A stretch of DNA of 64,000 nt from Alphaproteobacteria bacterium (GTDB taxonomy: Bacteria > Pseudomonadota > Alphaproteobacteria > UBA2966): contig JABIFY010000146.1 of assembly GCA_018650465.1 (NCBI GenBank), positions 1 to 64,000 of the forward strand, in the 5' to 3' direction. The notes under the pieces are model-generated. The model saw nothing but the letters and a program-made list of their open reading frames with translations. It was not told where the DNA came from and ran no database searches. This document shows, piece by piece, positions 1-64,000 of this stretch. Numbering within the stretch: the stretch's first letter is position 1; each line of letters begins with the position of its first letter. A program made the position numbers and the translations under genes.

Positions 1-234
1 AAAGGGGGATGTGCTCTCCTAACGGTGTGGATAAGGCCTTGCCAAGTAATTGCTGCATATTTTGAGACTTTCTTTGGTCGGAGAATCTCAAAGTATGAAT
101 CACTTCAGGGCTTTATCCTATTAAGTCGGGTACTGTGGTTTCCAATACGATGTTAGCAATCTTACCTGATACAGTGACTTGCCAGGCACGACAGGGCGTG
201 ACAGCCTTGGGCTTTTCAGGAAGAGGAATTTGCT

Positions 235-537
235 ATGCCAAAAGGGTATATCTTGAGCGCACATAGAAGAACGGCTGATCCAGTTAAAGGTCCGGCTTAC
301 GGTGAACTCGCCGGTCCAGCCCTTGCAGCTGCAGGAGGAAGGGTTCTGGCCAAGGGCGGAAGAGTAGAAGCAAGAGAAAACGGTCTTGCCGAACGAACAG
401 TCCTGATCGAATTTGAAAGTTATGAGGCTGCCGTCGCGGCCTATGAAAGCCCCGCTTATCAAAAGGCACTGGAAGTCCTGGACGGCGGCGCTGACCGGGA
501 CTTCAGGATATTTGAAGGTGTTGGTGAAGAAGAATAA
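235..537 (+). CDS. DUF1330 family protein
   Basis: A 100-residue protein of the DUF1330 (dimeric alpha-beta barrel) family. It shows the usual N-terminal MPKGY(I/W) opening, a central GGR(V) strand and the C-terminal pattern with FESYEAAVAAYESPAYQKAL, where family members carry F-P-S-x-E-x-A-x-x-x-y-x-S-x-x-Y. The biochemical role of the family is not established. The ATG is preceded by a strong purine-rich ribosome site (aggaagagga) about 7 bases upstream. It stands alone, with no co-directional partner close by. The 234 bases before it show no gene I can support. Confidence 0.85.
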   Translation: MPKGYILSAHRRTADPVKGPAYGELAGPALAAAGGRVLAKGGRVEARENGLAERTVLIEFESYEAAVAAYESPAYQKALEVLDGGADRDFRIFEGVGEEE

Positions 538-707
538 GTATCCACCATGCCGGCCTGATACCGAAGAAATGGCCTGGTCAGCCCAAGTCAACCCTGGCCC
601 GTGCTTCTCCAACATTTAGTGGCGAGATTTTGGTAGGTTATCCTTGCGCGCAGGCAACTATATCACCACATCAATAGTATAATTCGACAGAGATGAAGGG
701 CGCAGGC

Positions 708-851
708 ATGCAAAGACAACTGACAAGAATATTATTCGTTGCAGGGGCGTTGGCATTGCTCACAGCTTGTGTCTCGAAAGAACCAACCTCGCACGACCAA
801 ACCTGGATTGAAGCAGATCGCGATAAGATGTACACGCGCCACAGGCCGTAG
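708..851 (+). CDS. very small lipoprotein
   Basis: A 47-codon reading frame: a basic N-terminus (MQRQLTR), a hydrophobic stretch and a lipobox LTAC with Cys21, then a short polar tail rich in charged residues ending TRHRP. This is the layout of a small lipoprotein attached to a membrane by its acylated cysteine; function unknown. The ATG at 708 is favoured because AAGGG lies 7 bases upstream; an in-frame ATG at 693 would add five residues. It is convergent with the LysE exporter gene, whose end is only 23 bases away. Confidence 0.6.
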   Translation: MQRQLTRILFVAGALALLTACVSKEPTSHDQTWIEADRDKMYTRHRP

Positions 852-874
852 TTAATCTATTAGAGGCCGCTTGA

Positions 875-1486
875 TCAACGCTCAGCGAAGGCCAATTTGG
901 CACCGATGGCGACAAAAGCTCCGGCATAGGCGCGCCGCACCCAGGTCATAACTAATGGCCGGGTGATGATTTGGTCGCGAACAGCGGCTGCGAACAAGCC
1001 GTAGCAGATGAAAACGGCCAGTGTCATCGCCATGAAAATGCCACCCAGCAAAACCATTTGCCATGTCGCCTGCATTCCAGTGCCACTGACAAATTGCGGC
1101 AGGAATGCCAGAAAAAACATGGATAATTTCGGGTTGAGAATATTGATCAGAGCGCCCTTGACCATAATTTCACGGCCCGACCGCGTATCGGTTTTTCGCT
1201 CGACCGAAAGCGCCCCTTTTTCACGCAGAACGCCCCATGCCATGTATAGCAGATAGGCGACGCCGACGAATTTGGCGATTTGAAAGGCGGTCGCACTGGC
1301 GTGCAACAGGGCAGCCAGGCCGAGAATAGCGGAAAGCAGATGCGGCACGATCCCCATTGTACATCCAACTGCGGCATGAATGCTGCCCATGGCACCCCGC
1401 GACAATCCATAAGCCAGCGTATAGAGGACGCCAGTACCAGGGGCGATGACAAGGATGAAAGACGTGATCAGAAATTCAATGCTCAT
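875..1486 (-). CDS. LysE/RhtB family amino-acid exporter
   Basis: A 203-residue inner-membrane protein of the LysE/RhtB superfamily, whose members export amino acids such as lysine, threonine or homoserine lactones; the substrate here is unknown. The family hallmarks are visible: the N-terminal ITSFILVIAPGTGVLYTL segment with the P-G-P-like loop, GxxxGxxxG-like spacing in the first helices, and the central ALINILNPKLSMFFLAFLPQF signature. About six hydrophobic segments fit the family. I chose the ATG at 1486 (MSIEFLIT), where family members begin, rather than the upstream in-frame start that adds 25 unlikely residues. The next gene is divergent. Confidence 0.88.
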   Translation of the reverse strand: MSIEFLITSFILVIAPGTGVLYTLAYGLSRGAMGSIHAAVGCTMGIVPHLLSAILGLAALLHASATAFQIAKFVGVAYLLYMAWGVLREKGALSVERKTDTRSGREIMVKGALINILNPKLSMFFLAFLPQFVSGTGMQATWQMVLLGGIFMAMTLAVFICYGLFAAAVRDQIITRPLVMTWVRRAYAGAFVAIGAKLAFAER

Positions 1487-1599
1487 GGGGTCAGACCTGT
1501 AATCCGTTTTATGTAGCGTGACGATAATATAGTTGAGCAGTGTCCACGCCCGGTTTTCCACCGTATGGTTCGAGGGCCATTAGTACAGGAATTCACGCA

Positions 1600-2133
1600 A
1601 TGTCAGAAGCCATCAACCGAACTGCCTATTCAAGACTGTCACTATTCCTCCACTGGTTAACTGCAATTCTTGTGATTGCCTTATTTGCAACACACGAAGG
1701 GGACAGGGGAAGCGCATCCTTTGTCTTTCATGTTAGTGGTGGCGCCATCGCGGGTGTATTTTTACTATGGCGGGTCGGGTATCGGATCAGGCGGGGCATG
1801 TCGACAGCTTCTGATCAGGCCGCGATCTATAACACCCTCTCGAAAATCGTATTGTGGGGGTTTCTGGCGTCCATCTTTGTTGTGATTGTCAGCGGCTACT
1901 TCATTCCCTGGTCAGCGGGACGAGGTATCGATATATACGGGCTGTTTACCTTGCCATCTCCCATGAACGCCAATCGCGATTTACACAAATTGCTCGAAGA
2001 AGTACATGAGATCGCCGGACAGCTGTTTATACCGCTCATTGGGCTTCATCTTTTGGGTGCCGCCAAACATGCATTTTTTGATAAAGACGGCATTGCACAG
2101 CGGATGTTCAAATCTTCTGAAGGCGGGATTTAA
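1600..2133 (+). CDS. cytochrome b561 family protein
   Basis: A 177-residue membrane-bound cytochrome b of the b561/Ni-hydrogenase b type. It begins NRTAYSRLSLFLHWLTA, the family's first helix with the haem-ligand-type His in the LHW motif. It has a second histidine region (FVFHVSGGAIAGVF), a third in LLEEVHEIAGQLFIPLIGLHLLGAAKHAFFDKDG with several His residues, and four hydrophobic helices. Such proteins pass electrons between quinol and periplasmic acceptors. The ATG at 1600 has ACAGGA 9 bases upstream and is preferred to the in-frame start at 1540. A single-gene unit; the redox partner is not obvious nearby. Confidence 0.85.
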   Translation: MSEAINRTAYSRLSLFLHWLTAILVIALFATHEGDRGSASFVFHVSGGAIAGVFLLWRVGYRIRRGMSTASDQAAIYNTLSKIVLWGFLASIFVVIVSGYFIPWSAGRGIDIYGLFTLPSPMNANRDLHKLLEEVHEIAGQLFIPLIGLHLLGAAKHAFFDKDGIAQRMFKSSEGGI

Positions 2134-2277
2134 CCAACCAATCCTGTAGGCAATAAATCATTCTTCCGTTGTGCCCTATTAGCGTTGCTGAAATAGCCTG
2201 GAATCATAATCCGCGTGTCGGGACTTAAGACGATTCCCGGTCATCTGATATGGTACTAATTTTGTTGGTGCGAGGCT

Positions 2278-2931
2278 TTAGTCGTCGCTGAGATGCAGGC
2301 TCAGCCCGGCGCGAACGTGTCGGATCATTTCTGTGTGGGCTTCTTCCGGTGTGCCGGTGGCGATGACGTTATACAGGTCGACATGAACTTCGGGCTGTAC
2401 GGAAGCTTCATCGCCGCGCGTGGCTGCAAACAGCCACAATGAGATGCCGCGGTTCCAGATATTATCAAACATGTCCAGCAGGGCAGGATTGCCGACTTGC
2501 TCAACGATCAGCCGATGGATGTCCTTGTTGGCGATGAATTCTTCTTCGAGCGTTTGCTCACCACTCACCAATTCCGCGTCGACATTGGCTTTGATGATGG
2601 CCAGTTTTTCAGGTGAGCGATCCTCGGCCATCCGGTAAGCGGCGTAGCCTTCAATTGCTTCGCGCGCGCCATAGAGTGAACGAACTTCTTTGTCAGAAAT
2701 ATTGCGGATTGAAAAGCCCTTGCGGCCTGTCTGAACCAGCACGCCTTCCTGTTCCAGACGCAGCAAAGCCTCGCGCACAGGTGTGCGGCTGACATTGATC
2801 TCTTCGGCGATCTGTTCCTGGATCAGACGTTCACCCGGCTCGAACTGTCCGTTGACGATGGCATAGAGAATCTGCTCGTAGACATCGAGTGCCAGTCGCG
2901 GTTGAACAATGGGGGCGCGCTTGAATTTCAT
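2278..2931 (-). CDS. GntR family regulator, FCD type
   Basis: A 217-residue transcriptional regulator. The N-terminal winged helix-turn-helix (about residues 10-75) has the GntR pattern: YEQILYAIVNGQFEPGERL, then QEQIAEEINVSRTPVREALLRLEQEG. The C-terminal all-helical FCD ligand domain follows, with LYGAREAIEGYAA, the ERD-like D/H positions around NKDIHRLIVE and a terminal H in EEAHTEMIRHVRAGL. FCD regulators usually bind small carboxylates or amino-acid-like ligands, often through a metal. It is divergent from the RidA gene across 37 bases that contain a palindromic site. Matching sites occur before the amidotransferase operon and the oxidase/aldehyde dehydrogenase pair, so I infer it is the local repressor, controlling itself too. 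Confidence 0.9.
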   Translation of the reverse strand: MKFKRAPIVQPRLALDVYEQILYAIVNGQFEPGERLIQEQIAEEINVSRTPVREALLRLEQEGVLVQTGRKGFSIRNISDKEVRSLYGAREAIEGYAAYRMAEDRSPEKLAIIKANVDAELVSGEQTLEEEFIANKDIHRLIVEQVGNPALLDMFDNIWNRGISLWLFAATRGDEASVQPEVHVDLYNVIATGTPEEAHTEMIRHVRAGLSLHLSDD

Positions 2932-2946
2932 CGTTTGCCTTTCACA

Positions 2947-2963
2947 TTAAATACTGTATACAG
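2947..2963. promoter_or_regulatory. GntR operator copy 1
   Basis: TTAAATACTGTATACAG, matching 14 of 17 positions of TTGTATACTGTATACAA, the reverse complement of the perfect copy at 8481. It lies in the 37-base gap between the regulator gene and the divergent RidA gene and ends 6 bases before the RidA ATG, so occupancy should block both promoters. Confidence 0.75.
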
Positions 2964-2968
2964 GATAC

Positions 2969-3379
2969 ATGGTAGTTTTAACAGCACAAGGTAGCGGTCG
3001 TTTCGAAAAAATGGGTTCGTACTCACGAGCCAAGCGCGTTGGACCGTTCGTATATATCGCAGGCACCACGTCGATGCACAATGGCGAGCTGCAATCCCCT
3101 TTTGATATCTATGCTCAGTCGATCTTCATCTTTGATCAAATTGAAAAAGCACTGGGCGCTGTCGGGGCGGAAATGCGTCATGTCGTGCGGACCAAAGCCT
3201 ATGTCACGGATATGCGTGATGCCGGCGGATTTATCAAGGCCCACGGCGAGCTATTCAAAGATATTGAACCCGTTTTGACGGGTGTTCAGGCCGGTTTAAC
3301 GACGCCGGGCATGATGGTGGAAATCGAAGTGGATGCAATTATCCATGATGAGAACGGCAAGATAGACTACGGACAATAA
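2969..3379 (+). CDS. RidA-family imine/enamine deaminase
   Basis: A 136-residue member of the RidA/YjgF/Rid7-like family, which hydrolyses reactive enamine/imine intermediates to ketones or aldehydes and ammonia. Visible motifs are SGRFEKMGSYSRAKRVG near the start, VYIAGTTS, the RTKAYVTDM strand with the substrate-carboxylate-binding Arg of catalytically competent members, and MVEIEVDAI at the C-terminus. Homology upstream of GSYSRAKRVG supports the ATG at 2969 despite the weak ribosome site (AGGA only 3 bases away). It directly follows an operator and leads the transporter block. A deaminase of this kind would suit a pathway in which a flavin oxidase releases imines, which is my inference. 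Confidence 0.85.
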   Translation: MVVLTAQGSGRFEKMGSYSRAKRVGPFVYIAGTTSMHNGELQSPFDIYAQSIFIFDQIEKALGAVGAEMRHVVRTKAYVTDMRDAGGFIKAHGELFKDIEPVLTGVQAGLTTPGMMVEIEVDAIIHDENGKIDYGQ

Positions 3380-3578
3380 CAAGAAACCGGGGCGCGAGAT
3401 CCCGGCCTACATCGCCAAAGACAATATCAATATTGCGTGGCATTACAGGGAAGGCCTCAACTATGTTCTTGAGGCGGAGACGAACAGATAAGACAGGAGA
3501 CAAGTCCGTCTACCTGTTAGCAAACTTCAAAATAGGAGACAGACCTTCCTTGCCTTTGCGCCTGGTGTCTGTCGCCCG

Positions 3579-3601
3579 GTATCTGTCACAAGTATCTGTC
3601 A
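3579..3601 (+). repeat. tandem 13-bp repeat before transporter
   Basis: Two copies of GTATCTGTCA, 13 bases apart (3579 and 3592), end directly before the ATG of the permease-ATPase fusion. No ordinary ribosome site is seen there. Related gacag/ctgtc words occur through 3480-3601 and could form hairpins (for example around 3535-3575). Role unknown. Confidence 0.4.
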
Positions 3602-3602
3602 A

Positions 3603-5435
3603 ATGATTGACCAGCGTACAAGAGAGTGCGCTGTTTCTTTTGGGCTGTTGTTGCCAGTCATCATTGGTATTGTCTGGGCCGCATCAGCGACCGAGGTCGT
3701 CGGACGCGAATTGCTGCTTCTCGGTTGCGTCAACATCATTGCTGCTGTCGGCCTCGGCCTCTTTTCAGGCACCAGTGGCATTCTGTCCCTTGGGCATGTG
3801 GCCTTTTTTGGCGTTGGTGCCTACGTGGCCGCCTGGTTCACGCTGCCAGCTGCCATGAAATCGTTTCTCCTCCCCGATATGCCGCTTTTTGTCCAGGAAG
3901 CCGAATGGTCGCTGGCCATGGCATTACCCGTTGCGGCATTGGTCTGCATGTTGCTCGGTGTGATTTCCGGTGCCGTCATGATGCGGCTTCGGGATACCTC
4001 TGCCGTGATCGCCAGCTTTGGCTTGGTCGTTATATTCTATCTGGTGTTCATTGGCGCAAAACCCCTGACCAACGGCAAACAATCCCTTTACGGCCTGCCC
4101 GTAGATCAGGCCACCTGGCCGGTTTTCATCGGCACGATGGTCGTGGCCCTGGGCATTGCCTTTTATATGAAAAGTACGCGCTTTGCCCGCAACCTTGAAG
4201 CAACCCGCGATGAAGAACAGGCCTCACGCTCAATCGGCATCGAGCCACAATTCCATATTTTCATGTTCTGGGTCCTTAGCGCCGGGATCGTCGGCTTGGC
4301 GGGCGCGCTTTACGGTCATGTCATTGGCGTCATTTCACCCAGCGGATTCTACCTGGAGAAAACCTTCGCCCTGGTCGCCATGATTATTCTGGGTGGGTAC
4401 CGGTCGGTCAGTGGCTGCGTCGTCGGTGCGGTAGTGATTACCATAGCCGAAGAGATTTTTCGCAAGACGGAAGAACATCTCGGCACCTTTGCCGGCACTG
4501 AAACGATCTTCGGTTTTGAATTCCCGCTTGTCTTTGGTCTAACAGCGATCTCGTTTTCGATCATGATCCTGATCATTCTCTATACCCGGCCACAAGGCGT
4601 TTTGGGCTATCGGGAAATCGCCACCATGTTCAACGTCTTCGCGGCCAACAAAGACGACGCGGGAAAACATACAGAACTGCCAACATATAAAGTCTCCGCT
4701 GAACGCGTCCTTGAAACACACAACTTGTCGAAATCATATTCCGGCCTGAACGCCTTGGAAGATGTCGGGATCAAGGTCGGGGCAGGGGAGATCATCGGAC
4801 TGATCGGTCCTAACGGCGCAGGCAAAACGACCTTTATCAATGTGCTGACAGGTTCTCTTTTTGCGACTGATGGCAAGATCGAATTAAACAATGAAGTCGG
4901 CACAGAATGGAGCGCCGTCAAATTGGCGCGTAAAGGCCTTGGACGAACGTTCCAGAATATCAGGTTGTTTACTTCACTCAGTGCGCTTGAAAATGTCATC
5001 GCGGCCGTGACCGTACAGTCACCTGGCCTTGGCAGACGAGAAGTTGAAGCGACGGCCATGGGCTGGCTGAACTTCCTCAATCTTGGCGACAAGGCCCACA
5101 CTAATTCCGGCAACCTTGCCTATGGCGACCAGCGCAGGCTGGAGATTGCCAGGGCGTTGGCGCTGGAACCAGATTTCCTGTTGCTGGACGAACCAGTTGC
5201 AGGAATGAACTCCGTGGAAACAGAAGACCTGAAGAAAGGTCTTCAGCAAATTGTTTCCAAATTCGGTATCGGCATTCTGCTTGTCGAACATGACCTGAAA
5301 ATGGTCATGCAACTATGTGACCGGATTTATGTGTTGAACAAAGGTCAGCTCATTGCGGAAGGATTGCCCAAAGATATCGCCACCAATGCGGCTGTCATTG
5401 AGGCCTATGTCGGAGAGGAAACCGATCACCTGTAA
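3603..5435 (+). CDS. LivM-LivG fused ABC permease/ATPase
   Basis: A 610-residue fusion of a branched-chain amino acid type permease and its ATPase. Residues about 1-335 are LivM-like: many hydrophobic helices, LSLGHVAFFGVGAYVAA, the coupling-loop sequence NLEATRDEEQASRSIGI, and a terminal YTRPQGVLG. Residues about 368-605 are LivG-like, with Walker A GPNGAGKTT (about 402), LGRTFQNIRLF in the Q-loop area, LAYGDQRRLEIARAL (signature, variant of LSxGQ), Walker B FLLLDEPVAGM and H-loop LLVEHDLKMVM. HAAT-family importers carry amino acids, amides, urea or related compounds. It is followed 39 bases later by its binding protein. The fused form is a known variant. Start by the first ATG; no clear ribosome site. 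Confidence 0.9.
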   Translation: MIDQRTRECAVSFGLLLPVIIGIVWAASATEVVGRELLLLGCVNIIAAVGLGLFSGTSGILSLGHVAFFGVGAYVAAWFTLPAAMKSFLLPDMPLFVQEAEWSLAMALPVAALVCMLLGVISGAVMMRLRDTSAVIASFGLVVIFYLVFIGAKPLTNGKQSLYGLPVDQATWPVFIGTMVVALGIAFYMKSTRFARNLEATRDEEQASRSIGIEPQFHIFMFWVLSAGIVGLAGALYGHVIGVISPSGFYLEKTFALVAMIILGGYRSVSGCVVGAVVITIAEEIFRKTEEHLGTFAGTETIFGFEFPLVFGLTAISFSIMILIILYTRPQGVLGYREIATMFNVFAANKDDAGKHTELPTYKVSAERVLETHNLSKSYSGLNALEDVGIKVGAGEIIGLIGPNGAGKTTFINVLTGSLFATDGKIELNNEVGTEWSAVKLARKGLGRTFQNIRLFTSLSALENVIAAVTVQSPGLGRREVEATAMGWLNFLNLGDKAHTNSGNLAYGDQRRLEIARALALEPDFLLLDEPVAGMNSVETEDLKKGLQQIVSKFGIGILLVEHDLKMVMQLCDRIYVLNKGQLIAEGLPKDIATNAAVIEAYVGEETDHL

Positions 5436-5474
5436 CAATAAAATCAAGTTCAACCCCCCAACAGAGGAATGATC

Positions 5475-6650
5475 ATGTCTGTGAAAAAACTACTGGCTGC
5501 CGGCCTGGCGATTACCAGTCTTGCCGGACTAACGACAACACCTGTAAGTGCCGAAGATTTTGTCATTGGCGCCGTCAGCGCCCGCACTGGATTTATGGCC
5601 GCTTACGATACCCCCTTTATGCAGGGTGTTTCGATGTATATCGAGGAAGCCAACAAAGGCGGTGGCCTGAACGGTAAATATCCGATCAAACTGATTGAGC
5701 GCGACGATGGTTCTGATGTTCAAAAGGCGGCTATCTCGGTTGGTGAATTGCTCAAGAAGCAAAAGATGAGTGCCTTTATTTCCAGTGCGATTTCACCCGC
5801 GGCGATTGCCGCAGGCTCAATGGTCAGAAGTAAAGATTTGTTGATCATGCATACCATTGCCTCACAGCCAACCATTCCGGCCCGCGCCGGTGGCGGCAGT
5901 TATCTGGTGATGATGTCGGATGCCCACATGGGCGGAGTTTACGCTAAATTTGCCTACAATGATCTGAAGGCAAAGACGGCCTACATCGTCACATCAGATT
6001 TTGATCCCTACACAGAATTCCTGCCGCTGTATTTCAAGGACTTGTTTGAAAAGCAAGGCGGCAAGGTCATTGGTCAGTCTTCTTTTGCCTATGACCAACA
6101 GGAATTTTCCAAGGTTGTCTCTGCCATCAAGAAGTTGCCACAAGAGCCTGACGTCATTGTCGGCATGCCTTTTGACAATGACTTCCCTATTTTCATCAAC
6201 CAGCTTCGCGCAGCCGGTATCAAATCTACCTACCTCGGTCCGGACGTTCTGGATAACCCGTCCGTCAAGGGACTGGGCAAGGTTGTTGAAGGCGTTCACT
6301 ACGTCACAATGGCAGCACCTGCTGCCAGTGCTTCAGCAGACGCATTTGTCAAAGCCTACGCAAAGAAGTATGGCAACGCAGATGCTTATTATCCTGCCAT
6401 GGTGGGTTATTCTGCCATGCGCCTGGTCGCAGCTGCAGCCAAAGCTGCTGGGACAACGGACGCCAAAGCTGTTCGTGATGCCTTTGGCCAGTTGGAGAAT
6501 GTGCAAACAGAAATTGGTTCTGTCACCTACAAAGGTGTTGGCAAGCTTCCAAACTTGCCCGTGCATATTATGCGCATCGATGGTGGCAAAGGAACGTACC
6601 TGAAGTCCATCAAGCTTGACCCGTCTGAAATTCCGACGGCCAAGAAATAA
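5475..6650 (+). CDS. ABC transporter substrate-binding protein (LivK type)
   Basis: A 391-residue periplasmic binding protein of the Leu/Ile/Val-binding (PBP type 1, Peripla_BP_6) family. A Sec signal peptide is visible (MSVKKLLAAG, hydrophobic core, cleavage expected after VSA at about residue 26). The mature protein starts EDFVIGAVSARTGFMAAYD and contains GGLNGKYPIKLIERDDGSDVQKA, the usual strand-loop of the family where ligand amino and carboxylate groups are bound. I chose the ATG at 5475 because AGAGGA sits at proper distance; the ATG at 5469 is too close. The ligand cannot be read from sequence; the genomic context suggests an amine or amino acid derivative. Confidence 0.9.
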   Translation: MSVKKLLAAGLAITSLAGLTTTPVSAEDFVIGAVSARTGFMAAYDTPFMQGVSMYIEEANKGGGLNGKYPIKLIERDDGSDVQKAAISVGELLKKQKMSAFISSAISPAAIAAGSMVRSKDLLIMHTIASQPTIPARAGGGSYLVMMSDAHMGGVYAKFAYNDLKAKTAYIVTSDFDPYTEFLPLYFKDLFEKQGGKVIGQSSFAYDQQEFSKVVSAIKKLPQEPDVIVGMPFDNDFPIFINQLRAAGIKSTYLGPDVLDNPSVKGLGKVVEGVHYVTMAAPAASASADAFVKAYAKKYGNADAYYPAMVGYSAMRLVAAAAKAAGTTDAKAVRDAFGQLENVQTEIGSVTYKGVGKLPNLPVHIMRIDGGKGTYLKSIKLDPSEIPTAKK

Positions 6651-6657
6651 CTCTGGA

Positions 6658-6705
6658 TTTTCAGCAGGCTGTTGGTGTCACTATTTTCCTGCAGCCTGCT
6701 GAAAA
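6658..6705 (+). terminator. hairpin after binding-protein gene
   Basis: A perfect 14-base inverted repeat, TTTTCAGCAGGCTG and its complement (6658-6671 and 6692-6705), with a 20-base loop, lies 8 bases after the binding-protein stop. It is followed by only a weak T-rich stretch. It may protect the 3' end of an abundant binding-protein message or reduce transcription into the downstream genes, a common arrangement in ABC importer operons. Confidence 0.65.
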
Positions 6706-6739
6706 CCATTTTACTCTAATGAATTGACCAGAACCTTTC

Positions 6740-7447
6740 ATGTTAGTTGTCCAGGATATTGAAGTTTCCTACGGGGCTGTTGCCGCCGTAAAAGGCATCT
6801 CCTTTAACGTTGGAAAAGGGGAATTGGTCACGATTATCGGTGCCAATGGCGCTGGAAAATCGACCACGCTGAATGCCATCATGGGCCTGGTGCCGATTAC
6901 CGCCGGTGACATGTTGATGAAGGGTCAGACCCTGACCAGGGTGTCCGTTGAAAATCGGGTTGGTCTGGGTATGTCCTATTCGCCAGAAGGGCGTCGCGTC
7001 TTCAAGTCACTTTCTGTACTTGAAAACCTGAAAGCCGGCGGGACGACATTGTCCAAGGATGTGGCGGCAGAACGTATCGACCGGGTCATGGCACATTTCC
7101 CGACACTTCAGGAACGGCGCGATCAGGTTTCCGGCACTTTGTCCGGTGGCGAACAACAAATGCTGGCGATTGCCCGTGCCCTGGTGTCCGACCCTGAGTT
7201 TCTCATTCTGGATGAACCTTCTTTAGGGTTGGCCCCAAAGATTGTGTCCCAGGTTTTCGAAATTATTTCTGAACTACGCGGTTATGGCGTGACGATCCTG
7301 CTGGTCGAACAAAATATCAGCAAGAGCCTCGCCGTTGCAGATCGGGCTTATGTCATGGAACTGGGACTGATTGTTAAATCCGGGTTCGCAGCCGAATTGG
7401 CGGATGATCCCGAAATTCATGACAGCTATCTCGGCACAGCCGGTTAG
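6740..7447 (+). CDS. LivF-type ABC ATP-binding protein
   Basis: A 235-residue ATPase of the LivF kind, the second nucleotide-binding subunit of HAAT importers. Motifs are Walker A GANGAGKST (about 34-42), the LivF-typical YSPEGRRVFKSLSVLENL, signature LSGGEQQMLAIARAL (about 134), Walker B FLILDEPSLGLAP (about 155) and VEQN as H-loop region, where LivF proteins have Gln rather than His before Asn. It works with the ATPase half of the fusion protein. It lies between the binding protein and the LivH-type permease, 18 bases before the latter, so they are co-transcribed. Confidence 0.92.
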   Translation: MLVVQDIEVSYGAVAAVKGISFNVGKGELVTIIGANGAGKSTTLNAIMGLVPITAGDMLMKGQTLTRVSVENRVGLGMSYSPEGRRVFKSLSVLENLKAGGTTLSKDVAAERIDRVMAHFPTLQERRDQVSGTLSGGEQQMLAIARALVSDPEFLILDEPSLGLAPKIVSQVFEIISELRGYGVTILLVEQNISKSLAVADRAYVMELGLIVKSGFAAELADDPEIHDSYLGTAG

Positions 7448-7465
7448 TCAGGTACAGGAACGACG

Positions 7466-8353
7466 ATGGAAGAATTTGTCCAGTATATTGTTACCATCCT
7501 CAGCCTTGGCAGCATCTATGCCTTGCTGGCTCTGGGGCTGGTTGTTGTTTTTGGTCAGTTGGGGTTCCTGAATTTCGCCCACGGTGATTTGATGACCCTG
7601 TTCGGCTATTGCCTGCTGTTTCTGACCTTGGCGGGCACGCCTTTCTGGGTCGCGGTTCTCATCGCCATCGTCTTTGCCGGGCTGTGTGCGGTGGCCATGG
7701 AGCGTATTGCCTTTCGACCACTACGCGGGCAAAGCCCGATGAGTTTGCTGATTACCTCGTTTGCCATTTCCGGGGCCTTGCATGTCATTTTTCAGATCGC
7801 CATCAGCCCACGATCCAAGCCCATTCCAATTCCTGAATTCCTTTCCGGTTATTTCACCATTGGTGAAATTTTCATTGGTCGGGCTCAGGTTTTCACAATC
7901 ATCGTGGCCATCGGCTCGCTGTTGCTGCTGCGTTATTTCCTGACGCATTCACGGATGGGCATTGGCCTTCGGGCCTCGGCTGATGATTTCGACGTTGCCC
8001 GTGTCATGGGCATCAAAGCGAACCGGGTTATTGCCTTGGCTTTCTTCCTGTCCGGCGTTCTGGCAGGGATTGCCGCCTTACTGTGGATATCTCAACGCGG
8101 TGCCGTCTTTCCGACACTGGGCCTGACACCAATGATCAAGGCTTTGATCGCGGCAATCATAGGTGGGCTGACGAATCCCAAAGGGGCCTTGTACGGCGGT
8201 TTCTTCCTGGGGTTTCTTGAAGCGACGCTTCTCAGCATCCTGCCGGACGACCTGGTTGTTTTCCGGGATGCGGCGGTACTGTTGATTCTTGTGCTGTTCC
8301 TGATGTATCGGCCCAACGGCATGATCGCGACCAATCCGGAGCCCATGAGATGA
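7466..8353 (+). CDS. LivH-type ABC permease
   Basis: A 295-residue inner-membrane permease of the LivH family, with about eight hydrophobic helices. Recognisable segments are GSIYALLALGLVVVFGQLGFLNFAHGDLMTLFGY near the N-terminus and LLLRYFLTHSRMGIGLRASADDFDVARVMGIKANRVI, the cytoplasmic coupling loop that docks on the ATPase. Near the end come ALIAAIIGGLTNPKGALYGGFFLGFLE and a final MYRPNGM. It completes the importer: fused LivMG, binding protein, LivF, LivH. The start ATG at 7466 has GGAACGACG-type purines upstream. The next gene begins 159 bases later behind its own operator. Confidence 0.92.
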   Translation: MEEFVQYIVTILSLGSIYALLALGLVVVFGQLGFLNFAHGDLMTLFGYCLLFLTLAGTPFWVAVLIAIVFAGLCAVAMERIAFRPLRGQSPMSLLITSFAISGALHVIFQIAISPRSKPIPIPEFLSGYFTIGEIFIGRAQVFTIIVAIGSLLLLRYFLTHSRMGIGLRASADDFDVARVMGIKANRVIALAFFLSGVLAGIAALLWISQRGAVFPTLGLTPMIKALIAAIIGGLTNPKGALYGGFFLGFLEATLLSILPDDLVVFRDAAVLLILVLFLMYRPNGMIATNPEPMR

Positions 8354-8480
8354 CAGACATCCAGGGGGAATCTGTGAGCAGGGACCTGTTTAGAACCGTA
8401 GAGTTCTCACTTTTTTTGTCGAAAGCCAGACCTAAGTCTTGTGCAGGTGTGACAAAGCGCGTAAATCTCCAAACTGTATC

Positions 8481-8497
8481 TTGTATACAGTATACAA
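8481..8497. promoter_or_regulatory. GntR operator copy 2 (perfect palindrome)
   Basis: TTGTATACAGTATACAA: two perfect 8-base arms around a central A, typical in size of GntR/FCD operators. It lies 16 bases before the ATG of the amidotransferase gene, so this operon has its own regulated promoter even though the transporter lies just upstream. Confidence 0.82.
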
Positions 8498-8512
8498 ACA
8501 GGACAAATTGAT

Positions 8513-9457
8513 ATGTGTGGAATTGCAGGCCGAATACTTAACGCCCCGGGGAAAGTCGGGGATGATCTCGTTGAACTGATGGTCGCCCAGGAACACCGGG
8601 GATCAGACAGTACGGGATTTGCCATCTACGGCATTCCACGTGATACCGGATATGTGTTGCGCGGCATGGGTTTTGATAAAACCTCAATCGATTCAGATAT
8701 GGATGATTTCCGGAATATTCTGAAGTCGCATGGATCGGATTTCATCGAAGACCCGACATTTGTGACCAACGAAGACAGTCACTATTGCACCCGGATGGTG
8801 ATCAGTGATCCAAAGGATGTGACCCGGTGGATTAACGACGCTGACGAGATTACGGATCGTTTTGAAGTGCAGTCTTGTGGGCGGTCCCTGGAAATTATCA
8901 AGGATGTCGGCAGTTCTGATGATGTGGCGAACAAACATGGTGTGCGTGAATTGATCGGCACACATGGCCTCGGGCATGCTCGTCTGGCCACGGAAAGCTC
9001 TGTGCTACCGAACGCCAGCCACCCGTTCTGGGCCCGCCCGTTTCCGGATGTTGCTATCGTTCATAACGGCCAAATCACGGATTATTACACCTGGCGCACC
9101 AAGCTGGAGCACATGGGCTATCGCTTCCTGACCTACAACGACAGTGAGTTAATTGCTGTCTGGGTGTCTGACCAAATGAAAAACGGTTTGACCATGGAAC
9201 AAGCGCTGACCAAGTCGATCACATCCATTGACGGTGTTTTCACTTACATGATTGCCCAGCCCGACGGCATTGGTTTTGCCAAGGACCGTTTCGCCATGAA
9301 GCCACTTGTGACCGTACAGAACAATGGCGAGCTGGCTGCTGCAACTGAGGAACAAGCCGTACGTCGGGTGGTGCCGGACGAATCAGATATCATTAATTAC
9401 GATGGACCAAGCATGACGGACATCTGGGGTGTCGGTAACCGGAGGGCAGCCGCATGA
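8513..9457 (+). CDS. class II glutamine amidotransferase (GlxB/MgsA-like)
   Basis: A 314-residue Ntn-type glutamine amidotransferase. Met is followed directly by Cys2, the nucleophile (MCGIAGRI). The GATase II core is seen in EHRGSDSTGFAIYG, THGLGHARLATESS with the conserved Arg, and IVHNGQITDYYTWR (oxyanion-hole Asn/Gly). It corresponds to the glutaminase domain of glutamate synthase as a separate subunit; in methylotrophs the equivalent MgsA is part of N-methylglutamate synthase. The adjacent genes encode the other two subunits and overlap by ATGA. AGGA lies about 9 bases before the ATG. Likely role: ammonia release or gamma-glutamyl transfer within the synthase; substrate not determined. 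Confidence 0.87.
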   Translation: MCGIAGRILNAPGKVGDDLVELMVAQEHRGSDSTGFAIYGIPRDTGYVLRGMGFDKTSIDSDMDDFRNILKSHGSDFIEDPTFVTNEDSHYCTRMVISDPKDVTRWINDADEITDRFEVQSCGRSLEIIKDVGSSDDVANKHGVRELIGTHGLGHARLATESSVLPNASHPFWARPFPDVAIVHNGQITDYYTWRTKLEHMGYRFLTYNDSELIAVWVSDQMKNGLTMEQALTKSITSIDGVFTYMIAQPDGIGFAKDRFAMKPLVTVQNNGELAAATEEQAVRRVVPDESDIINYDGPSMTDIWGVGNRRAAA

Positions 9458-10146
9458 GTGACATCATAATCGAAGTCGGCGACCGCCATATCCGGGAGAT
9501 CAACGAGGACATCCAGGCCGCCTGCAAAACAGGTGAAAAGATCATCGTCCGCAACACGCTGTCGCGTCACAATCTGGGTATTGGGTTGCCTGATGGTGCC
9601 AACATCCATTTTGAAGGCAGCGTCGGATATTACTGCGGCGGGCTCAACAACGGTGCCACAATAACCATCGAGCGCAACGGCGGTTGGGGCATTGGTGAAG
9701 CCATGGCCAAGGGACACATAACCGTCGGTGGCTATGCCGGCATGTCGGTTGGTGCGGCAATGCTGGGTGGCACCATCCATGTCAAAGGCGATTCAGGTCC
9801 ACGCTGTGGCGTGGCCATGAAGGGCGGCAACATCATTGTTGAAGGCAAAATCGGCTACCAGTCCGGCTTTATGTCTCATTCCGGCAAGATCATCGCCTTG
9901 GGCGGTGCCGGTGCCTCCTGCGCTGATGCGCTGTGGGAGGGCGAAGTCTGGGTGGCAGGCGAAGTTGAAAGCCTTGGTGTTGATGTAAATATCATTGAGC
10001 CCAGCGCCGAAGATGTAGCCGAAGTTGAGGGTATTCTTGAACCCCTCGGCCTTAATGACAGTTCACGTGAATGGCGCAAAATGATCTCTGGTCAACGCCT
10101 ATGGTACTTTGAAAGTCGGGATGCAAACGCATGGCTAATGATATAG
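9454..10146 (+). CDS. GXGXG-domain glutamate synthase subunit (GlxC/MgsB-like)
   Basis: A 230-residue protein equal to the C-terminal right-handed beta-helix of glutamate synthase large subunit. Repeated glycine strands are seen: GSVGYYCGGLNNGATITI, GYAGMSVGAAMLGGTIHVKGDSGPRCGVAMKGGNIIVEGKIGYQSGF. As a free subunit it is the GlxC/MgsB type. It overlaps the amidotransferase stop by four bases (ATGA) and itself overlaps the FMN subunit by 16 bases, strong signs of translational coupling and a complex of fixed ratio. The GXGXG domain is structural in glutamate synthase; no active-site residues are expected. Confidence 0.88.
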   Translation: MSDIIIEVGDRHIREINEDIQAACKTGEKIIVRNTLSRHNLGIGLPDGANIHFEGSVGYYCGGLNNGATITIERNGGWGIGEAMAKGHITVGGYAGMSVGAAMLGGTIHVKGDSGPRCGVAMKGGNIIVEGKIGYQSGFMSHSGKIIALGGAGASCADALWEGEVWVAGEVESLGVDVNIIEPSAEDVAEVEGILEPLGLNDSSREWRKMISGQRLWYFESRDANAWLMI

Positions 10147-11552
10147 AAGACAAATACGAATATCCCTTTGAAATGCCTTCCGAGGAAGCCGTTGCTTATG
10201 GCGGCGGCAGGATTGAAGGACGCCCACCCGGCGTGCCGTCATCTTATGACCGGGGTGGCTCAACCAGGTGGACACCGGAGGCGCTTTCCGAAGTTCATGC
10301 CCTGTCGCAACTGGGGCGGTATCAGGTTCGTGGTTACAATACGTTCAACAAACAGATGCCGACGTTCGATGATCTGACTTTTGTGCCCGCGACCATGACC
10401 CGTTTACCGCTGGAAGGTTATCGTGAAAGCTGCGATGCCACGACGGTTCTTGGCGGTGGCAGTGGTCTGGTCGAAAAACCTATCGAGATGAAAATTCCGA
10501 TCTATATCGCATCCATGTCTTTCGGTGCGTTGTCGGCAAATGCCAAAGCCGCCCTTGGTTACGGTGCGTCCAAAGTGGGCACCATGACCTGTACCGGTGA
10601 AGGCGGCATGCTGGAAGAGGAGCGTGAGGCTTCAACTAGTTTGCTTTATCAAATGTCACCGTCCCGTTACGGCCTGGATCTCGACCATTTGCGCCGCGCC
10701 GATGCGCTGGAGCTGGTGGTGGGACAAGGTGCCAAGCCGGGTACTGGCGGGCTGTTGCTGGGTATGAAAGTCAGCAAACGTATTTCCGACATTCGCACGT
10801 TGCCGGAAGGTGTCGATCAACGCTCAACTATTCGTCACCCCGATTTTCTCGGTGCAGATGATCTGGCTGTGAAGGTCGAGGAACTGCGGATCGCAACCAA
10901 CTATCAGGTGCCAATTTTCCTGAAGATGGGTGCAACGCGTCCGCTTTATGATGTCGCTGTTGCCGCCAAGGCTGGTGTGGATGTCGTTGTCGTCGATGGT
11001 GCCGAAGGTGGCACAGGTGCGTCGCCTGAGATGTTGTTGAACCACACCGGTATTCCAACCATGAGCGCCATACCAGCGGCCCGTAAAGCATTGGAAGATT
11101 GCGGCATGTCCGGCAAGGTCAGTCTTGTCGCTGCCGGGGGTATTCGCTCCGGTGTTGATGCGGCCAAATGTCTGGCTCTCGGGGCTGATGCTGTGATGAT
11201 CGGCAACGGTGCCATGATTTCGCTCGGCTGTAATTCACCTTGTTATGAAGAAGATTATGCCAAGCTTGGGACGTCGCCAGGTGCCTGTCATCACTGTCAT
11301 ACGGGCTTGTGTCCGGTTGGTGTGGCGACACAGGAGCCACATCTGGAAGAACGCATGGATGTAGCCGCAGGTGCCGAACGTGTCGCTCGTTATTTGACAG
11401 CCATGACCATGGAAATCACGGCCCTGGCCAAAGCTTGTGGCAAGTCCAGTGTTCATAACCTTGAAATGGAAGACCTGCGTTCGATGTCTTTTGAGGCTTC
11501 TGCGTTCACAGGTGTTAAGATGGCGGGCATTGATAAGCCCTATACTTGGTAG
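10131..11552 (+). CDS. FMN-binding glutamate synthase subunit (GlxD/MgsC-like)
   Basis: A 473-residue protein equivalent to the FMN/synthase barrel of glutamate synthase. Motifs are IYIASMSFGALSANAKAALGYGA, the GEGGM(L) loop, GQGAKPGTGGLLLG, VVVDGAEGGTGASPEMLLNHTGIP and LVAAGGIRSGVDAAKCLALGADAVMIG. The cysteine group CNSPC...CHHCHTGLCPVG would bind an iron-sulfur cluster as in GltB. It forms the third subunit with the two genes before it. In the methylamine pathway the equivalent MgsC makes N-methylglutamate from glutamate (or gamma-glutamylmethylamide) and amine. Here the amine is unknown. About 85 bases separate it from the ligase gene, and the reading direction is the same. Confidence 0.88.
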   Translation: MANDIEDKYEYPFEMPSEEAVAYGGGRIEGRPPGVPSSYDRGGSTRWTPEALSEVHALSQLGRYQVRGYNTFNKQMPTFDDLTFVPATMTRLPLEGYRESCDATTVLGGGSGLVEKPIEMKIPIYIASMSFGALSANAKAALGYGASKVGTMTCTGEGGMLEEEREASTSLLYQMSPSRYGLDLDHLRRADALELVVGQGAKPGTGGLLLGMKVSKRISDIRTLPEGVDQRSTIRHPDFLGADDLAVKVEELRIATNYQVPIFLKMGATRPLYDVAVAAKAGVDVVVVDGAEGGTGASPEMLLNHTGIPTMSAIPAARKALEDCGMSGKVSLVAAGGIRSGVDAAKCLALGADAVMIGNGAMISLGCNSPCYEEDYAKLGTSPGACHHCHTGLCPVGVATQEPHLEERMDVAAGAERVARYLTAMTMEITALAKACGKSSVHNLEMEDLRSMSFEASAFTGVKMAGIDKPYTW

Positions 11553-11636
11553 GAATTGCTTCACGCTTGATCAGGATCTACTACTAAACTTGTTGGCAGG
11601 GTAAACTGCCAGCTCATTTTCCTGGGGAGGAAGACG

Positions 11637-12932
11637 ATGAGCGGAACTGTTACAGAGTTACCTGAAGGCACGCACACTGTGGTCCTGGGGGCAGGCGATG
11701 CCAACGGCATCATGCGCGGCAAACGCATTCCGGCCAGCCATTGGCCAACGGTTTGTGAAAGTGGCGCCGCTTTATCTATTGCGACGCTGGCCATCGATAT
11801 GACATGCGATGTCTGGGACACGCCTTATGTCAACTTTGACAATGGCTATCCCGACATGCATCTGTTTCCGGCGCGTGAAGCCTATGCCGTACCGTGGGAG
11901 GAGGGTGTCGCTTTTTGTTTTGGCCGTTTCGAATCCGTTGATCATCAGCCCATCCCCATTGATCCGCGCAACGCCCTGATCAAGGTTCTCAAACGTGCCG
12001 AAGATATGGGCTATGAAGTCAATATCGGGGCGGAGCTGGAATTCTATCTGCTGGACCCGGAAACCCTGAAACCACGGGACAGCGGTATCCAGGTTTACGG
12101 TCTGGCCAGGGCCGCCGCTTTGGAACATGTTCTCGGGCCGATCCGTCGGTATCTCAACGATGTGGGAATCCCCATTGAACAATCCAACCCGGAATATGCC
12201 GCCGGGCAAGTCGAAGTGAATATCCGCTATTCCGAAGCCTTGTTGGCAGCAGACCGGGCCGTGGCATTTCGCAGTTTGGTGAAAGAACTGGCCGTGTCCC
12301 AGAATTATCTGGCAACCTTTATGGCAAAACCTTTCATTGAAGAATCTGGCAGTGGCTTTCATGTCCATCACTCGCTTTGGAAAGATGGCAAGAACGCCTT
12401 TTCGGACGGTGGCAAGCTATCTGCCCTTGGCATGAATTACCTCGGCGGCATGCAAAAGCGTATGGCTGAAATGTCCCTGGTCGCCTCGGGCACACCCAAC
12501 GCCTATCGTCGTCGCCAGCCCTATACATTTTGCCCGATCAATTCAGCCTGGGGCGGTGACAACCGCACCGTGGGCTTACGTGTGATTGAGGGGAAAGACA
12601 GTGCTGTGCGGGTTGAAAAGCGCGATGGCTCAGCTGATTGCAATCCCTATTATCTGATCGCCTGCGAGATCGCTGCCGGTCTGGACGGGATCGAGCAAGG
12701 TTTGTCACCCTCTGAAAAGACGATGGGCAACGCTTACGAATCTGAAACTGCCGAACCCATTCCAACCGATCTGGCAACCGCCGTCGCACTGGCGAAAAAT
12801 TCAAACTTCCTGACGGGCGTTGTGGGTGAAAATTCCATGGGCATCATTGTCAGCCAGGCCGAACGTGAGCTTGAGTTTTTTGCCAATCAGGTGACGCAAG
12901 TCGAGATGGATCGATACCTGACAAACATGTAA
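11637..12932 (+). CDS. glutamine synthetase-like gamma-glutamyl ligase (GlnT/GmaS-like)
   Basis: A 431-residue glutamine synthetase homologue of the short GlnT/GmaS/PuuA class rather than housekeeping GlnA. Catalytic-core motifs are ELEFYLLDPE with metal-binding Glu, QSNPEYAAGQVEVN, GSGFHVHHSLW, and RRRQPYTFCPINSAWGGDNRTVGLRV with the phosphate-binding arginines. The substrate loop differs from GlnA, as in enzymes that join glutamate to amines such as methylamine, putrescine or ethanolamine. GGGGAGGAAGACG precedes the ATG. It closes the operon and is followed by an excellent terminator. Position directly after the three synthase subunits reproduces the mgsABC-gmaS order of methylamine utilisers. 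Confidence 0.87.
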   Translation: MSGTVTELPEGTHTVVLGAGDANGIMRGKRIPASHWPTVCESGAALSIATLAIDMTCDVWDTPYVNFDNGYPDMHLFPAREAYAVPWEEGVAFCFGRFESVDHQPIPIDPRNALIKVLKRAEDMGYEVNIGAELEFYLLDPETLKPRDSGIQVYGLARAAALEHVLGPIRRYLNDVGIPIEQSNPEYAAGQVEVNIRYSEALLAADRAVAFRSLVKELAVSQNYLATFMAKPFIEESGSGFHVHHSLWKDGKNAFSDGGKLSALGMNYLGGMQKRMAEMSLVASGTPNAYRRRQPYTFCPINSAWGGDNRTVGLRVIEGKDSAVRVEKRDGSADCNPYYLIACEIAAGLDGIEQGLSPSEKTMGNAYESETAEPIPTDLATAVALAKNSNFLTGVVGENSMGIIVSQAERELEFFANQVTQVEMDRYLTNM

Positions 12933-12953
12933 GAACGACTGATTGTTAAATGG

Positions 12954-12984
12954 AAAGGGCCGGTGTAAATACCGGCCCTTTTTG
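12954..12984. terminator. bidirectional intrinsic terminator
   Basis: AAAGGGCCGGT (12954-12964), a 6-base loop, and ACCGGCCCTTT (12971-12981) running into TTTT. The perfect 11-bp stem with A/T flanks on both sides can end both the ligase operon and the convergent flavoprotein gene. Confidence 0.92.
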
Positions 12985-13005
12985 TTATTTCACCAGCCCA
13001 CCTTA

Positions 13006-14298
13006 TTATTTCAGATGACGCATGTTTTCCCGAATGTCGACGACCCGATACAGGGCGTGCGCGATGGGCAGGAACCAGGGCCAGCCGCGATGCCAGAATT
13101 TTGTTTCCAGCGTCGTCTTTGTAAATGATGTCTCTCGACCCTGAACACCCAACATATTGAGCGCCGCCTTGTTGCCGAGATAGGGGGCCATGCCATTGCC
13201 GCTGCCGGAAAACCCCATGGCATGCCAGACGCCTTCCTGCTGACCAAGGTGGGGCAGGAAGGAAAAGCTGAAGCCTGTATTGCCGCGCCAACAGTGACTG
13301 ATACCCACGTTCTTGAGCTTGGGGAATATCTCCGCCAGTAGTCCATGCAATATTTTTTGAGCCTTGGCAAAAGGGATTTCCGACAGGCCAGCACGGGCAC
13401 CCAGGATGATGCGCTTGCCGTCGGGGGATTGGCGGTAATAACAATGACGGTGCCGGGTTTCCACGACCATGCGCCCGCCCGGCATGAGTTCTTCGATGAG
13501 TTCAGGTGGCAGTTCTTCTGTGGCGATCACATAAACCGTGACCGGGAAAATCCGTCGCTTCAACCACGAGAATGATTTTTTGGTGTAGCCATTGGTTGCC
13601 ATCAGAACCGAGCCCGCACGAACCGGGCCCCGATCCGTCATGACCTCGAAGCCGGAACCTGTCGCCTTCACACCGGAGACAGGTGTGTTGCCACAGACCG
13701 TGGCCCCGGCGCGTCGGGCGGCATCAACCATACTGGATAGATACTTGCCAGGGTGCAGACCGCCATGATCGTGTATCAGCAAGCCACCGGCATACATGTT
13801 TGTATTGACTTCCGCCTTCATCTTTTCCGGCGAAATCATTTCCACATTCATTGGTGCTATTTCGCGTAACTCATCCAGTGATTGGGCTGTCGCGTCATAT
13901 TCTGCTTTGTTCCACATGCCGCGAAATCGACCGTGGGTTTTAAAATCACAGTCGAGGTTTTCTTCCTGAATAAGGTTTTTGACAAAGCCCAAAGGCTCCA
14001 TATAGGTCTCGCGCAGCAGGTCCCGTGCCGTATCCATACCGTAACGCGCGGCCATGACTTGCAGTGGAACCCTGTGGCCTTCACCGACCATGCCACCATT
14101 TCTGGTACTCGCCCCGTGGCCGGGGGCCTCGGCGTCCAGAACCAGCACAGAAGCCCCATTTTTTGCCAGTGTACGTGCGGCGGAAGAGCCCGTTAATCCG
14201 GCCCCCACGACGACGGCATCATATTCGCTGTTGAATTCTGGTTGGGCATCGGTTTCGCGCTCTATGGCATCCCACCAGTAGGGGGTATTCACGGGCAT
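13006..14298 (-). CDS. FAD-dependent amine oxidase (PuuB/DadA-type)
   Basis: A 430-residue single-chain flavoprotein of the DAO superfamily. The Rossmann fingerprint is VVVGAGLTGSSAARTLAKNGASVLVLDAE (about 29-57). ASTRNGGMVGEGH is the region that follows in gamma-glutamylputrescine oxidase-like proteins, and the C-terminal FAD contact is GFSGSGNGMAPYLG. Enzymes of this type oxidise C-N bonds of gamma-glutamylated amines or N-substituted amino acids to imines and hydrogen peroxide. The gene is divergent from an aldehyde dehydrogenase, with a GntR operator between, and convergent with the ligase operon. I infer it oxidises the glutamylated or N-substituted product of that operon. Confidence 0.88.
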   Translation of the reverse strand: MPVNTPYWWDAIERETDAQPEFNSEYDAVVVGAGLTGSSAARTLAKNGASVLVLDAEAPGHGASTRNGGMVGEGHRVPLQVMAARYGMDTARDLLRETYMEPLGFVKNLIQEENLDCDFKTHGRFRGMWNKAEYDATAQSLDELREIAPMNVEMISPEKMKAEVNTNMYAGGLLIHDHGGLHPGKYLSSMVDAARRAGATVCGNTPVSGVKATGSGFEVMTDRGPVRAGSVLMATNGYTKKSFSWLKRRIFPVTVYVIATEELPPELIEELMPGGRMVVETRHRHCYYRQSPDGKRIILGARAGLSEIPFAKAQKILHGLLAEIFPKLKNVGISHCWRGNTGFSFSFLPHLGQQEGVWHAMGFSGSGNGMAPYLGNKAALNMLGVQGRETSFTKTTLETKFWHRGWPWFLPIAHALYRVVDIRENMRHLK

Positions 14299-14324
14299 TA
14301 CTGTTCATCCTTTGGCCGTCTGGA

Positions 14325-14349
14325 GCGATTTCGGATTTATCCGAATCGC
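14325..14349. repeat. dyad in oxidase leader
   Basis: GCGATT-T-CGGAT, TT, ATCCGAATCGC: an 11-bp dyad with one bulged base, lying 27 bases before the flavoprotein ATG. Transcribed from the operator region it would form a stable hairpin in the leader. It has no poly-U and no known family match that I recognise. Confidence 0.45.
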
Positions 14350-14453
14350 CTCGTCTCATATATGCGTTGCATTGCAACGGGTTACAGACATCAAGTGTTT
14401 CAACAAGAGTTGATAACACTCTACGCATTTCATTACTTGCAAATATATTGCTT

Positions 14454-14470
14454 TTGAATACAGTATACAA
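14454..14470. promoter_or_regulatory. GntR operator copy 3
   Basis: TTGAATACAGTATACAA differs from the perfect copy at 8481 by one base (A for T at position 4). It lies between the divergent flavoprotein and aldehyde dehydrogenase genes, 156 bases from the first ATG and 112 from the second, so one site can serve both directions. Confidence 0.8.
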
Positions 14471-14535
14471 ATAGATATTAACAAACAAATTTTTGATCGA
14501 CCTACGGGCAACGATCAGTCAAATCATGTGTGCAG

Positions 14536-14563
14536 ACAACCAGCGCCTTAAGGTGCTGGTTGT
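14536..14563. repeat. 28-bp palindrome before aldehyde dehydrogenase
   Basis: Arms ACAACCAGCGCCTT and AAGGTGCTGGTTGT meet with no spacer, with one G-T mismatch pair. The palindrome ends 6 bases before the GGAGG ribosome site of the aldehyde dehydrogenase gene. It could be a second operator or an RNA hairpin that modulates access to the ribosome site. Confidence 0.55.
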
Positions 14564-14581
14564 TCAATGGAGGTATCGGCA

Positions 14582-15997
14582 ATGGAAAAATTTCCCCTGA
14601 TTATCAATGGGTTCTCAACAAAGACATCCGAAACATTTGATGTCAAAAATCCGTCGACGGGTGAGATTGTTGGTTATGCGCCAAAGGCAAATCTTGAGCA
14701 GCTGGATTATGCCGTGAAAGCCGCCAACGATGCTTTCAAAGGTTGGAGCGATAAACCTGACGCAGACCGTGCCGCTGCCTGCCACGCTATTGGCGCGGCA
14801 TTGGAAGAAAATGCCGAAGACCTGGCCAGGCTTCTGACGCAGGAACAGGGCAAGCCGCTGAATGGTATGGGCTCACGGTTTGAACTGGGTGGCGCGTCTG
14901 CATGGGCGCATTTCACGGCTGAACTTGAACTGCCGGTCGAAGTTTTACAGGACAACAACGAGGGCAAGGTGGAAATGCACCGCAAGCCAATTGGCGTTGT
15001 AGGATCGATCACGCCCTGGAACTGGCCTGTGATGATCGCCATCTGGCATATTATTCCGGCTATCCGTGCGGGCAATACCGTTGTCGTCAAACCGTCACCC
15101 TACACGCCGCTGTCGACCATCCGCATGGTCGAAATCATGAACCAGATTTTACCTGCTGGTGTGGTCAACCTCATTGCAGGTGGAGACGAACTGGGTGCTG
15201 CCATGTCATCCCATGAAGGTATCGGTAAAATTATTTTTACAGGCTCCTGCGCTACAGGCAAAAAAGTTATGGCCGACGCGTCCGAAACACTCAAACGCCT
15301 GACCCTGGAACTGGGTGGCAACGATGCCGGTATCGTGCTGCCGGATGTTGATCCAAAACAAATCGCCGAAGGCTTGTTCTGGGGGGCGTTCATCAATGGC
15401 GGCCAAACCTGTGCCGCGCTAAAGCGTTTGTATGTGCATGACGATATTTATGACGAGGTCTGCAAGGAACTGACGGCCTTCGCCGGGAATATGAAGATGG
15501 GAGATGGCCTGGACGAAGAAAACGTGCTCGGTCCGATCCAGAATAAAATGCAGTATGACAAAGTTTCCGGCATGGTCGACGATGCCATCGAAAATGGCGG
15601 TCGGGTGCTGATGGGCGGCAAGCCAAATGGCGTTGGCAACGGCAAGGGTTATTATTATCCAATTACGCTGATCGCCGATGTTGATCACGGCGTCAAACTG
15701 GTCGATGAAGAACAGTTTGGCCCGGCGCTGCCGATTATCCGTTATTCCGATATCGACGAAGTCGTGGAACGGGCCAACGACAATCCCAATGGTCTGGGTG
15801 GCTCGGTGTGGTCCAACGATATTGAAGCGGCCAAAAAGATCGCCCTGAAAATGGAATGCGGCACGGTCTGGATTAACAAACACGGCATGATCCAGCCCAA
15901 CGCACCCTTTGGCGGTGTTAAAGGCTCAGGCATTGGCGTTGAATTTGGCGAAGAAGGCCTGAAAGAATATACCAATATTCAGGTCGTCATGAGCTAG
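14582..15997 (+). CDS. NAD(P)-dependent aldehyde dehydrogenase
   Basis: A 471-residue ALDH-superfamily enzyme oxidising an aldehyde to its acid. The fold's landmarks are present: SITPWNWPVMIAIWHIIPAIRAGNTVVVKPS (coenzyme site and Asn), the FTGSCATGKK turn, catalytic Glu243 in LELGGND, and nucleophile Cys277 in GGQTCAA. EEQFGPALPI and NPNGLGGSVWS follow near the end. The start at 14582 is chosen because GGAGG lies 8 bases upstream; the ATG at 14567 overlaps that ribosome site. It is divergent from the amine oxidase and shares its operator. I infer it removes the aldehyde made by the oxidase. Confidence 0.92.
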   Translation: MEKFPLIINGFSTKTSETFDVKNPSTGEIVGYAPKANLEQLDYAVKAANDAFKGWSDKPDADRAAACHAIGAALEENAEDLARLLTQEQGKPLNGMGSRFELGGASAWAHFTAELELPVEVLQDNNEGKVEMHRKPIGVVGSITPWNWPVMIAIWHIIPAIRAGNTVVVKPSPYTPLSTIRMVEIMNQILPAGVVNLIAGGDELGAAMSSHEGIGKIIFTGSCATGKKVMADASETLKRLTLELGGNDAGIVLPDVDPKQIAEGLFWGAFINGGQTCAALKRLYVHDDIYDEVCKELTAFAGNMKMGDGLDEENVLGPIQNKMQYDKVSGMVDDAIENGGRVLMGGKPNGVGNGKGYYYPITLIADVDHGVKLVDEEQFGPALPIIRYSDIDEVVERANDNPNGLGGSVWSNDIEAAKKIALKMECGTVWINKHGMIQPNAPFGGVKGSGIGVEFGEEGLKEYTNIQVVMS

Positions 15998-16024
15998 GGC
16001 TGTTCCTGGACTAAATCGGGTTTG

Positions 16025-16804
16025 CTATTTCGCCAAATGGGCAAAGATACTAAGTCTCGGTTTGGCATTCATGGCACGGGTTTTATGGCCCTGACCGGTG
16101 GTATCGCCGCCAAGAAAAATATCGCCAGGGTGAATATCCCTCGTCCTGGCGTCGCTGGTTTCAACCTGCATTCCTGATGTCAGATTGAGCACAAATTGTT
16201 TTTGCGGCGCATTGTGAAAGCCGTGGTCCAGCGAGCCCGGTTTGAAGACAAATTGATAGCCCACCAAAGGAAGCGCTGCAGTGGCCTTACCAAGCGGCGC
16301 GTTGTAACAATAGCTCAGCGTGTCATCGACGAAGTGCGAGGCACCGTCTCGTCCGGCCATTGTCCGGGTGAGAGGCCCGGTCCGTTGTTGGGCGTCTTCC
16401 AGCAAAGTCCAGTCGGGGCGAATCTTTTCACCGATCTCGATTAAGGCAGTATGCATGTCAAGTCCGCCAACAACGCGGGTTTTATGACCTTCCCCGGTGG
16501 TGTCCAGAATATCGATCATGTCTCCGGTACCAAAAACCTTGTGGTCTCCCTGACCGACCTCTATTTCCATCTGACCATCCAGAACTAAAATGAGTCGACG
16601 GCGGGAGGCGGTATGAAAACCCTTCGCGAAGTCAGCGGGCGTCCAGACAAAGGCAACTTCCTTGGCCGGGAAAACCTCAGTCTCGGCACCGTGCGCGTGA
16701 ATGTTATGGAATGGAATTTCTGTTTCTTTAAACAGGGAAGGGCCATCACCATCAGATACAATCTGTACTAATGTTATGGAATCAGGGTAATTGAGATCGT
16801 TCAA
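16025..16804 (-). CDS. bicupin protein
   Basis: A 259-residue protein with two cupin halves that are clearly duplicates. The first half has FHTASRRRLILVLDGQMEIE...GTGDMIDILDTTGEGHKTR and the second FHNAPQKQFVLNLTSGMQVE...HPGDIFLGGDTTGQGHKTR. Each half carries a G-x-M beta strand and a DTTGxGHKT ending; metal-binding His/Glu residues are only partly evident. Cupins of this kind act as dioxygenases, isomerases or small-ligand binders. It is convergent with the aldehyde dehydrogenase (27 bases apart). No copy of the GntR operator is seen upstream, so membership of that regulon is only suggested by position. Confidence 0.8.
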   Translation of the reverse strand: MNDLNYPDSITLVQIVSDGDGPSLFKETEIPFHNIHAHGAETEVFPAKEVAFVWTPADFAKGFHTASRRRLILVLDGQMEIEVGQGDHKVFGTGDMIDILDTTGEGHKTRVVGGLDMHTALIEIGEKIRPDWTLLEDAQQRTGPLTRTMAGRDGASHFVDDTLSYCYNAPLGKATAALPLVGYQFVFKPGSLDHGFHNAPQKQFVLNLTSGMQVETSDARTRDIHPGDIFLGGDTTGQGHKTRAMNAKPRLSIFAHLAK

Positions 16805-16887
16805 GCCAATGACTCCAGGGAACCAATATTTTTAGGAAAATTATTCTTGAACCGAAGATTGCCCGACTTTTTCTTCAATGGGAAGCG

Positions 16888-17301
16888 CTACACCCGTATT
16901 GTCAATTGTCGAACAGAGTTCAGATAGGCCATATCTTCAATCAGAATATGAGTCTGTAACCATTTGACCAGAAAGCCAATGAAATCATCCATATCAAAGG
17001 TTTCAGGGTTGGTTTTGTAGTTTTCTGCATAGCTGTTCATTTGTGCGGTGAGCGACGTGTGGGCGGTGGCGTGTGGTTTCAAGTTGATATAGTGAATTGA
17101 AGCCAGCAAGCTTTCTTCGCGCGCGAAATGGTCGTTCACGTAATCCACTAACTGAATTATTGCAGTGTCAACTTCATCGTCAGCGCTGCCCGCTTCAAAA
17201 CTGTCGTGCAATTTGTTAACGAGGGAAAAGATTTTTTCGTGGTCTCTGTCGATATCCGGGATACCGGTCAGATAAATGTCCGACCAACTAATTGCAGGCA
17301 T
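16888..17301 (-). CDS. bacteriohemerythrin
   Basis: A 137-residue single-domain hemerythrin that binds oxygen at a di-iron centre. All seven expected ligands can be placed: His21 (DIDRDHEKIF), His58 and Glu62 (NDHFAREE), His77 and His81 (KPHATAHTSL), His118 and Asp123 (QTHILIEDMAY). It starts MPAISWSDIYLTGIPDID, typical of the family. AGGAG lies 8 bases before the ATG. It may store or sense oxygen in the cytoplasm. A monocistronic gene; the nearest upstream region on its strand is the degraded DUF1611 locus. Confidence 0.93.
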   Translation of the reverse strand: MPAISWSDIYLTGIPDIDRDHEKIFSLVNKLHDSFEAGSADDEVDTAIIQLVDYVNDHFAREESLLASIHYINLKPHATAHTSLTAQMNSYAENYKTNPETFDMDDFIGFLVKWLQTHILIEDMAYLNSVRQLTIRV

Positions 17302-17483
17302 TTAAAAAATCTCCTGATTCGAAGCGCGAAACTGTATCAATCAAATTAATTTTCATAATAACTATGATGCAGAAAGAGGCCGGTTTCGGTACGTTTAAAC
17401 CAAGACGCTTGTCGGCAATTGCTACTCATGGAACCAATATGTGGCTCTACCAAGCTGAACAGTAGGCGCTTTTTCAAAATGAG

Positions 17484-17856
17484 TCAGCCGATCTTCCGTC
17501 TATTCTTGTTGTGGTTGTCGAAGGTCTCGCCTCTCGCAAAACTTTCAAGGAACTCTGCAGCACCGATAGGCAGCTGGCGTGTGCCCGTGTCCACGATGAG
17601 GTGATCACCGCTGGCCTCGAGGACAGTAATTCCGGCAAGGGGAAGCAGTCCGTTAACGATATTCATCCCGAGGCCAATGGCGTCGAGCACAATGGTACGT
17701 TTGAGTGGGGACAAAGTGCCGCTCGAGGGTGCCATACCATAGATGAAATAGTCTGGCATCGCTTTGGCGAGAGTGACGGACAAGTCCATTTGCGATTTTG
17801 CCGTCCATTTTCCCGAAATTGTCTTCACAATAGACGATGGCTGTCGCGCCATGCTT
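17484..17856 (-). pseudogene. degraded DUF1611 (DgcN-like) gene
   Basis: Two reading frames together contain pieces of the N-terminal part of a DUF1611 protein. One frame (about 17856-17766) reads HGATAIVYCEDNFGKMDGKI then ANGLVRHS. Another (about 17789-17700) reads PDYFIYGMAPSSGTLSP and AIGLGMNIVNGL. In intact members, roughly 40 residues lie between these blocks; here they nearly touch and the frame changes at about 17770. After NGL the sequence leaves the family pattern and stops, so more than half the protein is missing. DUF1611 includes the D-glutamate cyclase DgcN. The locus appears to be a decayed remnant; no intact partner is found nearby. Confidence 0.65.
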
Positions 17857-18179
17857 GAATTCACGACCGGGTGGGGGCCTTAAGGGCACGACAGAGGCTG
17901 CGAGGGAGAGCGTCAGGCAAGGGCTTGGATGGCAATCGGAACGGGTGCCACGGGTTTCTCCTTGGATCAAAACAGGGAACCGGCAACGATACACCGACGG
18001 CATCGCAGACTACCTTGCCTGGCAAATCTATTCGGCAGGGCAGGCAGAGAACAATCGAGTTAGCGCGCACGATCAGTGGCAATACGGTTCCGGTAGAACC
18101 GGAATGGCGTATCGGTGGCGGCGCAGGACCACAAGACAACATTCGCATAAGGCGGAGCTGTCGATCAGTATTCGGAAAG
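17857..18179. other. stretch with no recognised gene
   Basis: About 320 bases upstream of the DUF1611 remnant, with normal GC content. Several frames are open for 90-120 codons, but none gives a protein I recognise. The region is probably further decayed coding sequence. The segment 17302-17483 downstream of the remnant is similarly empty. Confidence 0.4.
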
Positions 18180-18480
18180 AAAAATTTGATTATTGTATTA
18201 TATTAATTTCATAAAAAGATATATATACTAAATAAAACAAAATAAAACTAGTAAAAAATTTCTAGAGTTGAGTAATTAGGCACCAATAAATATTTAATAG
18301 GATCGTAGTATATATAGTTTTTAGCAGTGATTATTTAAGTAATATTTATTATATGTGTCTAAAATCGTATTTTATGTATATATTATTTAAATGTACAAAC
18401 GTTGGCCAAAGTTAAATGTGGGATCGAATACGGAATATCAACAAGGTATTTCGAACAAAAGTGTAGGCAAAAAAACTCGT
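18180..18480. other. strongly AT-rich intergenic island
   Basis: About 300 bases dominated by A and T (runs such as ttattgtattatattaatt, atatatatacta and tatatattatttaaatg), very different from the rest of the window. It holds no plausible coding frame. It lies between the decayed DUF1611 locus and the leader of the cold shock gene; 18481-18720 is that leader. Possible meanings are a curved or UP-element promoter region for the cold shock gene, a nucleoid-protein site, or inserted foreign DNA. Confidence 0.6.
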
Positions 18481-18720
18481 ATTTATTGCCTCTGTACTGA
18501 GCGAAGCTCTCTGACAGAATGCCGGTGGATTCATTCTGGCCTTGACATTTGAGGTGAATGCACCATATGAACGCTACACGTTTTGCATTTGTTTTGGCAT
18601 GCCTGGATAGTCGGTACGCCGCTTAGCTTAGTTATCCCTGACATTGTGATCGTAAATTAACCGGCCCACCGCATGGTGTGGGGGCGCGGAATTGAGACGC
18701 CTGTTATAAGGAAATAACTA

Positions 18721-18930
18721 ATGGCTACTGGTACTGTTAAATGGTTCAACCCAAGCAAGGGTTTTGGTTTCATCGAGCAAGAGAATGGCGCAAGTGACGC
18801 TTTTGTTCATATTTCAGCCGTCGAGCGCGCTGGTTTGAGCACGCTGAACGAAGGTCAAAAAGTTTCTTTCGACCTGCAGCCTGGCCAAAACGGAAAAGCT
18901 TCCGCTGAAGACCTGAAACTGATTGACTAA
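18721..18930 (+). CDS. cspA: cold shock protein, CspA family
   Basis: A 69-residue single cold-shock domain, the usual size for the family, which binds single-stranded RNA and DNA and melts structure in mRNA. The RNA-binding motifs are KGFGFIE (RNP1) and AFVHIS (RNP2), after MATGTVKWFNPSK. AAGGAAAT lies just before the ATG. No gene is found for more than 240 bases upstream, so a long structured leader, common for cold-inducible csp genes, is plausible. A strong hairpin lies 11 bases after the stop. Confidence 0.97.
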   Translation: MATGTVKWFNPSKGFGFIEQENGASDAFVHISAVERAGLSTLNEGQKVSFDLQPGQNGKASAEDLKLID

Positions 18931-18941
18931 TTAGTTTATGC

Positions 18942-18968
18942 ATCGCCTCCAACTTTGTTGGGGGCGAT
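18942..18968 (+). terminator. hairpin after cold shock gene
   Basis: ATCGCCTCCAAC, loop TTT, GTTGGGGGCGAT: a 12-bp stem with one T-G pair directly after the cold shock gene. No U-run follows, so it may be a stability element or a factor-assisted terminator. Confidence 0.65.
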
Positions 18969-19032
18969 TGCTACCTACTGACGACATACTAAATTACGGG
19001 ATCAATTGAGCCCGTTATTCCCCCAGCCGAGT

Positions 19033-19052
19033 GATAACGCTACGACGTTATC
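19033..19052. repeat. inverted repeat GATAACG...CGTTATC
   Basis: Perfect 7-base arms with a 6-base spacer, about 130 bases before the small gene at 19181. The size fits an operator, but I cannot name a regulator. Confidence 0.35.
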
Positions 19053-19180
19053 GTCTGACGACTGAGCCTGTGAGCCTTTTTGGCCTGGCTTCTTGGCGAT
19101 ATTAAATATTTCAGCGAATGATGTGCCCGGCTTTGCCGGAGGTGGCATGCCATTACCGCTCTGAATTTCAAGGAAACATC

Positions 19181-19360
19181 ATGAATACCGAAGAAAACTT
19201 TCTGACCAGATATGGGTTGCAACATTTTGTGACCTGCACCCAATCCGGTGAGCGGCATGCCTTTGTCATCAACGGCGAGGAAGGCCAAAAGATGGTCAAT
19301 CACGCAGAGTCTCTTATCAAAGGGCGCCACGGAGCCACCGCTCATATACAGGTGACGTGA
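19181..19360 (+). CDS. hypothetical 59-residue protein
   Basis: A small, probably cytoplasmic protein starting MNTEENFLTRYGLQHFVTCT and ending ATAHIQVT. The ATG at 19181 has AAGGAA 6 bases upstream; the in-frame ATG at 19118 lacks a site. No family is recognised. It is the first of three tiny genes in the same direction after the cold shock gene, each with its own ribosome site and separated by 18-108 bases, so co-transcription is possible. Confidence 0.6.
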   Translation: MNTEENFLTRYGLQHFVTCTQSGERHAFVINGEEGQKMVNHAESLIKGRHGATAHIQVT

Positions 19361-19468
19361 CCTTCGCACCCCGGGATTGATGCCAGTACAGACAAGGCGA
19401 AACCAGTCTGTCTGACTGGCCCGTCACCACACGGATAAGTCACCACACGGATAAACGGAGACAGATCG

Positions 19469-19699
19469 ATGGCCAGGAAGAAACCCAAGGGCGGGAAGGC
19501 CGCATTTGTAATGTTCAACATACATTATGAAGACGGGTCAATAAGTTCAAACCGCAGGGTGGCGAGTGAATTTCTGGATGAGTCGCTGGGCGGCAAAATT
19601 CTGGATCTGGCGCGCGATGCGATTCAGAACCAGGACGAGGAGATCGCCCGTCACGCCAACAAACGTCGTGCTGATATCAAATCCATTGTCCGGGCCTGA
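19469..19699 (+). CDS. hypothetical 76-residue basic protein
   Basis: Begins with a lysine-rich MARKKPKGGKAAFVMFNIHYEDG, then SNRRVASEFLDESLGGK and a helical charged tail (RDAIQNQDEEIARHANKRRADI). GGAGACAG precedes the ATG. The basic start and helical body suggest a nucleic-acid- or ribosome-associated protein, but no family is recognised. Second of the three small genes. Just upstream is a duplicated 11-base word, TCACCACACGG (19424-19434 and 19440-19450). Confidence 0.6.
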   Translation: MARKKPKGGKAAFVMFNIHYEDGSISSNRRVASEFLDESLGGKILDLARDAIQNQDEEIARHANKRRADIKSIVRA

Positions 19700-19717
19700 A
19701 TAGATTTTGGAGAGATC

Positions 19718-19918
19718 ATGACAAAAATGCAGATTGCTGCCACGCCAATCGCCGAACATCCTGTGCAGAAACTGAAGAATAGGTCATGCCTGAAGTGCAC
19801 CACTTCATTCCAAAGCAATTGGGCAGGAGAGCGGATTTGCCCCCGCTGCAAGGGCTCCAAAGCCTGGCGAAGTGGCGCGTCAAACGAGGGTTCTTCCTCA
19901 GGCGGGCGTCGTCGATAA
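19718..19918 (+). CDS. small zinc-ribbon-like protein
   Basis: A 66-residue protein with CLKC and, 18 residues on, CPRC (CLKCTTSFQS...ICPRCKG), which would bind one zinc ion, followed by a Ser/Gly/Arg-rich tail ending GGRRR. GGAGAG sits before the ATG, 18 bases after the previous stop. Such mini zinc ribbons often occur in nucleic-acid-binding proteins. No specific family recognised. Confidence 0.65.
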   Translation: MTKMQIAATPIAEHPVQKLKNRSCLKCTTSFQSNWAGERICPRCKGSKAWRSGASNEGSSSGGRRR

Positions 19919-19946
19919 AAACAGTTGCTGTTATCGGAAATTGGCG

Positions 19947-19972
19947 AGCCCCAGTCTGAATTGATGGGGGCT
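19947..19972 (+). terminator. weak hairpin after small-gene group
   Basis: AGCCCC and GGGGCT (19947-19952, 19967-19972) with a 14-base loop, 28 bases after the zinc-ribbon gene. There is no U-run; a weak candidate for ending this unit. Confidence 0.3.
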
Positions 19973-20146
19973 GAATTGAAGCGATTTTATGGTCATGCGG
20001 CTTCATCGGCATTTTGCCTCGCCTTGGTTTTGAAGCGTTCCCCGGATAGTCAGGTTTCAAGTTTCAAGTACCGTGGTTAATATTTGATTCACCTGTTACG
20101 CGTATACCGGCCATAGCCAGGCAATTCGGCTAAACCGGGGGTGGTT

Positions 20147-21400
20147 ATGTCAGAAAAACTATTTTCTGCGCTAAGTATCGTAGAGTTACTTGAGGCTCAG
20201 GACGGGAAGCTCGTCGGTAATGTCAGCTGTGAAGCCGTCGGCCATTTACTCGCTGAACTCAATAACCATATTTGCAAACAGGTGCTGGGCGAAGCGCCAG
20301 GTTTTGCCATTTATCTGGGCCCGGATAACGAGAGAACAAACGCTATCAAGGACCTGTACGGTCCTACTTTGCCAATAAATTTTGTGTTGTCTGAAATGGG
20401 TGAAGAAATGGAGCGGGCCATATCCCTGTTCCGGCCTGACCTGGTCGAAGACGCGGGTATCTCATCCTATAAGTTTGCACCTGTTGAGGGCCGCACTGTT
20501 GGTCAGCGTCCAACCGATGATGGGCATATGCTCTATGTAGTTGAGCCCGCATCAATGGCCCAGGACACGGCTGATCTTTATCGCCGGAAACGAGAGACCA
20601 GACAATTGTTCAGCCTGGCACGCAGATTTGAAATGCCGCCGGAGCTGGAAAACTTCATTGCAGCCCATGGCCGAAAGATTGCCCTGATCAGCCACAAGAC
20701 AATTGGCGGAAAAGATTTTGTTGGCTCAGGCGCCGCCAAATCTTTTGACCCGCGAAATTATCTGCCGACACTGAAACACCTCAAGGACGAGGGCTTTCAG
20801 CTGGTGCATTTCGGGCGGGAGCCATACCCGGAAATATATCGGGCATTTGATGTGATCGATTATGCCAACAGTCCACTGGCATCGTTTCGCAATGATCTTA
20901 TCCTTGCGAGCCATGCGGGCTTTGGATTGTTCGGATCATCTGGCATAAGCTGGTTTGCTGAATGGATGGATATGCCGTTTGTCATGGTCAATATGTGGAC
21001 AATCGATTCACCACCATTTTCAGATAAAGCCGTTTATCTCCCGACTTTGGCGAGAGACTTGACGAGTGGGGATCTGGTCAACTTCGAAAAACAACTTTGG
21101 TTCCGCCAGGAACATGGCGTCTTTTTTCCGCACTCGGTCTATGAAGCCACGGATTGTTCGGCAGAGGATATTTTGACGGCGACCAGGGAGTGCCTGGAAA
21201 TGGAAAGGGTAGGTAACGTTGCGCTTACGGAAAACCAGCGGCGTTATCAGGAGACAGTATCAGCGCATCCGACGTCGAAGCAGGCCCTGTCGCGTATCAG
21301 TGCGGCCTTTGCCGACAAGCATGCTGATTTGATGACGATAGAGTTGGCAAGTGATGACCAGGATGCAGTGCCGATGACAAGGGCGGCGGTATCCGCTTGA
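20147..21400 (+). CDS. TIGR04372-like glycosyltransferase
   Basis: A 417-residue protein resembling the TIGR04372 glycosyltransferase group found in surface-polysaccharide loci. The features I rely on are a C-terminal GT-B-like half with KIALISHKT, NYLPTLKHLKDEGFQLVHFGR, VIDYANSPLASFRNDLILASHAGFGLFGSSGISWFAEWMDMPFVMVN and an HSVYEATDCSAEDI ending. The N-terminal third is not recognised. The ATG at 20147 is preferred to the GTG at 20141, with GGGGGTGG upstream. No other polysaccharide genes are adjacent, so the acceptor is unknown. The family assignment is moderate. Confidence 0.55.
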   Translation: MSEKLFSALSIVELLEAQDGKLVGNVSCEAVGHLLAELNNHICKQVLGEAPGFAIYLGPDNERTNAIKDLYGPTLPINFVLSEMGEEMERAISLFRPDLVEDAGISSYKFAPVEGRTVGQRPTDDGHMLYVVEPASMAQDTADLYRRKRETRQLFSLARRFEMPPELENFIAAHGRKIALISHKTIGGKDFVGSGAAKSFDPRNYLPTLKHLKDEGFQLVHFGREPYPEIYRAFDVIDYANSPLASFRNDLILASHAGFGLFGSSGISWFAEWMDMPFVMVNMWTIDSPPFSDKAVYLPTLARDLTSGDLVNFEKQLWFRQEHGVFFPHSVYEATDCSAEDILTATRECLEMERVGNVALTENQRRYQETVSAHPTSKQALSRISAAFADKHADLMTIELASDDQDAVPMTRAAVSA

Positions 21401-21504
21401 AGCCGAGCCACGCGGAAATATTGCCTTAAGCCGCTTTTGCATTCCATCTGTTCAAGGGTAGAGTTCCCCTCCACTACCTGTCGAACCCTGAATATGGAAA
21501 CAAC

Positions 21505-22587
21505 ATGCAAGTCACAACTCTACTCGTCAATCGCTCAGACATTACCGATATCCGTGCTGTTACTGAAACTGCACCGGCTTTGGCGCCAGATTGTATCCGG
21601 CTGGAGATCGAGAAGTTTGCTTTGACAGCAAACAATGTCACCTATGCGGCGGCAGGAGACGTTTTGAAGTACTGGCAGTTCTTTCCGGCGGAAGAGGGCT
21701 GGGGCAAGGTGCCGGTTTGGGGCATCGGCAAGGTCGTCGAAACGAATGTAGAGGACGTGACCCAGGGTGAGCGGTTTTTTGGCTATTTTCCACCTTCCAG
21801 CCATCTGGATGTGATGCCGGGTCGCACAAGCAAACATGGATTTTCCGACATCACACCCGTGCGGGCTGATTTGCCGCCGATCTACAACAAATACGATCTT
21901 TTGACGGATGTTATGGATCTGGATGATGATCTGGAAGACCGCTTGTCCCTGTTGCGACCGCTCTATGCCACGTCGTATTTACTGTGGGACTTCATGGTCG
22001 ATAACGATTATTTTGGGGCCGAACAGTTCATTGTTTCCAGTGCCTCCAGCAAAACATCCATCGGACTACTCAGCCTGGCAAAACGAAAAGGGCCGAAGGT
22101 AATCGGTCTGACATCGGCAAAAAACATGGCCTTTGTCAAAGATCTGGGTATCTGTGACCAGATTGTTGATTACGATCATATCGCGGCGGAAATCGATCAG
22201 GTGCCATCCGTGTATGTGGATATTGCCGGAAACAGTGATGTGAAAAAGGCTTTACATGAACACCTGGCGGATCGGCTGAAACACAGTGCAGCGGTCGGTA
22301 CCAGCCATTGGGATAAATTTGCACCTTCGGGTGACCTGCCAGGACCGAAACCCTTGTTCTTTTTCGCCCCCTCGCAATCGGAAAAGAGACTGAAAGAATG
22401 GGGTCCTGCGGAACTAGGCAAACAGGTCCAGGAAACCTGGCGTGGCCTGGCCCTGGAAAGCCGAAACTGGCTGAACATCGAACACCACAACGGCGTGGAT
22501 AAAGCTGCTGCTATTTATCAGCGTGTGGCCGATGGCAGCCTGGTACCTTCCATCGGTGTGATGATCAGTCTGTCTGGTGAAGAATAG
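21505..22587 (+). CDS. DUF2855 family protein
   Basis: A 360-residue protein of the DUF2855 family, uncharacterised but distantly like medium-chain quinone reductases. It has an N-terminal substrate-like domain (ANNVTYAAAGDVLKYWQFFPA, GWGKVPVWGIGKVVE, FGYFPPSSHL). A central Rossmann-like section follows (FIVSSASSKTSIGLLSLAKR and VIGLTSAKNMAFVKDLGICDQIVDYD), equal in position to the nucleotide-binding part of MDR enzymes. No zinc ligands are apparent. It is convergent with an amidohydrolase gene 8 bases away. A redox role is inferred from fold similarity only. Confidence 0.8.
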   Translation: MQVTTLLVNRSDITDIRAVTETAPALAPDCIRLEIEKFALTANNVTYAAAGDVLKYWQFFPAEEGWGKVPVWGIGKVVETNVEDVTQGERFFGYFPPSSHLDVMPGRTSKHGFSDITPVRADLPPIYNKYDLLTDVMDLDDDLEDRLSLLRPLYATSYLLWDFMVDNDYFGAEQFIVSSASSKTSIGLLSLAKRKGPKVIGLTSAKNMAFVKDLGICDQIVDYDHIAAEIDQVPSVYVDIAGNSDVKKALHEHLADRLKHSAAVGTSHWDKFAPSGDLPGPKPLFFFAPSQSEKRLKEWGPAELGKQVQETWRGLALESRNWLNIEHHNGVDKAAAIYQRVADGSLVPSIGVMISLSGEE

Positions 22588-22595
22588 ACCGCTGA

Positions 22596-23618
22596 TCAAT
22601 TTTCCAGACGATAAACCCGCGTCGCTGTATCATGGAACAGCGCGGCTTTTTCTACCGCACTGTAATCGGCGGCCAGGCGTTTGAAGGAATTCCACAAGAC
22701 ATTGTAACTACAACTCACCATGTCGACGGGGAAGTTTGATTCGAACATGCAACGCGCGACGCCAAACTGTTCAATGGTGTGTTCGTAATAACGACGGGTT
22801 GCTTCCATCAGGACCGTGCTGGTGGGTGGGCGGTCCTGCTCGTGCCAGCCAAAGCCGTTTAATTCCATGTTAATGCCGCCCAGTTTGGCGACAACATTGG
22901 GGCAAGTCGCAAGTTCCGTAATGTTTTGTTGCCAGCCTGGAAAATCTGCATCCAGTTGTCCGGTATAGGGACCGATGCCCAATGGCCCGCCAAAGTGGTT
23001 AAGGATTATTGTCGTATCGGGAAAGGCACGGGCAAGATCGGTGAGTTCCGGTATCTGCGGATGGTAGAGCCAGGCTTCAAAGCTTAAGTTTCGAGGTGCC
23101 AGTTCGGCAAAACCACGCCGGAAGTCCGCATCCAGCAGTAGATGTTCGCGGAAGGCATGACGACCGTTGCCGACATCCGGGCTTGCGTCCCAGTTTACCT
23201 GATGCCGAATACCCCGGAAGCGGCCACCACCGGCGACCACATGAGCATCCAACAAGGCGCCGACGTCTGCCTCCTGGGTCAGGTCTGCGGCACCCACGAT
23301 GCCGGCTGCAATCCGGGTCTCTCCATAAAGACCAGAAGCGCTCATGGCGGCAATGCCGTTCACAAATTCCGTCTCACCCACGACACGCAGGGCATCTGTC
23401 TCGTTCGCCCGATACATGGCCCCACATTCAATGAACACGGTTGAGGTAATATTGTGGCCGCTGTTCACATCAAGCAAAATGTCCTCCAGCAGGTATTTGT
23501 GGGCGGCTCTTTCAGTGCGGAATTCCCACAAATGGTGGTGCGGATCACAAATCGGCAGATCAGGATCCAGTGTTTCCTCAGCAACTTGGTCGAGCCATGC
23601 CTGATTTGTCGAAGTCAC
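22596..23618 (-). CDS. amidohydrolase (COG3618, PDC-hydrolase-like)
   Basis: A 340-residue TIM-barrel amidohydrolase of the group that includes 2-pyrone-4,6-dicarboxylate lactonase and related lactonases. Metal-site motif DPHHHLW lies at residues 25-31. RGIRHQVNWD, LNHFGGPLG with a later His, and MFESNFPVD with the catalytic Asp near the C-terminus follow the family order. It probably hydrolyses a lactone or amide; the substrate is not readable. The upstream 99 bases separate it from a divergent glutathione S-transferase, and both could serve small-molecule degradation. Confidence 0.87.
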   Translation of the reverse strand: MTSTNQAWLDQVAEETLDPDLPICDPHHHLWEFRTERAAHKYLLEDILLDVNSGHNITSTVFIECGAMYRANETDALRVVGETEFVNGIAAMSASGLYGETRIAAGIVGAADLTQEADVGALLDAHVVAGGGRFRGIRHQVNWDASPDVGNGRHAFREHLLLDADFRRGFAELAPRNLSFEAWLYHPQIPELTDLARAFPDTTIILNHFGGPLGIGPYTGQLDADFPGWQQNITELATCPNVVAKLGGINMELNGFGWHEQDRPPTSTVLMEATRRYYEHTIEQFGVARCMFESNFPVDMVSCSYNVLWNSFKRLAADYSAVEKAALFHDTATRVYRLEN

Positions 23619-23717
23619 TTTTTGTCTCCTTGTTGACGATGCCGTGTGTGTGTGCCTGAATCAGTTTACTTGATCTTGTCAGATCATATTAAAATTCAAA
23701 TTTGGAGTAGCAGCAAC

Positions 23718-24329
23718 ATGGGTAAGCCAGTTCTTTATGGTTCGTCACAATCACGGGCAATACGGTCACTGTGGGCAATCGAGGAAACCGGGATCGACTA
23801 TGATCATGTGCCAACAAAATACAACGAGGAGTCCAAGGCTTCGGACTATATTGCCGTTAATCCCAATGGGCGTATCCCAGCCTTGGTCGATGGTGATCTG
23901 ACCTTGTGCGAATCCATGGCTATCAACCTCTACCTGGCCCGAACCTATGGCAGCGATATCAACACGACGAACCCGGCGGACGAAGCCCGTGCCCAGCAAT
24001 GGTCGGTCTGGGGTATCAGTGAAATTGAACCTTTGCAGATGCGTATTGTGGTGCAAAAGTTTTTTGTCTCGGACGAAGACCGCAATATGAAAGCCATTGA
24101 AGGCGCAGAAAAGGGTTTGAAACGGCCCTTAACCGTTTTGGATCAACATCTGGCCAACAGCCGGTATTTGTTGGGTGACAGCTTCACCATTGCCGATCTT
24201 AATCTGGCGGGCGTTATGGTATTGCTGAAGCAAACAAAAACCGACCTTTCCGCCTATGCCAATGTTTTGCGCTGGATGGACGAATGTTACGGCCGTCCGG
24301 CATTGGCCCGTGCCCGCGAAAAAGATTAA
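23718..24329 (+). CDS. glutathione S-transferase family protein
   Basis: A 203-residue GST with an N-terminal thioredoxin-like domain (LYGSSQSRAIRSLWAIEETGIDYD, NPNGRIPALVDGDLTLCESMAINLYLA with the cis-Pro and the SNAIL/ESMAI glutathione-binding motif). A C-terminal helical domain (LLGDSFTIADLNLAGVM, N-capping box) follows. Ser in GSSQS is in the place of the activating residue. I chose MGKPVLYGS at 23718 as start; the open frame extends 24 codons upstream without a good site. It is divergent from the amidohydrolase. Substrate unknown. Confidence 0.9.
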   Translation: MGKPVLYGSSQSRAIRSLWAIEETGIDYDHVPTKYNEESKASDYIAVNPNGRIPALVDGDLTLCESMAINLYLARTYGSDINTTNPADEARAQQWSVWGISEIEPLQMRIVVQKFFVSDEDRNMKAIEGAEKGLKRPLTVLDQHLANSRYLLGDSFTIADLNLAGVMVLLKQTKTDLSAYANVLRWMDECYGRPALARAREKD

Positions 24330-24466
24330 CAGGCTATCTTCTGAAGCTCGCCACGTGTATCTTGTTGTGCAGGTGTATCTTGATAATTAATACCTGACGA
24401 CGGGGCTTCATGTCCCGATCAGGTGTTGCATCCGGCTAATGGTCGGTGCTGAAATATGGAAAAATA

Positions 24467-24637
24467 ATGGCCAGAAAACCAAACTATAATTTTGAGCGCA
24501 ATGAACGTGACCGGGTCAAGGCGGAAAAAAAGGCTGCTCGCGCAGCTGCCAAACTGGAAGCCAAGGAGCGAAAAGCAGCCGAGGCAGAAGGTCAGCCAGC
24601 CTCTAATCCGGATGAAGAGTTACCTTCCGAGGATTAG
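24467..24637 (+). CDS. conserved small lysine/alanine-rich protein
   Basis: A 56-residue protein, MARKPNYNFERNERDR followed by a Lys/Ala/Glu-rich helix (KAEKKAARAAAKLEAKERK) and an acidic end. The opening matches a short protein widespread in alphaproteobacteria whose role is unknown; I rely on memory of that family. The ATG at 24467 fits this conserved start. It lies 30 bases before the serine hydrolase gene. Confidence 0.7.
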   Translation: MARKPNYNFERNERDRVKAEKKAARAAAKLEAKERKAAEAEGQPASNPDEELPSED

Positions 24638-24667
24638 AATTTTGCAGATGCTTTCTGAGTGACACTT

Positions 24668-25846
24668 ATGCATCTATTTCCGGCAAGCACCGAGACCCAG
24701 GTTACGCTGGCGAACTGGCGTACATCCCCCTTTAATCAGTGGGCCTTTCAGCATGTGCGGGAAGTCGTGCCTTCTGCGGATATTGCGCACAACCCCGCAA
24801 ATGTATTTGCATTAGAGAGTGTCCCTGCTGATTTTTCCGGCCTGTCGCTGGACCGGGACGGGCAGTCGATTGACCTGCAAGGCTATCTGGAACAAACCGC
24901 AACGGACGGTTTTGTTGTCCTGCACAAGGGGCGCATCGTTTGCGAACACTATCGAAACGACATGACATCGACGACGCCGCATATCCTGATGTCGGTGTCC
25001 AAATCCATGTTGGGCCTGCTGGCTGGCATATTGATCGATAAACATATCCTGGATGATACAAAACAGGTGACGGTTTACCTACCGGAGCTGGCGGACACGG
25101 CCTATGCAGGGGCAACAATCAGACATCTGTTGGATATGCGCGCCGGAATCGAATTTGACGAAGATTATCTGATTACCTCAGGTCCGATCATTGATTACCG
25201 CAAGGCCACCAACTGGAACCCGCCTGAGCCAGGCGATAAACCGTCTGACCTGAGAAGTTTCTTCGAAAGTCTGAAAACATCGGATGGGCCGCACGGCGGG
25301 CGCTTTCACTATGTGTCGCCCAACACAGACATGCTGGCCTGGGTGATTGAACGGGCCGCCGGGCAGCGCTACGCCGATCTCATGAGTGAACACCTCTGGC
25401 AGCCTATGGGAGCCGGAACCAGCGCCTATATCACGGTCGACAGACTGGGTGCGCCAAGGGCCGCGGGGGGCATGTGCGTGACCACACGTGACCTGGCGCG
25501 GGTCGGGCAGTTGTTGAGCAACAACGGTCGGCACGGTGAAACCCAGGTTGTGCCCCAAGCCTGGATCAATGATCTTGAAACCGGCGGCGACCGTGATACC
25601 TGGCAGGCAGGCGATTTTGTCGACCATTTTCCCGGACTGGATATTCGATACCGCAGTAAATGGTATGCCTTACATGAACAAGACCCAATTCTGTTCTGCC
25701 TTGGCATCCACGGTCAGTACCTGTTTGTTGACCGCATCAATGATATCGTTGTAGCCAAGCATTCCTCACGAGGGACGCCATTGGAAGATGCCGATGAACA
25801 GCTGACAATTCAGGCCGTTCTGGCCATACGGGACTTGCTGACCTGA
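24668..25846 (+). CDS. serine hydrolase, beta-lactamase class C family
   Basis: A 392-residue penicillin-binding-protein-like serine hydrolase. The SxxK motif is SVSK (Ser109, Lys112) in ILMSVSKSMLGLLAG; the YxN-equivalent is YVSPNTDMLAWVIERAAG. A downstream HG element (LGIHGQYLFVDRINDIVVAKHSS) stands where KTG/HxG is found. Members include esterases, D-aminopeptidases and 6-aminohexanoate oligomer hydrolases. No signal peptide is visible, so it appears cytoplasmic. The ATG at 24668 follows a GTG at 24659; the exact start is uncertain by three codons. Confidence 0.88.
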   Translation: MHLFPASTETQVTLANWRTSPFNQWAFQHVREVVPSADIAHNPANVFALESVPADFSGLSLDRDGQSIDLQGYLEQTATDGFVVLHKGRIVCEHYRNDMTSTTPHILMSVSKSMLGLLAGILIDKHILDDTKQVTVYLPELADTAYAGATIRHLLDMRAGIEFDEDYLITSGPIIDYRKATNWNPPEPGDKPSDLRSFFESLKTSDGPHGGRFHYVSPNTDMLAWVIERAAGQRYADLMSEHLWQPMGAGTSAYITVDRLGAPRAAGGMCVTTRDLARVGQLLSNNGRHGETQVVPQAWINDLETGGDRDTWQAGDFVDHFPGLDIRYRSKWYALHEQDPILFCLGIHGQYLFVDRINDIVVAKHSSRGTPLEDADEQLTIQAVLAIRDLLT

Positions 25847-25858
25847 ACGCTCGTGGCG

Positions 25859-26080
25859 TTAACTCCGCTGCTGCCGGCTTCGATAAAGTTTTATCAACAA
25901 AATTGCCGCTGGCAATAGATGCCAAAAAACATCGAAGATGTCGACGGGTTTGGTGAGGGTGCCAGCCATCAGCATGGAGAATTTTTCCAGTAAATGGGGC
26001 TGGGGACTAAAGGGTGCCAACGCCATAAGTACAGTTACGGCGATCAGGCCGGCCAAGGGAATTTTGTCAATCAGGTTCAT
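25859..26080 (-). CDS. small two-helix membrane protein
   Basis: A 73-residue protein with two hydrophobic segments (IPLAGLIAVTVLMALAPF and FDVFWHLLPAAILLIKLY), a short loop (PQPHLLEKFSMLMAGTLTKP) and a basic end RSRQQRS. Inner-membrane location is likely; function unknown. It is convergent with the serine hydrolase gene, 12 bases apart. Confidence 0.65.
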   Translation of the reverse strand: MNLIDKIPLAGLIAVTVLMALAPFSPQPHLLEKFSMLMAGTLTKPVDIFDVFWHLLPAAILLIKLYRSRQQRS

Positions 26081-26137
26081 GCCGCATAGTTAGAAGAAAT
26101 TCTTTCTTTTCGCAAGGTGGTACCATTCGGGTATTGG

Positions 26138-26187
26138 TTGATCAGTGTTTGTGTCAGGTTGTATATTGATGAATTTGATTGATCAGT
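26138..26187. repeat. direct repeat TTGATCAGT
   Basis: Two copies of TTGATCAGT (26138-26146 and 26179-26187), 41 bases apart, each containing the palindrome TGATCA. The second ends 25 bases before the alcohol dehydrogenase ATG. They may be paired regulator half-sites spaced by about four helical turns. Confidence 0.35.
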
Positions 26188-26212
26188 AGAGCCACATAAT
26201 GGGAGTTAGAAC

Positions 26213-27217
26213 ATGCGTGCATATGAAATAACGGGGCCTGAAGGCGTTGATGCGCTGGCATTAACCGAGCGCACTCTGCCAGTTCCAGGTCCGGGTGAAG
26301 TCAGCGTCAAGATGCAGGCGAACTCCATTAATTATCGCGACCTGTCGACCATTGAAAGTCCGGTTGGGCGTGGCTTTGACTTTCCGCGTGTGCCCAATTC
26401 CGATGGGGCTGGAACAATTACGGCGCTGGGAACCGGTGTCACTGGATTGCAGGTCGGCGACCGGGTTGCCAGTTGTTTCATGCAGAACTGGCCCGCGGGC
26501 GGGATCACGTCAGGGGTGATGGCAACAGCCTTGGGCGGTGCTGTGGATGGAGTGCTGGCGGAAGAAGTTAACCTGGCTGCCGGGGGCGTCATTCATTTTC
26601 CCGACCATCTCAGCTTCCAGGAAGCGGCCTGCCTGCCTTGCGCCGGCCTGACCGCCTGGAATTGTTTGATGGTCCAGGGTGACATGAAGCCAGGTGATAC
26701 AATCCTGTTGCTTGGCACCGGTGGGGTCTCGATCTTTGGTCTTCAATTTGCTGCCATGTGCGGTGTGCGTGTGATCATTACCTCGTCATCAGATGCAAAA
26801 TTGGCACGGGCGAAAGAAATGGGGGCCTGGGCCACGATCAACTACCGGGACAATCCCGAATGGCAGGAAGAAGTGCTGCGCCTGACAGATGGCAAGGGCG
26901 TTGATATCGCTCTTGAGACAGGCGGCGGGGGCACTTTGCCGCGCACCATTGATGCGGTCCGGGTCGGTGGCACCATATCCCTGATTGGTGTGCTGACAGG
27001 TGGTGACATCAACCCCACTGCCGTCATGCGGAAATCTATTCGCCTGCAAGGCGTCTATGTCGGATCAAGCCAGATGTTCGCCGACATGAACGCCGCCATT
27101 TCAGCCAGCGGCCTGAAGCCGGTCATCAGCGATGACTTCAGCTTCGACAACGCCCGCGACGCCTACCACGCCATGCGCGCCGCCGGGCATTTTGGCAAGA
27201 TCGTTATTACGATGTAG
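26213..27217 (+). CDS. MDR-family NAD(P)-dependent alcohol dehydrogenase
   Basis: A 334-residue medium-chain dehydrogenase of the quinone-reductase-like, zinc-free branch. It has a GroES-like N-terminal domain (ANSINYRDLSTIESPVGRGFDFPRVPNSDGAGTI, where the zinc Cys is absent) and LPCAGLTAWNCL. The Rossmann motif is LLGTGGVSIFGLQFA with the following acidic/small strand end IITSSSDAKLARAKEMGAWATINY, and GGGGTLPRTIDAVRVGG follows. It reduces or oxidises a carbonyl or enone with NAD(P)H. It stands alone behind a 132-base upstream region with a direct repeat. Confidence 0.9.
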   Translation: MRAYEITGPEGVDALALTERTLPVPGPGEVSVKMQANSINYRDLSTIESPVGRGFDFPRVPNSDGAGTITALGTGVTGLQVGDRVASCFMQNWPAGGITSGVMATALGGAVDGVLAEEVNLAAGGVIHFPDHLSFQEAACLPCAGLTAWNCLMVQGDMKPGDTILLLGTGGVSIFGLQFAAMCGVRVIITSSSDAKLARAKEMGAWATINYRDNPEWQEEVLRLTDGKGVDIALETGGGGTLPRTIDAVRVGGTISLIGVLTGGDINPTAVMRKSIRLQGVYVGSSQMFADMNAAISASGLKPVISDDFSFDNARDAYHAMRAAGHFGKIVITM

Positions 27218-27227
27218 GTGCGGGCCT

Positions 27228-28036
27228 TTAATTCACTTTCCGCCACGCTTCCGCGATACAGGATTTGATTCCCTGTATTGATTGAATGGTTATGGAGCAG
27301 TTTTTGATCATGCCCCTGAGCCACTTCCCGTTGCTGTTGTCGCAGGAATCGGAAATGCGCCTTGTGCAATTATCAAAGTTTGCCGCGGCCTGATTGGCAT
27401 AGCTCAGGAAAGATGCGGAATTATCAAGACCATAACCGACATCGCTGATAACAGCTTTGCCGCAGGTCGAACAATTCAGACTGCCAGACATTCGCGACTG
27501 TGCCAAAGCGAGATTTTTCTTCTTTGTTTCTCTTCTATTGGCGGGGGCATCGCGCAGGGCACGATCAAAAAACAGGAAGGCACTGTCATAATCCCCGATG
27601 TCGTAGCGGTCCACACCCAGTTTATTGATGGCGTTGCTGTGGTTGCTGCGTGCGGTTCTGTTGTTCGGTTTTCAACAAGGGCTGAATGGTACAGATCAGC
27701 CGCATTGGCAAAATCTCCCCGGTCCCAGGCATGGTTCCCGGCGGTCACCAAGCCGCTGGAATTGCTTTTACTGATCGCGGCGTCACTGTTTTGATAGGCA
27801 GTTGCGCAACCTGCGCCTCCGCCACCTCCACCACCGCCACCGCTGCCACAACGGAAATTTCTGCCGCTGTTATCGGAACACCATCCAGTTGATTTTCCGG
27901 CGACACTCAAGGCATCGCTCGCTGGCCATAAGGCAAGTGACATGGGGACCAGCACGATCAGTGCAGAACCCAGCAATTTTATTGCGCGTGATAGAATTGG
28001 GCGGGGTAGAGAGAAATATCTTGCTGTGTGTTTCAT
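27228..28036 (-). pseudogene. frameshifted exported TPR protein gene
   Basis: Two overlapping frames read as one protein. The first (from ATG at 28036) has an N-terminal hydrophobic export segment (IKLLGSALIVLVPMSLALW), a run of nine glycines after CGSG, and a first TPR-like helix pair (AGNHAWDRGDFANAADLYHSALVENR). The second, continuing from about 27650, reads SNAINKLGVDRYDIGDYDSAFLFFDRALRDAP, a second TPR, then a Cys-rich tail to 27228. The frame must change near 27645-27660 (gaaccgcacgc on the coding strand). A single-base indel in the genome, a sequencing error or recoding would all explain it. Confidence 0.7.
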
Positions 28037-28157
28037 AAGCCTTCCGATCTTTGAAAAATCGATGACCGCGTAAACTTGCTCAGCTTTGTATTACGGCCCC
28101 AATCCTATCAGAAAATGCCTTCCTCGGAAGAAAAAGTTTCGACTGCCTGGACCCAGC

Positions 28158-30500
28158 CTACTTCATCTTTGCCCGGTTAAAGGCTTCGGCCAGTGCCGTC
28201 AGGCCGGTTTCCTGTTGGGGTTTTGGCTTGGCGCGCTTTTGTTGAGGCTTGCCACCTGATTTGTTGTTTTCCTGCCGGGCGGGTTTGGGGTTTGCGTGTT
28301 TGGCGGGCTTTGTAGCGTGGCCTTCGCCGGATTTCATGGTCAGGGAAATGCGTTTGCGGGGCAGGTCGATTTCCTGGACGGTGACTTTTACCACGTCGCC
28401 TGGTTTAACGACCTCGCGCGGGTCCTTGACGAAGGTGCCGGATAGTTGGGAGATGTGGACCAGGCCATCCTGGTGGACGCCCACATCCACGAAAGCACCG
28501 AAGTTGGCCACGTTGGTGACAACGCCTTCCAGGATCATGCCGGGCTTGAGGTCTGAAACCTTTTCTACGCCATCCTTGAATTCAGCCGTCTTGAATTCCG
28601 GGCGTGGATCGCGGCCTGGTTTTTTCAATTCTTCAATGATGTCCAGGATCGTTGCTTCGCCATAGATATCGTCGACAAAGTCGCTTTGAACGATCTCGCC
28701 CAGCTTACCCTTGTTGCCAATCAGCTCCCGGATATCCATTTTGGTGGACCCCAGAATACGTTCAACAAGGGGGTAGGATTCGGGATGCACCGAGGACCGG
28801 TCCAGAGGATTGTCGCCTTCCATGACGCGCAGGAAACCCGCACATTGTTCAAAGGTTTTGTCACCCAACATAGAAACTTTTTTCAGGTCTTCACGGCTGG
28901 CAAAGGCGCCGTGGGTATCGCGGTAGTCAACAATGTTGCGGGCCTGTGCTTCGCCCAAGCCAGACACACGGGCCAACAGGGGAGACGAAGCCATGTTCAA
29001 GTCAACGCCCACTGCATTCACGCAATCCTCGACAACGCCATTCAGGGCACGCTCCAGGTGGAATTCCGACAGGTCGTGCTGGTATTGGCCAACGCCGATG
29101 GCTTTGGGGTCAATTTTCACCAGTTCGGCCAGCGGGTCCTGCAGCCTGCGGCCAATGGAAGCCGCACCACGCAGGGTGACATCAATATCGGGCATTTCTT
29201 TTGAGGCATATTCCGAGGCGGAATAAATCGAGGCACCTGCTTCGGAAACCATGATCTTGGTCAGTTTCAGGTCCGGGTACTTTTTGATAATTTCAGCGGC
29301 CAGCTGATCTGTTTCACGTGAAGCGGTGCCGTTGCCAATGGAGATCAGTTCGGCCTTGTGGCGCATAGCCAGGCCGGAGATTGTGGCGATGGATTCGTCC
29401 CACTGCTTTTGTGGCTGATGGGGGTAGATAACGGCTGTATCGACCAGTTTGCCCGTGGCGTCGACAACGGCGACCTTGACGCCTGTACGAAAGCCAGGAT
29501 CAAGAGCGATGGTGGTGCGGGCACCCGCAGGGGCTGCCAGCAGCAAGTCGCGCAGGTTGCCGGCAAAAACCCGAATACCTTCTTCTTCGGCGGCATTCCA
29601 CAAACGGGTCATCAATTCCAGCTCAATATGCAAGGCGATTTTAACGCGCCAGGCCCAGCCCGCAACTTTCATTAACCAGGCATCTGCCGGGCGGCCCTGA
29701 TCTGATATGGAAAACTGATTGGCAATGCGGGATTCGCAAGGGTGGGGGCGGGGCGGGGTATCAGGATCACCCACCGCCATGGTTACGCGCAAGATTTCTT
29801 CTTTACGTCCGCGAAATACGGCCAGTGCCCGGTGTGATGGAACCTTGGCAATGGCCTCGGCATAGTCAAAATAATCCTTGAACTTGGCCCCGTCATTTTC
29901 CTTGCCTTCCAGAACGCGAGAAACAAGCTTGGCATTTTCCCACATATAGTCCCGTAAACCGCCGACAAGTTGCGCATCCTCCGAAAACTGTTCGACCAGG
30001 ATGTGGCGGGCACCCTCCAGGGCGGCAGTGGCGTCCGCAACAATGGTATCGTCTTCAGCATCAGGCCGCAGATACTTCAGGGCTTCGACGTCGGGATCAA
30101 GGGTTGGGTTGGCCAGCAAGCCAAGGGCCAAAGGCTCCAGGCCCGCCTCACGGGCGATCATGGCCTTGGTGCGGCGCTTTGGCTTATAGGGCAGGTAAAG
30201 GTCTTCCAGGCGTGCCTTGTTGTCGGCGGTTAGAATGGCCGTCCGCAAGTCGTCGGTCATTTTGTCCTGATCTTCGATGCTGGAAATGATGGCGGCCCGG
30301 CGTTTTTCAAGCTCTCGTAGATAGCGCAGGCGCTCTTCCAGGGACCTGAGCTGGATATCATCCAGGCCACCGGTGATTTCCTTGCGATATCGGGCAACAA
30401 AAGGCACCGTGGCACCGTCATCCAGCAGTTCAATGGCGGCGATGACTTGTGTTTCCTTGACGTTCAGTTCATCGGCAATAGTTGCGGAAATCGGTTTCAT
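28158..30500 (-). CDS. tex: Tex family S1 RNA-binding protein
   Basis: A 780-residue Tex protein, a transcription-associated nucleic-acid-binding factor related to eukaryotic Spt6. The order of parts is standard: an N-terminal helical region ([29 protein letters not shown]), a YqgF/RNase-H-like core ([19 protein letters not shown]), helix-hairpin-helix repeats ([26 protein letters not shown]) and a C-terminal S1 domain ([34 protein letters not shown]). A Lys/Pro/Gln-rich tail after S1 is longer than usual. The start at 30500 ([13 protein letters not shown]) matches the family; the frame is open 20 codons further. Confidence 0.95.
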
Positions 30501-30620
30501 CAGTGGCCTCGTCAAGATTTCAGGAGCGCTGTTTTTACGCGCCGTTTGAGCCTCCTGCAACAGGCGAAGTAAATGTATTTTCAGGAAATTTCAAAACCTC
30601 TGAAAAGCCTTGAATTCGCG

Positions 30621-31376
30621 CTAACGATACTGATTGAGAATTTCTTGCCAGCGCTCGCTGTGCTTCAATTTCGCCAATGCCTCATTAAAAGCATCGACTT
30701 GAGGCAGCCATTTTTTTGACAGGAGAATGACCCTGTATTGGACTTCGTCAAACCCCGGAGACACAAAACGCAGAGGCGCAGAAAACTTCAGACCCTCTTT
30801 GCGAATTATCCACTTGGCTACATTCTGATCAATGATGCCCAAATCAACATGTTTTCTCTCGACCATGCGCAGCAGGTTTTCAAACTTGTTGGCCTTATGC
30901 GACGTAACTTCACCATTGGTGATGAGCGGGTCCAGTGAGGGATACTTGTAATCTGCCCTGACCACGATGGACTTACCTTTCAAATCAGCAGTCTGTCTGA
31001 CCCGCAAGTTACTGTCTGCTCGCATGACGATGTTGTCGGAGACCAGAATGATGCCGTTTGTCCAGACATACCTGGAGACATCGTCTTCCCACTCAATGGC
31101 GGAAAAGATGGCATCAAGCTTACCTTTTGCCATCATTTTTCGTAGTCTCTTTCGCGGCAGGTTCACCTCAGTGATACGAATGCCGGACATTTTTGCTATT
31201 TCAGAGAAGGCATCTCCGACAATTCCGAGCGTGCCATCATCCCCCTTCACCAGGTAGGGCGGGTATTCCTCGGTCGGGATACCAAACCGCAATGGCAATT
31301 CTTCAGCTGCCACTGGAACGGGTTGGATCAGGGTAAATACCAACGCCACCAAGGCGACGAAGTACCCATTTATCAT
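30621..31376 (-). CDS. periplasmic amino-acid-type binding protein
   Basis: A 251-residue exported protein of the SBP_bac_3 (glutamine/histidine-binding) family. A signal peptide is seen (MINGYFVALVALVFTLIQPVPVAAEE), then RFGIPTEEYPPYLV, GDAFSEIAKMSGIRITEV, MAKGKLDAIFSAIEWEDDVSRYVWTNGIIL and LKGKSIVVRADYKY, in family order. No transporter permease or ATPase is adjacent, so it may be a stand-alone periplasmic sensor or serve a remote importer. The ATG at 31376 gives a proper signal peptide; the frame extends to a TTG at 31433. Confidence 0.85.
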   Translation of the reverse strand: MINGYFVALVALVFTLIQPVPVAAEELPLRFGIPTEEYPPYLVKGDDGTLGIVGDAFSEIAKMSGIRITEVNLPRKRLRKMMAKGKLDAIFSAIEWEDDVSRYVWTNGIILVSDNIVMRADSNLRVRQTADLKGKSIVVRADYKYPSLDPLITNGEVTSHKANKFENLLRMVERKHVDLGIIDQNVAKWIIRKEGLKFSAPLRFVSPGFDEVQYRVILLSKKWLPQVDAFNEALAKLKHSERWQEILNQYR

Positions 31377-31506
31377 TGTATTTACCAAAGTTTTATCCAC
31401 TGAAGATACTCTGCTGACTCTGACTCTATTCAACTATTTCAGTATCTAGGGCCAAAACAGTATGTGTCCAGCAAATAATTAGCGGATTGACTATCAAAAG
31501 TTGATT

Positions 31507-32583
31507 TTATACCTCAACAAATCCCTTCCAACCTGACATATAGACCAAAAAGTCTTCACCAAGGCCCTGGGACCGCAAATAGTCGGCTGAGACCGGTAAT
31601 TTAACTGCCGTGAAATCAGGGTCCTTTTCAACCTGGACCGGGAAATCATGATGCAGGATGGCAGCCCGGCCAATCAGGACAAAATCGACACCCTGGGCGA
31701 GGCATTCAGCTGCTGCCGGACCGGAATTAATTTTACCGGCGACACCCAGTTTGACATTCCCCCGATCCAGATCGGCGAAGTATGACAACAGGGAACGGCC
31801 CTTGAATTCCTCTTCCTCCGGTTCCTTGAAGACATCCCATAGGGACATATCAAGGAAATCTATTTTTGCCTCGGACATCAATCTTTGGGCGACTTCGCGG
31901 ATGTCAGCCAGGCGCTGTCCAAAGCGCTCCGGCGACAGCCTGACGCCGATGTTAAAGTCTGCCCGGCAACGATCCCGTACGCCCTGGATGATATCGAACA
32001 ACAGCCGGCTACGGTTTTCCAGGCTGCCGCCATACTCATCGTTGCGCTGATTGATATCGGGGCTGAGAAACTGACCGATGATGTAGCCGTGGGCACCGTG
32101 GATTTCGACGCCATCAAATCCCGCCAGTTCGGCACGTTTGGCGGCAAGGATAAAGTCTTCGGTCAAAGCCTCGACCTCAGATTTCGACAAGGCGCGGGCA
32201 CCGGTTTCTTCATCATCGGAGGGGCAAACCGGTGCCTCGCCAATCAGATCTTTGGGTGATCGATTGCCGGCATGATGTAATTGAACAATGGAGACACTGT
32301 CCTGATCCCTGATCGCAGCGGCCACGCGGGTCAGGCCTTCGACATGATCATCGGAGAAAACGCCCAGCTGACCGGGAAAACCCTGCCCAACGGCTTGCAC
32401 ATGAGAGGCACAGGTCATGGTCAGACCAAACCCGCCTTTCGCGCGCATGTCTAACCAGTTCAATTCGTCGTCAGACAAACGACCATCCACGTGGCTTTGG
32501 GTGTTGGTCAACGGTGCCAGCATGAAACGGTTTTTCATGTCGGGACCGTGGTTAAAGGACAAGGGGGTAAACAGGGACGGCAT
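31507..32583 (-). CDS. Old Yellow Enzyme-type NADH:flavin oxidoreductase
   Basis: A 358-residue FMN TIM-barrel ene-reductase family member. Motifs are KNRFMLAPLTNTQS at the N-terminus (FMN contact), IVQLHHAGNRSP with the substrate-binding His pair region, FDGVEIHGAHGYIIGQFLSPDINQRNDEYGGSLENRSRLLFDII, the hallmark segment, and FVLIGRAAILHHDFP. Probable activity is reduction of activated alkenes or nitro groups with NAD(P)H. GGAG lies 11 bases before the ATG, inside an unusual C-rich leader that contains a tandem repeat. Divergent from the glyoxalase gene. Confidence 0.92.
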   Translation of the reverse strand: MPSLFTPLSFNHGPDMKNRFMLAPLTNTQSHVDGRLSDDELNWLDMRAKGGFGLTMTCASHVQAVGQGFPGQLGVFSDDHVEGLTRVAAAIRDQDSVSIVQLHHAGNRSPKDLIGEAPVCPSDDEETGARALSKSEVEALTEDFILAAKRAELAGFDGVEIHGAHGYIIGQFLSPDINQRNDEYGGSLENRSRLLFDIIQGVRDRCRADFNIGVRLSPERFGQRLADIREVAQRLMSEAKIDFLDMSLWDVFKEPEEEEFKGRSLLSYFADLDRGNVKLGVAGKINSGPAAAECLAQGVDFVLIGRAAILHHDFPVQVEKDPDFTAVKLPVSADYLRSQGLGEDFLVYMSGWKGFVEV

Positions 32584-32597
32584 ACAAATATTCTCCA

Positions 32598-32633
32598 GGG
32601 GGGATTTCGGGGGGAGGGGATTTCGGGAGGGGG
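32598..32633 (+). repeat. G-tract repeat, G-quadruplex-like
   Basis: Five runs of three to six G (32598, 32609, 32616, 32625, 32629) separated by one to five bases, built from an imperfect repeated unit GGGGATTTCGGG. It satisfies the usual pattern for a four-stranded G structure on the + strand. It lies 15-50 bases before the Old Yellow Enzyme ATG, on the template strand of that gene. Confidence 0.6.
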
Positions 32634-32774
32634 AATTTCGGACGGGATTTTACGTCAGGTGAGCGGCAGAGGAAACCTCGATTTTGAAAAAGCAGGATTG
32701 TTCATAGCGACAGCATGTCGGAAATAAAAATACAGTCTCGTAAATATGATCGCACAGCCCTATAAACAAGGGCC

Positions 32775-33137
32775 ATGAAACTTGATCACATCAATATTCG
32801 CACCAGCGACCTGGAAGGGGTGAAAGATACCTTCATACGTCTTCTGGGGCTTGAGGTTGGCGACCGGCCACCGTTCTCTTTCCCCGGATACTGGCTCTGG
32901 GGCAACGGACACCCCATCGTTCACCTGACTGTCGAGGATGGCGAGCCGGGACCAGATACAGGGGCATTGAACCACGTGGCCTTTTGGGGAGAAGACTATG
33001 ACGGTCTCGTCTTGCGCCTTACGGAAGACGGTATCGCTTATGATGATCGTGTCGTGCCGGGCTCAGGGGTGCGGCAGGTGTTTTTCAAAATTCACCATCA
33101 CATCATGATCGAAGTCGGTTTCGATCCCGCTGCCTGA
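32775..33137 (+). CDS. VOC/glyoxalase-fold protein
   Basis: A 120-residue single VOC domain: MKLDHINIRTSDLEGVKDTFIRLLGLEVGDRPPF, then GYWLWGNGHPIVHL, ALNHVAFWGEDYDGL and VFFKIHHHIMIEVGFDP. Possible metal ligands are His5, the His of PIVHL, His of LNHVAF and the terminal Glu of IMIEVG, matching the 2-His/Glu layout of metal-dependent VOC enzymes. Reaction unknown (glyoxalase, dioxygenase or resistance type). Convergent with the ABC-2 permease gene, 6 bases apart. Confidence 0.85.
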   Translation: MKLDHINIRTSDLEGVKDTFIRLLGLEVGDRPPFSFPGYWLWGNGHPIVHLTVEDGEPGPDTGALNHVAFWGEDYDGLVLRLTEDGIAYDDRVVPGSGVRQVFFKIHHHIMIEVGFDPAA

Positions 33138-33143
33138 TATCAC

Positions 33144-33926
33144 TTAATCAAACAGTTTTTGGCGCATTTTGCGGTGGGCGAAAATGAAGGCCGCGATACT
33201 CAAGCCAATGAGGTAGGCGGTGTGGAGTGAGGCCATTGTCATGTCCAGAGGCAGGCCCGTACACAGGGGCCGGATAATGGCAATGATATGCGTCATGGGC
33301 AGCAACCAGGCAATGACCTGAACGGCTTCCGGGAAACGTGAGATTTCGAAGAATACACCACAAAAGACGAACATCGGTGTCACCCAGAAGGTGAAAAAAT
33401 AACTGAAAAATTCATAACCGCTGGCATAGGCCGTTGCCGCCAACCCAACGCACGAGAAACACACAGCCGACAGGAAGATGATTGGCAGGGCCAGCAAGGC
33501 ACCGCCTGGGGACGGGACACCGCCCCACAACCAGCCAACAATCAAAACGCTGAGGGCTGAAATCATTGCCTTGCAGGATGCCCAGAGAATTTCACCCATC
33601 AGCAATTCACGCAAAGATACCGGGGTCGCCAACACAGCATCCCAGTTTTTTAACAGAAAATATCTTGTGAAGGAGCCAATGGTGGTCTCGAAACTGGCGG
33701 CAAACATGGCGGCATAAGCAATCATGCCTGGCACAATGAAGCTCATGTAATCTATGCCGTCCATGGTGTCGATGAAGCGCCCGAGACCAAAGCCAAAGGC
33801 AAACAGAAACAACACCGGATTGCCGACATTGGTCACCATGGCGGGCCAGATCATTTTTCGCCAAACGATGTACTGGCGATAAGTAACGGCCAGAATATGT
33901 TTCATTCCCAAAGGCCGCGTCTGCAT
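33144..33926 (-). CDS. ABC-2 type transporter permease (NodJ-like)
   Basis: A 260-residue inner-membrane permease of the ABC-2 family with about six hydrophobic segments. NodJ-type features are YIVWRKMIWPAMVTNVGNPVLFLFAFGFGLG at the start, IDYMSFIVPGMIAYAAMFAASFETTIGSFTR, and WDAVLATPVSLRELLMGEILWA, the conserved cytoplasmic coupling segment. FCGVFFEISRFPEAVQVIAWLLPMTHIIAIIRPL comes near the end. It overlaps the ATPase gene by one base, so they are translated together as an exporter. NodIJ exports lipo-oligosaccharide, but homologues are common outside rhizobia and the cargo here is unknown. Confidence 0.92.
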   Translation of the reverse strand: MQTRPLGMKHILAVTYRQYIVWRKMIWPAMVTNVGNPVLFLFAFGFGLGRFIDTMDGIDYMSFIVPGMIAYAAMFAASFETTIGSFTRYFLLKNWDAVLATPVSLRELLMGEILWASCKAMISALSVLIVGWLWGGVPSPGGALLALPIIFLSAVCFSCVGLAATAYASGYEFFSYFFTFWVTPMFVFCGVFFEISRFPEAVQVIAWLLPMTHIIAIIRPLCTGLPLDMTMASLHTAYLIGLSIAAFIFAHRKMRQKLFD

Positions 33927-34828
33927 CAGTTTTCCCTCAAGGTGCGGCCGGTAATACGCAAAAACACGTCTTCAAGATTAGCCTGGCGTTGCATATAAAT
34001 GGCATTGCTGGGCAGATCGGCGATCAGTTCATCTGTTTGATGGACAAAATAGAGAACGGTCTCGCCTATATCTTCCTGGTCCCATCTTTCAGGCGGTGAT
34101 TTCGCAAGGTGCGGTTTACGAACCTCGATGACGTGGCTTTTGACATGCCGGGCAATCAGCTCCTGCGGCGTGCCTTCATCCAATATCGTGCCTTCATCAA
34201 TGACCACGATGTTGTCGCAAAGCTGTTGCGCTTCGTCCATATAGTGCGTTGTCAACAACAAGGCCCGGCCCTGTCGTTTCAGATCAAGCAATTGTTTCCA
34301 GATCAACACCCTGGCTTGTGGATCAAGTCCCGTTGTCGGTTCATCCAGGATGATCAATTCAGGATCATTGATCAGTGCCCTTGCGATAATAAGGCGTCTT
34401 TTCATGCCGCCAGATAATGTGTTGACGGGGGCATCAGATTTTTCTGTCAGCTGCATGAAGTCCAGCAATCTGGGTACACGTTCCCGGATGGTCGGGAGGG
34501 CCAAGGCAAAATAACGGCCGTAAAGTTCCAGATTTTCCACAACCGAGATATCAGGATCAAGATTGGATTCCTGAGGCACCAGTCCGATACGTGCCTTGTT
34601 GTCGCGGCTTAATGCCTGAATCGGGGCCCCGAAAACATCCAGGGTGCCGTCGGTCAGGGTCGACAGTCCCATGATCATGCGCATGGTCGTTGATTTGCCC
34701 GCCCCGTTGGGACCCAGCAAACCGGTGCAACGGGCGGGCGGGACCTCAAAATCAATACCCTTGACGACCTCAAGATCGCCATAGCGTTTGATTAGTCCTT
34801 TGGCGCTGACGATGGGAGCAGACGGCAT
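33926..34828 (-). CDS. ABC transporter ATP-binding protein (NodI-like)
   Basis: A 300-residue ATPase. Walker A GPNGAGKSTT, Q-loop VPQESNLDPDISVVENL, signature LSGGMKRRLIIARALI, Walker B LIILDEPTTGLDPQAR, and H-loop LLLTTHYMDEAQQLCD are all intact. A C-terminal extension (about residues 225-300, VIEVRKPHLA to ANLEDVFLRITGRTLREN) is typical of NodI/DrrA-type exporters. It precedes and overlaps its permease. Promoter probably lies in the 200-base gap before the divergent nitronate monooxygenase. Confidence 0.93.
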   Translation of the reverse strand: MPSAPIVSAKGLIKRYGDLEVVKGIDFEVPPARCTGLLGPNGAGKSTTMRMIMGLSTLTDGTLDVFGAPIQALSRDNKARIGLVPQESNLDPDISVVENLELYGRYFALALPTIRERVPRLLDFMQLTEKSDAPVNTLSGGMKRRLIIARALINDPELIILDEPTTGLDPQARVLIWKQLLDLKRQGRALLLTTHYMDEAQQLCDNIVVIDEGTILDEGTPQELIARHVKSHVIEVRKPHLAKSPPERWDQEDIGETVLYFVHQTDELIADLPSNAIYMQRQANLEDVFLRITGRTLREN

Positions 34829-35029
34829 GAATGTTCTCGAATTCTGGAAAGGCAGGGGCGGCGGCTTCCGGGGATGAGGCGTAAGCCCAATGTGGCACTG
34901 GTTGAAGCGCTGATCAACAATTGCGCATCATGTACTGTAAAAACAGAACTTAAAACGCTCTGACCTTTTCATTGATAGCATGAATTGGTTACGATTACGG
35001 GGTCTGTAAATCTCGTTGAAGGTCTTTCC

Positions 35030-35947
35030 ATGTCTTTGCCTGCGTCTATCCGTGAACGACTAAAAATCCCCGTCATCGCCGCACCCATGTTTCTGGTTTC
35101 CGGGCCAGAGCTTGTGATCGCGGCTTGCCAGTCGGGCATCATCGGCTCCTTTCCCGCCATGAATTGCCGGAGCAGTGAAGATTTCGCCGGCTGGATGACA
35201 CAGATCGATGCCGCCACCGGGCCCCATACGGCACCTTATGCCGTGAACATGGGCCTCGCCCGTATGCGCGGTGAGCGATTGATTGCCGACATGGATATCT
35301 GTCGAAAATTCAAACCAGAATTTGTGATTACAGCCGTCGGCAATCCGGCCCCTGTTGTTGATGACATTCACGAATGGGGCGGGCTTATCCTGCATGATGT
35401 GACAACTATCAAACATGCACAAAAAGCCATAGAAGCAGGCGTCGATGGCCTGGTCCTGGTCTGCGCCGGGGCGGGTGGACACGGTGGCCCTGTCAGCCCT
35501 CTGGCCCTGGTCGAACAGGTGCGCTCCTTTTTCGATGGTATCATCGTTGTCGCGGGCGGTATCTCAACCGGGCGGGCCGTTCGCGCTGTCGAGGTGTTGG
35601 GCGGCGACCTGGCTTACCTCGGCACACGCTTTATCGCGACAACCGAATCCATGGCGGAGGACGCCTACAAAAACATGTTGTTAACAGAGCAAACCAAAGA
35701 CATTGTCTATACCAATGCAGTCAGTGGTGTGCCCGCCAACTTCATGCGTTCCTCCTTAACCGCCGTTGGCCTGGATGCGGATAATTTGCCCGCACCTGAT
35801 GGACCGTTTCAGCCCAATCTTCCCGAACATCTGACGGCCTGGAAGTCGATTTGGAGTGCCGGGCAGGGCGTGGGCTTGATTGACGATATTCCTGACACGG
35901 CAGATCTGGTCGCCCGCCTGACGCGCGAGTACGAAGAAGTTCGTTGA
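35030..35947 (+). CDS. nitronate monooxygenase family protein
   Basis: A 305-residue FMN-dependent TIM-barrel enzyme of the nitronate monooxygenase/2-nitropropane dioxygenase family. Seen are IPVIAAPMFLVSGPELVIAACQSGIIGSFPAMNCRS (FMN loop), DGLVLVCAGAGGHGG with the catalytic-type His, IIVVAGGISTGRAVRAVEVLGGDLAYLGTRFIATTES, and the C-terminal WSAGQGVGLIDDIP. Such enzymes oxidise nitronates such as propionate-3-nitronate. Start at 35030 with GAAGG about 7 bases before; the open frame runs 15 codons upstream. Confidence 0.9.
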   Translation: MSLPASIRERLKIPVIAAPMFLVSGPELVIAACQSGIIGSFPAMNCRSSEDFAGWMTQIDAATGPHTAPYAVNMGLARMRGERLIADMDICRKFKPEFVITAVGNPAPVVDDIHEWGGLILHDVTTIKHAQKAIEAGVDGLVLVCAGAGGHGGPVSPLALVEQVRSFFDGIIVVAGGISTGRAVRAVEVLGGDLAYLGTRFIATTESMAEDAYKNMLLTEQTKDIVYTNAVSGVPANFMRSSLTAVGLDADNLPAPDGPFQPNLPEHLTAWKSIWSAGQGVGLIDDIPDTADLVARLTREYEEVR

Positions 35948-36023
35948 TCTCGCCCACAATGTTGCCACAAACCTGTTCTTTCCTGCCCCCATTGCTGTTG
36001 AGCAAGTCTACGAAAGAAAACAA

Positions 36024-36758
36024 ATGATAAACCGGAAAATTTTCTCAGCCTTGATTTGCCTGGGTTTATTCGTCACGCCGACAACACGGGCGGTCCTCGC
36101 CGACGAAGCGGCAGCACCATACATTGAAGTCTCGGGCACCGGCACGGCCAGTGGGCAGCCGGACACGGCGATGATTTTGCTCACCGTTCTCAGGATTGGC
36201 AAGACAGCTCGCGAGGCGCTGGATGCCAATAACGACGCCATGGGCAGGGTATTGTCTGGTCTGACGTCCGAAGGTATTGCGAATGCCGATTTGCAAACAT
36301 CCGGGTTTTCCATGCAGCCACGTTATGTCTATCCAAAATCCGGCAAGAATGGCCAGCGACCAGCGCCTGAATTGACGGGCTATGCCGTCTCAAATCAACT
36401 CAGTATCCGGGTGAGGGACCTAGGCCAGGTAGGTGTTCTTTTGGACAAGGCCGTCAGCATGGGTATCAATCAGATTGGCAACATTCGCTTTTCTGTCAAT
36501 GATGCCAGCGCCCTGCGTGAGCAAGCCCGGATCAAGGCCATGCAAAACGCTTTGATGAAGGCGACGACCCTGACGAATGCCGGGGATGTACCCTTGGGTA
36601 AAATCCTCTCCATCCAGGAACTTCAATCAGCTTCGCGCCCCCGACCAATGATCCAGGCACAACGTGCCATGGCGGAAAGCGCGTCCCGGGTACCTGTTGC
36701 AACCGGGGAAATCAGTTTTGCTGTGACAGTTAATGTGCGTTGGGCCTTGAAGCCTTGA
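36024..36758 (+). CDS. SIMPL domain (DUF541) periplasmic protein
   Basis: A 244-residue exported protein: signal peptide (KIFSALICLGLFVTPTTRAVLADEA), then the DUF541 pattern IEVSGTGTASGQPDTAMILLTVLRIGKTAREALDANNDAMGRVLSGL, GIANADLQTSGFSMQPRY, and GYAVSNQLSIRVRDLGQVGVLLDKAVSMGINQIGNIRFSV. DUF541 proteins include periplasmic/outer-membrane stress proteins such as YggE/BP26. Function not defined. A single gene after the nitronate monooxygenase. Confidence 0.9.
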   Translation: MINRKIFSALICLGLFVTPTTRAVLADEAAAPYIEVSGTGTASGQPDTAMILLTVLRIGKTAREALDANNDAMGRVLSGLTSEGIANADLQTSGFSMQPRYVYPKSGKNGQRPAPELTGYAVSNQLSIRVRDLGQVGVLLDKAVSMGINQIGNIRFSVNDASALREQARIKAMQNALMKATTLTNAGDVPLGKILSIQELQSASRPRPMIQAQRAMAESASRVPVATGEISFAVTVNVRWALKP

Positions 36759-36920
36759 AATTCCTGGAACTTGGGAGCCGATTTCAGGGCCAGACTTTAG
36801 TTTCACATTAGAATTATATTAATAACGTGAGGGTTGATTAAATTTGCAGATGTCGTTTACACACAAAAATAGTGTGATATCGTTGTCTCAGGATTGTTTA
36901 ACCAGGCAGGGCCACTGACG

Positions 36921-37190
36921 ATGAAGACTATTAAACTCCTTGTTTTGTTGGCGGGATTGATGCCGATCCTGTCAGTTGTGGGTAATCAATCTGCTTTGGC
37001 CATGCCAAAACCTGGCCATGAAGCAGAGAGCAGTCTGCAAGGAACCAGGGCGCAATCGCCGGCGATGATTATTGTCGCCGAGACGAAGCCGAAAGAAGGC
37101 ACCAAGGACAAGCCGAAAGAGGGCACAAAGGAAAAGCCGAAGGAAAATGAGGAGGAGGAAGAAGAGGAACTGGGTGAGGACGATTGTTAA
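36921..37190 (+). CDS. small secreted charged-repeat protein
   Basis: An 89-residue protein with a clear signal peptide (MKTIKLLVLLAGLMPILSVVG, cleavage likely after ALA) and a low-complexity mature part. Three imperfect KPKEGTK-type units are followed by a run of glutamates (ENEEEEEEELGEDDC) ending in a lone cysteine. The alternating basic/acidic tract may bind cations or a charged polymer; no family is recognised. The ATG at 36921 is preferred to the upstream in-frame start at 36894, which would add nine residues before the signal. It lies 96 bases before a periplasmic rhodanese gene, same direction. Confidence 0.6.
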   Translation: MKTIKLLVLLAGLMPILSVVGNQSALAMPKPGHEAESSLQGTRAQSPAMIIVAETKPKEGTKDKPKEGTKEKPKENEEEEEEELGEDDC

Positions 37191-37286
37191 TTTCGGCCGT
37201 GTCGTCGTTTCATTTTCGCCCGTTCCAAAAACTGCCCGGCAATCGCCAGGCAGAATTAGGGAAATCAAAAACGGAGAGGCAATATA

Positions 37287-37880
37287 ATGAGAATATTATT
37301 CGCACTGGGACTGGCTTTTTGTCTGGGATCAATTTCCGCGGCAACTGCTGAAGTTCGTATCACTAAAGAGATTTCATCCATTTCAGTTGCCACAGAAGAT
37401 GGCAAAGTTGAAATTAAACGCAATCAAGATACCAATAACGTTATCAATCAATCTTTCTCGAAGACATCGCGCAAGTGCCCGCCGTTTTGCATTCAGCCTC
37501 ATCAGGTTGCGCCCGGCGTCCAGACCGTTGGCGAACTGGAGGTCATTAATTTCCTCAAGGCAAAGCAGGGTATCCTGATTGATGCCAGAACCGTTGAATG
37601 GCATGTACGGGGCACGATCCCCAGTTCCAAAAACATTCCTTTCACCGAAATCGCAGGTCGTCTTGATGAACTGGGTTGTGCTAAATCCGGTGACAAATGG
37701 GATTGTGGCAATGCCAAAAGCGTTATGCTGTATTGCAATGGTTTGTGGTGTGGTCAATCCCCGACAGCCATTCGCGCCATGCTGCGTGAAGGCTATCCGG
37801 CATCTAAAATCTATTATTACCGCAACGGTATGAACGGCTGGGAATCAGTTGGTCTTACTGTTGTTGAAGGATCAATCTGA
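37287..37880 (+). CDS. periplasmic rhodanese-like protein
   Basis: A 197-residue exported single-domain rhodanese. Signal peptide MRILFALGLAFCLGSISAATAE; a linker with a Cys pair (CPPFC); then the rhodanese fold: GILIDARTVEWHVRGTIPSSKNIPFTEI, the active-site loop LYCNGLWCGQS with catalytic Cys, and IYYYRNGMNGWESVGLTV. It may carry persulfide sulfur or act as a substrate-binding module in the periplasm. The preceding small secreted protein gene may be co-transcribed. A strong hairpin follows. Confidence 0.88.
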   Translation: MRILFALGLAFCLGSISAATAEVRITKEISSISVATEDGKVEIKRNQDTNNVINQSFSKTSRKCPPFCIQPHQVAPGVQTVGELEVINFLKAKQGILIDARTVEWHVRGTIPSSKNIPFTEIAGRLDELGCAKSGDKWDCGNAKSVMLYCNGLWCGQSPTAIRAMLREGYPASKIYYYRNGMNGWESVGLTVVEGSI

Positions 37881-37911
37881 CCGTCGATTGACTACGAACT
37901 TTCAATGATGA

Positions 37912-37946
37912 TTGGGGCGTTTCCGTTTAAACCGGAAGCGCCCCAA
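37912..37946 (+). terminator. hairpin after rhodanese gene
   Basis: TTGGGGCGTTTCCG, a 7-base loop and CGGAAGCGCCCCAA: a 14-bp stem with one T-G pair, 32 bases after the rhodanese stop. No U-run follows. The rest of the 310-base gap up to the channel gene (37947-38193) shows nothing I can name. Confidence 0.7.
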
Positions 37947-38193
37947 CTCATTGAAAATACTCAGATTGTATTGACCTGACTTACAAGTTGGCGGCCAACC
38001 GATCGGTCAATCATTCGACCTGGTTCGTTAATTACGTCGCTGGCTAATCGCGTCCCCCTACACGTCTGTTCGCTCGATTTTGATCACAAAATATTCTTGA
38101 ACAACAAGTTGAAGAGTAGGGTTGTTTCTTTCTATGATAGCGCGAAAGCAATATCTGGGGGGAGTGGCTTGTCTTTGGTAAACTTGATGCGTG

Positions 38194-39747
38194 ATGTTTG
38201 ATATTCTTTTGAATCAATTGGAAGGCCTGATGTCCACGTTCACGAATGAACGCGGCTTTTTCGGCATATTTGGGATTCTGTTATTCGCAGTCGTAATGAT
38301 CGCTGAATTGCAAATGCCGACAGTTTTCAGAAAATCTCGTCGAACATGGTTGGTACTGGCAATTGCCGAACCCCTGCTGGTTCTTGCCCTGGGTTCTCTG
38401 ATCGTGACCATCTTTTCTGCCCTGAATTATTCTGTCGGGCATGAGGTAACAGGACCCGTCTACAGCGTACCATTGATTTTGATCGCGGCGCATTTGCTTA
38501 ATCGCGGCTTGCTGTTGTTTGTCTGGCAAGGCGTGCTGGCCAGCAAAACCAGGGTTGTGCCACGGATTATCTGGAATGTTCTCAACGTTCTTGTCTATTT
38601 GGCAGCGACCTACGCCATTCTCTCATTCATCTTTGACCAGCCAATGACGGGCTTGTTGGTATCTTCGGGCGTTGTCGTCGGTATCCTCGGTCTCTCCTTG
38701 CAACCTATTCTGGGGGATGTCATTGCCGGAATTGGCCTGACCATCGAGCAGCCCTTTGTCACAGGTGACTGGGTTGAACTTGAAGGCGGGGAAATGGGTG
38801 AAATTATCAATATGGACTGGCGGGCAACTGAAATCCGAACCTGGCATAATACCGTGCATATTGTCCCCAACGGCAAGCTGGCTGGCGCCGCAATTCATAA
38901 CTACGACAGAGCTGATGGTGCCTATGGTTTTTGGTTTTATTTAACCGTTTCTCGTTCAGTTTCACCGGAACTGGTGCGCCGGCTAATATTGGAAGCGTCC
39001 CTGAAATCAAGTTTGGTGCTTGATGAACCATCCCCGGCGATCAAGGTGTGGGATACGGAAGACCATCCGATCAAGTACATGGTCTTTGTTCACTGCGGCA
39101 ATTATCGAGAGTATTTTTCCGCCAAGGACGAAATATTACGACATTGCTGGGCCTTGTTTACAAAAGCCGGATTCAATTTTGCGGCCAGTCCGCAAGACAT
39201 TGAATTCCGCCCCGGCGAGCCACACGAAGCCACTGAAATTGAGGTCGCCGTGCTGTTGCGTCAAATTCCATTGTTGGCGCCCCTTGATGAAACTGAACGC
39301 ATTCAGCTGGCCCATGACGGGGTTATGCACTCCTGGAGTCCTGGCAGCGCAATTATTTCGGAAAACACAGCCGGCGATTCTATGTATATCATCCTGACCG
39401 GGATGGTTCAGATTCAGCGACTTCTTGAAGATGGCAAGATTTTGAACCTCGCCAGATTGGGAACCTATGACTACTTTGGCGAGATGTCATTGTTGACCGG
39501 CGAGAACCGCTCAGCCAGTGTCATCGCCCACACAGAATGTCAGGTGCTTGAAATCGCCAAGAGTTCGATTGAGCCTCTTTTTCATACCCGTCCGGAATTG
39601 GTGGAAGAGATTGCCAAACTGATGGCCGAGCGCAAACTGAAATCGGAATTGCTGACAAGTGAATCCAAAAAGATTTCGGTGGCTGACAGGTTAAAGAATT
39701 ATTCAGAGGCTTTTGCTACTTCTATTCGGTCCTTTTTTGGCAAATGA
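38194..39747 (+). CDS. MscS-type channel with cyclic-nucleotide domain
   Basis: A 517-residue inner-membrane channel. About five hydrophobic helices occupy residues 1-175. The MscS pore-lining and beta domain follow (MTGLLVSSGVVVGILGLSLQPILGDVIAGIGLTIEQPFVTGDWVELEGGEMGEI, TWHNTVHIVPNGKLAGAAIHNY). From about residue 345 a cyclic-nucleotide-binding domain is seen (LLAPLDETERIQLA, GDSMYIILTGMVQI, YFGEMSLLTGENRSASVIA), where the phosphate-binding Arg/Glu cassette is retained (GEMSLLTGENRSAS). Gating by a cyclic nucleotide as in MscS-like CNG channels is inferred. Starts GTG 38191/ATG 38194. Confidence 0.9.
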   Translation: MFDILLNQLEGLMSTFTNERGFFGIFGILLFAVVMIAELQMPTVFRKSRRTWLVLAIAEPLLVLALGSLIVTIFSALNYSVGHEVTGPVYSVPLILIAAHLLNRGLLLFVWQGVLASKTRVVPRIIWNVLNVLVYLAATYAILSFIFDQPMTGLLVSSGVVVGILGLSLQPILGDVIAGIGLTIEQPFVTGDWVELEGGEMGEIINMDWRATEIRTWHNTVHIVPNGKLAGAAIHNYDRADGAYGFWFYLTVSRSVSPELVRRLILEASLKSSLVLDEPSPAIKVWDTEDHPIKYMVFVHCGNYREYFSAKDEILRHCWALFTKAGFNFAASPQDIEFRPGEPHEATEIEVAVLLRQIPLLAPLDETERIQLAHDGVMHSWSPGSAIISENTAGDSMYIILTGMVQIQRLLEDGKILNLARLGTYDYFGEMSLLTGENRSASVIAHTECQVLEIAKSSIEPLFHTRPELVEEIAKLMAERKLKSELLTSESKKISVADRLKNYSEAFATSIRSFFGK

Positions 39748-39864
39748 TTATCCTTTAGTCACAGATATTTTGATTTTGTCCAAACATCTGACGCCAGAAC
39801 CGGCTGCAATTGCGGGCTTTCCTTTGTATACTTGTGCCCTGACGAAACAGGATTGTTGTCTTTA

Positions 39865-41082
39865 ATGAAAACGCCTTTGGCTTTGTTGATAACCGGACTG
39901 GTGATTGCCGGGTGTAAACTTGTTGAACCGCCACCGCCGCCACCACCACCGCCGGCGAATGGAATCGGGTTTTTTGTCAATTGCGATGTGCGCCCTGGCA
40001 CACTTGAATTGAGTGGTGAAGGTGAAAAAAGCCAATATACATTTTCCCTGAAAGACAAGGATATTGGCGGCTGCAGTACGGATAAACTGGCCAGCAAGAG
40101 AGCCCCTTATTGGGAGCGGGCGGAACTTAGCCAGCAAGGATATCTGGATTTAGCTGAACCGCAGATCCTGAAGTTCGATGCCCGGTTCCGCGATGGCTTT
40201 AGCGGCAAGCAGGAAAATTTTCTGCAAATCCAGAATTTCAATCTGACGTGTCCTGACACCCCCAGCCTGATGCTGAAGTGGCACAAAGGTGAATTGGAGC
40301 TTTCCCTGTTGCAGGCGTCAGGTGTTTTGAAGCCCAAGCGCTACCCGGACCTGAAGGTTGAGAAGTTTCGCAGCTGGAAAAATTGGCAAATTCGTTTTGC
40401 CCGTACATCGAGATCGACTTTGGCGATTGATGTGGTGTCGGATGGGAGAAGAATCGGGCGCGGCCATTTAGCTCACCTGCCGGACTGTGGCACGCAATAT
40501 GTGAAGTTTGGCATATCACGACCGGGAAACAATTGGGATCAAAATCAAACGTCGATCGCCCAGTTCCGGAATTTCTCTCTCAAGCCTCTGCACCCGCCAA
40601 AGCCCCTGATCATGCCAAAAAAAGTCATGGCGAAGGGCCCCCCCTTGCGAAACCCGCCCAAGGAAAAGTCCGAGTCTGAAAAACTTCAACCCCAAGACCC
40701 TCCCATGATGGTGAAGAAGCCTGCACGGCGCGTGAAGCTTCAGCCAAAGGATCCGCCTCGCAAGGTGGGCCTGCCTGAAAACAAAATCATGACGGCCCGG
40801 AAATCTTCCAAATCACTGAAGCTTGAGCCAAAGAATACACTTCGCAAGGATTCTTTGGCAAAAAATCAACTCATAATTGTACGTAAGTCCGCAAAACCAT
40901 TGAAGCTTGAGCCTGAGGGGGTGCCGGCAAAGGCCACAACCCCAAAGGCTAAAGCCATAAAACTGTCAAAGCCTGCGGTCGAGGTGAAGCCCGTGAAGCT
41001 GATGATTACGCACAAGTCTTCAAAGCCTATCTTGCCGGTGAAACTGATGATCACCCACAAAGCATCGACGCCACTGAATTAG
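39865..41082 (+). CDS. lipoprotein with polysaccharide-lyase-like domain
   Basis: A 405-residue lipoprotein. The signal ends in lipobox VIAGC, followed by nine consecutive prolines. Residues about 35-240 resemble the concanavalin-fold polysaccharide lyase (heparin/alginate lyase) type: YWERAELSQQGYLDL, ILKFDARFRDGF, FLQIQNF, PSLMLKWHKGELELSLLQASG and YVKFGISRPGNN are in the order expected. The C-terminal 170 residues are low complexity, basic and repetitive (KPLKLEPE, KLQPKDPPRK, VKLMITHKSSKP twice). Catalytic residues cannot be confirmed, so it may bind rather than cleave polymer. Start at 39865 by the signal peptide. Confidence 0.65.
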   Translation: MKTPLALLITGLVIAGCKLVEPPPPPPPPPANGIGFFVNCDVRPGTLELSGEGEKSQYTFSLKDKDIGGCSTDKLASKRAPYWERAELSQQGYLDLAEPQILKFDARFRDGFSGKQENFLQIQNFNLTCPDTPSLMLKWHKGELELSLLQASGVLKPKRYPDLKVEKFRSWKNWQIRFARTSRSTLAIDVVSDGRRIGRGHLAHLPDCGTQYVKFGISRPGNNWDQNQTSIAQFRNFSLKPLHPPKPLIMPKKVMAKGPPLRNPPKEKSESEKLQPQDPPMMVKKPARRVKLQPKDPPRKVGLPENKIMTARKSSKSLKLEPKNTLRKDSLAKNQLIIVRKSAKPLKLEPEGVPAKATTPKAKAIKLSKPAVEVKPVKLMITHKSSKPILPVKLMITHKASTPLN

Positions 41083-41150
41083 CTGTGTGCCACGGGCTTA
41101 TTTTCCTCTGACATCTTGATTTTCTGATCGAAAACCCTGAAGCCATAGGG

Positions 41151-42056
41151 ATGGATCATCGGTCAGAGAATATTCGCGGCGCCTTGCTGATGGCAGCCAG
41201 CATGGCAGGCTTCGTTTTCAACGACGCCACAGTCAAGTTGACGGCGGCTAATCTCAGTATTTATCAGGTGATGTTGCTGCGCGGTATTTTTGCCACTCTG
41301 TTTATTTGCCTTTTGGCGTGGCACCAGAAAGCGCTGTTTGTTCGCCTGCCGGGATCAGACTGGAAAGCCATGGTTCTTCGGACTGTTGGCGAAGTCGGCG
41401 GCACAGTGTGTTTCCTTACAGCCTTGTTCAACATGCCCATCGCCAACGCGACAGCGATCCTGCAGGCCTTGCCGCTGGTTATTACCGTCGGTGCGGCGCT
41501 ATTTCTCAAAAAGGCCGTTGGCTGGCGTCGCTACCTTGCCGTCCTGGTCGGCTTTGCCGGGGTCCTGGTTATTGTTCGACCAGGGGCGGAAGGATTTAAC
41601 GCATATGCCTATTGGGCCATTGGCGCGGTTCTGTTTGTCACCTTGCGTGACCTGGTTACCGTAAATCTATCGGCACGTGCACCGTCGCTGTTTATTGCCT
41701 TGCTTGCGGCTATATCGATTACGATTGTCGGTGGGTTGATGTCACTGACTGAGCCCTGGAAACCCGTCAGTACCACCGAACTTTCATTGCTGGCCGGTGC
41801 AGCCCTGTTTTTGATCGGCGGCTATCTCTTTGGCATCATGGCCATGCGGGTCGGCGAGATCGCCTTCGTCTCACCTTTTCGCTATACAGTTTTGCTCTGG
41901 TCGATCGTGCTGGGCATTGTGATTTTTGATGAAATACCTGACGGCTGGACCCTGACAGGCAGTGCTATTGTCATTGCCATGGGGGTTTACACTTTTCATC
42001 GTGAACGTCTGAACAGAAAGAACAGCCTTCGTCAGACTGAGGACAATTCCAATTGA
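41151..42056 (+). CDS. EamA/DMT family transporter
   Basis: A 301-residue membrane protein with ten hydrophobic segments in two EamA repeats: IRGALLMAASMAGFVFNDATVKL starts the first half, ATAILQALPLVITVGAALFLKKAVGWRRYLAVLVGFAGVLVIVRPG its end. FIALLAAISITIVGGLMSL and IAFVSPFRYTVLLWSIVLGIVIFDEIPDGWTLTGSAIVIAMGVY belong to the second. Members export or import amino acids, nucleotides or other metabolites. It is monocistronic. Confidence 0.9.
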   Translation: MDHRSENIRGALLMAASMAGFVFNDATVKLTAANLSIYQVMLLRGIFATLFICLLAWHQKALFVRLPGSDWKAMVLRTVGEVGGTVCFLTALFNMPIANATAILQALPLVITVGAALFLKKAVGWRRYLAVLVGFAGVLVIVRPGAEGFNAYAYWAIGAVLFVTLRDLVTVNLSARAPSLFIALLAAISITIVGGLMSLTEPWKPVSTTELSLLAGAALFLIGGYLFGIMAMRVGEIAFVSPFRYTVLLWSIVLGIVIFDEIPDGWTLTGSAIVIAMGVYTFHRERLNRKNSLRQTEDNSN

Positions 42057-42186
42057 TTCCTTCGCAAATGGCTGGATGACTAAAAAAAATTAACCCTACA
42101 AATAAAATTATATTAGTAATGTCTAATTTAATGATGTAAGGTCCGCGCAAATGACATCAAAATATAGATAATCAGGCACAGGCGAG

Positions 42187-44154
42187 ATGGACAAACAATC
42201 CCGGGAAGATACGACCAGTACTGAGACTTCAAAGCCCACCCGGCGTCGTTATCGCGACGGCGACGATGAGCATGGGCCTTGGGCGGAAGAGATTTTCACT
42301 GCTGATGAAAGCCACAAATGTCCGACATATGTACACCGGACGCCGCCCTGTCAGGGAAGTTGTCCATCTGGAGAAGATGTACGCGGTTGGCTTAGCATCG
42401 CCCGGGGTATTGAAAAGCCCGGAGATCCGGAAACGCCATGGCAGGAATATGCTTTCCGCCGGATGACGGATGCCAACCCGTTTCCTTCGATTATGGGACG
42501 GGTCTGTCCAGCCCCTTGCGAAGATGGATGTAACCGAAACGCCGTTGAAGAATTTGTCGGCATTAATTCCATTGAGCACTATGTCGGCGACTATGCCATA
42601 GATGAAGCTCTGGCCTTTGAATCGACTGCTGTTGATACAGGTAAACGGGTTGCCATTATCGGTGGCGGCCCGGCGGGTTTGGCGACGGCATATCATCTAA
42701 GGCGTCGCGGACACGGTGCTACCATATTTGACGACCATGAAGACCTCGGTGGTTTGATGCGCTATGGCATTCCCGGCTATCGCACGCCGCGTGATGTGTT
42801 AAGCAAAGAAATCCAGCGCATTACAGATATGGGCGTTGAACTACGCCTGGGCACGCGGATCGGGCGCGAAGTTTCCCTGCAGGATCTGGAAGACCAGTTC
42901 GATGCTGTTGTTGTGGCCATTGGTGCCAAGCAAGGCTCGACACTGCCAATTCCGGGAGCAGAAGGGGCATCGAATTGCCTGACGGGCGTTGATTTTCTGG
43001 AAGCCTTCAATACCGGACGCTTGCTGCACACAGCTGAAAAAGTCGTTGTGATTGGCGGTGGCGATACGGCCATGGACGTGGCTGCAGTGGCGCGCCGCTT
43101 GGGTCATATCGAAGAAGTGAGTGAAAAAGACCGACCTGAAATGGTTGTTCTGGGTTTCACCACGCATGATGTGGCGACCGTCGCCAACCGGCAGGGGGCC
43201 CATGTGACGGTGCTGTCGCGTGAACCCCTGAACGAGATGCCAGCTTCAAAGTCTGAGCTGGAACATGTGGAACATGAGGGTGTCAGCGTTCGCGGCAGCG
43301 TCTTGCCCATTGAAGTTCTTAAAGATGCCGACGGTCGCGCTATTGCCTTGCGCGTTGCCGAAGTGACCTGGAGTGGCGGGCAAACGACGGTCGTTGAAGG
43401 TTCTGAATTCGATATTGAATGTGATTTGATTGTGGGTGCTATCGGCCAGCGCGGGGACCTTGAAGGTCTTGAAGCGCTGGATGATGGTTCCGGCAAGATC
43501 AAGGCTGGTAAGTTTTTTGAAGTGCCTGCCAAGCCTGGCTATTTTATCGTCGGGGATGCTGTCCGTCCGCATCTTCTGACGACGGCCATTGGTCATGCAT
43601 CCATCGCCGTTGACACGATTGATCAATATTTCGCCCATCAGGAACCAGGTCGTCGGCCCAAGGTCGATGTGCATCATTTTGATCTGTTGTCTAAATTGCG
43701 CGAAGAAGGCCACGCACCGGAAGAATATGATCACGAACAGGTCCGGGGCACATCGACATCAAAATTTGCGGTACACAATTACGATGATCGCTCGATGCGT
43801 GAGATCATTGCGTCAGACCAGTTGTTTCTCGGTCATTGGCAGGATGAATCCCGAAACCGTCGGCTTGATGAACCGATTGGACCGGATGCGGTTCTTGGGC
43901 ATTTCGATGAACGCATTGTTGCCCTGTCCGAAGAGCAGGTCCGCGCCGAGGCAAACCGTTGTATGAGCTGCGGCATGTGCTTTGAGTGCGACAACTGTGT
44001 CGTTTTTTGTCCGCAGGATGCTATTTTCCGGGTCAAAAAAGACACTAAAAGCTTCGGTCGGTACGTCGATACGGACTACAGCAAATGCATCGGCTGTCAC
44101 ATTTGCGCTGATGTATGTCCCTCCGGCTATATTGAAATGGGAATGGGCGAATAG
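42187..44154 (+). CDS. DsrL-like iron-sulfur flavoprotein (GltD family)
   Basis: A 655-residue NAD(P)/FAD oxidoreductase of the glutamate-synthase small-subunit family. The N-terminal Fe-S part has CPTYVHRTPPCQGSCPSGEDV and GRVCPAPCEDGCNR; the FAD Rossmann motif is VAIIGGGPAGLATAYHLRRRGH (about 154-175). GIPGYRTPRDVLSKEI and a second nucleotide site VVVIGGGDTAMDVAAVARRLG follow. At the C-terminus two ferredoxin-like 4Fe-4S sets are complete (CMSCGMCFECDNCVVFCP, CIGCHICADVCPSG). Size and order match DsrL, the NAD(P)H:acceptor oxidoreductase of dissimilatory sulfur oxidisers. No dsr genes are present here, so the electron acceptor is unknown. ACAGGCGAG precedes the ATG. Confidence 0.85.
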   Translation: MDKQSREDTTSTETSKPTRRRYRDGDDEHGPWAEEIFTADESHKCPTYVHRTPPCQGSCPSGEDVRGWLSIARGIEKPGDPETPWQEYAFRRMTDANPFPSIMGRVCPAPCEDGCNRNAVEEFVGINSIEHYVGDYAIDEALAFESTAVDTGKRVAIIGGGPAGLATAYHLRRRGHGATIFDDHEDLGGLMRYGIPGYRTPRDVLSKEIQRITDMGVELRLGTRIGREVSLQDLEDQFDAVVVAIGAKQGSTLPIPGAEGASNCLTGVDFLEAFNTGRLLHTAEKVVVIGGGDTAMDVAAVARRLGHIEEVSEKDRPEMVVLGFTTHDVATVANRQGAHVTVLSREPLNEMPASKSELEHVEHEGVSVRGSVLPIEVLKDADGRAIALRVAEVTWSGGQTTVVEGSEFDIECDLIVGAIGQRGDLEGLEALDDGSGKIKAGKFFEVPAKPGYFIVGDAVRPHLLTTAIGHASIAVDTIDQYFAHQEPGRRPKVDVHHFDLLSKLREEGHAPEEYDHEQVRGTSTSKFAVHNYDDRSMREIIASDQLFLGHWQDESRNRRLDEPIGPDAVLGHFDERIVALSEEQVRAEANRCMSCGMCFECDNCVVFCPQDAIFRVKKDTKSFGRYVDTDYSKCIGCHICADVCPSGYIEMGMGE

Positions 44155-44237
44155 TTCGGTTACCTGACAGATACAAATTTGTTACCAATAAAGCATATTT
44201 TATAGTTAGTATTTTTCCAAAGTAGTTTGGATTTTGC

Positions 44238-44251
44238 TTGATCTGTGTCAA
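44238..44251. promoter_or_regulatory. FNR/FixK-like box
   Basis: TTGATCTGTGTCAA matches the FNR/FixK pattern TTGAT-N4-ATCAA with one mismatch. It is 84 bases before the ATG of the FixL-like kinase, a workable promoter position. It suggests expression under low oxygen. Confidence 0.55.
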
Positions 44252-44334
44252 ATTGCTTTTCTTGAGGGCTGAAAAAATGTTCTCAAGATGAGTAAGTTTA
44301 TCGTTTTTTTTCAACGACGTAACAGGATACATGA

Positions 44335-46131
44335 ATGATCGAGCTGCAGGCAGAATCGGACAAGGAAAAACTGATTCCACCGGACCGACTGCTCTCTGCC
44401 TTGTTGTTGGCTTTGATTGTTGGTGGTGTCGTTGCCGGCGCTGTACTCTCTCAGTCCGGGAATTGGGCCATTGCTTTTGCAGTGCTTTGTGCCGGAGTGG
44501 GTGGCGCTATGCTACTGTTTTTGCTGGCAAAATACCGTGCTGGTAGCGTCGGACAATCAGACAAAGCCCTGGAGCTCAAAAAAGCTGAACTTGCCAATGA
44601 GCGGGCCGCCTTGAGTGTTTCGCGCGCCCAGACTGCGGCTATTCTTGATAGTATGGTCGATGGGGTCATCACCATTGATGATCGAGGCAAAGTGCTTATG
44701 TTCAGTCCTGCAGCCCAAAATATCTTTGGATATCAATCAGATGAAGTGATTGGTAACTCCGTAAACATGTTGATGCCGTCGACTGATTCAGACCGGCATG
44801 ACAGATATATGTCAAGTTACGCCACTTCCGGTGAGGCAAAAATTATCGGTATCGGGCGCGAGGTTCAGGGCCTGCGCAAAGACGGCACTGTATTTCCCCT
44901 GCACCTTGCAATCGGTGAAATCAATCGCGGCGACGAGACTGTCTATGTGGGTACGATCCATGATTTGACGGAACGGACCGAGCGCGAAGAGATCATCCGC
45001 CACGCTCAGAAAATGCAGGCTATCGGCCAGTTAACCGGGGGAATAGCGCACGATTTCAATAACTTGCTGGCCTCAGTCATTATTGATCTGGAACTGGCAG
45101 TCGAAAAACTGGAAGACGATGATGAGGCACAGGAACTGGTTGAAGATGCCATTGCTTCTGCACAACGCGGGGCCAGTCTCAATCAGGGACTACTGGCCTT
45201 TTCTCGCAAACAGCATCTGTCTCCGCGTTCAATTGATCTGAGCCGTCAACTGCAGAATGTGATTGAGATTTTGCGCCGTACGCTGGGTGAGCAAATCGAG
45301 ATCGAAGTTAATACTGCATCTGATCTTTGGCTCTGCGATGCCGATCCGGCCCAGGTTGAAAATGCCTTCATGAACCTTGCAATCAATGCCCGGGATGCCA
45401 TGCCGGAAGGTGGCAAGCTTACCATCGATGTCTATAACGTCCGTCTGACGGACCGCTATGCGGCTGCCAAAATTGAAGTTGAACCAGGAGAATATGCGGT
45501 TGTAGCGTTGACGGACAATGGCACGGGGATGTCTCAGCGGGTGCTGGATCGCGCTTTTGAGCCATTTTTCACGACCAAGCCCATCGGCAAGGGCACGGGC
45601 CTCGGCCTGAGTTCCATATATGGCTTTGCCAAACAAACCGGTGGCAACCTGACGATCTACAGCGAAGAAGGCCAGGGTACAACGATCAAGCTTTATATCC
45701 CACGCGCGCAGGATGCCAGCGAGACCTTGACGGTACCTGTCGATGAAACAGTGCCACGGGGCACGGGCGAAACAGTGTTACTGGTGGAAGATGACGAGTT
45801 CTTGCGCCGGGCGGCAAGGCGTTCGCTTGTTTCGTTGGGCTACAAGGTGAGGGAAGCCGCAAATGGCTCAGATGCCTTGCAGTTAATTGAAGAAGACCCG
45901 ACGCTGGACGTCCTGCTGACGGATGTCGTGCTCGGCAGCGGCATGGATGGGCCTGAATTGTCGAGGCAGATCGTACAAAATATCCCCGGTGTTTCCGTTC
46001 TATTCATGTCTGGATATACGGATCGATCTGTCGTGCATCAAGGCAAGCTGGAAGCCGGTTTCAAGCTTCTGAACAAACCCTTTACCAAGGCAGAGTTGGC
46101 CCAATCCATCCGGGCTGTGATTGAATCCTAA
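44335..46131 (+). CDS. FixL-like PAS hybrid histidine kinase
   Basis: A 598-residue membrane kinase: two transmembrane segments (about 19-66), a coiled linker, one PAS domain (about 95-215), then HisKA with His239 (GGIAHDFNNLL, HWE/HPK4-type box), HATPase (NARDAMPEGG, DNGTGM, FEPFFTTKPIGKGTGLGLS) and a C-terminal receiver (VLLVEDDEF, LLTDVVLG with phospho-Asp, KPF). In the PAS domain RHDRY (His155) and GIGRE (Arg175), 20 residues apart, match the haem His200 and oxygen-sensing Arg220 spacing of Bradyrhizobium FixL. An FNR-like box lies upstream. Oxygen sensing is inferred, since this motif also occurs in PAS domains not proved to hold haem. Confidence 0.88.
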   Translation: MIELQAESDKEKLIPPDRLLSALLLALIVGGVVAGAVLSQSGNWAIAFAVLCAGVGGAMLLFLLAKYRAGSVGQSDKALELKKAELANERAALSVSRAQTAAILDSMVDGVITIDDRGKVLMFSPAAQNIFGYQSDEVIGNSVNMLMPSTDSDRHDRYMSSYATSGEAKIIGIGREVQGLRKDGTVFPLHLAIGEINRGDETVYVGTIHDLTERTEREEIIRHAQKMQAIGQLTGGIAHDFNNLLASVIIDLELAVEKLEDDDEAQELVEDAIASAQRGASLNQGLLAFSRKQHLSPRSIDLSRQLQNVIEILRRTLGEQIEIEVNTASDLWLCDADPAQVENAFMNLAINARDAMPEGGKLTIDVYNVRLTDRYAAAKIEVEPGEYAVVALTDNGTGMSQRVLDRAFEPFFTTKPIGKGTGLGLSSIYGFAKQTGGNLTIYSEEGQGTTIKLYIPRAQDASETLTVPVDETVPRGTGETVLLVEDDEFLRRAARRSLVSLGYKVREAANGSDALQLIEEDPTLDVLLTDVVLGSGMDGPELSRQIVQNIPGVSVLFMSGYTDRSVVHQGKLEAGFKLLNKPFTKAELAQSIRAVIES

Positions 46132-46328
46132 GCCGTTTCGAGTGCCATAATCAGCCGTTTGGCTATGCCGGCGATATCGTCTGCTGCGTTTTCAAAGACA
46201 GCTTGCTGGTCTTTTGGTGCTTTCCGCAAGCCACTGATTTTACGAACAAATTGTTCCGCTGAAGCCAGGATTTGAGCATCAGTTGCTGGTGGTTCCTGGT
46301 GCGTCAATGTTCGAATGTTTCTGCACAT
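46128..46328 (-). CDS. DUF2277 family protein
   Basis: A 66-residue DUF2277 protein, MCRNIRTLTHQEPPATDAQI followed by ASAEQFVRKISGLRKAPK, ending MALETA. The family is small and uncharacterised, with a helical body. The family start MCRNIRTL fixes the ATG at 46328; the longer open frame is not coding. Its 3' end overlaps the convergent kinase gene by four bases. It follows the thioesterase gene in the same direction, 23 bases away, so it may be the last gene of that operon. Confidence 0.9.
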   Translation of the reverse strand: MCRNIRTLTHQEPPATDAQILASAEQFVRKISGLRKAPKDQQAVFENAADDIAGIAKRLIMALETA

Positions 46329-46351
46329 ATGGTGCTCCCTGAATCCAGGTT

Positions 46352-46777
46352 TCAGTTCTCCGGGGATGACAAGCGCTCGATAAATTGTGCTGGAAAAGGA
46401 GTGGACTTCATACCGCCGGGACGATCCGGCGCTTTCTCTGTCCAAATTCTTGTCTCGGTTCCTTCCACAGCCAGCTGATCATCCTTAAAAAGTTGATGAC
46501 GTATGTCAAAACTTGAGCGACGAAACTCAAGGGCTGACGTTTTGACCAATACTTCATCCCCGAAAAGTACTGGCATGAAGAACCTTGAGCGCGTGTCCGC
46601 CATGGGGATGCCTGCAATTGTACCAGCTTTTTGCATGCCAAACAGATCAATGCCCGCAGCAGTAAACAAGCCAGCTGTGCAGGCATCAAAAAAGACAAAA
46701 AATCTTGGATTAAAGACGATCCCCTGCGGGTCACAATCTCCCCACTCAATCCGAATGACACGTGTGTTAGTCAGCAT
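46352..46777 (-). CDS. hotdog acyl-CoA thioesterase
   Basis: A 141-residue single hotdog-fold protein of the 4-hydroxybenzoyl-CoA thioesterase type: RIEWGDCDPQGIVFNPRFFVFFDACTAGLF contains the catalytic-type Asp of DxDxxGxVY, then GIPMADTRSRFFMPVLFGDEVLVKTSALEFRRSSFDI. It hydrolyses an acyl-CoA to acid and CoA. The ATG at 46777 overlaps the end of the carboxymuconolactone decarboxylase-like gene by 11 bases, so they are co-translated. Confidence 0.88.
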   Translation of the reverse strand: MLTNTRVIRIEWGDCDPQGIVFNPRFFVFFDACTAGLFTAAGIDLFGMQKAGTIAGIPMADTRSRFFMPVLFGDEVLVKTSALEFRRSSFDIRHQLFKDDQLAVEGTETRIWTEKAPDRPGGMKSTPFPAQFIERLSSPEN

Positions 46778-47159
46778 GAGAGTCAGCGTCCATTTCTGCC
46801 AGCACACGATTGGCAATCCTGAAACACTCCACTGCTGCTGGTGTGCCGCAGTAAATGAAGATCACATGAATAATGGCCTGCAATTCTTCCCGGCTTACAT
46901 CATTTGTCATGGCACCCTTGAAGTGAAGTTCCCACTCGTGCATGCGATTCAAGGCCGCCAACATTGTCAGATTAAGCATTGACCTGGTCTTGGCAGGTAA
47001 AACATCGTCCCCCCAGCCGAAACCCCAGCAAAACTCTGTCATCATTTCCTGGAAGGGCTTGCTGAAATCGGGTGCGTTGGTAATGGCAGCATCAACATAG
47101 TCTGCTCCCAGCACAGATTTGCGTTTTGCCAGACCTTTTTCGAAGAGTTCCTTGTCCAT
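46767..47159 (-). CDS. carboxymuconolactone decarboxylase family protein
   Basis: A 130-residue CMD/AhpD-like protein: MDKELFEKGLAKRKSVLGADYVDAAI, FCWGFGWGDDVLPAKTRSMLNLTMLAALNRMHEWELHFKGAMTNDVSREELQAIIHVIFIYCGTPAAVECFR. The HEWELHFKGA and YCGTPAAVE segments are the usual core. The AhpD CxxC redox pair is absent, which favours the PcaC-like branch, decarboxylases of aromatic degradation, over peroxidase partners. It overlaps the thioesterase gene and is divergent from an acyl-CoA dehydrogenase. The start is MDKELFEK, with AGGACAAAC before it. Confidence 0.85.
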   Translation of the reverse strand: MDKELFEKGLAKRKSVLGADYVDAAITNAPDFSKPFQEMMTEFCWGFGWGDDVLPAKTRSMLNLTMLAALNRMHEWELHFKGAMTNDVSREELQAIIHVIFIYCGTPAAVECFRIANRVLAEMDADSHAD

Positions 47160-47256
47160 CTGTTTGTCCTTGTTCACTAATTGAAGCTAATGTCGATGAT
47201 GTCGGAAAGTATCCAGGCCGTCGACGTGCCTGGTATGAATATTTTTGGGGACCCCA

Positions 47257-48414
47257 ATGTTCGAAACTGAAGAATTGCTTGCCCTACGTGACACAACCCG
47301 TCGCTTCGCCAGCGAAAAAATAGCACCTGGCTATGCTGCGCGTGAGACAGATGGTGTTCTGGACCGTCAATTGTTGCAGGAGATGGGGGCCATGGGCCTG
47401 ATCGCACCTGAATTGCCGGAATGGGCAGGTGGCAGCGGGGTCGATACCCTCTATTCAGGTGTCATCATCGAGGAGATCGCCAAGGCTGATTTTAATATGG
47501 GTTATGCCCAGATTCTGGGCTCGCTGGAAGGGCAAATTCTGGCACGTTTTGCACATCGTGACGTCGCTGAAGAATGGTTACCCAAACTGACAGCCGGCGA
47601 GGTCATTATCAACGTCGCCTTGACGGAACCCCAGGGAGGCTCGGATGCGGCAGCTCTCCGCCTGAAGATGAGCCGGGATGGTGATGATTGGATATTGAAC
47701 GGCGAAAAAACCTCTATTTCCATGGTGGATCAATCTGAAGCCACGGTCGTATTTGCGCGTTCAGGGGAGGGCGACCAGGGCGGCCAGGGCGCCAAAGGCG
47801 TTTCTGCCTTGCTAGTGCCCATGGATTTGCCAGGTATTCGTACAACACGGTTTGAGGACCTTGGGCAACATTGTATCGGTCGTGGATCGATCTTCTTTGA
47901 CAATGTCCGGGTGCCCGGAAATCTGCTGCTTGGGGAGGAAGGCATGGCCTTCAGACAGGTCATGCAGGGATTTGATTTTTCACGCGCCTTGATCGGGCTG
48001 CAATGTTTGGGAACCGCACGTCAAAGTCTTGATGAAGCCTGGGCATTTGTGAAGGAACGCCACGCTTTTGGTCAACCCTTGTCGGCCTTTCAGGGCGTCT
48101 CCCACAAATTGGCCGAATTCGATACCAAAGTTGAGGCGGCCCGTTTGTTGTGCCTGAATGCTTTGTGGTTGAAAGATCATGGCCGCCCCCATACGACGGA
48201 AGCGGCCATGAGCAAATGGTGGCCACCCTTGTTGGCTTACGAGACCATCCACGGCTGTCTGTTGATGCATGGACATGCCGGATACTCCCGGGATTTGCCA
48301 TTTGAACAACGCTTGCGAGATGTATTGGGGCTGCAAATCGGTGATGGTACTTCACAAATAATGAAAACTGTTATCGCGCGCAGTCGTGTCGGTCGAGAAA
48401 ATGTTCCTTATTGA
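47257..48414 (+). CDS. acyl-CoA dehydrogenase
   Basis: A 385-residue FAD acyl-CoA dehydrogenase: LLALRDTTRRFASEKIAPGYA, VALTEPQGGSDAAALRLK (FAD contact), ISMVDQSEATVVFARS, GMAFRQVMQGFDFSRALIGLQCLGTARQSLDEAWAFVKERHAFGQPLSAFQGVSHKLAE, and HGHAGYSRDLPFEQRLRDVLGLQIGDGTSQIMK. In the last motif Asp stands where most family members have the catalytic Glu of (Y)EGT. This occurs in some alicyclic acyl-CoA dehydrogenases, an idea to test. Divergent from the decarboxylase-thioesterase pair, with which it may share a pathway. Confidence 0.9.
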   Translation: MFETEELLALRDTTRRFASEKIAPGYAARETDGVLDRQLLQEMGAMGLIAPELPEWAGGSGVDTLYSGVIIEEIAKADFNMGYAQILGSLEGQILARFAHRDVAEEWLPKLTAGEVIINVALTEPQGGSDAAALRLKMSRDGDDWILNGEKTSISMVDQSEATVVFARSGEGDQGGQGAKGVSALLVPMDLPGIRTTRFEDLGQHCIGRGSIFFDNVRVPGNLLLGEEGMAFRQVMQGFDFSRALIGLQCLGTARQSLDEAWAFVKERHAFGQPLSAFQGVSHKLAEFDTKVEAARLLCLNALWLKDHGRPHTTEAAMSKWWPPLLAYETIHGCLLMHGHAGYSRDLPFEQRLRDVLGLQIGDGTSQIMKTVIARSRVGRENVPY

Positions 48415-48665
48415 GAAAATGCCTGCTCCACGAATAAAGATTGGTATGAATGTAATGTAAGCCCAGCGTTGCAATTTACCCGGGTTGCGCGCCAGGAACG
48501 ATGCAAAAATGTTTCCATTTTAACCGGTATCGCCCTGACAGGTTGAATGAGCGGAGTTTGACATTAGTATCTTCAGGGTTATTTAGGTTGATTGAGATAA
48601 ACCTTTGCCTGGCAGGGTTATTGTGCCTTGGTTTTGCCGCCCCGACTGGTTAGCTTTGAGTTAGT

Positions 48666-49190
48666 ATGACTTTAAATGAACACACAAGCGGACCCTCCGA
48701 CGATATCAGGGAGCGTGTCAGGGATACAACGATCAACGACACAACACTGTTGTCGACTGATTATTGTAATCACTTGAACGAAGTCGTGATGCTGATCGGA
48801 ATGATCGGGCTTGTTGGCGATGCCAAAGACATGCTTGCGGAAGCAAATGAGTGGAAGCCTATAACCTACGCAGAACATTTTGAGTCAAGTGGGCTGTCCA
48901 TTGGACCCTTGGCAATCGAAGCTTATGACATCTGTGAAGCCAGATATCGTGAAGCCTTTGATACTACGCTGGAGAAATTTGATCAGCGCGTGATCAGCGG
49001 ATGTTCGGAGCTGGCCGATGTCATTGACGGCGGAGATACCGGGCACATCACCTTCAGCGCCAACGCCCTTTCAATGGAATTGCAGGCGCTGATTGATCAG
49101 TTGGGCGGCATTATTCACGGTGCTGGCACTACAGATGTGGTCGATGATGCCGACGGCTTATCCCAGGACGATATCGACGCCCTGTTTTGA
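48666..49190 (+). CDS. helical protein with FliM-like C-terminal peptide
   Basis: A 174-residue, mostly helical acidic protein of no family I know. The body (about 30-135) has long amphipathic stretches (HLNEVVMLIGMIGLVGDAKDML, LAIEAYDICEARYREAFDTTLEKFD). The last 15 residues, DADGLSQDDIDALF, almost equal the N-terminal LSQDEIDALL peptide by which FliM binds phosphorylated CheY. It may therefore bind a receiver domain, for example as a CheZ-like phosphatase or adaptor. It is located before a group of PAS kinases. Start ATG at 48666; ribosome site weak. Confidence 0.6.
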   Translation: MTLNEHTSGPSDDIRERVRDTTINDTTLLSTDYCNHLNEVVMLIGMIGLVGDAKDMLAEANEWKPITYAEHFESSGLSIGPLAIEAYDICEARYREAFDTTLEKFDQRVISGCSELADVIDGGDTGHITFSANALSMELQALIDQLGGIIHGAGTTDVVDDADGLSQDDIDALF

Positions 49191-49212
49191 CGGCAATTGC
49201 CGAACGCCTCAT

Positions 49213-50697
49213 TTATATTAACGGAATTTCAAACCAGAAAGTCGAACCTTCTCCGGTGGCACTCTCAAAGCCGATGTTGCCGCCAAGTTTTTCGATGATC
49301 GACTGACAGATGCTGAGGCCGAGACCTGTACCTTTTGTGAGCCGGTTATCCGAAGCATCGACTTGTGAAAAACGCGTGAAAATCTTGTCATGGAAACCAG
49401 TGGGTATGCCTTTGCCCCAATCCTGAACCGAGATACGCAGAAATGAGTCTCGCTTGGCAGTCGAAACCACAATTTTACTTTTGGCGCTGGAAAACTTGCA
49501 GGCGTTTGAAATCAAATTGGTCAAAACCTGCAACAACCGGCTTTCGTCTGCCAATATTTTCCACTGGGTTTCGGGTTCAAGGAAGGTCAGATCGATGTCA
49601 AAGGAATCTGCATAAGGCGCATTGATTTCCAGCGACTGGCTAACAAGGCTCGATACATCAACCATGGCAACATCAAATTCCATCTTGCCACTGGCCAGCT
49701 TGTTGAGATCCAGTAAATCGTTCACCAGGTCTGCCAGGCGTTGCGAATTGTTTTCGCTTATTTTTGCAAGCTTTTTGATTTCTGGTGGCAGGTCACCCAG
49801 TCGGCCTGAATTGATCAATCTCAGGGCACCCATGATTGCCGTCAGGGGTGTGCGCAACTCGTGACTGACAGTGGAGACCAGTTCGTCCTTTATCTGTTCA
49901 ACGCTTTTCAGGCGCGATATATCTGTGGATACCGTCACTGTTGCACCGTCGGGCAAGCGTTGTTCGTTCAGCAGTATCCACTGCCCTTCCTGGCGCATTA
50001 TTTCAAGGGGTTCGCCTGCGGCCTGGTGCAGGGCAAGGCGCTCGGCATACCATTCCTCTTCGCGGTCAAGTGCATCCGGGTAGGCCCCAGCACGCAAACC
50101 CGCGCGAATGTGAGATTCAAATGATGTGCCGGGTTCACAAAATTTGATAAAGGCAGCGTTTATTTCGCGGAATTTTTGATTGCAGATAACAATCCTGTCC
50201 GCAGCGTCCCACAATACGAACAATTCATTCAGGCTCTCGACGGCGTTGGCCAACATCCTTCTCGCCGCCTGAGCTTCGTTTTCGGCAACGACCTGACGGG
50301 TAATATCACTTCCTTTGCCACGATAACCAGCGAACGAGCCTGTTTTATCAAAAACCGGCGTGCCGGAAACGGTCAGCCATTGGGTTCGGTCTGGTCCTTT
50401 TCGAGGAAACACAAAGTCGGAAAAGGGCTCATGTCGCCTCAGGGTTTGCAGGTGTTCATTCCAGCCTGGAATCTCTTCCGATTGCGAGCTGATTTCTTCC
50501 CGCGTTTTCCCGTAATGCCACTCTGCTTTGACACCAACAATTTTTTCAACATTTTCGGACATCCAGATAAATCTGTTTTGTGCATCGGTTTCAAACAGCC
50601 AGCCATCTGTTACCGTGGCGAAGTCGCGCAGACGCTCTTCGCTCCGGTGCAACTGCTCGCGCAATGTCTGTAATTCCGAATTGCTGTTATCTTTCAT
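49213..50697 (-). CDS. PAS-domain sensor histidine kinase
   Basis: A 494-residue soluble kinase with no transmembrane segment. Two PAS domains occupy about 25-135 (WLFETDAQNRFIWMSENVEKIVG, GYRGKGSDIT) and 150-265 (ELFVLWDAADRIVICNQKFREINA, a PAS-7-type). HisKA has His279 in TVSHELRTPLTAIMGA. HATPase motifs are NLISNACKFSS (N-box), VQDWGKGIP (G1), and GTGLGLSICQSI (G2). No receiver is attached, so it must signal to a separate protein. The ATG at 50697 is preferred over a GTG at 50748. Convergent with the FliM-peptide protein gene, 22 bases apart, and downstream of the acyltransferase gene. Confidence 0.93.
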   Translation of the reverse strand: MKDNSNSELQTLREQLHRSEERLRDFATVTDGWLFETDAQNRFIWMSENVEKIVGVKAEWHYGKTREEISSQSEEIPGWNEHLQTLRRHEPFSDFVFPRKGPDRTQWLTVSGTPVFDKTGSFAGYRGKGSDITRQVVAENEAQAARRMLANAVESLNELFVLWDAADRIVICNQKFREINAAFIKFCEPGTSFESHIRAGLRAGAYPDALDREEEWYAERLALHQAAGEPLEIMRQEGQWILLNEQRLPDGATVTVSTDISRLKSVEQIKDELVSTVSHELRTPLTAIMGALRLINSGRLGDLPPEIKKLAKISENNSQRLADLVNDLLDLNKLASGKMEFDVAMVDVSSLVSQSLEINAPYADSFDIDLTFLEPETQWKILADESRLLQVLTNLISNACKFSSAKSKIVVSTAKRDSFLRISVQDWGKGIPTGFHDKIFTRFSQVDASDNRLTKGTGLGLSICQSIIEKLGGNIGFESATGEGSTFWFEIPLI

Positions 50698-50759
50698 ATG
50701 AAGAATATTTGTGCGTCCAAGGAAATAAGCAAGAATATTCTTCTGCACTCACACTTGCA

Positions 50760-51359
50760 CTAGTATTCAGCATCGCCGACAAAACTCCCGGTGTCGGGAT
50801 ACTTGCCTTCTACCGTTTTGTAAAATTCCCTGATCTTTGCCATGTCAGCCTCAAAGTCCCCGGAGGGATAAATGATTGGCCCGATGCCGCCGACCTTTTG
50901 TTTGTAATCGAGGTAGGCCAGCACGATAGGTAAATCAAGGGCATGGGCGATCCGATAGAACCCGGTTTTCCATCTGGTGACCCGACTGCGCGTGGCTTCC
51001 GGCGTGATTCCAATGACGGCATCCTCTTGATGGCTCAGGAAACCAACAACCTCGTCGACCAGGTCGGCCGGTTCCATTCGATGCACCGGGATGCCGCCAA
51101 ACCATCGCATCAACGACCCCATGGGGCCAAGAAACAAGGAGTTTTTTCCCAGCCAGAAAACCCGGGCTTTGAAATACAGAGCGATGGAAATGCCTACGGG
51201 AAAATCCCAGTTACTGGTATGATGGGCAAGAATAGCTACGAACTTTCGCTCCGTCGGTAAGGTGCCTTCGATACGCCATCCCCGTTTTTTCATGAACCAC
51301 AAGGCAACATTTCTGATTGTGCCGTGAACAAGGGGCTGGTCATAAACAATTTTCTGCAT
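50760..51359 (-). CDS. PlsC-like 1-acyl-glycerophosphate acyltransferase
   Basis: A 199-residue membrane-associated acyltransferase: the catalytic HX4D motif is HHTSNWD, followed by YFKARVFWLGKNSLFLGPMGSLMRWFGGIPVHR (substrate-binding block) and ITPEATRSRVTRWKTGFYRIAHALDLPIVLAYLDY (blocks III and IV, where EGTRS is ATRS). It esterifies lysophosphatidate or a related lysolipid. The ATG at 51359 is preferred to a TTG at 51371. 62 bases upstream of the kinase gene on the same strand. Confidence 0.87.
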   Translation of the reverse strand: MQKIVYDQPLVHGTIRNVALWFMKKRGWRIEGTLPTERKFVAILAHHTSNWDFPVGISIALYFKARVFWLGKNSLFLGPMGSLMRWFGGIPVHRMEPADLVDEVVGFLSHQEDAVIGITPEATRSRVTRWKTGFYRIAHALDLPIVLAYLDYKQKVGGIGPIIYPSGDFEADMAKIREFYKTVEGKYPDTGSFVGDAEY

Positions 51360-51545
51360 AGGTCTGGACAAGGTATCTTTTCAATAGCGAGAATAGTTCA
51401 GATGTTTTTTGCATGCGCCTATAAAGGGATTATGCCAATAAAAGCATTATGAAGTTGTTTTGTGCCTTCGTTCAACAGGCGGTGTGGATGTTCATTGGAT
51501 TGACCTGCACAAACAATCCTGCCGAACCGTTTTGGAGCTGAAAGC

Positions 51546-52280
51546 GTGCCTGAAAAAATACGAATAGGGTGTATCGTTCCGTCCCTGAACGTGGTGGCTG
51601 AAGACAACTTCATTCGCATGTCCGAGGCCTATGCGGCTCATCATCCAGCCTTGGGCGTTCATTTCGCCCGGGCTGATGTTGGTCGCACTCAACCACTTGA
51701 AGAGCAATTTCAGGGCATGGTTGATAATGCGCCGTTACTTGGGAAATCACTTGCGAGCGCCGGCGTTTCGGTTGTCGCCTTTGCCTGCACCTCGGCAAGT
51801 CTGTTCAAGGGGCCAGGGTTTGACCTCACCATTGCCCAGGCTATTACACAGCAAACAGGTCTGCCATCTGTTTGTACCGCCAGCGCCGTTCTGGAGGCGC
51901 TGACAGCCCTGAAAGTCAAACGTGTTGCCGTGGCAACACCCTATGTGGAATGGGTTTACGCTGCCGAACGGGATTTTCTGGAGGCTGGTGGCTTTGAAGT
52001 AACTGCGATTAACGGACTGGGCCGGCAGGGCGGCAAGGACACCAACACTGTTTCATCCGGGGATATTTTTGAACTGGTTGAGGACGTGATGAATGATGAA
52101 GCCGAAGCCCTGTTTGTCAGCTGTACTGATCTACCTTCCCTCGAGATGATTTCCCGATTGGAAGAAAAGTACCAAAGGCCTGTCATAACCAGCAATCAGG
52201 CAACTTTCTGGCGTTGTGCAAAAATACTGGGTCTTGGCTCGTTTGAAGGCTTTGGTCAACTAATGGTAGACTGTCTATAA
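51546..52280 (+). CDS. maleate isomerase/Asp-Glu racemase family protein
   Basis: A 244-residue member of the Asp/Glu racemase-like superfamily, nearest in pattern to maleate cis-trans isomerase and arylmalonate decarboxylase. The paired catalytic cysteines lie in VVAFACTSASLFKG and ALFVSCTDLPSLE. The N-terminus has IGCIVPSLNVVAEDNFIRM and the end has QRPVITSNQATFW. It would isomerise or decarboxylate a small dicarboxylate through a Cys-mediated mechanism. Starts at GTG 51546, with GGAGCTGAAAG upstream. It is divergent from the acyltransferase. Confidence 0.85.
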   Translation: MPEKIRIGCIVPSLNVVAEDNFIRMSEAYAAHHPALGVHFARADVGRTQPLEEQFQGMVDNAPLLGKSLASAGVSVVAFACTSASLFKGPGFDLTIAQAITQQTGLPSVCTASAVLEALTALKVKRVAVATPYVEWVYAAERDFLEAGGFEVTAINGLGRQGGKDTNTVSSGDIFELVEDVMNDEAEALFVSCTDLPSLEMISRLEEKYQRPVITSNQATFWRCAKILGLGSFEGFGQLMVDCL

Positions 52281-52457
52281 AATAGAACTATTCCGAATAT
52301 ATGATTTTAAGCAATATTTCTGAAGATGATCGAAATACCCCCAACTTTGGATTGATATATTCTTCCAAGTATTTAAACATTATGGTTCATTAGTCTTATT
52401 TGATAATTGGTTTTACGCATTTCGCCATGAACGAATTTCAAAAGGGGAGTTTTGGCC

Positions 52458-52595
52458 GTGAGCCAATATCTTGTCGACGCACATGGGGGGATACAGGTGC
52501 AAATAAAGCCACAACTGCCGCAAAATCAGCGGCTTCAAGACATCATAATGACCAGGACAGATGCCGGAGGACCCGGAAGCCAATTCGTTGGATGA
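52458..52595 (+). CDS. possible 45-codon upstream open frame
   Basis: GTG-initiated frame MSQYLVDAHGGIQVQIKPQL... of 45 codons, with AAGGGGAG about 11 bases before it. It ends inside the first codons of the next kinase, overlapping it by 35 bases. It might be a short regulatory or coupled peptide, or chance. No similarity recognised. Confidence 0.25.
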   Translation: MSQYLVDAHGGIQVQIKPQLPQNQRLQDIIMTRTDAGGPGSQFVG

Positions 52596-54114
52596 TCGCG
52601 ACAGAATCAGGGAACTTGAAGAGCGCTTGCAAGGTTTTGTTGAGGTTGCTTCAGACTGGTTCTGGGAAATGGATGCCAACTATCGATACACATATGTGTC
52701 CGTTGGTATCATTGAAGGGCGCCACGAAAACCCCAAAAATATGATCGGAAAGACCCACGATGAGGTGTTGGGCGAACTTGCCTGCGACCCGACCCAACAG
52801 CAATTTTTACGTCGATTGAAAGCCAGAGACACCATCAAAGAGATGTATCTTTGCCGTAATCAATCGCCTGGCAAGCGATTGTGGGCGTCTGTAAACGCCC
52901 AGCCAAAATTTGATGCCAATAATAATTTTGTCGGCTACCGAGGCACCGCCATAGATATCACGGAACAGGTAGAGGCTGAGTTGGCCTTGAAGGCCCGCGA
53001 AGCGATGTGGTCAGGCTTGTTATCCATCAGTGCAGACGCGATTGTTATTTGTAACGCCGACCAGGTCATCACAACATTTAATCAGGGTGCCTGTGCAATG
53101 TTCGGCTATGAAGCAGAGGAAGTTCTCGGCGCGCCTCTGGAAATACTGATGCCAGAAAGATTTCGCGGCGACCATAAAAACCACGTTCATCAATTCGACA
53201 AGTCAGCTATGGCAAGTCGATTGATGGCACAGCGCGGGATCGTTTATGGCATCAGGAAGAACGCCGAAGAATTTCCGGCTGATGCATCGATTTCAAAGTT
53301 GTCGATCGAAGGTGAGACCGTTTACAGCGTTATTATCAGGGATGTGACGTCTAGACTGTCCAATCAGGAACAACTTCTTTCGGCCAAGGAACAGGCCGAA
53401 TATGCCAACCGGGCCAAGACTGAATTTTTGGCGAACATGAGCCACGAACTAAGAACACCTCTGAATGCAATCCTCGGGTTTTCACAGGTTCTACAGTTGG
53501 ACATGGAGGATAGTTTTAGTCCCCGTCAGCAATCCTATATCGGCTCAGTTCTGGATTCCGGCGAGCAGTTACTGAACAAAATTAATGAGATTCTGGAATT
53601 ATCAAACCTTGATGCCGGAAACCTGGTGCCTGAAAAAACCCTAATTTCTGCCAAACAAATTTGCCGCAGCATAATTGATATCGTTCTGGTCAGGGCAAAG
53701 AGTAGAGATATCGATATCAGATATAATGTGACCCAGGCTGATGTCAGATTTATCGCGGACGAAAGTATGTTTCGAAAAATGATGCTTAATCTTTTGACGA
53801 ACGCAGTCAAATTTACCGAAGATGGCGGTGGTGTTTATGTTGACTGGAAAGTAACTGCCACCAGCTTCGAAATCCGCGTCAAGGACACGGGTATCGGACT
53901 AAGTCCGGAAGATATCCCCAAGGCGCTCTCCAGTTTTGGCCAAATCGACGGGAAACTAAACCGGCAATACGAAGGCAGTGGTTTGGGACTCCCTTTGACA
54001 AAAAAGTTGCTCGAACTGCATGGCGGGCATTTGGAAATTTTTGGTCAAACAGGCGTCGGCACGACGACCATCCTCCATTTTCCTCTTGAAACACTTGAAG
54101 TTAACCCACATTAG
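52561..54114 (+). CDS. PAS-domain sensor histidine kinase
   Basis: A 517-residue soluble kinase. PAS 1 (about 22-135: WFWEMDANYRYTYVS, GYRGTAIDIT), PAS 2 (about 148-265: SADAIVICNADQVITTFNQGACAMFGYEAEEVLG, an RHEPxF-like variable loop, VIIRDVTSR). A short coiled segment precedes HisKA with His295 (FLANMSHELRTPLNAILGF). The HATPase has NLLTNAVKFTEDGGG, VKDTGIGLSPEDIPKALSSFGQID and GSGLGLPLTKKLLELHGG. No receiver or transmembrane helix. AGGAC before the ATG. Same direction as the next kinase, 123 bases apart. Confidence 0.93.
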   Translation: MPEDPEANSLDDRDRIRELEERLQGFVEVASDWFWEMDANYRYTYVSVGIIEGRHENPKNMIGKTHDEVLGELACDPTQQQFLRRLKARDTIKEMYLCRNQSPGKRLWASVNAQPKFDANNNFVGYRGTAIDITEQVEAELALKAREAMWSGLLSISADAIVICNADQVITTFNQGACAMFGYEAEEVLGAPLEILMPERFRGDHKNHVHQFDKSAMASRLMAQRGIVYGIRKNAEEFPADASISKLSIEGETVYSVIIRDVTSRLSNQEQLLSAKEQAEYANRAKTEFLANMSHELRTPLNAILGFSQVLQLDMEDSFSPRQQSYIGSVLDSGEQLLNKINEILELSNLDAGNLVPEKTLISAKQICRSIIDIVLVRAKSRDIDIRYNVTQADVRFIADESMFRKMMLNLLTNAVKFTEDGGGVYVDWKVTATSFEIRVKDTGIGLSPEDIPKALSSFGQIDGKLNRQYEGSGLGLPLTKKLLELHGGHLEIFGQTGVGTTTILHFPLETLEVNPH

Positions 54115-54171
54115 CACTTTTGACAGAAATAATTCTCATGGATGGAATGCATAGGTTGTAGAGGTTTGACG

Positions 54172-54204
54172 CGGGTTCATGGCTGTGAACCCAATTAGAA
54201 TTGG
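54172..54204. repeat. paired inverted repeats between kinases
   Basis: GGGTTCA...TGAACCC (54172-54178, 54186-54192) is followed directly by CCAATT-AG-AATTGG (54191-54204). The two dyads share bases and are mutually exclusive as hairpins. They lie 34 bases before the likely TTG start of the next kinase. Confidence 0.4.
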
Positions 54205-54237
54205 GGTAGCATAGAAACCAGAAGCACCTATGTTTGA

Positions 54238-55830
54238 TTGCCACTTGCCTCTTCCGCAACCAGTACCTTGAGTAAAAAATTGACTGTTTCCCCTGACGCC
54301 TCCCAACTGGAAGTTTTAGACAATTCTGCAGATGAGATGCAGATGCTCAAGCTGGTCCTGGAAAACCTTAGAGTTGGGTACGCCGTACTTGATAAAGATC
54401 TTTGCTACGAATATTTCAATGATCGATATATCAAACTCCTGAAATGTCAGCCCGATGAAATTTTCGCGGGCAGATCCGTGCAGGGCGTTCTGCAAAGCAT
54501 GATTGACCGCGGCTATTTTGGTGATGCCGACACAGACGGCATCATTGATTTCAGGGTCGCTGAGCTGGCATCGAAAACGCAGATTGAAAGGGAGTTTGAA
54601 GGTAGGGACGGGTCGTTTATCCGGCTTTCAATTTTTCCACAGCCCTCTGGAAGTGTGATGATAACACTGACAGATGTTGGTGAGCAAAAAAGGGTGGAAA
54701 AAGAAAAAACTGCCAAGGAAGACCAACTGCGCCGCGCCCTGGACAATATTGAAGGCGCTGTGCTGATGTACGACAAGGATTTGAACGTACAGGTTTACAG
54801 TGCGCGGTACCTTGAAATTGGCAATCTTCCCGAAGAGCTGTTTGTCGTTGGTCAGTCGATTTACCCTGTCCTTTTATACCGGGCCAAACGCGGAGATTAC
54901 GGTGACGGAGATCCCGTGAAGATCGCAGACGAGCGGGCCCATTTTCTAAAAAATATTCCCGACTCCCTATATCAGGAACAACCGATGGGGGACGGCATTG
55001 CGGAGGTTTACTGGTCGCGGGACGACCAGGGGAACCTGATCAGCGTCACCAATGACATCACGCGCCGAAAGGAAACGGAACGGATGCTGGAAGAGGCCCG
55101 TTCAGAAGCACAAGCTGCAAATCAGGCCAAATCAGAATTTCTGGCGAATATGAGCCATGAATTGAGGACGCCACTGAATGCCGTTATCGGCTTCTCAGAT
55201 GCGATGCTGGCGGGTATCACCGGAGATTTGAACGAGCGTCAACGTGAATACTCTCAGGATATTTCAAACTCAGGCGCCCATTTGCTGGCTTTGATAAATG
55301 ACGTTCTGGATTTGTCAAAAATTGAAGCTGGCAAGACTGTGATTGAGGAAACCGTTTTTGATTTCGCTGATGCCATGGAAGATTCTTTGTCTTTGGTCCG
55401 GGAGATCGCCTTATCGTCGGGCATATTGCTCAACAAAGAACTGACGATGAATGGCCCCGTTGTTCGAGCTGATGCCCGGATGATGAAACAGATTATCGTA
55501 AACCTGTTGTCCAATGCCGTGAAATTTACGCCGGGCGGTGGCTGTGTCACAATCAGCTCGCAGATGCGCCGGGATGGTGACCTGATGATTTCTGTCAGCG
55601 ATACAGGTTATGGCATGAAGCCGGAGGATATCCCCCTCGCGCTAATGGAATTTGAGCAAACTGAAACTGGCAAGGAAAGAGGTGGCACGGGCCTGGGACT
55701 GCCTCTGACAAAAAATATGGTTGAACTACACGGCGGCACCCTGTCAATCATCAGTGCACCGGGGAAAGGAACAACCGCAATGTTTTCCGTTCCATATTTT
55801 CGGATTGTAGAGGCAGCTGAAAAGCTTTAG
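54238..55830 (+). CDS. PAS-domain sensor histidine kinase
   Basis: A 530-residue soluble kinase. PAS-7-like domain 1 (about 38-145: LENLRVGYAVLDKDLCYEYFNDRYIKLL), PAS-7-like domain 2 (about 165-275: LDNIEGAVLMYDKDLNVQVYSARYLEIGNLPEE). HisKA has His307 (FLANMSHELRTPLNAVIGFSDAML). The HATPase has NLLSNAVKFTPGGG, VSDTGYGMKPEDIPLALMEFEQTE and GTGLGLPLTKNMVELHGG. No receiver is attached. The start is uncertain: a TTG at 54238 gives the longest frame, with alternatives at 54268 (TTG) and 54337 (ATG). Confidence 0.9.
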   Translation: MPLASSATSTLSKKLTVSPDASQLEVLDNSADEMQMLKLVLENLRVGYAVLDKDLCYEYFNDRYIKLLKCQPDEIFAGRSVQGVLQSMIDRGYFGDADTDGIIDFRVAELASKTQIEREFEGRDGSFIRLSIFPQPSGSVMITLTDVGEQKRVEKEKTAKEDQLRRALDNIEGAVLMYDKDLNVQVYSARYLEIGNLPEELFVVGQSIYPVLLYRAKRGDYGDGDPVKIADERAHFLKNIPDSLYQEQPMGDGIAEVYWSRDDQGNLISVTNDITRRKETERMLEEARSEAQAANQAKSEFLANMSHELRTPLNAVIGFSDAMLAGITGDLNERQREYSQDISNSGAHLLALINDVLDLSKIEAGKTVIEETVFDFADAMEDSLSLVREIALSSGILLNKELTMNGPVVRADARMMKQIIVNLLSNAVKFTPGGGCVTISSQMRRDGDLMISVSDTGYGMKPEDIPLALMEFEQTETGKERGGTGLGLPLTKNMVELHGGTLSIISAPGKGTTAMFSVPYFRIVEAAEKL

Positions 55831-55926
55831 CCAACCTGGTTTTTCCCGTTTTTCAGGTCTTGACGGAAACGCAGCATTGCGTGATCTAGCAGGGTGGCAT
55901 TGGGCACAAGGGGAGAAGCTGATCCA

Positions 55927-56706
55927 TCAAGAACGGGCTCGGCCAAGATTTGCCAGGAATGCTCCCATCCTCTCACGAACATCTGCAACGACATAGCTGG
56001 TGTCTTTTTCATAGGCCAGGCCTTCAGAAATGCCCTTGTCTTCGGCAGCCTGGTAAAGGTCCTTGTAAGCCGCGATGGAGCCAGCACTATTCTGGCAGAT
56101 GCCGGCGCAAAGCTGATCAACAAAGGTATCCAGTTCGGCAAAGGGAACAGCTTCCAGCGCCAGCCCCATCCGAGCGGCTTCCACACCGCTGAATGTGCGG
56201 GCTGTAAATGACAGCTCCCGCGCTCGCATCATGCCGACCCGCCTTGGCAAACGCTGGGTCATACCCCAGGTCGGGCGTAATCCAAGTTTGGCATGGGTAT
56301 CACCGAATTTTGCCTCCTCTGCGGCGATGATAATGTCGCAGGCCAGCATCAGTTCGACACCGCCGGTAAAGCAAAATCCGTTGACCTTGGCGATGGTCGC
56401 CTGGGGCATTGTTTCCAACAGGGTTTGAACTTCGCGAGCGGTATTGTTTAGATTGTCGCCGACATTTCCTTCGGCCAGATCAAGCCCCAGATCGTTCAGA
56501 GCCTTTAGGTCGACACCGGCTGAAAATGCCCGACCGGCGCCGGTCAAGACAACGACACTGACGTCTGATCGACCGGATATCTCGCGCAGGGCTTCGGCTG
56601 TCTCCGAAAGCAGGTCAGGGGTGAGCGCATTCAGGGCATCCGGACGGTTGAATGTAATGGTGACGACGGCATCTGCTTCATTCACCAGAATGTATTTTGG
56701 GCTCAT
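55927..56706 (-). CDS. enoyl-CoA hydratase/isomerase family protein
   Basis: A 259-residue crotonase-fold protein: VVTITFNRPDALNALTPDLL, VVVLTGAGRAFSAGVDLKAL (oxyanion-hole GAGRAFSAG), ATIAKVNGFCFTGGVELMLACDIIIAAEEAKFGDTHAKLGLRPTWGMTQRLPRRVG, which holds GG and the first catalytic-type Glu (GVELML). The second position is in LGLRPTWG rather than the common GxxPExG, so hydratase function is not certain. AGGAA precedes the ATG. It lies 49 bases downstream of the MFS transporter gene on the same strand. Confidence 0.88.
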   Translation of the reverse strand: MSPKYILVNEADAVVTITFNRPDALNALTPDLLSETAEALREISGRSDVSVVVLTGAGRAFSAGVDLKALNDLGLDLAEGNVGDNLNNTAREVQTLLETMPQATIAKVNGFCFTGGVELMLACDIIIAAEEAKFGDTHAKLGLRPTWGMTQRLPRRVGMMRARELSFTARTFSGVEAARMGLALEAVPFAELDTFVDQLCAGICQNSAGSIAAYKDLYQAAEDKGISEGLAYEKDTSYVVADVRERMGAFLANLGRARS

Positions 56707-56755
56707 GTTTGCTTCCTGAAGTTTTGAGTCGGAACTTGTTAATTTGTGGCTTGGC

Positions 56756-58039
56756 TCATGTAGCTTCGCTTAGGGGCGGCTTTAAAAAGAATGACAAGGT
56801 TGCAGCAAGCAAAGGAAGCAAGGCCAAGGCAAACAAAATTTGATGATAGTTTCCAAACATATCATAGGCAAATCCCATGGGCAGAGGTCCCAGGGACGCG
56901 CCAAAGACACCCACCATCTGGCCCACACCCTGGATGCTGCCGATATGCTTGCGGCCGAAATAATGGGCCCAGATATAACCGAAAAACGTGATGCTGAAGG
57001 CATTGCACAGACCAAACATCGCACCATAAACCAGCGCTGTAGGCAGGCTGTCGACATAGTTTATCATCACGAGGGTCGCGGAAAGCAAAAGGTGAAAGCA
57101 AGAGAACACATATCGCGTCCTGACCCGATCCAGAATCCAGCCAACCATGGGCAGGCTTACCGCCATCATGATTCCCGTTGCGGTAAAGACCAGGGCCGCC
57201 AGAGTTTCTGGCTGGCCTTGGGATATCAACACTTCTTTTTGAAAGAAAAACAGGCTTGTGATCAACATGGCCGGTGTAAACAGGCCAAATGCAATGATCC
57301 AGAATGTTGGTGTGCGGATGGCTTCATGGCGTGTTAAGCCTTTTTCTGCACTTTGTTTGGAGTCTGCCGTTGCATCGTTGTGGTCGGCTTGCGGTCGTTT
57401 CCCATCTGGTAACAGGCCAACCTGTTCTGGCTTGTTCTGCACAAACAGCAGGGTTAGTGGCAAAATAATGGCCCAGGAAATGATACCCATGCCCAACCAG
57501 GCATCCCGCCAGCCAAAACTGTCCAGCAACCATTGTGAAAGCGCCGGATGAATGGCGATGGAAGCGGCAAACCCCATGGCCATGATACCCATGGCAAAGC
57601 CGCGTTTCTGTTCAAACCATTGTGCCAACAGTGTTGCGCAGAGCATCATCAGCGCACCCTGACCAAAAAAGCGAAGCGACGCAAAGCTTGCCCCCAGCCA
57701 ATACCCGTCTGTGACAAGACCAAATCCGATGCAGGAGAACCCAAGCATTATCCCGATGGCCAGGAACATACGAAAGGATCCAAATCGATCAACAAATCGC
57801 CCTAATTTGGGCAGCAGCAGGGCCGCAAAAAGTGTCGCAAAGCCATAGGCTGAAGCGATACCTGCCTGTTCGATTCCCAGATCACGGGTTAGCGACTGGA
57901 TGAAAATACTGAAAGTATGCGATTGGCCAGGACCGCTGGCGAAAAACATAACGGTACAGGCGGCGAGAATGACCCAGCCGTAAAAGATTTTTCCGCGAAA
58001 GGAATCAATCATTCCTTTGCGTATTTGTGCTATAGCCAT
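56756..58039 (-). CDS. MFS transporter
   Basis: A 427-residue major facilitator with twelve hydrophobic segments and a central charged loop (KPEQVGLLPDGKRPQADHNDAT...EKGLTRHEA). A resemblance to monocarboxylate/oxalate-type carriers is seen in GQSHTFSIFIQSLTRDLGIEQAGIASAYGFATLFAALLLPKLGRFVDRFG and the matching second-half motif GWILDRVRTRY. The short loop between helices 2 and 3, GRFVDRFG, is the MFS signature. It may import a monocarboxylate. It is upstream of the crotonase gene and divergent from DUF2336 across 378 bases. Confidence 0.9.
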   Translation of the reverse strand: MAIAQIRKGMIDSFRGKIFYGWVILAACTVMFFASGPGQSHTFSIFIQSLTRDLGIEQAGIASAYGFATLFAALLLPKLGRFVDRFGSFRMFLAIGIMLGFSCIGFGLVTDGYWLGASFASLRFFGQGALMMLCATLLAQWFEQKRGFAMGIMAMGFAASIAIHPALSQWLLDSFGWRDAWLGMGIISWAIILPLTLLFVQNKPEQVGLLPDGKRPQADHNDATADSKQSAEKGLTRHEAIRTPTFWIIAFGLFTPAMLITSLFFFQKEVLISQGQPETLAALVFTATGIMMAVSLPMVGWILDRVRTRYVFSCFHLLLSATLVMINYVDSLPTALVYGAMFGLCNAFSITFFGYIWAHYFGRKHIGSIQGVGQMVGVFGASLGPLPMGFAYDMFGNYHQILFALALLPLLAATLSFFLKPPLSEAT

Positions 58040-58187
58040 TTGGCGGTCTCGCCTTAGATTGGTATGGAATATATAGTTTTCTGGAGCCGGTCGGGAATAT
58101 TGACTTTCCGGGATGAGATCATCTTGCGCAACAGTTATTCCTGTATTAAGTGAAAATATTTCTGGAAAAAGGGATTTATTTCATTAA

Positions 58188-58223
58188 TTCGTATGGTGGA
58201 TCGTTATTTCGCATGGTGGATCG
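58188..58223. repeat. direct repeat TTCGYATGGTGGATCG
   Basis: Two 16-base copies (58188-58203 and 58208-58223), identical except T/C at position 5, 20 bases apart, two helical turns. They lie in the 378-base region between the MFS and DUF2336 genes, about 150-185 bases from the MFS start. The rest of this region shows no gene. Possibly a regulator-binding pair. Confidence 0.5.
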
Positions 58224-58417
58224 ATAAGAAGAGACCTATAAATTAGAACGTTTCCGGACTTCACGGAAATGCAGCGTTGCCTTAAGTTCAAGGTGTGCGC
58301 TAATAAACCGGAGCATTTTCTCTGAATTTGCTCCAGACAGAAGCGATTCCATTTGATAGGGATTCGACCTGGATGGCACGCTTTTGACGGTCGCTACACT
58401 CGCAGGGAACAATTGGT

Positions 58418-59551
58418 ATGAGTTCAGTCAATGCAGGTAATTCAAAGATCGACGTAGATGGTCTGCTGCAATTGGCGCGTGAGAAGTCGATTGACGGCAG
58501 GAAAGCTCTGCTGCGTGCGATTTCAGATTTATTTGAAGGCCGAAGCGAAGAACTGAACGAACGTGAAACCACGTTGATGCACGCCATATTGCATCAACTG
58601 GTGAGTGACACGGAGAAAGAAGTTCGAAAGGCCGTTGCGGAGCAGTTTGCCGACAGTCAGTACATCTCAGCTGACATTGTTCGCGAATTGGCGAATGACG
58701 ATATCGAAGTCGCTTTTTCGGTGCTGAAAAAAAGCAGCTTGTTGAGGGATCCAGATCTGATCGAAGTGATCCGCAACCGGACTTTTGAACACCAGTTGGC
58801 AGTTGCCCAACGAGAGAGTATCAGCGCTTCGGTGTCTGGTGCCTTGGTCGAAACTGAAAATGAGTCAGTCGTCGTTGCCCTGTTGAATAATTCCGGCGCT
58901 GAAATATCCCGCAAAACCAGAGAATATCTTGTCGACGAATCTGAACGTGTCGATACTTTCCAGGACCCCCTGTTGCAGCGAAGCGACCTGGAGCCTGATT
59001 TGGCCCAAAAAATGTACGTCTGGGTATCAGCCGCATTGAGACGACATATATTGGCTGAATATGATCTTGATCAGGATGTTGTCGACGATTTGCTGGAGCA
59101 GGTCGCGGTTCTTGAGGAACATGGCAGGGGCCCCGCGGGAATTACACATAATGCTGCTGATGAATTGGCAGCCAATCTGAAAGCAGAAGGGGGCATTACG
59201 CCTGATCTTCTGGTGCAGAGCATCGTGGACGGTGAAGTGAGGCTGTTTGAAGCCTTGTTGCGGGAAGGCACGGGCTTAAGAAAGCGCTTGATTGAACGGA
59301 TATTGTTCGAGCCTGGAGGGGAAGGGCTTGCCATCGCTGCCAAGGGGTATGGCGTAGATGCGGAAGGTTTTGAAAAGCTGTTCGTCAGCAGTAGACGGGC
59401 ACGCCTGATTGAAGAGCCAACAATTCAGCGCGAACTCGGTTCTCTGATGTCGTTATATGGAAAAATGACCCAGGAGTCGGCGAAAAAGGTTATTGGCCGC
59501 TGGCGGCGCGATCAAAGTTATTTGTCGGCCATCCGGGACCTGGAAATTTAA
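58418..59551 (+). CDS. DUF2336 family protein
   Basis: A 377-residue DUF2336 protein of alphaproteobacteria, made of HEAT-like helices: LLQLAREKSIDGRKALLRAISDLFEGRSEELNERETTLMHAILHQLVSDTEKEVRKAVAEQFA, VRELANDDIEVAFSVLKKSSLLRDPDLIEVIR, and the family's C-terminal LGSLMSLYGKMTQESAKKVIGRWRRDQSYLSA. Function is unknown; such genes often lie next to sensor kinases. AGGGAA is upstream. 82 bases before a large PAS kinase of the same direction, which it may partner. Confidence 0.87.
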   Translation: MSSVNAGNSKIDVDGLLQLAREKSIDGRKALLRAISDLFEGRSEELNERETTLMHAILHQLVSDTEKEVRKAVAEQFADSQYISADIVRELANDDIEVAFSVLKKSSLLRDPDLIEVIRNRTFEHQLAVAQRESISASVSGALVETENESVVVALLNNSGAEISRKTREYLVDESERVDTFQDPLLQRSDLEPDLAQKMYVWVSAALRRHILAEYDLDQDVVDDLLEQVAVLEEHGRGPAGITHNAADELAANLKAEGGITPDLLVQSIVDGEVRLFEALLREGTGLRKRLIERILFEPGGEGLAIAAKGYGVDAEGFEKLFVSSRRARLIEEPTIQRELGSLMSLYGKMTQESAKKVIGRWRRDQSYLSAIRDLEI

Positions 59552-59636
59552 AGTTAGAGGATTTCTGTGGCATTTCGATTTATTTTGATGAAGTCGGATT
59601 GCGTATTTTGCGCCTTATTATGCTTTCGGGGGTGTG

Positions 59637-61982
59637 ATGGCTGAAAATGGCCTTCCTTCGCGGACTGACAGAAACAGACTGCGCGATATTATTCGGCTCA
59701 CGGCAGATCTGGTTTGGGAAACAGATCGGGATCACCAATTGACGCTTTTGTCAGAAAATTCTCAGGATTTGTTGGGTGAGCACAGCAGTGCCTTGTTGGG
59801 GCGAAACCTTTTCGATATTTGGCAACTGACCCCTGTCAAGGAACAGACCCCCGACCTGGAATGGCGACAGCCATTTCGAAATGTCATGGCAATTCACGTG
59901 TCAGCATCCGGAGACATTCGACATTTTGTTTTAAGCGGCTTACCGGTATTTGACGATACCGATGGTTCTTTCATCTGCGTACGGGGCATTGCCAAGGATG
60001 TTACCGAGACGGTCAAGAGCAATGAAGAACGGCGGATTCTTGAGGAACGATCAAGCGCCATTATCGGCTTCGCCTCGACCGGCATTGCCGTCGCCGACAA
60101 AGACGGCTTGATTGTCGAATGCAATGAAGCCTGGCTGCAGTTCTTCGGCTATCGCAGAAAAGATATGCTGTGCACGTCCTTTCAAGAACTAACCTATCAT
60201 GAAGACGAAACCCTATCGTTAAAGAATATGGGAAACCTGTTTGCCGGGAAGATAGAGCGATACAGGCAGGAAAAGCGTTATGTAAGATATGATGGTTCCA
60301 TCGCCTGGGCAGACGTCAGTGTCTCTTCCCTGAAGTCACCGGACGGTACAGTTACCCATTCTATCGCCGGGTTGAACGATATCACGGACAGGAAACTGGC
60401 TGAATTTGCCTTGCAAACAAGTCGGCAAAAACTTTCCGAACAGCGCATGTTGTTGCAGACTACGCTGGATACGATTGACCAGGGCTTCGCCGTATGGGAT
60501 CCGAACGACTGTCTTGTCGCATGGAACAAAACAGTTGCTGAAATGTGGTACCAGCCGGATGATCTGGCGGTAGGGTTGCCGCGTCGTATTTTGTTCAATG
60601 AACTAATCGGAAACAAGATTTTTGCAGAAGGAAGCGATCCTCATGAAGCAGATCAGTTTTTCGATAGCTCGTTGGGCGCATCAAAGTCTTTTGATACTGA
60701 ATACGAAAACCGGGATGGCCGCAAAATACATGTCAGGCGCTACCTTCTCCCGGACAGCGGCTATGCGTCGGTTTATACTGACTTTACGGATCGGCTGGCG
60801 GCTGAGAAGGCTGTTCGTGAAAGTGAAGAGAAATTTCGCACCATTGCAGAGGCAAGCGGTGCCGCTATCTTTATTGTCTCCACGAATGGTGACGAATTTC
60901 TTTATTGCAATAATGCTGGCGCTGATATGTTTGCCTTCAAGGCTGAAGATCTTCTGGAAAGTAGTCCAGACAAGATGTTTGCGGATCCCGAAATATCGAT
61001 AGAGATGGGGAAGAGCATTGGCCGCCAGCAAAAGGTCAAAAACTTTGAATGTATGTTGGTCCGCAGGAACGGCAGTATATTCTGGGGCATGATTTCAGCG
61101 GAGACAGTACAATTTGAGGCAAATGACACCGTCTTGTTTGTGGTGACGGATATTGCGCATCTGAAGGAAGTTGAAAGTGAGCTTCGTGCTGCCAAGGATG
61201 AAGCCGACCGGGCCAATCAGGTGAAGACGGATTTTCTCTCGAGCATGAGCCATGAGCTGCGAACACCCATGAATTCGATCCTGGGTTTTACCCAGTTAAT
61301 GGCGGAAGACCCGCGCACCGAATTATCTGTCGAGCAAGATGAGAGCTTGCGTTACATCATGAAGGCCGGTCGACACCTGTTGAATCTAATCAATGATATT
61401 CTGGATTTCTCCAATATTGAAGCCTCAAAAATTGAAGTAGCTGACGAACCTGTTTCTGTTGCTGAACTATGTAGAGATTCAATGCTTGCGATCGAAAGTT
61501 CAGCAGATGAAAGGCGAATATCAACCGCTCAAGATGTATCCGATGATCTTGTCATTGTAGGTGACCCGACCAGATTGAAACAAGTATTACTCAATCTGTT
61601 GAGCAATGCAGTCAAATATAATGTAATTGGTGGACGGATCATCTTGTCTGCCTCTGCAACGGAAGATGATCACGTGCGAATTTCTGTTGCGGATACAGGA
61701 AAAGGCATTCCGCAAAGCAAACGGGAAGGTCTGTTTCAGGCTTTTAATCGTCTTGGAGCTGAAAATACCGAGATTGAGGGAACAGGTATTGGTCTTTCCA
61801 TTTGCGCCCGTCTGGTTGAAGTGATGGGTGGCCGCATGGGGTATGAAAGCAATGAAGGAAAAGGATCAACTTTCTGGATTGAAATCAAAACAGACACCTC
61901 AGGGAAAGCTGTGTCGACAACTGCGACCAAAGAACCTGTGATTTCGAATAGTGCAGCTGATCTTTCCGGCATCAAGGGATGA
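59637..61982 (+). CDS. multi-PAS histidine kinase, stop-separated from receiver
   Basis: A 781-residue soluble kinase with four PAS domains: about 18-125 (LVWETDRDHQLTLLSENSQDLLG), 135-250 (STGIAVADKDGLIVECNEAWLQFFGY), 275-385 (DQGFAVWDPNDCLVAWNKTVAEMW, PAS-7 type), and 400-510 (ASGAAIFIVSTNGDEFLYCNNAGADMF). HisKA has the histidine at about 539 (SSMSHELRTPMNSILGF), then HATPase (NLLSNAVKYNVIGG, VADTGKGIPQSKREGLFQAFNRL, GTGIGLSICARLVE). The frame stops at TGA 61980-61982 and then continues, in the same frame, into an intact receiver. A GTG at 59634 precedes the ATG used. Confidence 0.93.
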   Translation: MAENGLPSRTDRNRLRDIIRLTADLVWETDRDHQLTLLSENSQDLLGEHSSALLGRNLFDIWQLTPVKEQTPDLEWRQPFRNVMAIHVSASGDIRHFVLSGLPVFDDTDGSFICVRGIAKDVTETVKSNEERRILEERSSAIIGFASTGIAVADKDGLIVECNEAWLQFFGYRRKDMLCTSFQELTYHEDETLSLKNMGNLFAGKIERYRQEKRYVRYDGSIAWADVSVSSLKSPDGTVTHSIAGLNDITDRKLAEFALQTSRQKLSEQRMLLQTTLDTIDQGFAVWDPNDCLVAWNKTVAEMWYQPDDLAVGLPRRILFNELIGNKIFAEGSDPHEADQFFDSSLGASKSFDTEYENRDGRKIHVRRYLLPDSGYASVYTDFTDRLAAEKAVRESEEKFRTIAEASGAAIFIVSTNGDEFLYCNNAGADMFAFKAEDLLESSPDKMFADPEISIEMGKSIGRQQKVKNFECMLVRRNGSIFWGMISAETVQFEANDTVLFVVTDIAHLKEVESELRAAKDEADRANQVKTDFLSSMSHELRTPMNSILGFTQLMAEDPRTELSVEQDESLRYIMKAGRHLLNLINDILDFSNIEASKIEVADEPVSVAELCRDSMLAIESSADERRISTAQDVSDDLVIVGDPTRLKQVLLNLLSNAVKYNVIGGRIILSASATEDDHVRISVADTGKGIPQSKREGLFQAFNRLGAENTEIEGTGIGLSICARLVEVMGGRMGYESNEGKGSTFWIEIKTDTSGKAVSTTATKEPVISNSAADLSGIKG

Positions 61983-61985
61983 ATT

Positions 61986-62345
61986 TTGTATGTCGAGGAT
62001 AACCCGGCGAACTTGTTGTTGATGCGTCGGATCGTAGATCGACTGGATGGCGTCAGCCTGCGATCGGCGACGGATGCCGAGCAGGGATTAAGGATTGCGG
62101 TGGATGAACAACCGGATCTGATCATTATGGATATCAGCTTGCCAGGCATGGATGGTTTTGAAGCGCTGGCATGGCTGAAAGATAATAGTAAAACGGCTCA
62201 TTTACCTGTGATTGCCTTGAGTGCAAATGCCTTGCCGATGCAGGTTGCGCGTGGAAATGCAGCTGGTTTTGCTGCATATCTTACAAAGCCCATCGACATC
62301 CTGGAAGTAACTTCCAGGCTCAAAGTGTTTTTGTCAGAAGCTTGA
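61986..62345 (+). CDS. response-regulator receiver domain, in kinase frame
   Basis: A 119-residue CheY-like receiver. (I)LYVEDNPANLLLMRRIVDRLD gives the acidic pair, LIIMDISLPGMDGFEAL holds phospho-Asp49, IALSAN the Thr/Ser position and YLTKPIDI the conserved Lys. It is in the same frame as the kinase just upstream, separated only by TGA and one ATT codon. Expression as a separate protein would use TTG at 61986, with AAGGGA 7 bases before; this would cut the first strand (usual ILYVEDN) to LYVEDN. It has no output domain. Likely the detached receiver of a hybrid kinase. Confidence 0.85.
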   Translation: MYVEDNPANLLLMRRIVDRLDGVSLRSATDAEQGLRIAVDEQPDLIIMDISLPGMDGFEALAWLKDNSKTAHLPVIALSANALPMQVARGNAAGFAAYLTKPIDILEVTSRLKVFLSEA

Positions 62346-62589
62346 AGTCAGGTTTTCACTTGAACTAATTTGGCGGGATTGGATTTTCTCAGGCGGTTAG
62401 CATTCCCTGATTTGTTGTGTCAGAATGGAAACCGGCAGGGCGTTTCCACTCATGACGGATGCGCAGCGTATTTCATAAGGAAGACGTGAGCTCCAAAATC
62501 AGAAGTGATCCCGCCAAGCCCAGAATCGCTCTAGTTATGCAATTGAGTTATTCAATTGAGAATTTGTCAGATTAATTACAGGGGATATC

Positions 62590-63411
62590 ATGACCGACGG
62601 GTTTGTGGGGAAAACAGCGATTGTAACGGGTGCAGCCAAGGGTATTGGTGAGGCCGTCAGTCGCGCGCTAGCGGCTGCGGGCGCAAATGTTGCAATGTTT
62701 GATGTCGATGATGCCGCGGGTCAGGCGGTGGCAGACAGCCTCGATAACGCGACCTTTTATTCCGTCGACATTTCTGACCGGACGTCTGTGAACAAGGCAG
62801 TTGATGCCGCAGCTGAAAAGTTCGGGTCAATGGATATGCTGGTCAATAATGCCGGGATTGCACCGCCACGAACCATGGAAAACATGCCCGAGGGGGACTG
62901 GGAAAAGGTTCTTGATATCAACCTTACAGGTGCCTTCAATTGTGTCAGGGCAGCAACGCCTCATATGAAAACAAACGGGGGTGCCATCGTTAATGTCTCG
63001 TCTGTTGCCGGTAAAAATATTTCTCTCGGCGCCGGCATGCATTATACGGCATCGAAATGGGGTCTGATTGGTGCCTCGCGGCACATGGCCTACGAACTGG
63101 CTCCCAACAATATTCGCGTAAATATCGTCTGCCCTGGCCCCACGCTGACACCATTGATCGATGGCCATATGAGCAAGGATAAAATTGTTGAAGCCACAGC
63201 AAATGTGCCGTTGGGGCGCTGGGTCACGCCGGAAGATATTGCCAATGCGGTCCTGTTCTTTCTGGGGCCGCTTAGCGCCATGTGTACCGGATCAGAGTTA
63301 ATTGTTGATGGCGGCGTCCTGATAGGTTCGGGCTCGACATATGACAACTATTTTGAAAGTCGGGGTAGCAGCGCGCCCGAGCGTAAAATTGAGGTTCCGG
63401 ATTTTTCTTGA
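62590..63411 (+). CDS. SDR family oxidoreductase
   Basis: A 273-residue classical short-chain dehydrogenase: cofactor motif VTGAAKGIGEAVSRAL, MFDVDDAAG (Asp at the end of strand 2, favouring NAD), NNAGIAPPR, VSSVAGKNISLGAG and active-site YTASKWG (Tyr, Lys). VNIVCPGPTLTPL and the terminal FFLGPLSAMCTGSELIVDGG are also as expected. A C-terminal extension of about 25 residues follows. AGGGGATATC precedes the ATG. Substrate unknown. It may be followed in the same unit by the transporter at the right edge. Confidence 0.93.
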   Translation: MTDGFVGKTAIVTGAAKGIGEAVSRALAAAGANVAMFDVDDAAGQAVADSLDNATFYSVDISDRTSVNKAVDAAAEKFGSMDMLVNNAGIAPPRTMENMPEGDWEKVLDINLTGAFNCVRAATPHMKTNGGAIVNVSSVAGKNISLGAGMHYTASKWGLIGASRHMAYELAPNNIRVNIVCPGPTLTPLIDGHMSKDKIVEATANVPLGRWVTPEDIANAVLFFLGPLSAMCTGSELIVDGGVLIGSGSTYDNYFESRGSSAPERKIEVPDFS

Positions 63412-63511
63412 TTAAGGCTGGATCTCAACCTTTCCGAACCCGATCATCTGATTCCGTTGGACCAATTACTTGATATCGATTAAAGCGACCTGGCAAAGAA
63501 TTCCACCAACA

Positions 63512-64000
63512 ATGAAAGGCATGATTTTGCTTGTTCTGGCTGGTGCCATGTTCTCTTGCATGCACGGTACCATTCGTTTGGTATCTGGTGGCCCGACATC
63601 TACTGAGGGTTTGCATCCCTTTGAAATTGCTTTTTTCCGAAATATTTTTGGCTTGGTTGTCCTGCTGCCACTTTTGTGGAATGTGGGTTTTTCCACACTG
63701 CGCACCACACGGTTTTCACTTCATCTGACCCGCGCCGTGCTGCAGGTGTTCTCCATGATGATGTTTTTTTCAGCCCTGAAAATATCACCCTTGGCGGACG
63801 CAACGGCACTTAGTTTTCTGGCCCCCTTATTCGCAACAATCGGGGCCATCCTGTTTCTGGGTGAAAAGGCAAAGATACGTCGGTGGACAGCCCTGGCCGT
63901 AGGTTTCGCAGGCGCTCTGATTATTTTACGCCCCGGATTCCAGGAAATCAGCCTGGGGTTGGTTCTTGTCATGGGGGCATCAGCGATCTGGGGCGGAGCG
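63512..64000 (+). CDS. EamA/DMT transporter, cut by window edge
   Basis: The first 163 residues of an EamA family carrier, continuing past the right edge. MKGMILLVLAGAMFSCMHGTIRLVS opens helix 1; HPFEIAFFRNIFGLVVLLPLL, LHLTRAVLQVFSMMMFFSALKISPLADATALSFLAPLFATIGAILFLGEKAKIRRWTALAVGFAGALIILRPGF completes the first EamA repeat. It resembles, but is not identical to, the transporter at 41151. Ribosome site weak. 100 bases after the SDR gene. Confidence 0.88.
   Translation, partial: MKGMILLVLAGAMFSCMHGTIRLVSGGPTSTEGLHPFEIAFFRNIFGLVVLLPLLWNVGFSTLRTTRFSLHLTRAVLQVFSMMMFFSALKISPLADATALSFLAPLFATIGAILFLGEKAKIRRWTALAVGFAGALIILRPGFQEISLGLVLVMGASAIWGGA

Follow-up and report, generated by a model that had tools for sequence, protein, structure and literature searches.

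The gene cluster described here, in a 64,000-nucleotide stretch of DNA (the window), probably represents a new form of the N-methylglutamate pathway, a substrate-induced regulon in which an organic amine is catabolized via a glutamate conjugate. The most likely substrate is a small primary alkylamine (R-CH2-NH2). Three transcription units appear from their sequences to be placed under one GntR-family (FCD) regulator, a presumed repressor. The features of the cluster, with supporting domain profiles, were as follows:

2278..2931, minus strand: GntR-family (FCD) transcriptional regulator, presumed repressor (PF00392 + PF07729)
2948..2969: operator 1, TGTATACAGGATACA, separating gntR from the Rid/Liv operon and overlapping the first possible Rid start codon
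2969..3379, plus strand: Rid-family (YjgF/YER057c) protein (PF01042, E 1.4e-21)
3603..5435, plus strand: fused permease and ATPase (LivM-LivG) of an ABC transporter of the branched-chain/amide type (PF02653 + PF00005)
5469..6650, plus strand: LivK-type periplasmic binding protein (PF13458)
6740..7447, plus strand: LivF-type ATPase (from translation; order kept in relatives G002 and G007)
7466..8353, plus strand: LivH-type permease (from translation; order kept in G002 and G007)
8475..8496: operator 2, TGTATACAGTATACA, preceding the operon of trio and ligase
8513..9457, plus strand: class-II glutamine amidotransferase subunit, MgsA/GlxB-like (PF13522/PF13537)
9454..10146, plus strand: GXGXG subunit, MgsB/GlxC-like (PF01493)
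10131..11552, plus strand: FMN-binding subunit of the glutamate-synthase type, MgsC/GlxD-like, proposed as the core of an N-alkylglutamate synthase (PF01645, E 8e-97)
11637..12932, plus strand: GS-like ligase, proposed gamma-glutamyl-alkylamide synthetase (PF00120, E 5e-86)
13006..14298, minus strand: single-chain FAD oxidase of the DAO family, proposed N-alkylglutamate oxidase (PF01266, E 1e-56)
14455..14469: operator 3, TGAATACAGTATACA, in the intergenic region of the divergent oxidase/aldehyde dehydrogenase gene pair
14567..15997, plus strand: non-acylating, NAD(P)-dependent aldehyde dehydrogenase (PF00171, E 8e-146)

Domain profile searches recovered all six genes of 8513-15997 as an earlier sequence-only reading had described them. 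The operator which that reading assigned to the oxidase and aldehyde dehydrogenase genes is real and is also present at the trio-ligase and Rid/Liv promoters, and the limits of the unit were redrawn, since the regulon starts upstream with the GntR-FCD, Rid and Liv genes (2278-8353). Palindromic TGTATACAGTATACA-like sites were located at 2955, 8482 and 14455, i.e., at the three promoters of the cluster, and every operator match with at most one mismatch in the whole 4.8 Mb genome fell at these sites. Across locus types, 107 of 109 copies of TGTATACA were positioned at module-gene promoters, against an expectation of 8.5. Gene order was kept in two near-complete relatives (G002 and G007; 62-85% identity), in which the regulator was 68-70% identical (median 41% over 42 related loci). 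A double-cupin-like gene (16025-16804) was left out of the cluster, as it carries no operator and is not near the cluster in G007.

The ligase had been labelled GmaS/GlnT-like; this label was replaced, as IpuC is its nearest named relative (38% identity, vs 31% for PuuA and 30% for GmaS) and its score against the type III GlnT model was 222 bits (cut-off 470). Metal and glutamate ligands are retained (E129, E131, E212, E220, H269, R321, R339, R344, E357 and R359), and ammonium-site and flap residues are altered (Y179 to V, S53 to Y, E327 to F), as they also are in PuuA, IpuC and GmaS. Read from these positions, GS catalytic residues with the ammonium site gone are the pattern predicted for an organic-amine (GoaS) ligase. 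Ligases of the Ipu pathway and GoaS group (IpuC, AtdA1, NpaA1) carry similar ammonium-site substitutions, and the P450-type relatives of the cluster (six loci, all without the trio) resemble the ipuC neighborhood on P. aurescens pTC2; unlike the Ipu pathway, the window has the synthase trio and an oxidase in place of a monooxygenase or hydrolase.

The trio is homologous to mgsA, mgsB and mgsC of Paracoccus alcaliphilus (29, 35 and 53% identity, respectively) and is followed by the ligase in the mgsABC-gmaS order, as first proposed. Its amidotransferase begins MCGIAG, with the N-terminal Cys. In related loci, identities were 59-78% for the amidotransferase, 66-83% for the GXGXG subunit and 77-87% for the FMN subunit (43 related loci for the latter). 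The mgsABC-gmaS genes of M. extorquens yield N-methylglutamate in P. putida (PMC6237917), and the cluster shares with that pathway the synthase trio, the trio-ligase order and a GS/GOGAT-like logic (PMC6237917). An FMN subunit of the module, with identity of 77% or more, was present in all sampled genomes of the oxidase or microcompartment type, even where the ligase locus itself has none, and in 0 of 5 P450-type genomes sampled; the trio thus accompanies the oxidase back end and not the hydroxylase route.

No curated family was matched by the oxidase above its cut-off, the best being AmaA L-pipecolate oxidase (153 bits, cut-off 600 bits). AmaA oxidizes L-pipecolate, a cyclic N-alkyl amino acid. 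A structure predicted for the oxidase from 6 sequences had a mean pLDDT of 58, too low to support a structural comparison. Because no family passed, the proposed function of the oxidase on N-alkylglutamate was assigned by elimination. The best family of the aldehyde dehydrogenase was aminobutyraldehyde dehydrogenase PRK13473 (424 bits, below the 615-bit cut-off). In an alignment, the Rid protein has Leu where E. coli RidA has Arg105, which weakened its candidacy as a simple imine hydrolase.

From these assignments the overall route would be R-CH2-NH2 to gamma-glutamyl amide to N-alkylglutamate to glutamate and R-CHO, and from R-CHO to the acid. To judge from its residues, the ligase would join glutamate and the amine with ATP, giving a gamma-glutamyl alkylamide. 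If the trio works as its homolog MgsABC does, its amidotransferase subunit would release the amine from this amide, and the FMN and GXGXG subunits would attach it reductively to 2-oxoglutarate, forming N-alkylglutamate and glutamate. The single-chain FAD oxidase, rather than MgdABCD, would then oxidize the N-CH2 bond of N-alkylglutamate, imine hydrolysis would give glutamate and R-CHO, and the aldehyde dehydrogenase would convert R-CHO to R-COOH. The Liv-type ABC transporter would import the substrate, and the GntR-FCD repressor, acting on the three operators, would control the three transcription units. The hybrid route of the sequence-only reading (amine, glutamate conjugate, glutamate and aldehyde, acid) fits all data at its core and is strengthened by the ligase residues, the sharing of the operator, relatives without mgd, and the acylating aldehyde dehydrogenases or acyl-CoA ligases of sister loci; its ligase label was given up, the absence of mgd was confined to the cluster, and a PuuB-like reaction was considered less likely. 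If the route is right, glutamate-conjugate amine oxidation reaches beyond methylamine and proceeds without the four-subunit dehydrogenase.

The comparison set comprised 80 relatives, including 55 microcompartment, 11 trio+oxidase and 6 P450 loci. In these, the ligase, trio, Rid protein, GntR regulator and operator mostly stay together and the back end varies, being either an oxidase with an aldehyde dehydrogenase or, in the 55 loci, microcompartment genes with an acylating aldehyde dehydrogenase; three loci (L022, L026 and L033) combine an aldehyde dehydrogenase with acyl-CoA ligases. Each of these back ends (aldehyde dehydrogenase, aldehyde dehydrogenase with acyl-CoA ligases, CoA-acylating aldehyde dehydrogenase) is consistent with R-CHO as the intermediate, and a small primary alkylamine is the favored substrate. 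A class-I amidotransferase (c16) was encoded in 22 of 55 microcompartment, 3 of 6 P450 and 0 of 11 trio+oxidase loci.

A functional or amino-acid-like amine (e.g., ethanolamine, beta-alanine, taurine, aminopropanol or a cyclic amine), handled by the same glutamate-conjugate chemistry, is a possible but rather unlikely alternative to the alkylamine. The transporter is of the branched-chain type and the closest solved structures of its LivK-type protein are branched-chain amino acid binding proteins, which suggests that the ligand resembles an amino acid or amide more than a bare alkylamine; the P450-type relatives suit cyclic or branched amines, and in Streptomyces the GS-like ligase GlnA4 serves ethanolamine (PMC6529630). 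As in the window, the GlnA4 clusters combine such a ligase with an aldehyde dehydrogenase; unlike it, they list a short-chain dehydrogenase and an amidotransferase, and no trio or DAO oxidase (PMC6529630). Against this substrate class, the short-chain acyl-CoA ligases and acetylating-type aldehyde dehydrogenases of sister loci indicate simple acyl chains, and the conserved genes of the module yielded no identified enzyme of the sulfonate, phosphonate or B12 kind.

Similarity to the putrescine pathway (PuuABCD) extends over the ligase, the DAO-type oxidase (31% identity to PuuB, 23% to MgdB) and the aldehyde dehydrogenase (34% to PuuC), i.e., 31-34% each, and the top aldehyde dehydrogenase family points the same way. 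The ligase could then attach glutamate to a diamine or amino-alkyl compound at one end, the oxidase and aldehyde dehydrogenase oxidize the end left free, a hydrolase release the product and the trio merely recycle nitrogen. This arrangement was considered improbable. Unlike the Puu pathway, the cluster has the synthase trio, another regulator and another transporter, and no PuuD-type class-I amidotransferase was found among the genes of 2278-17301, c16 likewise missing from all trio+oxidase loci. Moreover, the oxidases of the c36-oxidase and microcompartment loci belong to other DAO branches (ThiO- and MTOX-like), and back ends that form acyl-CoA are easier to reconcile with a plain aldehyde than with a gamma-glutamyl-amino aldehyde. 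Because the window cluster has no PuuD-like hydrolase and has the trio, oxidation of N-alkylglutamate was preferred to the PuuB-like oxidation of a gamma-glutamylated diamine.

A redundant N-methylglutamate pathway for methylamine, with a single-chain oxidase replacing MgdABCD and formaldehyde released, would agree with the shared mgsABC-gmaS order, the homologous trio and a ligase of the organic-amine type, and was judged very doubtful. The earlier statement that mgdABCD is missing is correct for the cluster and was ruled out for the genome, where contig C159 carries mgdA, mgdD and mgdB orthologs (64, 72 and 79% identity to Paracoccus alcaliphilus, respectively) beside a second ligase and trio. 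Control of mgdABCD together with the cluster had been named as an observation that would count against the hybrid route; in the genome-wide scan no cluster operator was found near the C159 mgd set, which lies outside the regulon. In G002 and G007, which hold the whole cluster, the best match to mgdA was at most 50% identical, the level of SoxA. The cluster further departs from the N-methylglutamate pathway in that its ligase, nearer to IpuC, is not a GmaS ortholog, a single-chain DAO oxidase stands in for MgdABCD, and an aldehyde dehydrogenase, GntR operator, Rid protein and Liv transporter are added; the acyl-CoA-forming enzymes of relatives would be unneeded for formaldehyde. Ammonia assimilation by an accessory GS/GOGAT with archaeal-type subunits, to which the homology of the genes to GS and glutamate synthase at family level would point, was rejected as extremely improbable on the ligase active site, where V, Y and F replace the Y179, S53 and E327 of ammonia-assimilating glutamine synthetase, and is further opposed by the single operator tying the genes to an oxidase, aldehyde dehydrogenase and transporter and by additional GS and glutamate synthase copies in the genome.

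With glutamate-conjugate oxidation of an alkylamine as the preferred route, the ligase, trio, Rid protein, GntR regulator and operator were tentatively regarded as an amine-handling core that plugs into swappable aldehyde back ends. The microcompartment version might be a metabolosome fed by glutamate-conjugated amines via an N-substituted glutamate, with an aldehyde dehydrogenase of the CoA-acylating type and no radical or B12 enzyme, and the window its shell-free form. Sister microcompartment loci encode BMC-H, BMC-T and BMC-P shell proteins, a CoA-acylating aldehyde dehydrogenase and a lactate/malate-type dehydrogenase, as do metabolosomes of unassigned function (MIC/MUF/BUF; PMC4207490, PMC8217296); unlike these, the window genome gave no match to a BMC-domain protein (PF00936). 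The microcompartment catalog comprises 68 types (PMC8217296). A literature search, with the type diagrams of the catalog outside the comparison, returned nothing specific on this microcompartment type or on N-ethylglutamate catabolism. As the operator and ligase are common to the locus types, a testable substrate class is offered for microcompartment loci, among them those in marine Rhodobacteraceae, for which no description of function was found. Cluster c2 of these loci was initially taken as two opine dehydrogenases; c2b is the acylating aldehyde dehydrogenase, the two having been merged through one fused ORF in L040. The fold of c2a is that of an opine dehydrogenase (1bg6, E 1e-17), but c2a seems to lack the catalytic His, so no mechanism was built on it. 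Named strains with microcompartment loci include Ruegeria profundi ZGT108, Falsiruegeria mediterranea M17 and Hoeflea alexandrii.

The six genes of the sequence-only reading (class-II amidotransferase, GXGXG and FMN glutamate-synthase subunits, together the trio, then ligase, oxidase and aldehyde dehydrogenase, ALDH) were all recovered at full length and in that order. Upstream genes and operator sites were:

2948-2969, operator, gntR/rid promoter
2969-3379, upstream of the trio on its strand, Rid-family gene
upstream of the trio on its strand, LivM-LivG fusion, LivK, LivF and LivH
upstream, divergent from the Rid/Liv genes, GntR-FCD regulator
8475-8496, operator, trio-ligase promoter
14455-14469, operator, oxidase/ALDH promoter

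The palindromic TGTATACA operator lies with a partly overlapping second copy at these three window promoters. When the entire genome was scanned for TGTATACAGTATACA, every exact or one-mismatch site fell at the gntR/rid, trio-ligase and oxidase/ALDH promoters, and the few two-mismatch sites elsewhere were near the level of a reversed-pattern control. The operator proposed for both oxidase and ALDH was thus borne out by the site at 14455-14469. Of the 109 TGTATACA octamers counted over 82 related loci, 107 stood at module-gene promoters (8.5 expected under even spread); these are not 107 independent events because many loci are akin to each other. The operator occurred across window-type (trio, oxidase, ALDH), microcompartment-type and P450-type loci, including L091 from an actinobacterium. 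The GntR/Rid/Liv, trio-ligase and oxidase/ALDH units are one regulon. The Rid-family protein (2969-3379), conserved in most module loci, lacks RidA Arg105, with Leu, Thr or Ser there. Outside the regulon, 16025-16804 encodes a double-cupin-like protein without Pfam or NCBIfam matches, adjoining a bacteriohemerythrin (16888-17301).

The entire GntR-to-ALDH set was present in identical order (62–85% identity) in two genomes, G002 from the family of the window genome and G007, a Sneathiellales MAG (locus L087) from the same class. Each carried a single trio, and in neither did anything match mgdA above 50% identity, the level of SoxA. The module therefore does not depend on mgd. The claimed absence of mgdABCD held for the cluster but not for the genome, since mgdA, mgdD and mgdB all have orthologues on contig C159 (64, 72 and 79% to P. 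alcaliphilus). This mgd set is not under the same control: no operator copies were found on C159. A separate sox-type set was located on contig C52. The second cluster (C159:18000-32523) also encodes its own GntR, a 447-residue FAD oxidase and a second synthase trio; the contig's 490-residue GS-like ligase (30% to GmaS) is distinct from GmaS and the window ligase.

The window ligase (38, 31 and 30% identity to IpuC, PuuA and GmaS) was aligned with E. coli GlnA, PuuA, IpuC (represented by a plasmid-borne P. aurescens homologue known from annotation rather than by the enzyme that was characterised) and GmaS. Metal, glutamate and phosphate residues were all kept, with Val at 179, Tyr at 53 and Phe at flap Glu327 (Tyr in PuuA, Trp in IpuC and GmaS); we take the roles of these positions from bacterial GS. 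This residue pattern is that of organic-amine ligases. In L093, L094 and L095 (SAR116 and relatives) a class-I aldolase-like protein follows the ligase, trio and operator are absent, and the ligase is perhaps put to another use.

N-methylglutamate was made in a heterologous host by mgsABC and gmaS, and NMGS, whose cofactor is not known, was proposed to transfer the methylamino group onto 2-oxoglutarate (PMC6237917). The window FMN subunit was 53% identical to MgsC and 77–87% across module loci. It was found in every sampled oxidase- and microcompartment-type genome, even outside the ligase locus, and in 0/5 P450-type genomes tested; by this distribution the trio is tied to an oxidising back end.

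Among 80 loci from a ligase-based scan of named genomes, 55 had the ligase followed (some genes missing at contig ends) by BMC-P, BMC-H, an opine-dehydrogenase-fold protein, CoA-acylating ALDH, BMC-T, a lactate/malate-type dehydrogenase and Rid protein, with an MTOX-like oxidase on the opposite strand. Most of these loci came from Alphaproteobacteria, above all marine Rhodobacteraceae, and some from Gammaproteobacteria, with MAG contigs limiting the taxonomy; no BMC-domain proteins were found in the window genome. In the ligase tree, the three trio-plus-oxidase types each formed a clade of their own, nested among the microcompartment types; Phaeobacter marinintestinus, which has a microcompartment, grouped beside L033/L022/L026 (support 100/98). 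From this nesting, the back end has been exchanged more than once with the core retained. L027, L037, L044, L055 and ~50 more loci place the BMC set, with acylating ALDH, around the same ligase; the opine-dehydrogenase-fold protein has its catalytic His apparently replaced. Small Cys-containing proteins of 116–119 residues (clusters c33 and c35; L027:5012-5359, L042:7524-7880) lie between trio and microcompartment genes, with their own operator in some loci; the one tested had no Pfam match.

The window oxidase was nearest L-pipecolate oxidase AmaA and PuuB, and far from MgdB. Because pipecolate is itself an N-alkyl amino acid in cyclic form, AmaA offers a precedent for N-CH2 oxidation beside an amino acid. 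L022, L026 and L033 encode ALDH and acyl-CoA ligases, of which one passes the PRK12583 cut-off and an MbcS-like one falls short of its own, and the microcompartment loci carry the acylating ALDH internally; by gene content these sister back ends would end in acyl-CoA, and all back ends are consistent with one common aldehyde. In L016 (11385-16157) two ALDHs flank the oxidase, one window-like, the other like that of L022/L033. Gene content, synteny, operators, the ligase residue pattern and co-occurrence are what the analysis demonstrates. We infer every reaction of the route, from R-CH2-NH2 through gamma-glutamyl amide and N-alkylglutamate to glutamate, R-CHO and acid, and its substrate. A small primary alkylamine of about C2–C5 is favoured, because sister loci would turn the aldehyde into short acyl-CoA and because methylamine is probably served by its own gene set in the window genome; the Liv-type transporter would also allow an amine closer to an amino acid. 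Locus L106 (Mesorhizobium loti NZP2037 plasmid, 10071-17473) encodes a P450, 2Fe-2S protein, permease, ligase (62% to the window ligase), TPR protein and PuuD-like hydrolase, neighboured by 3-sulfinopropanoyl-CoA desulfinase and a CoA transferase.
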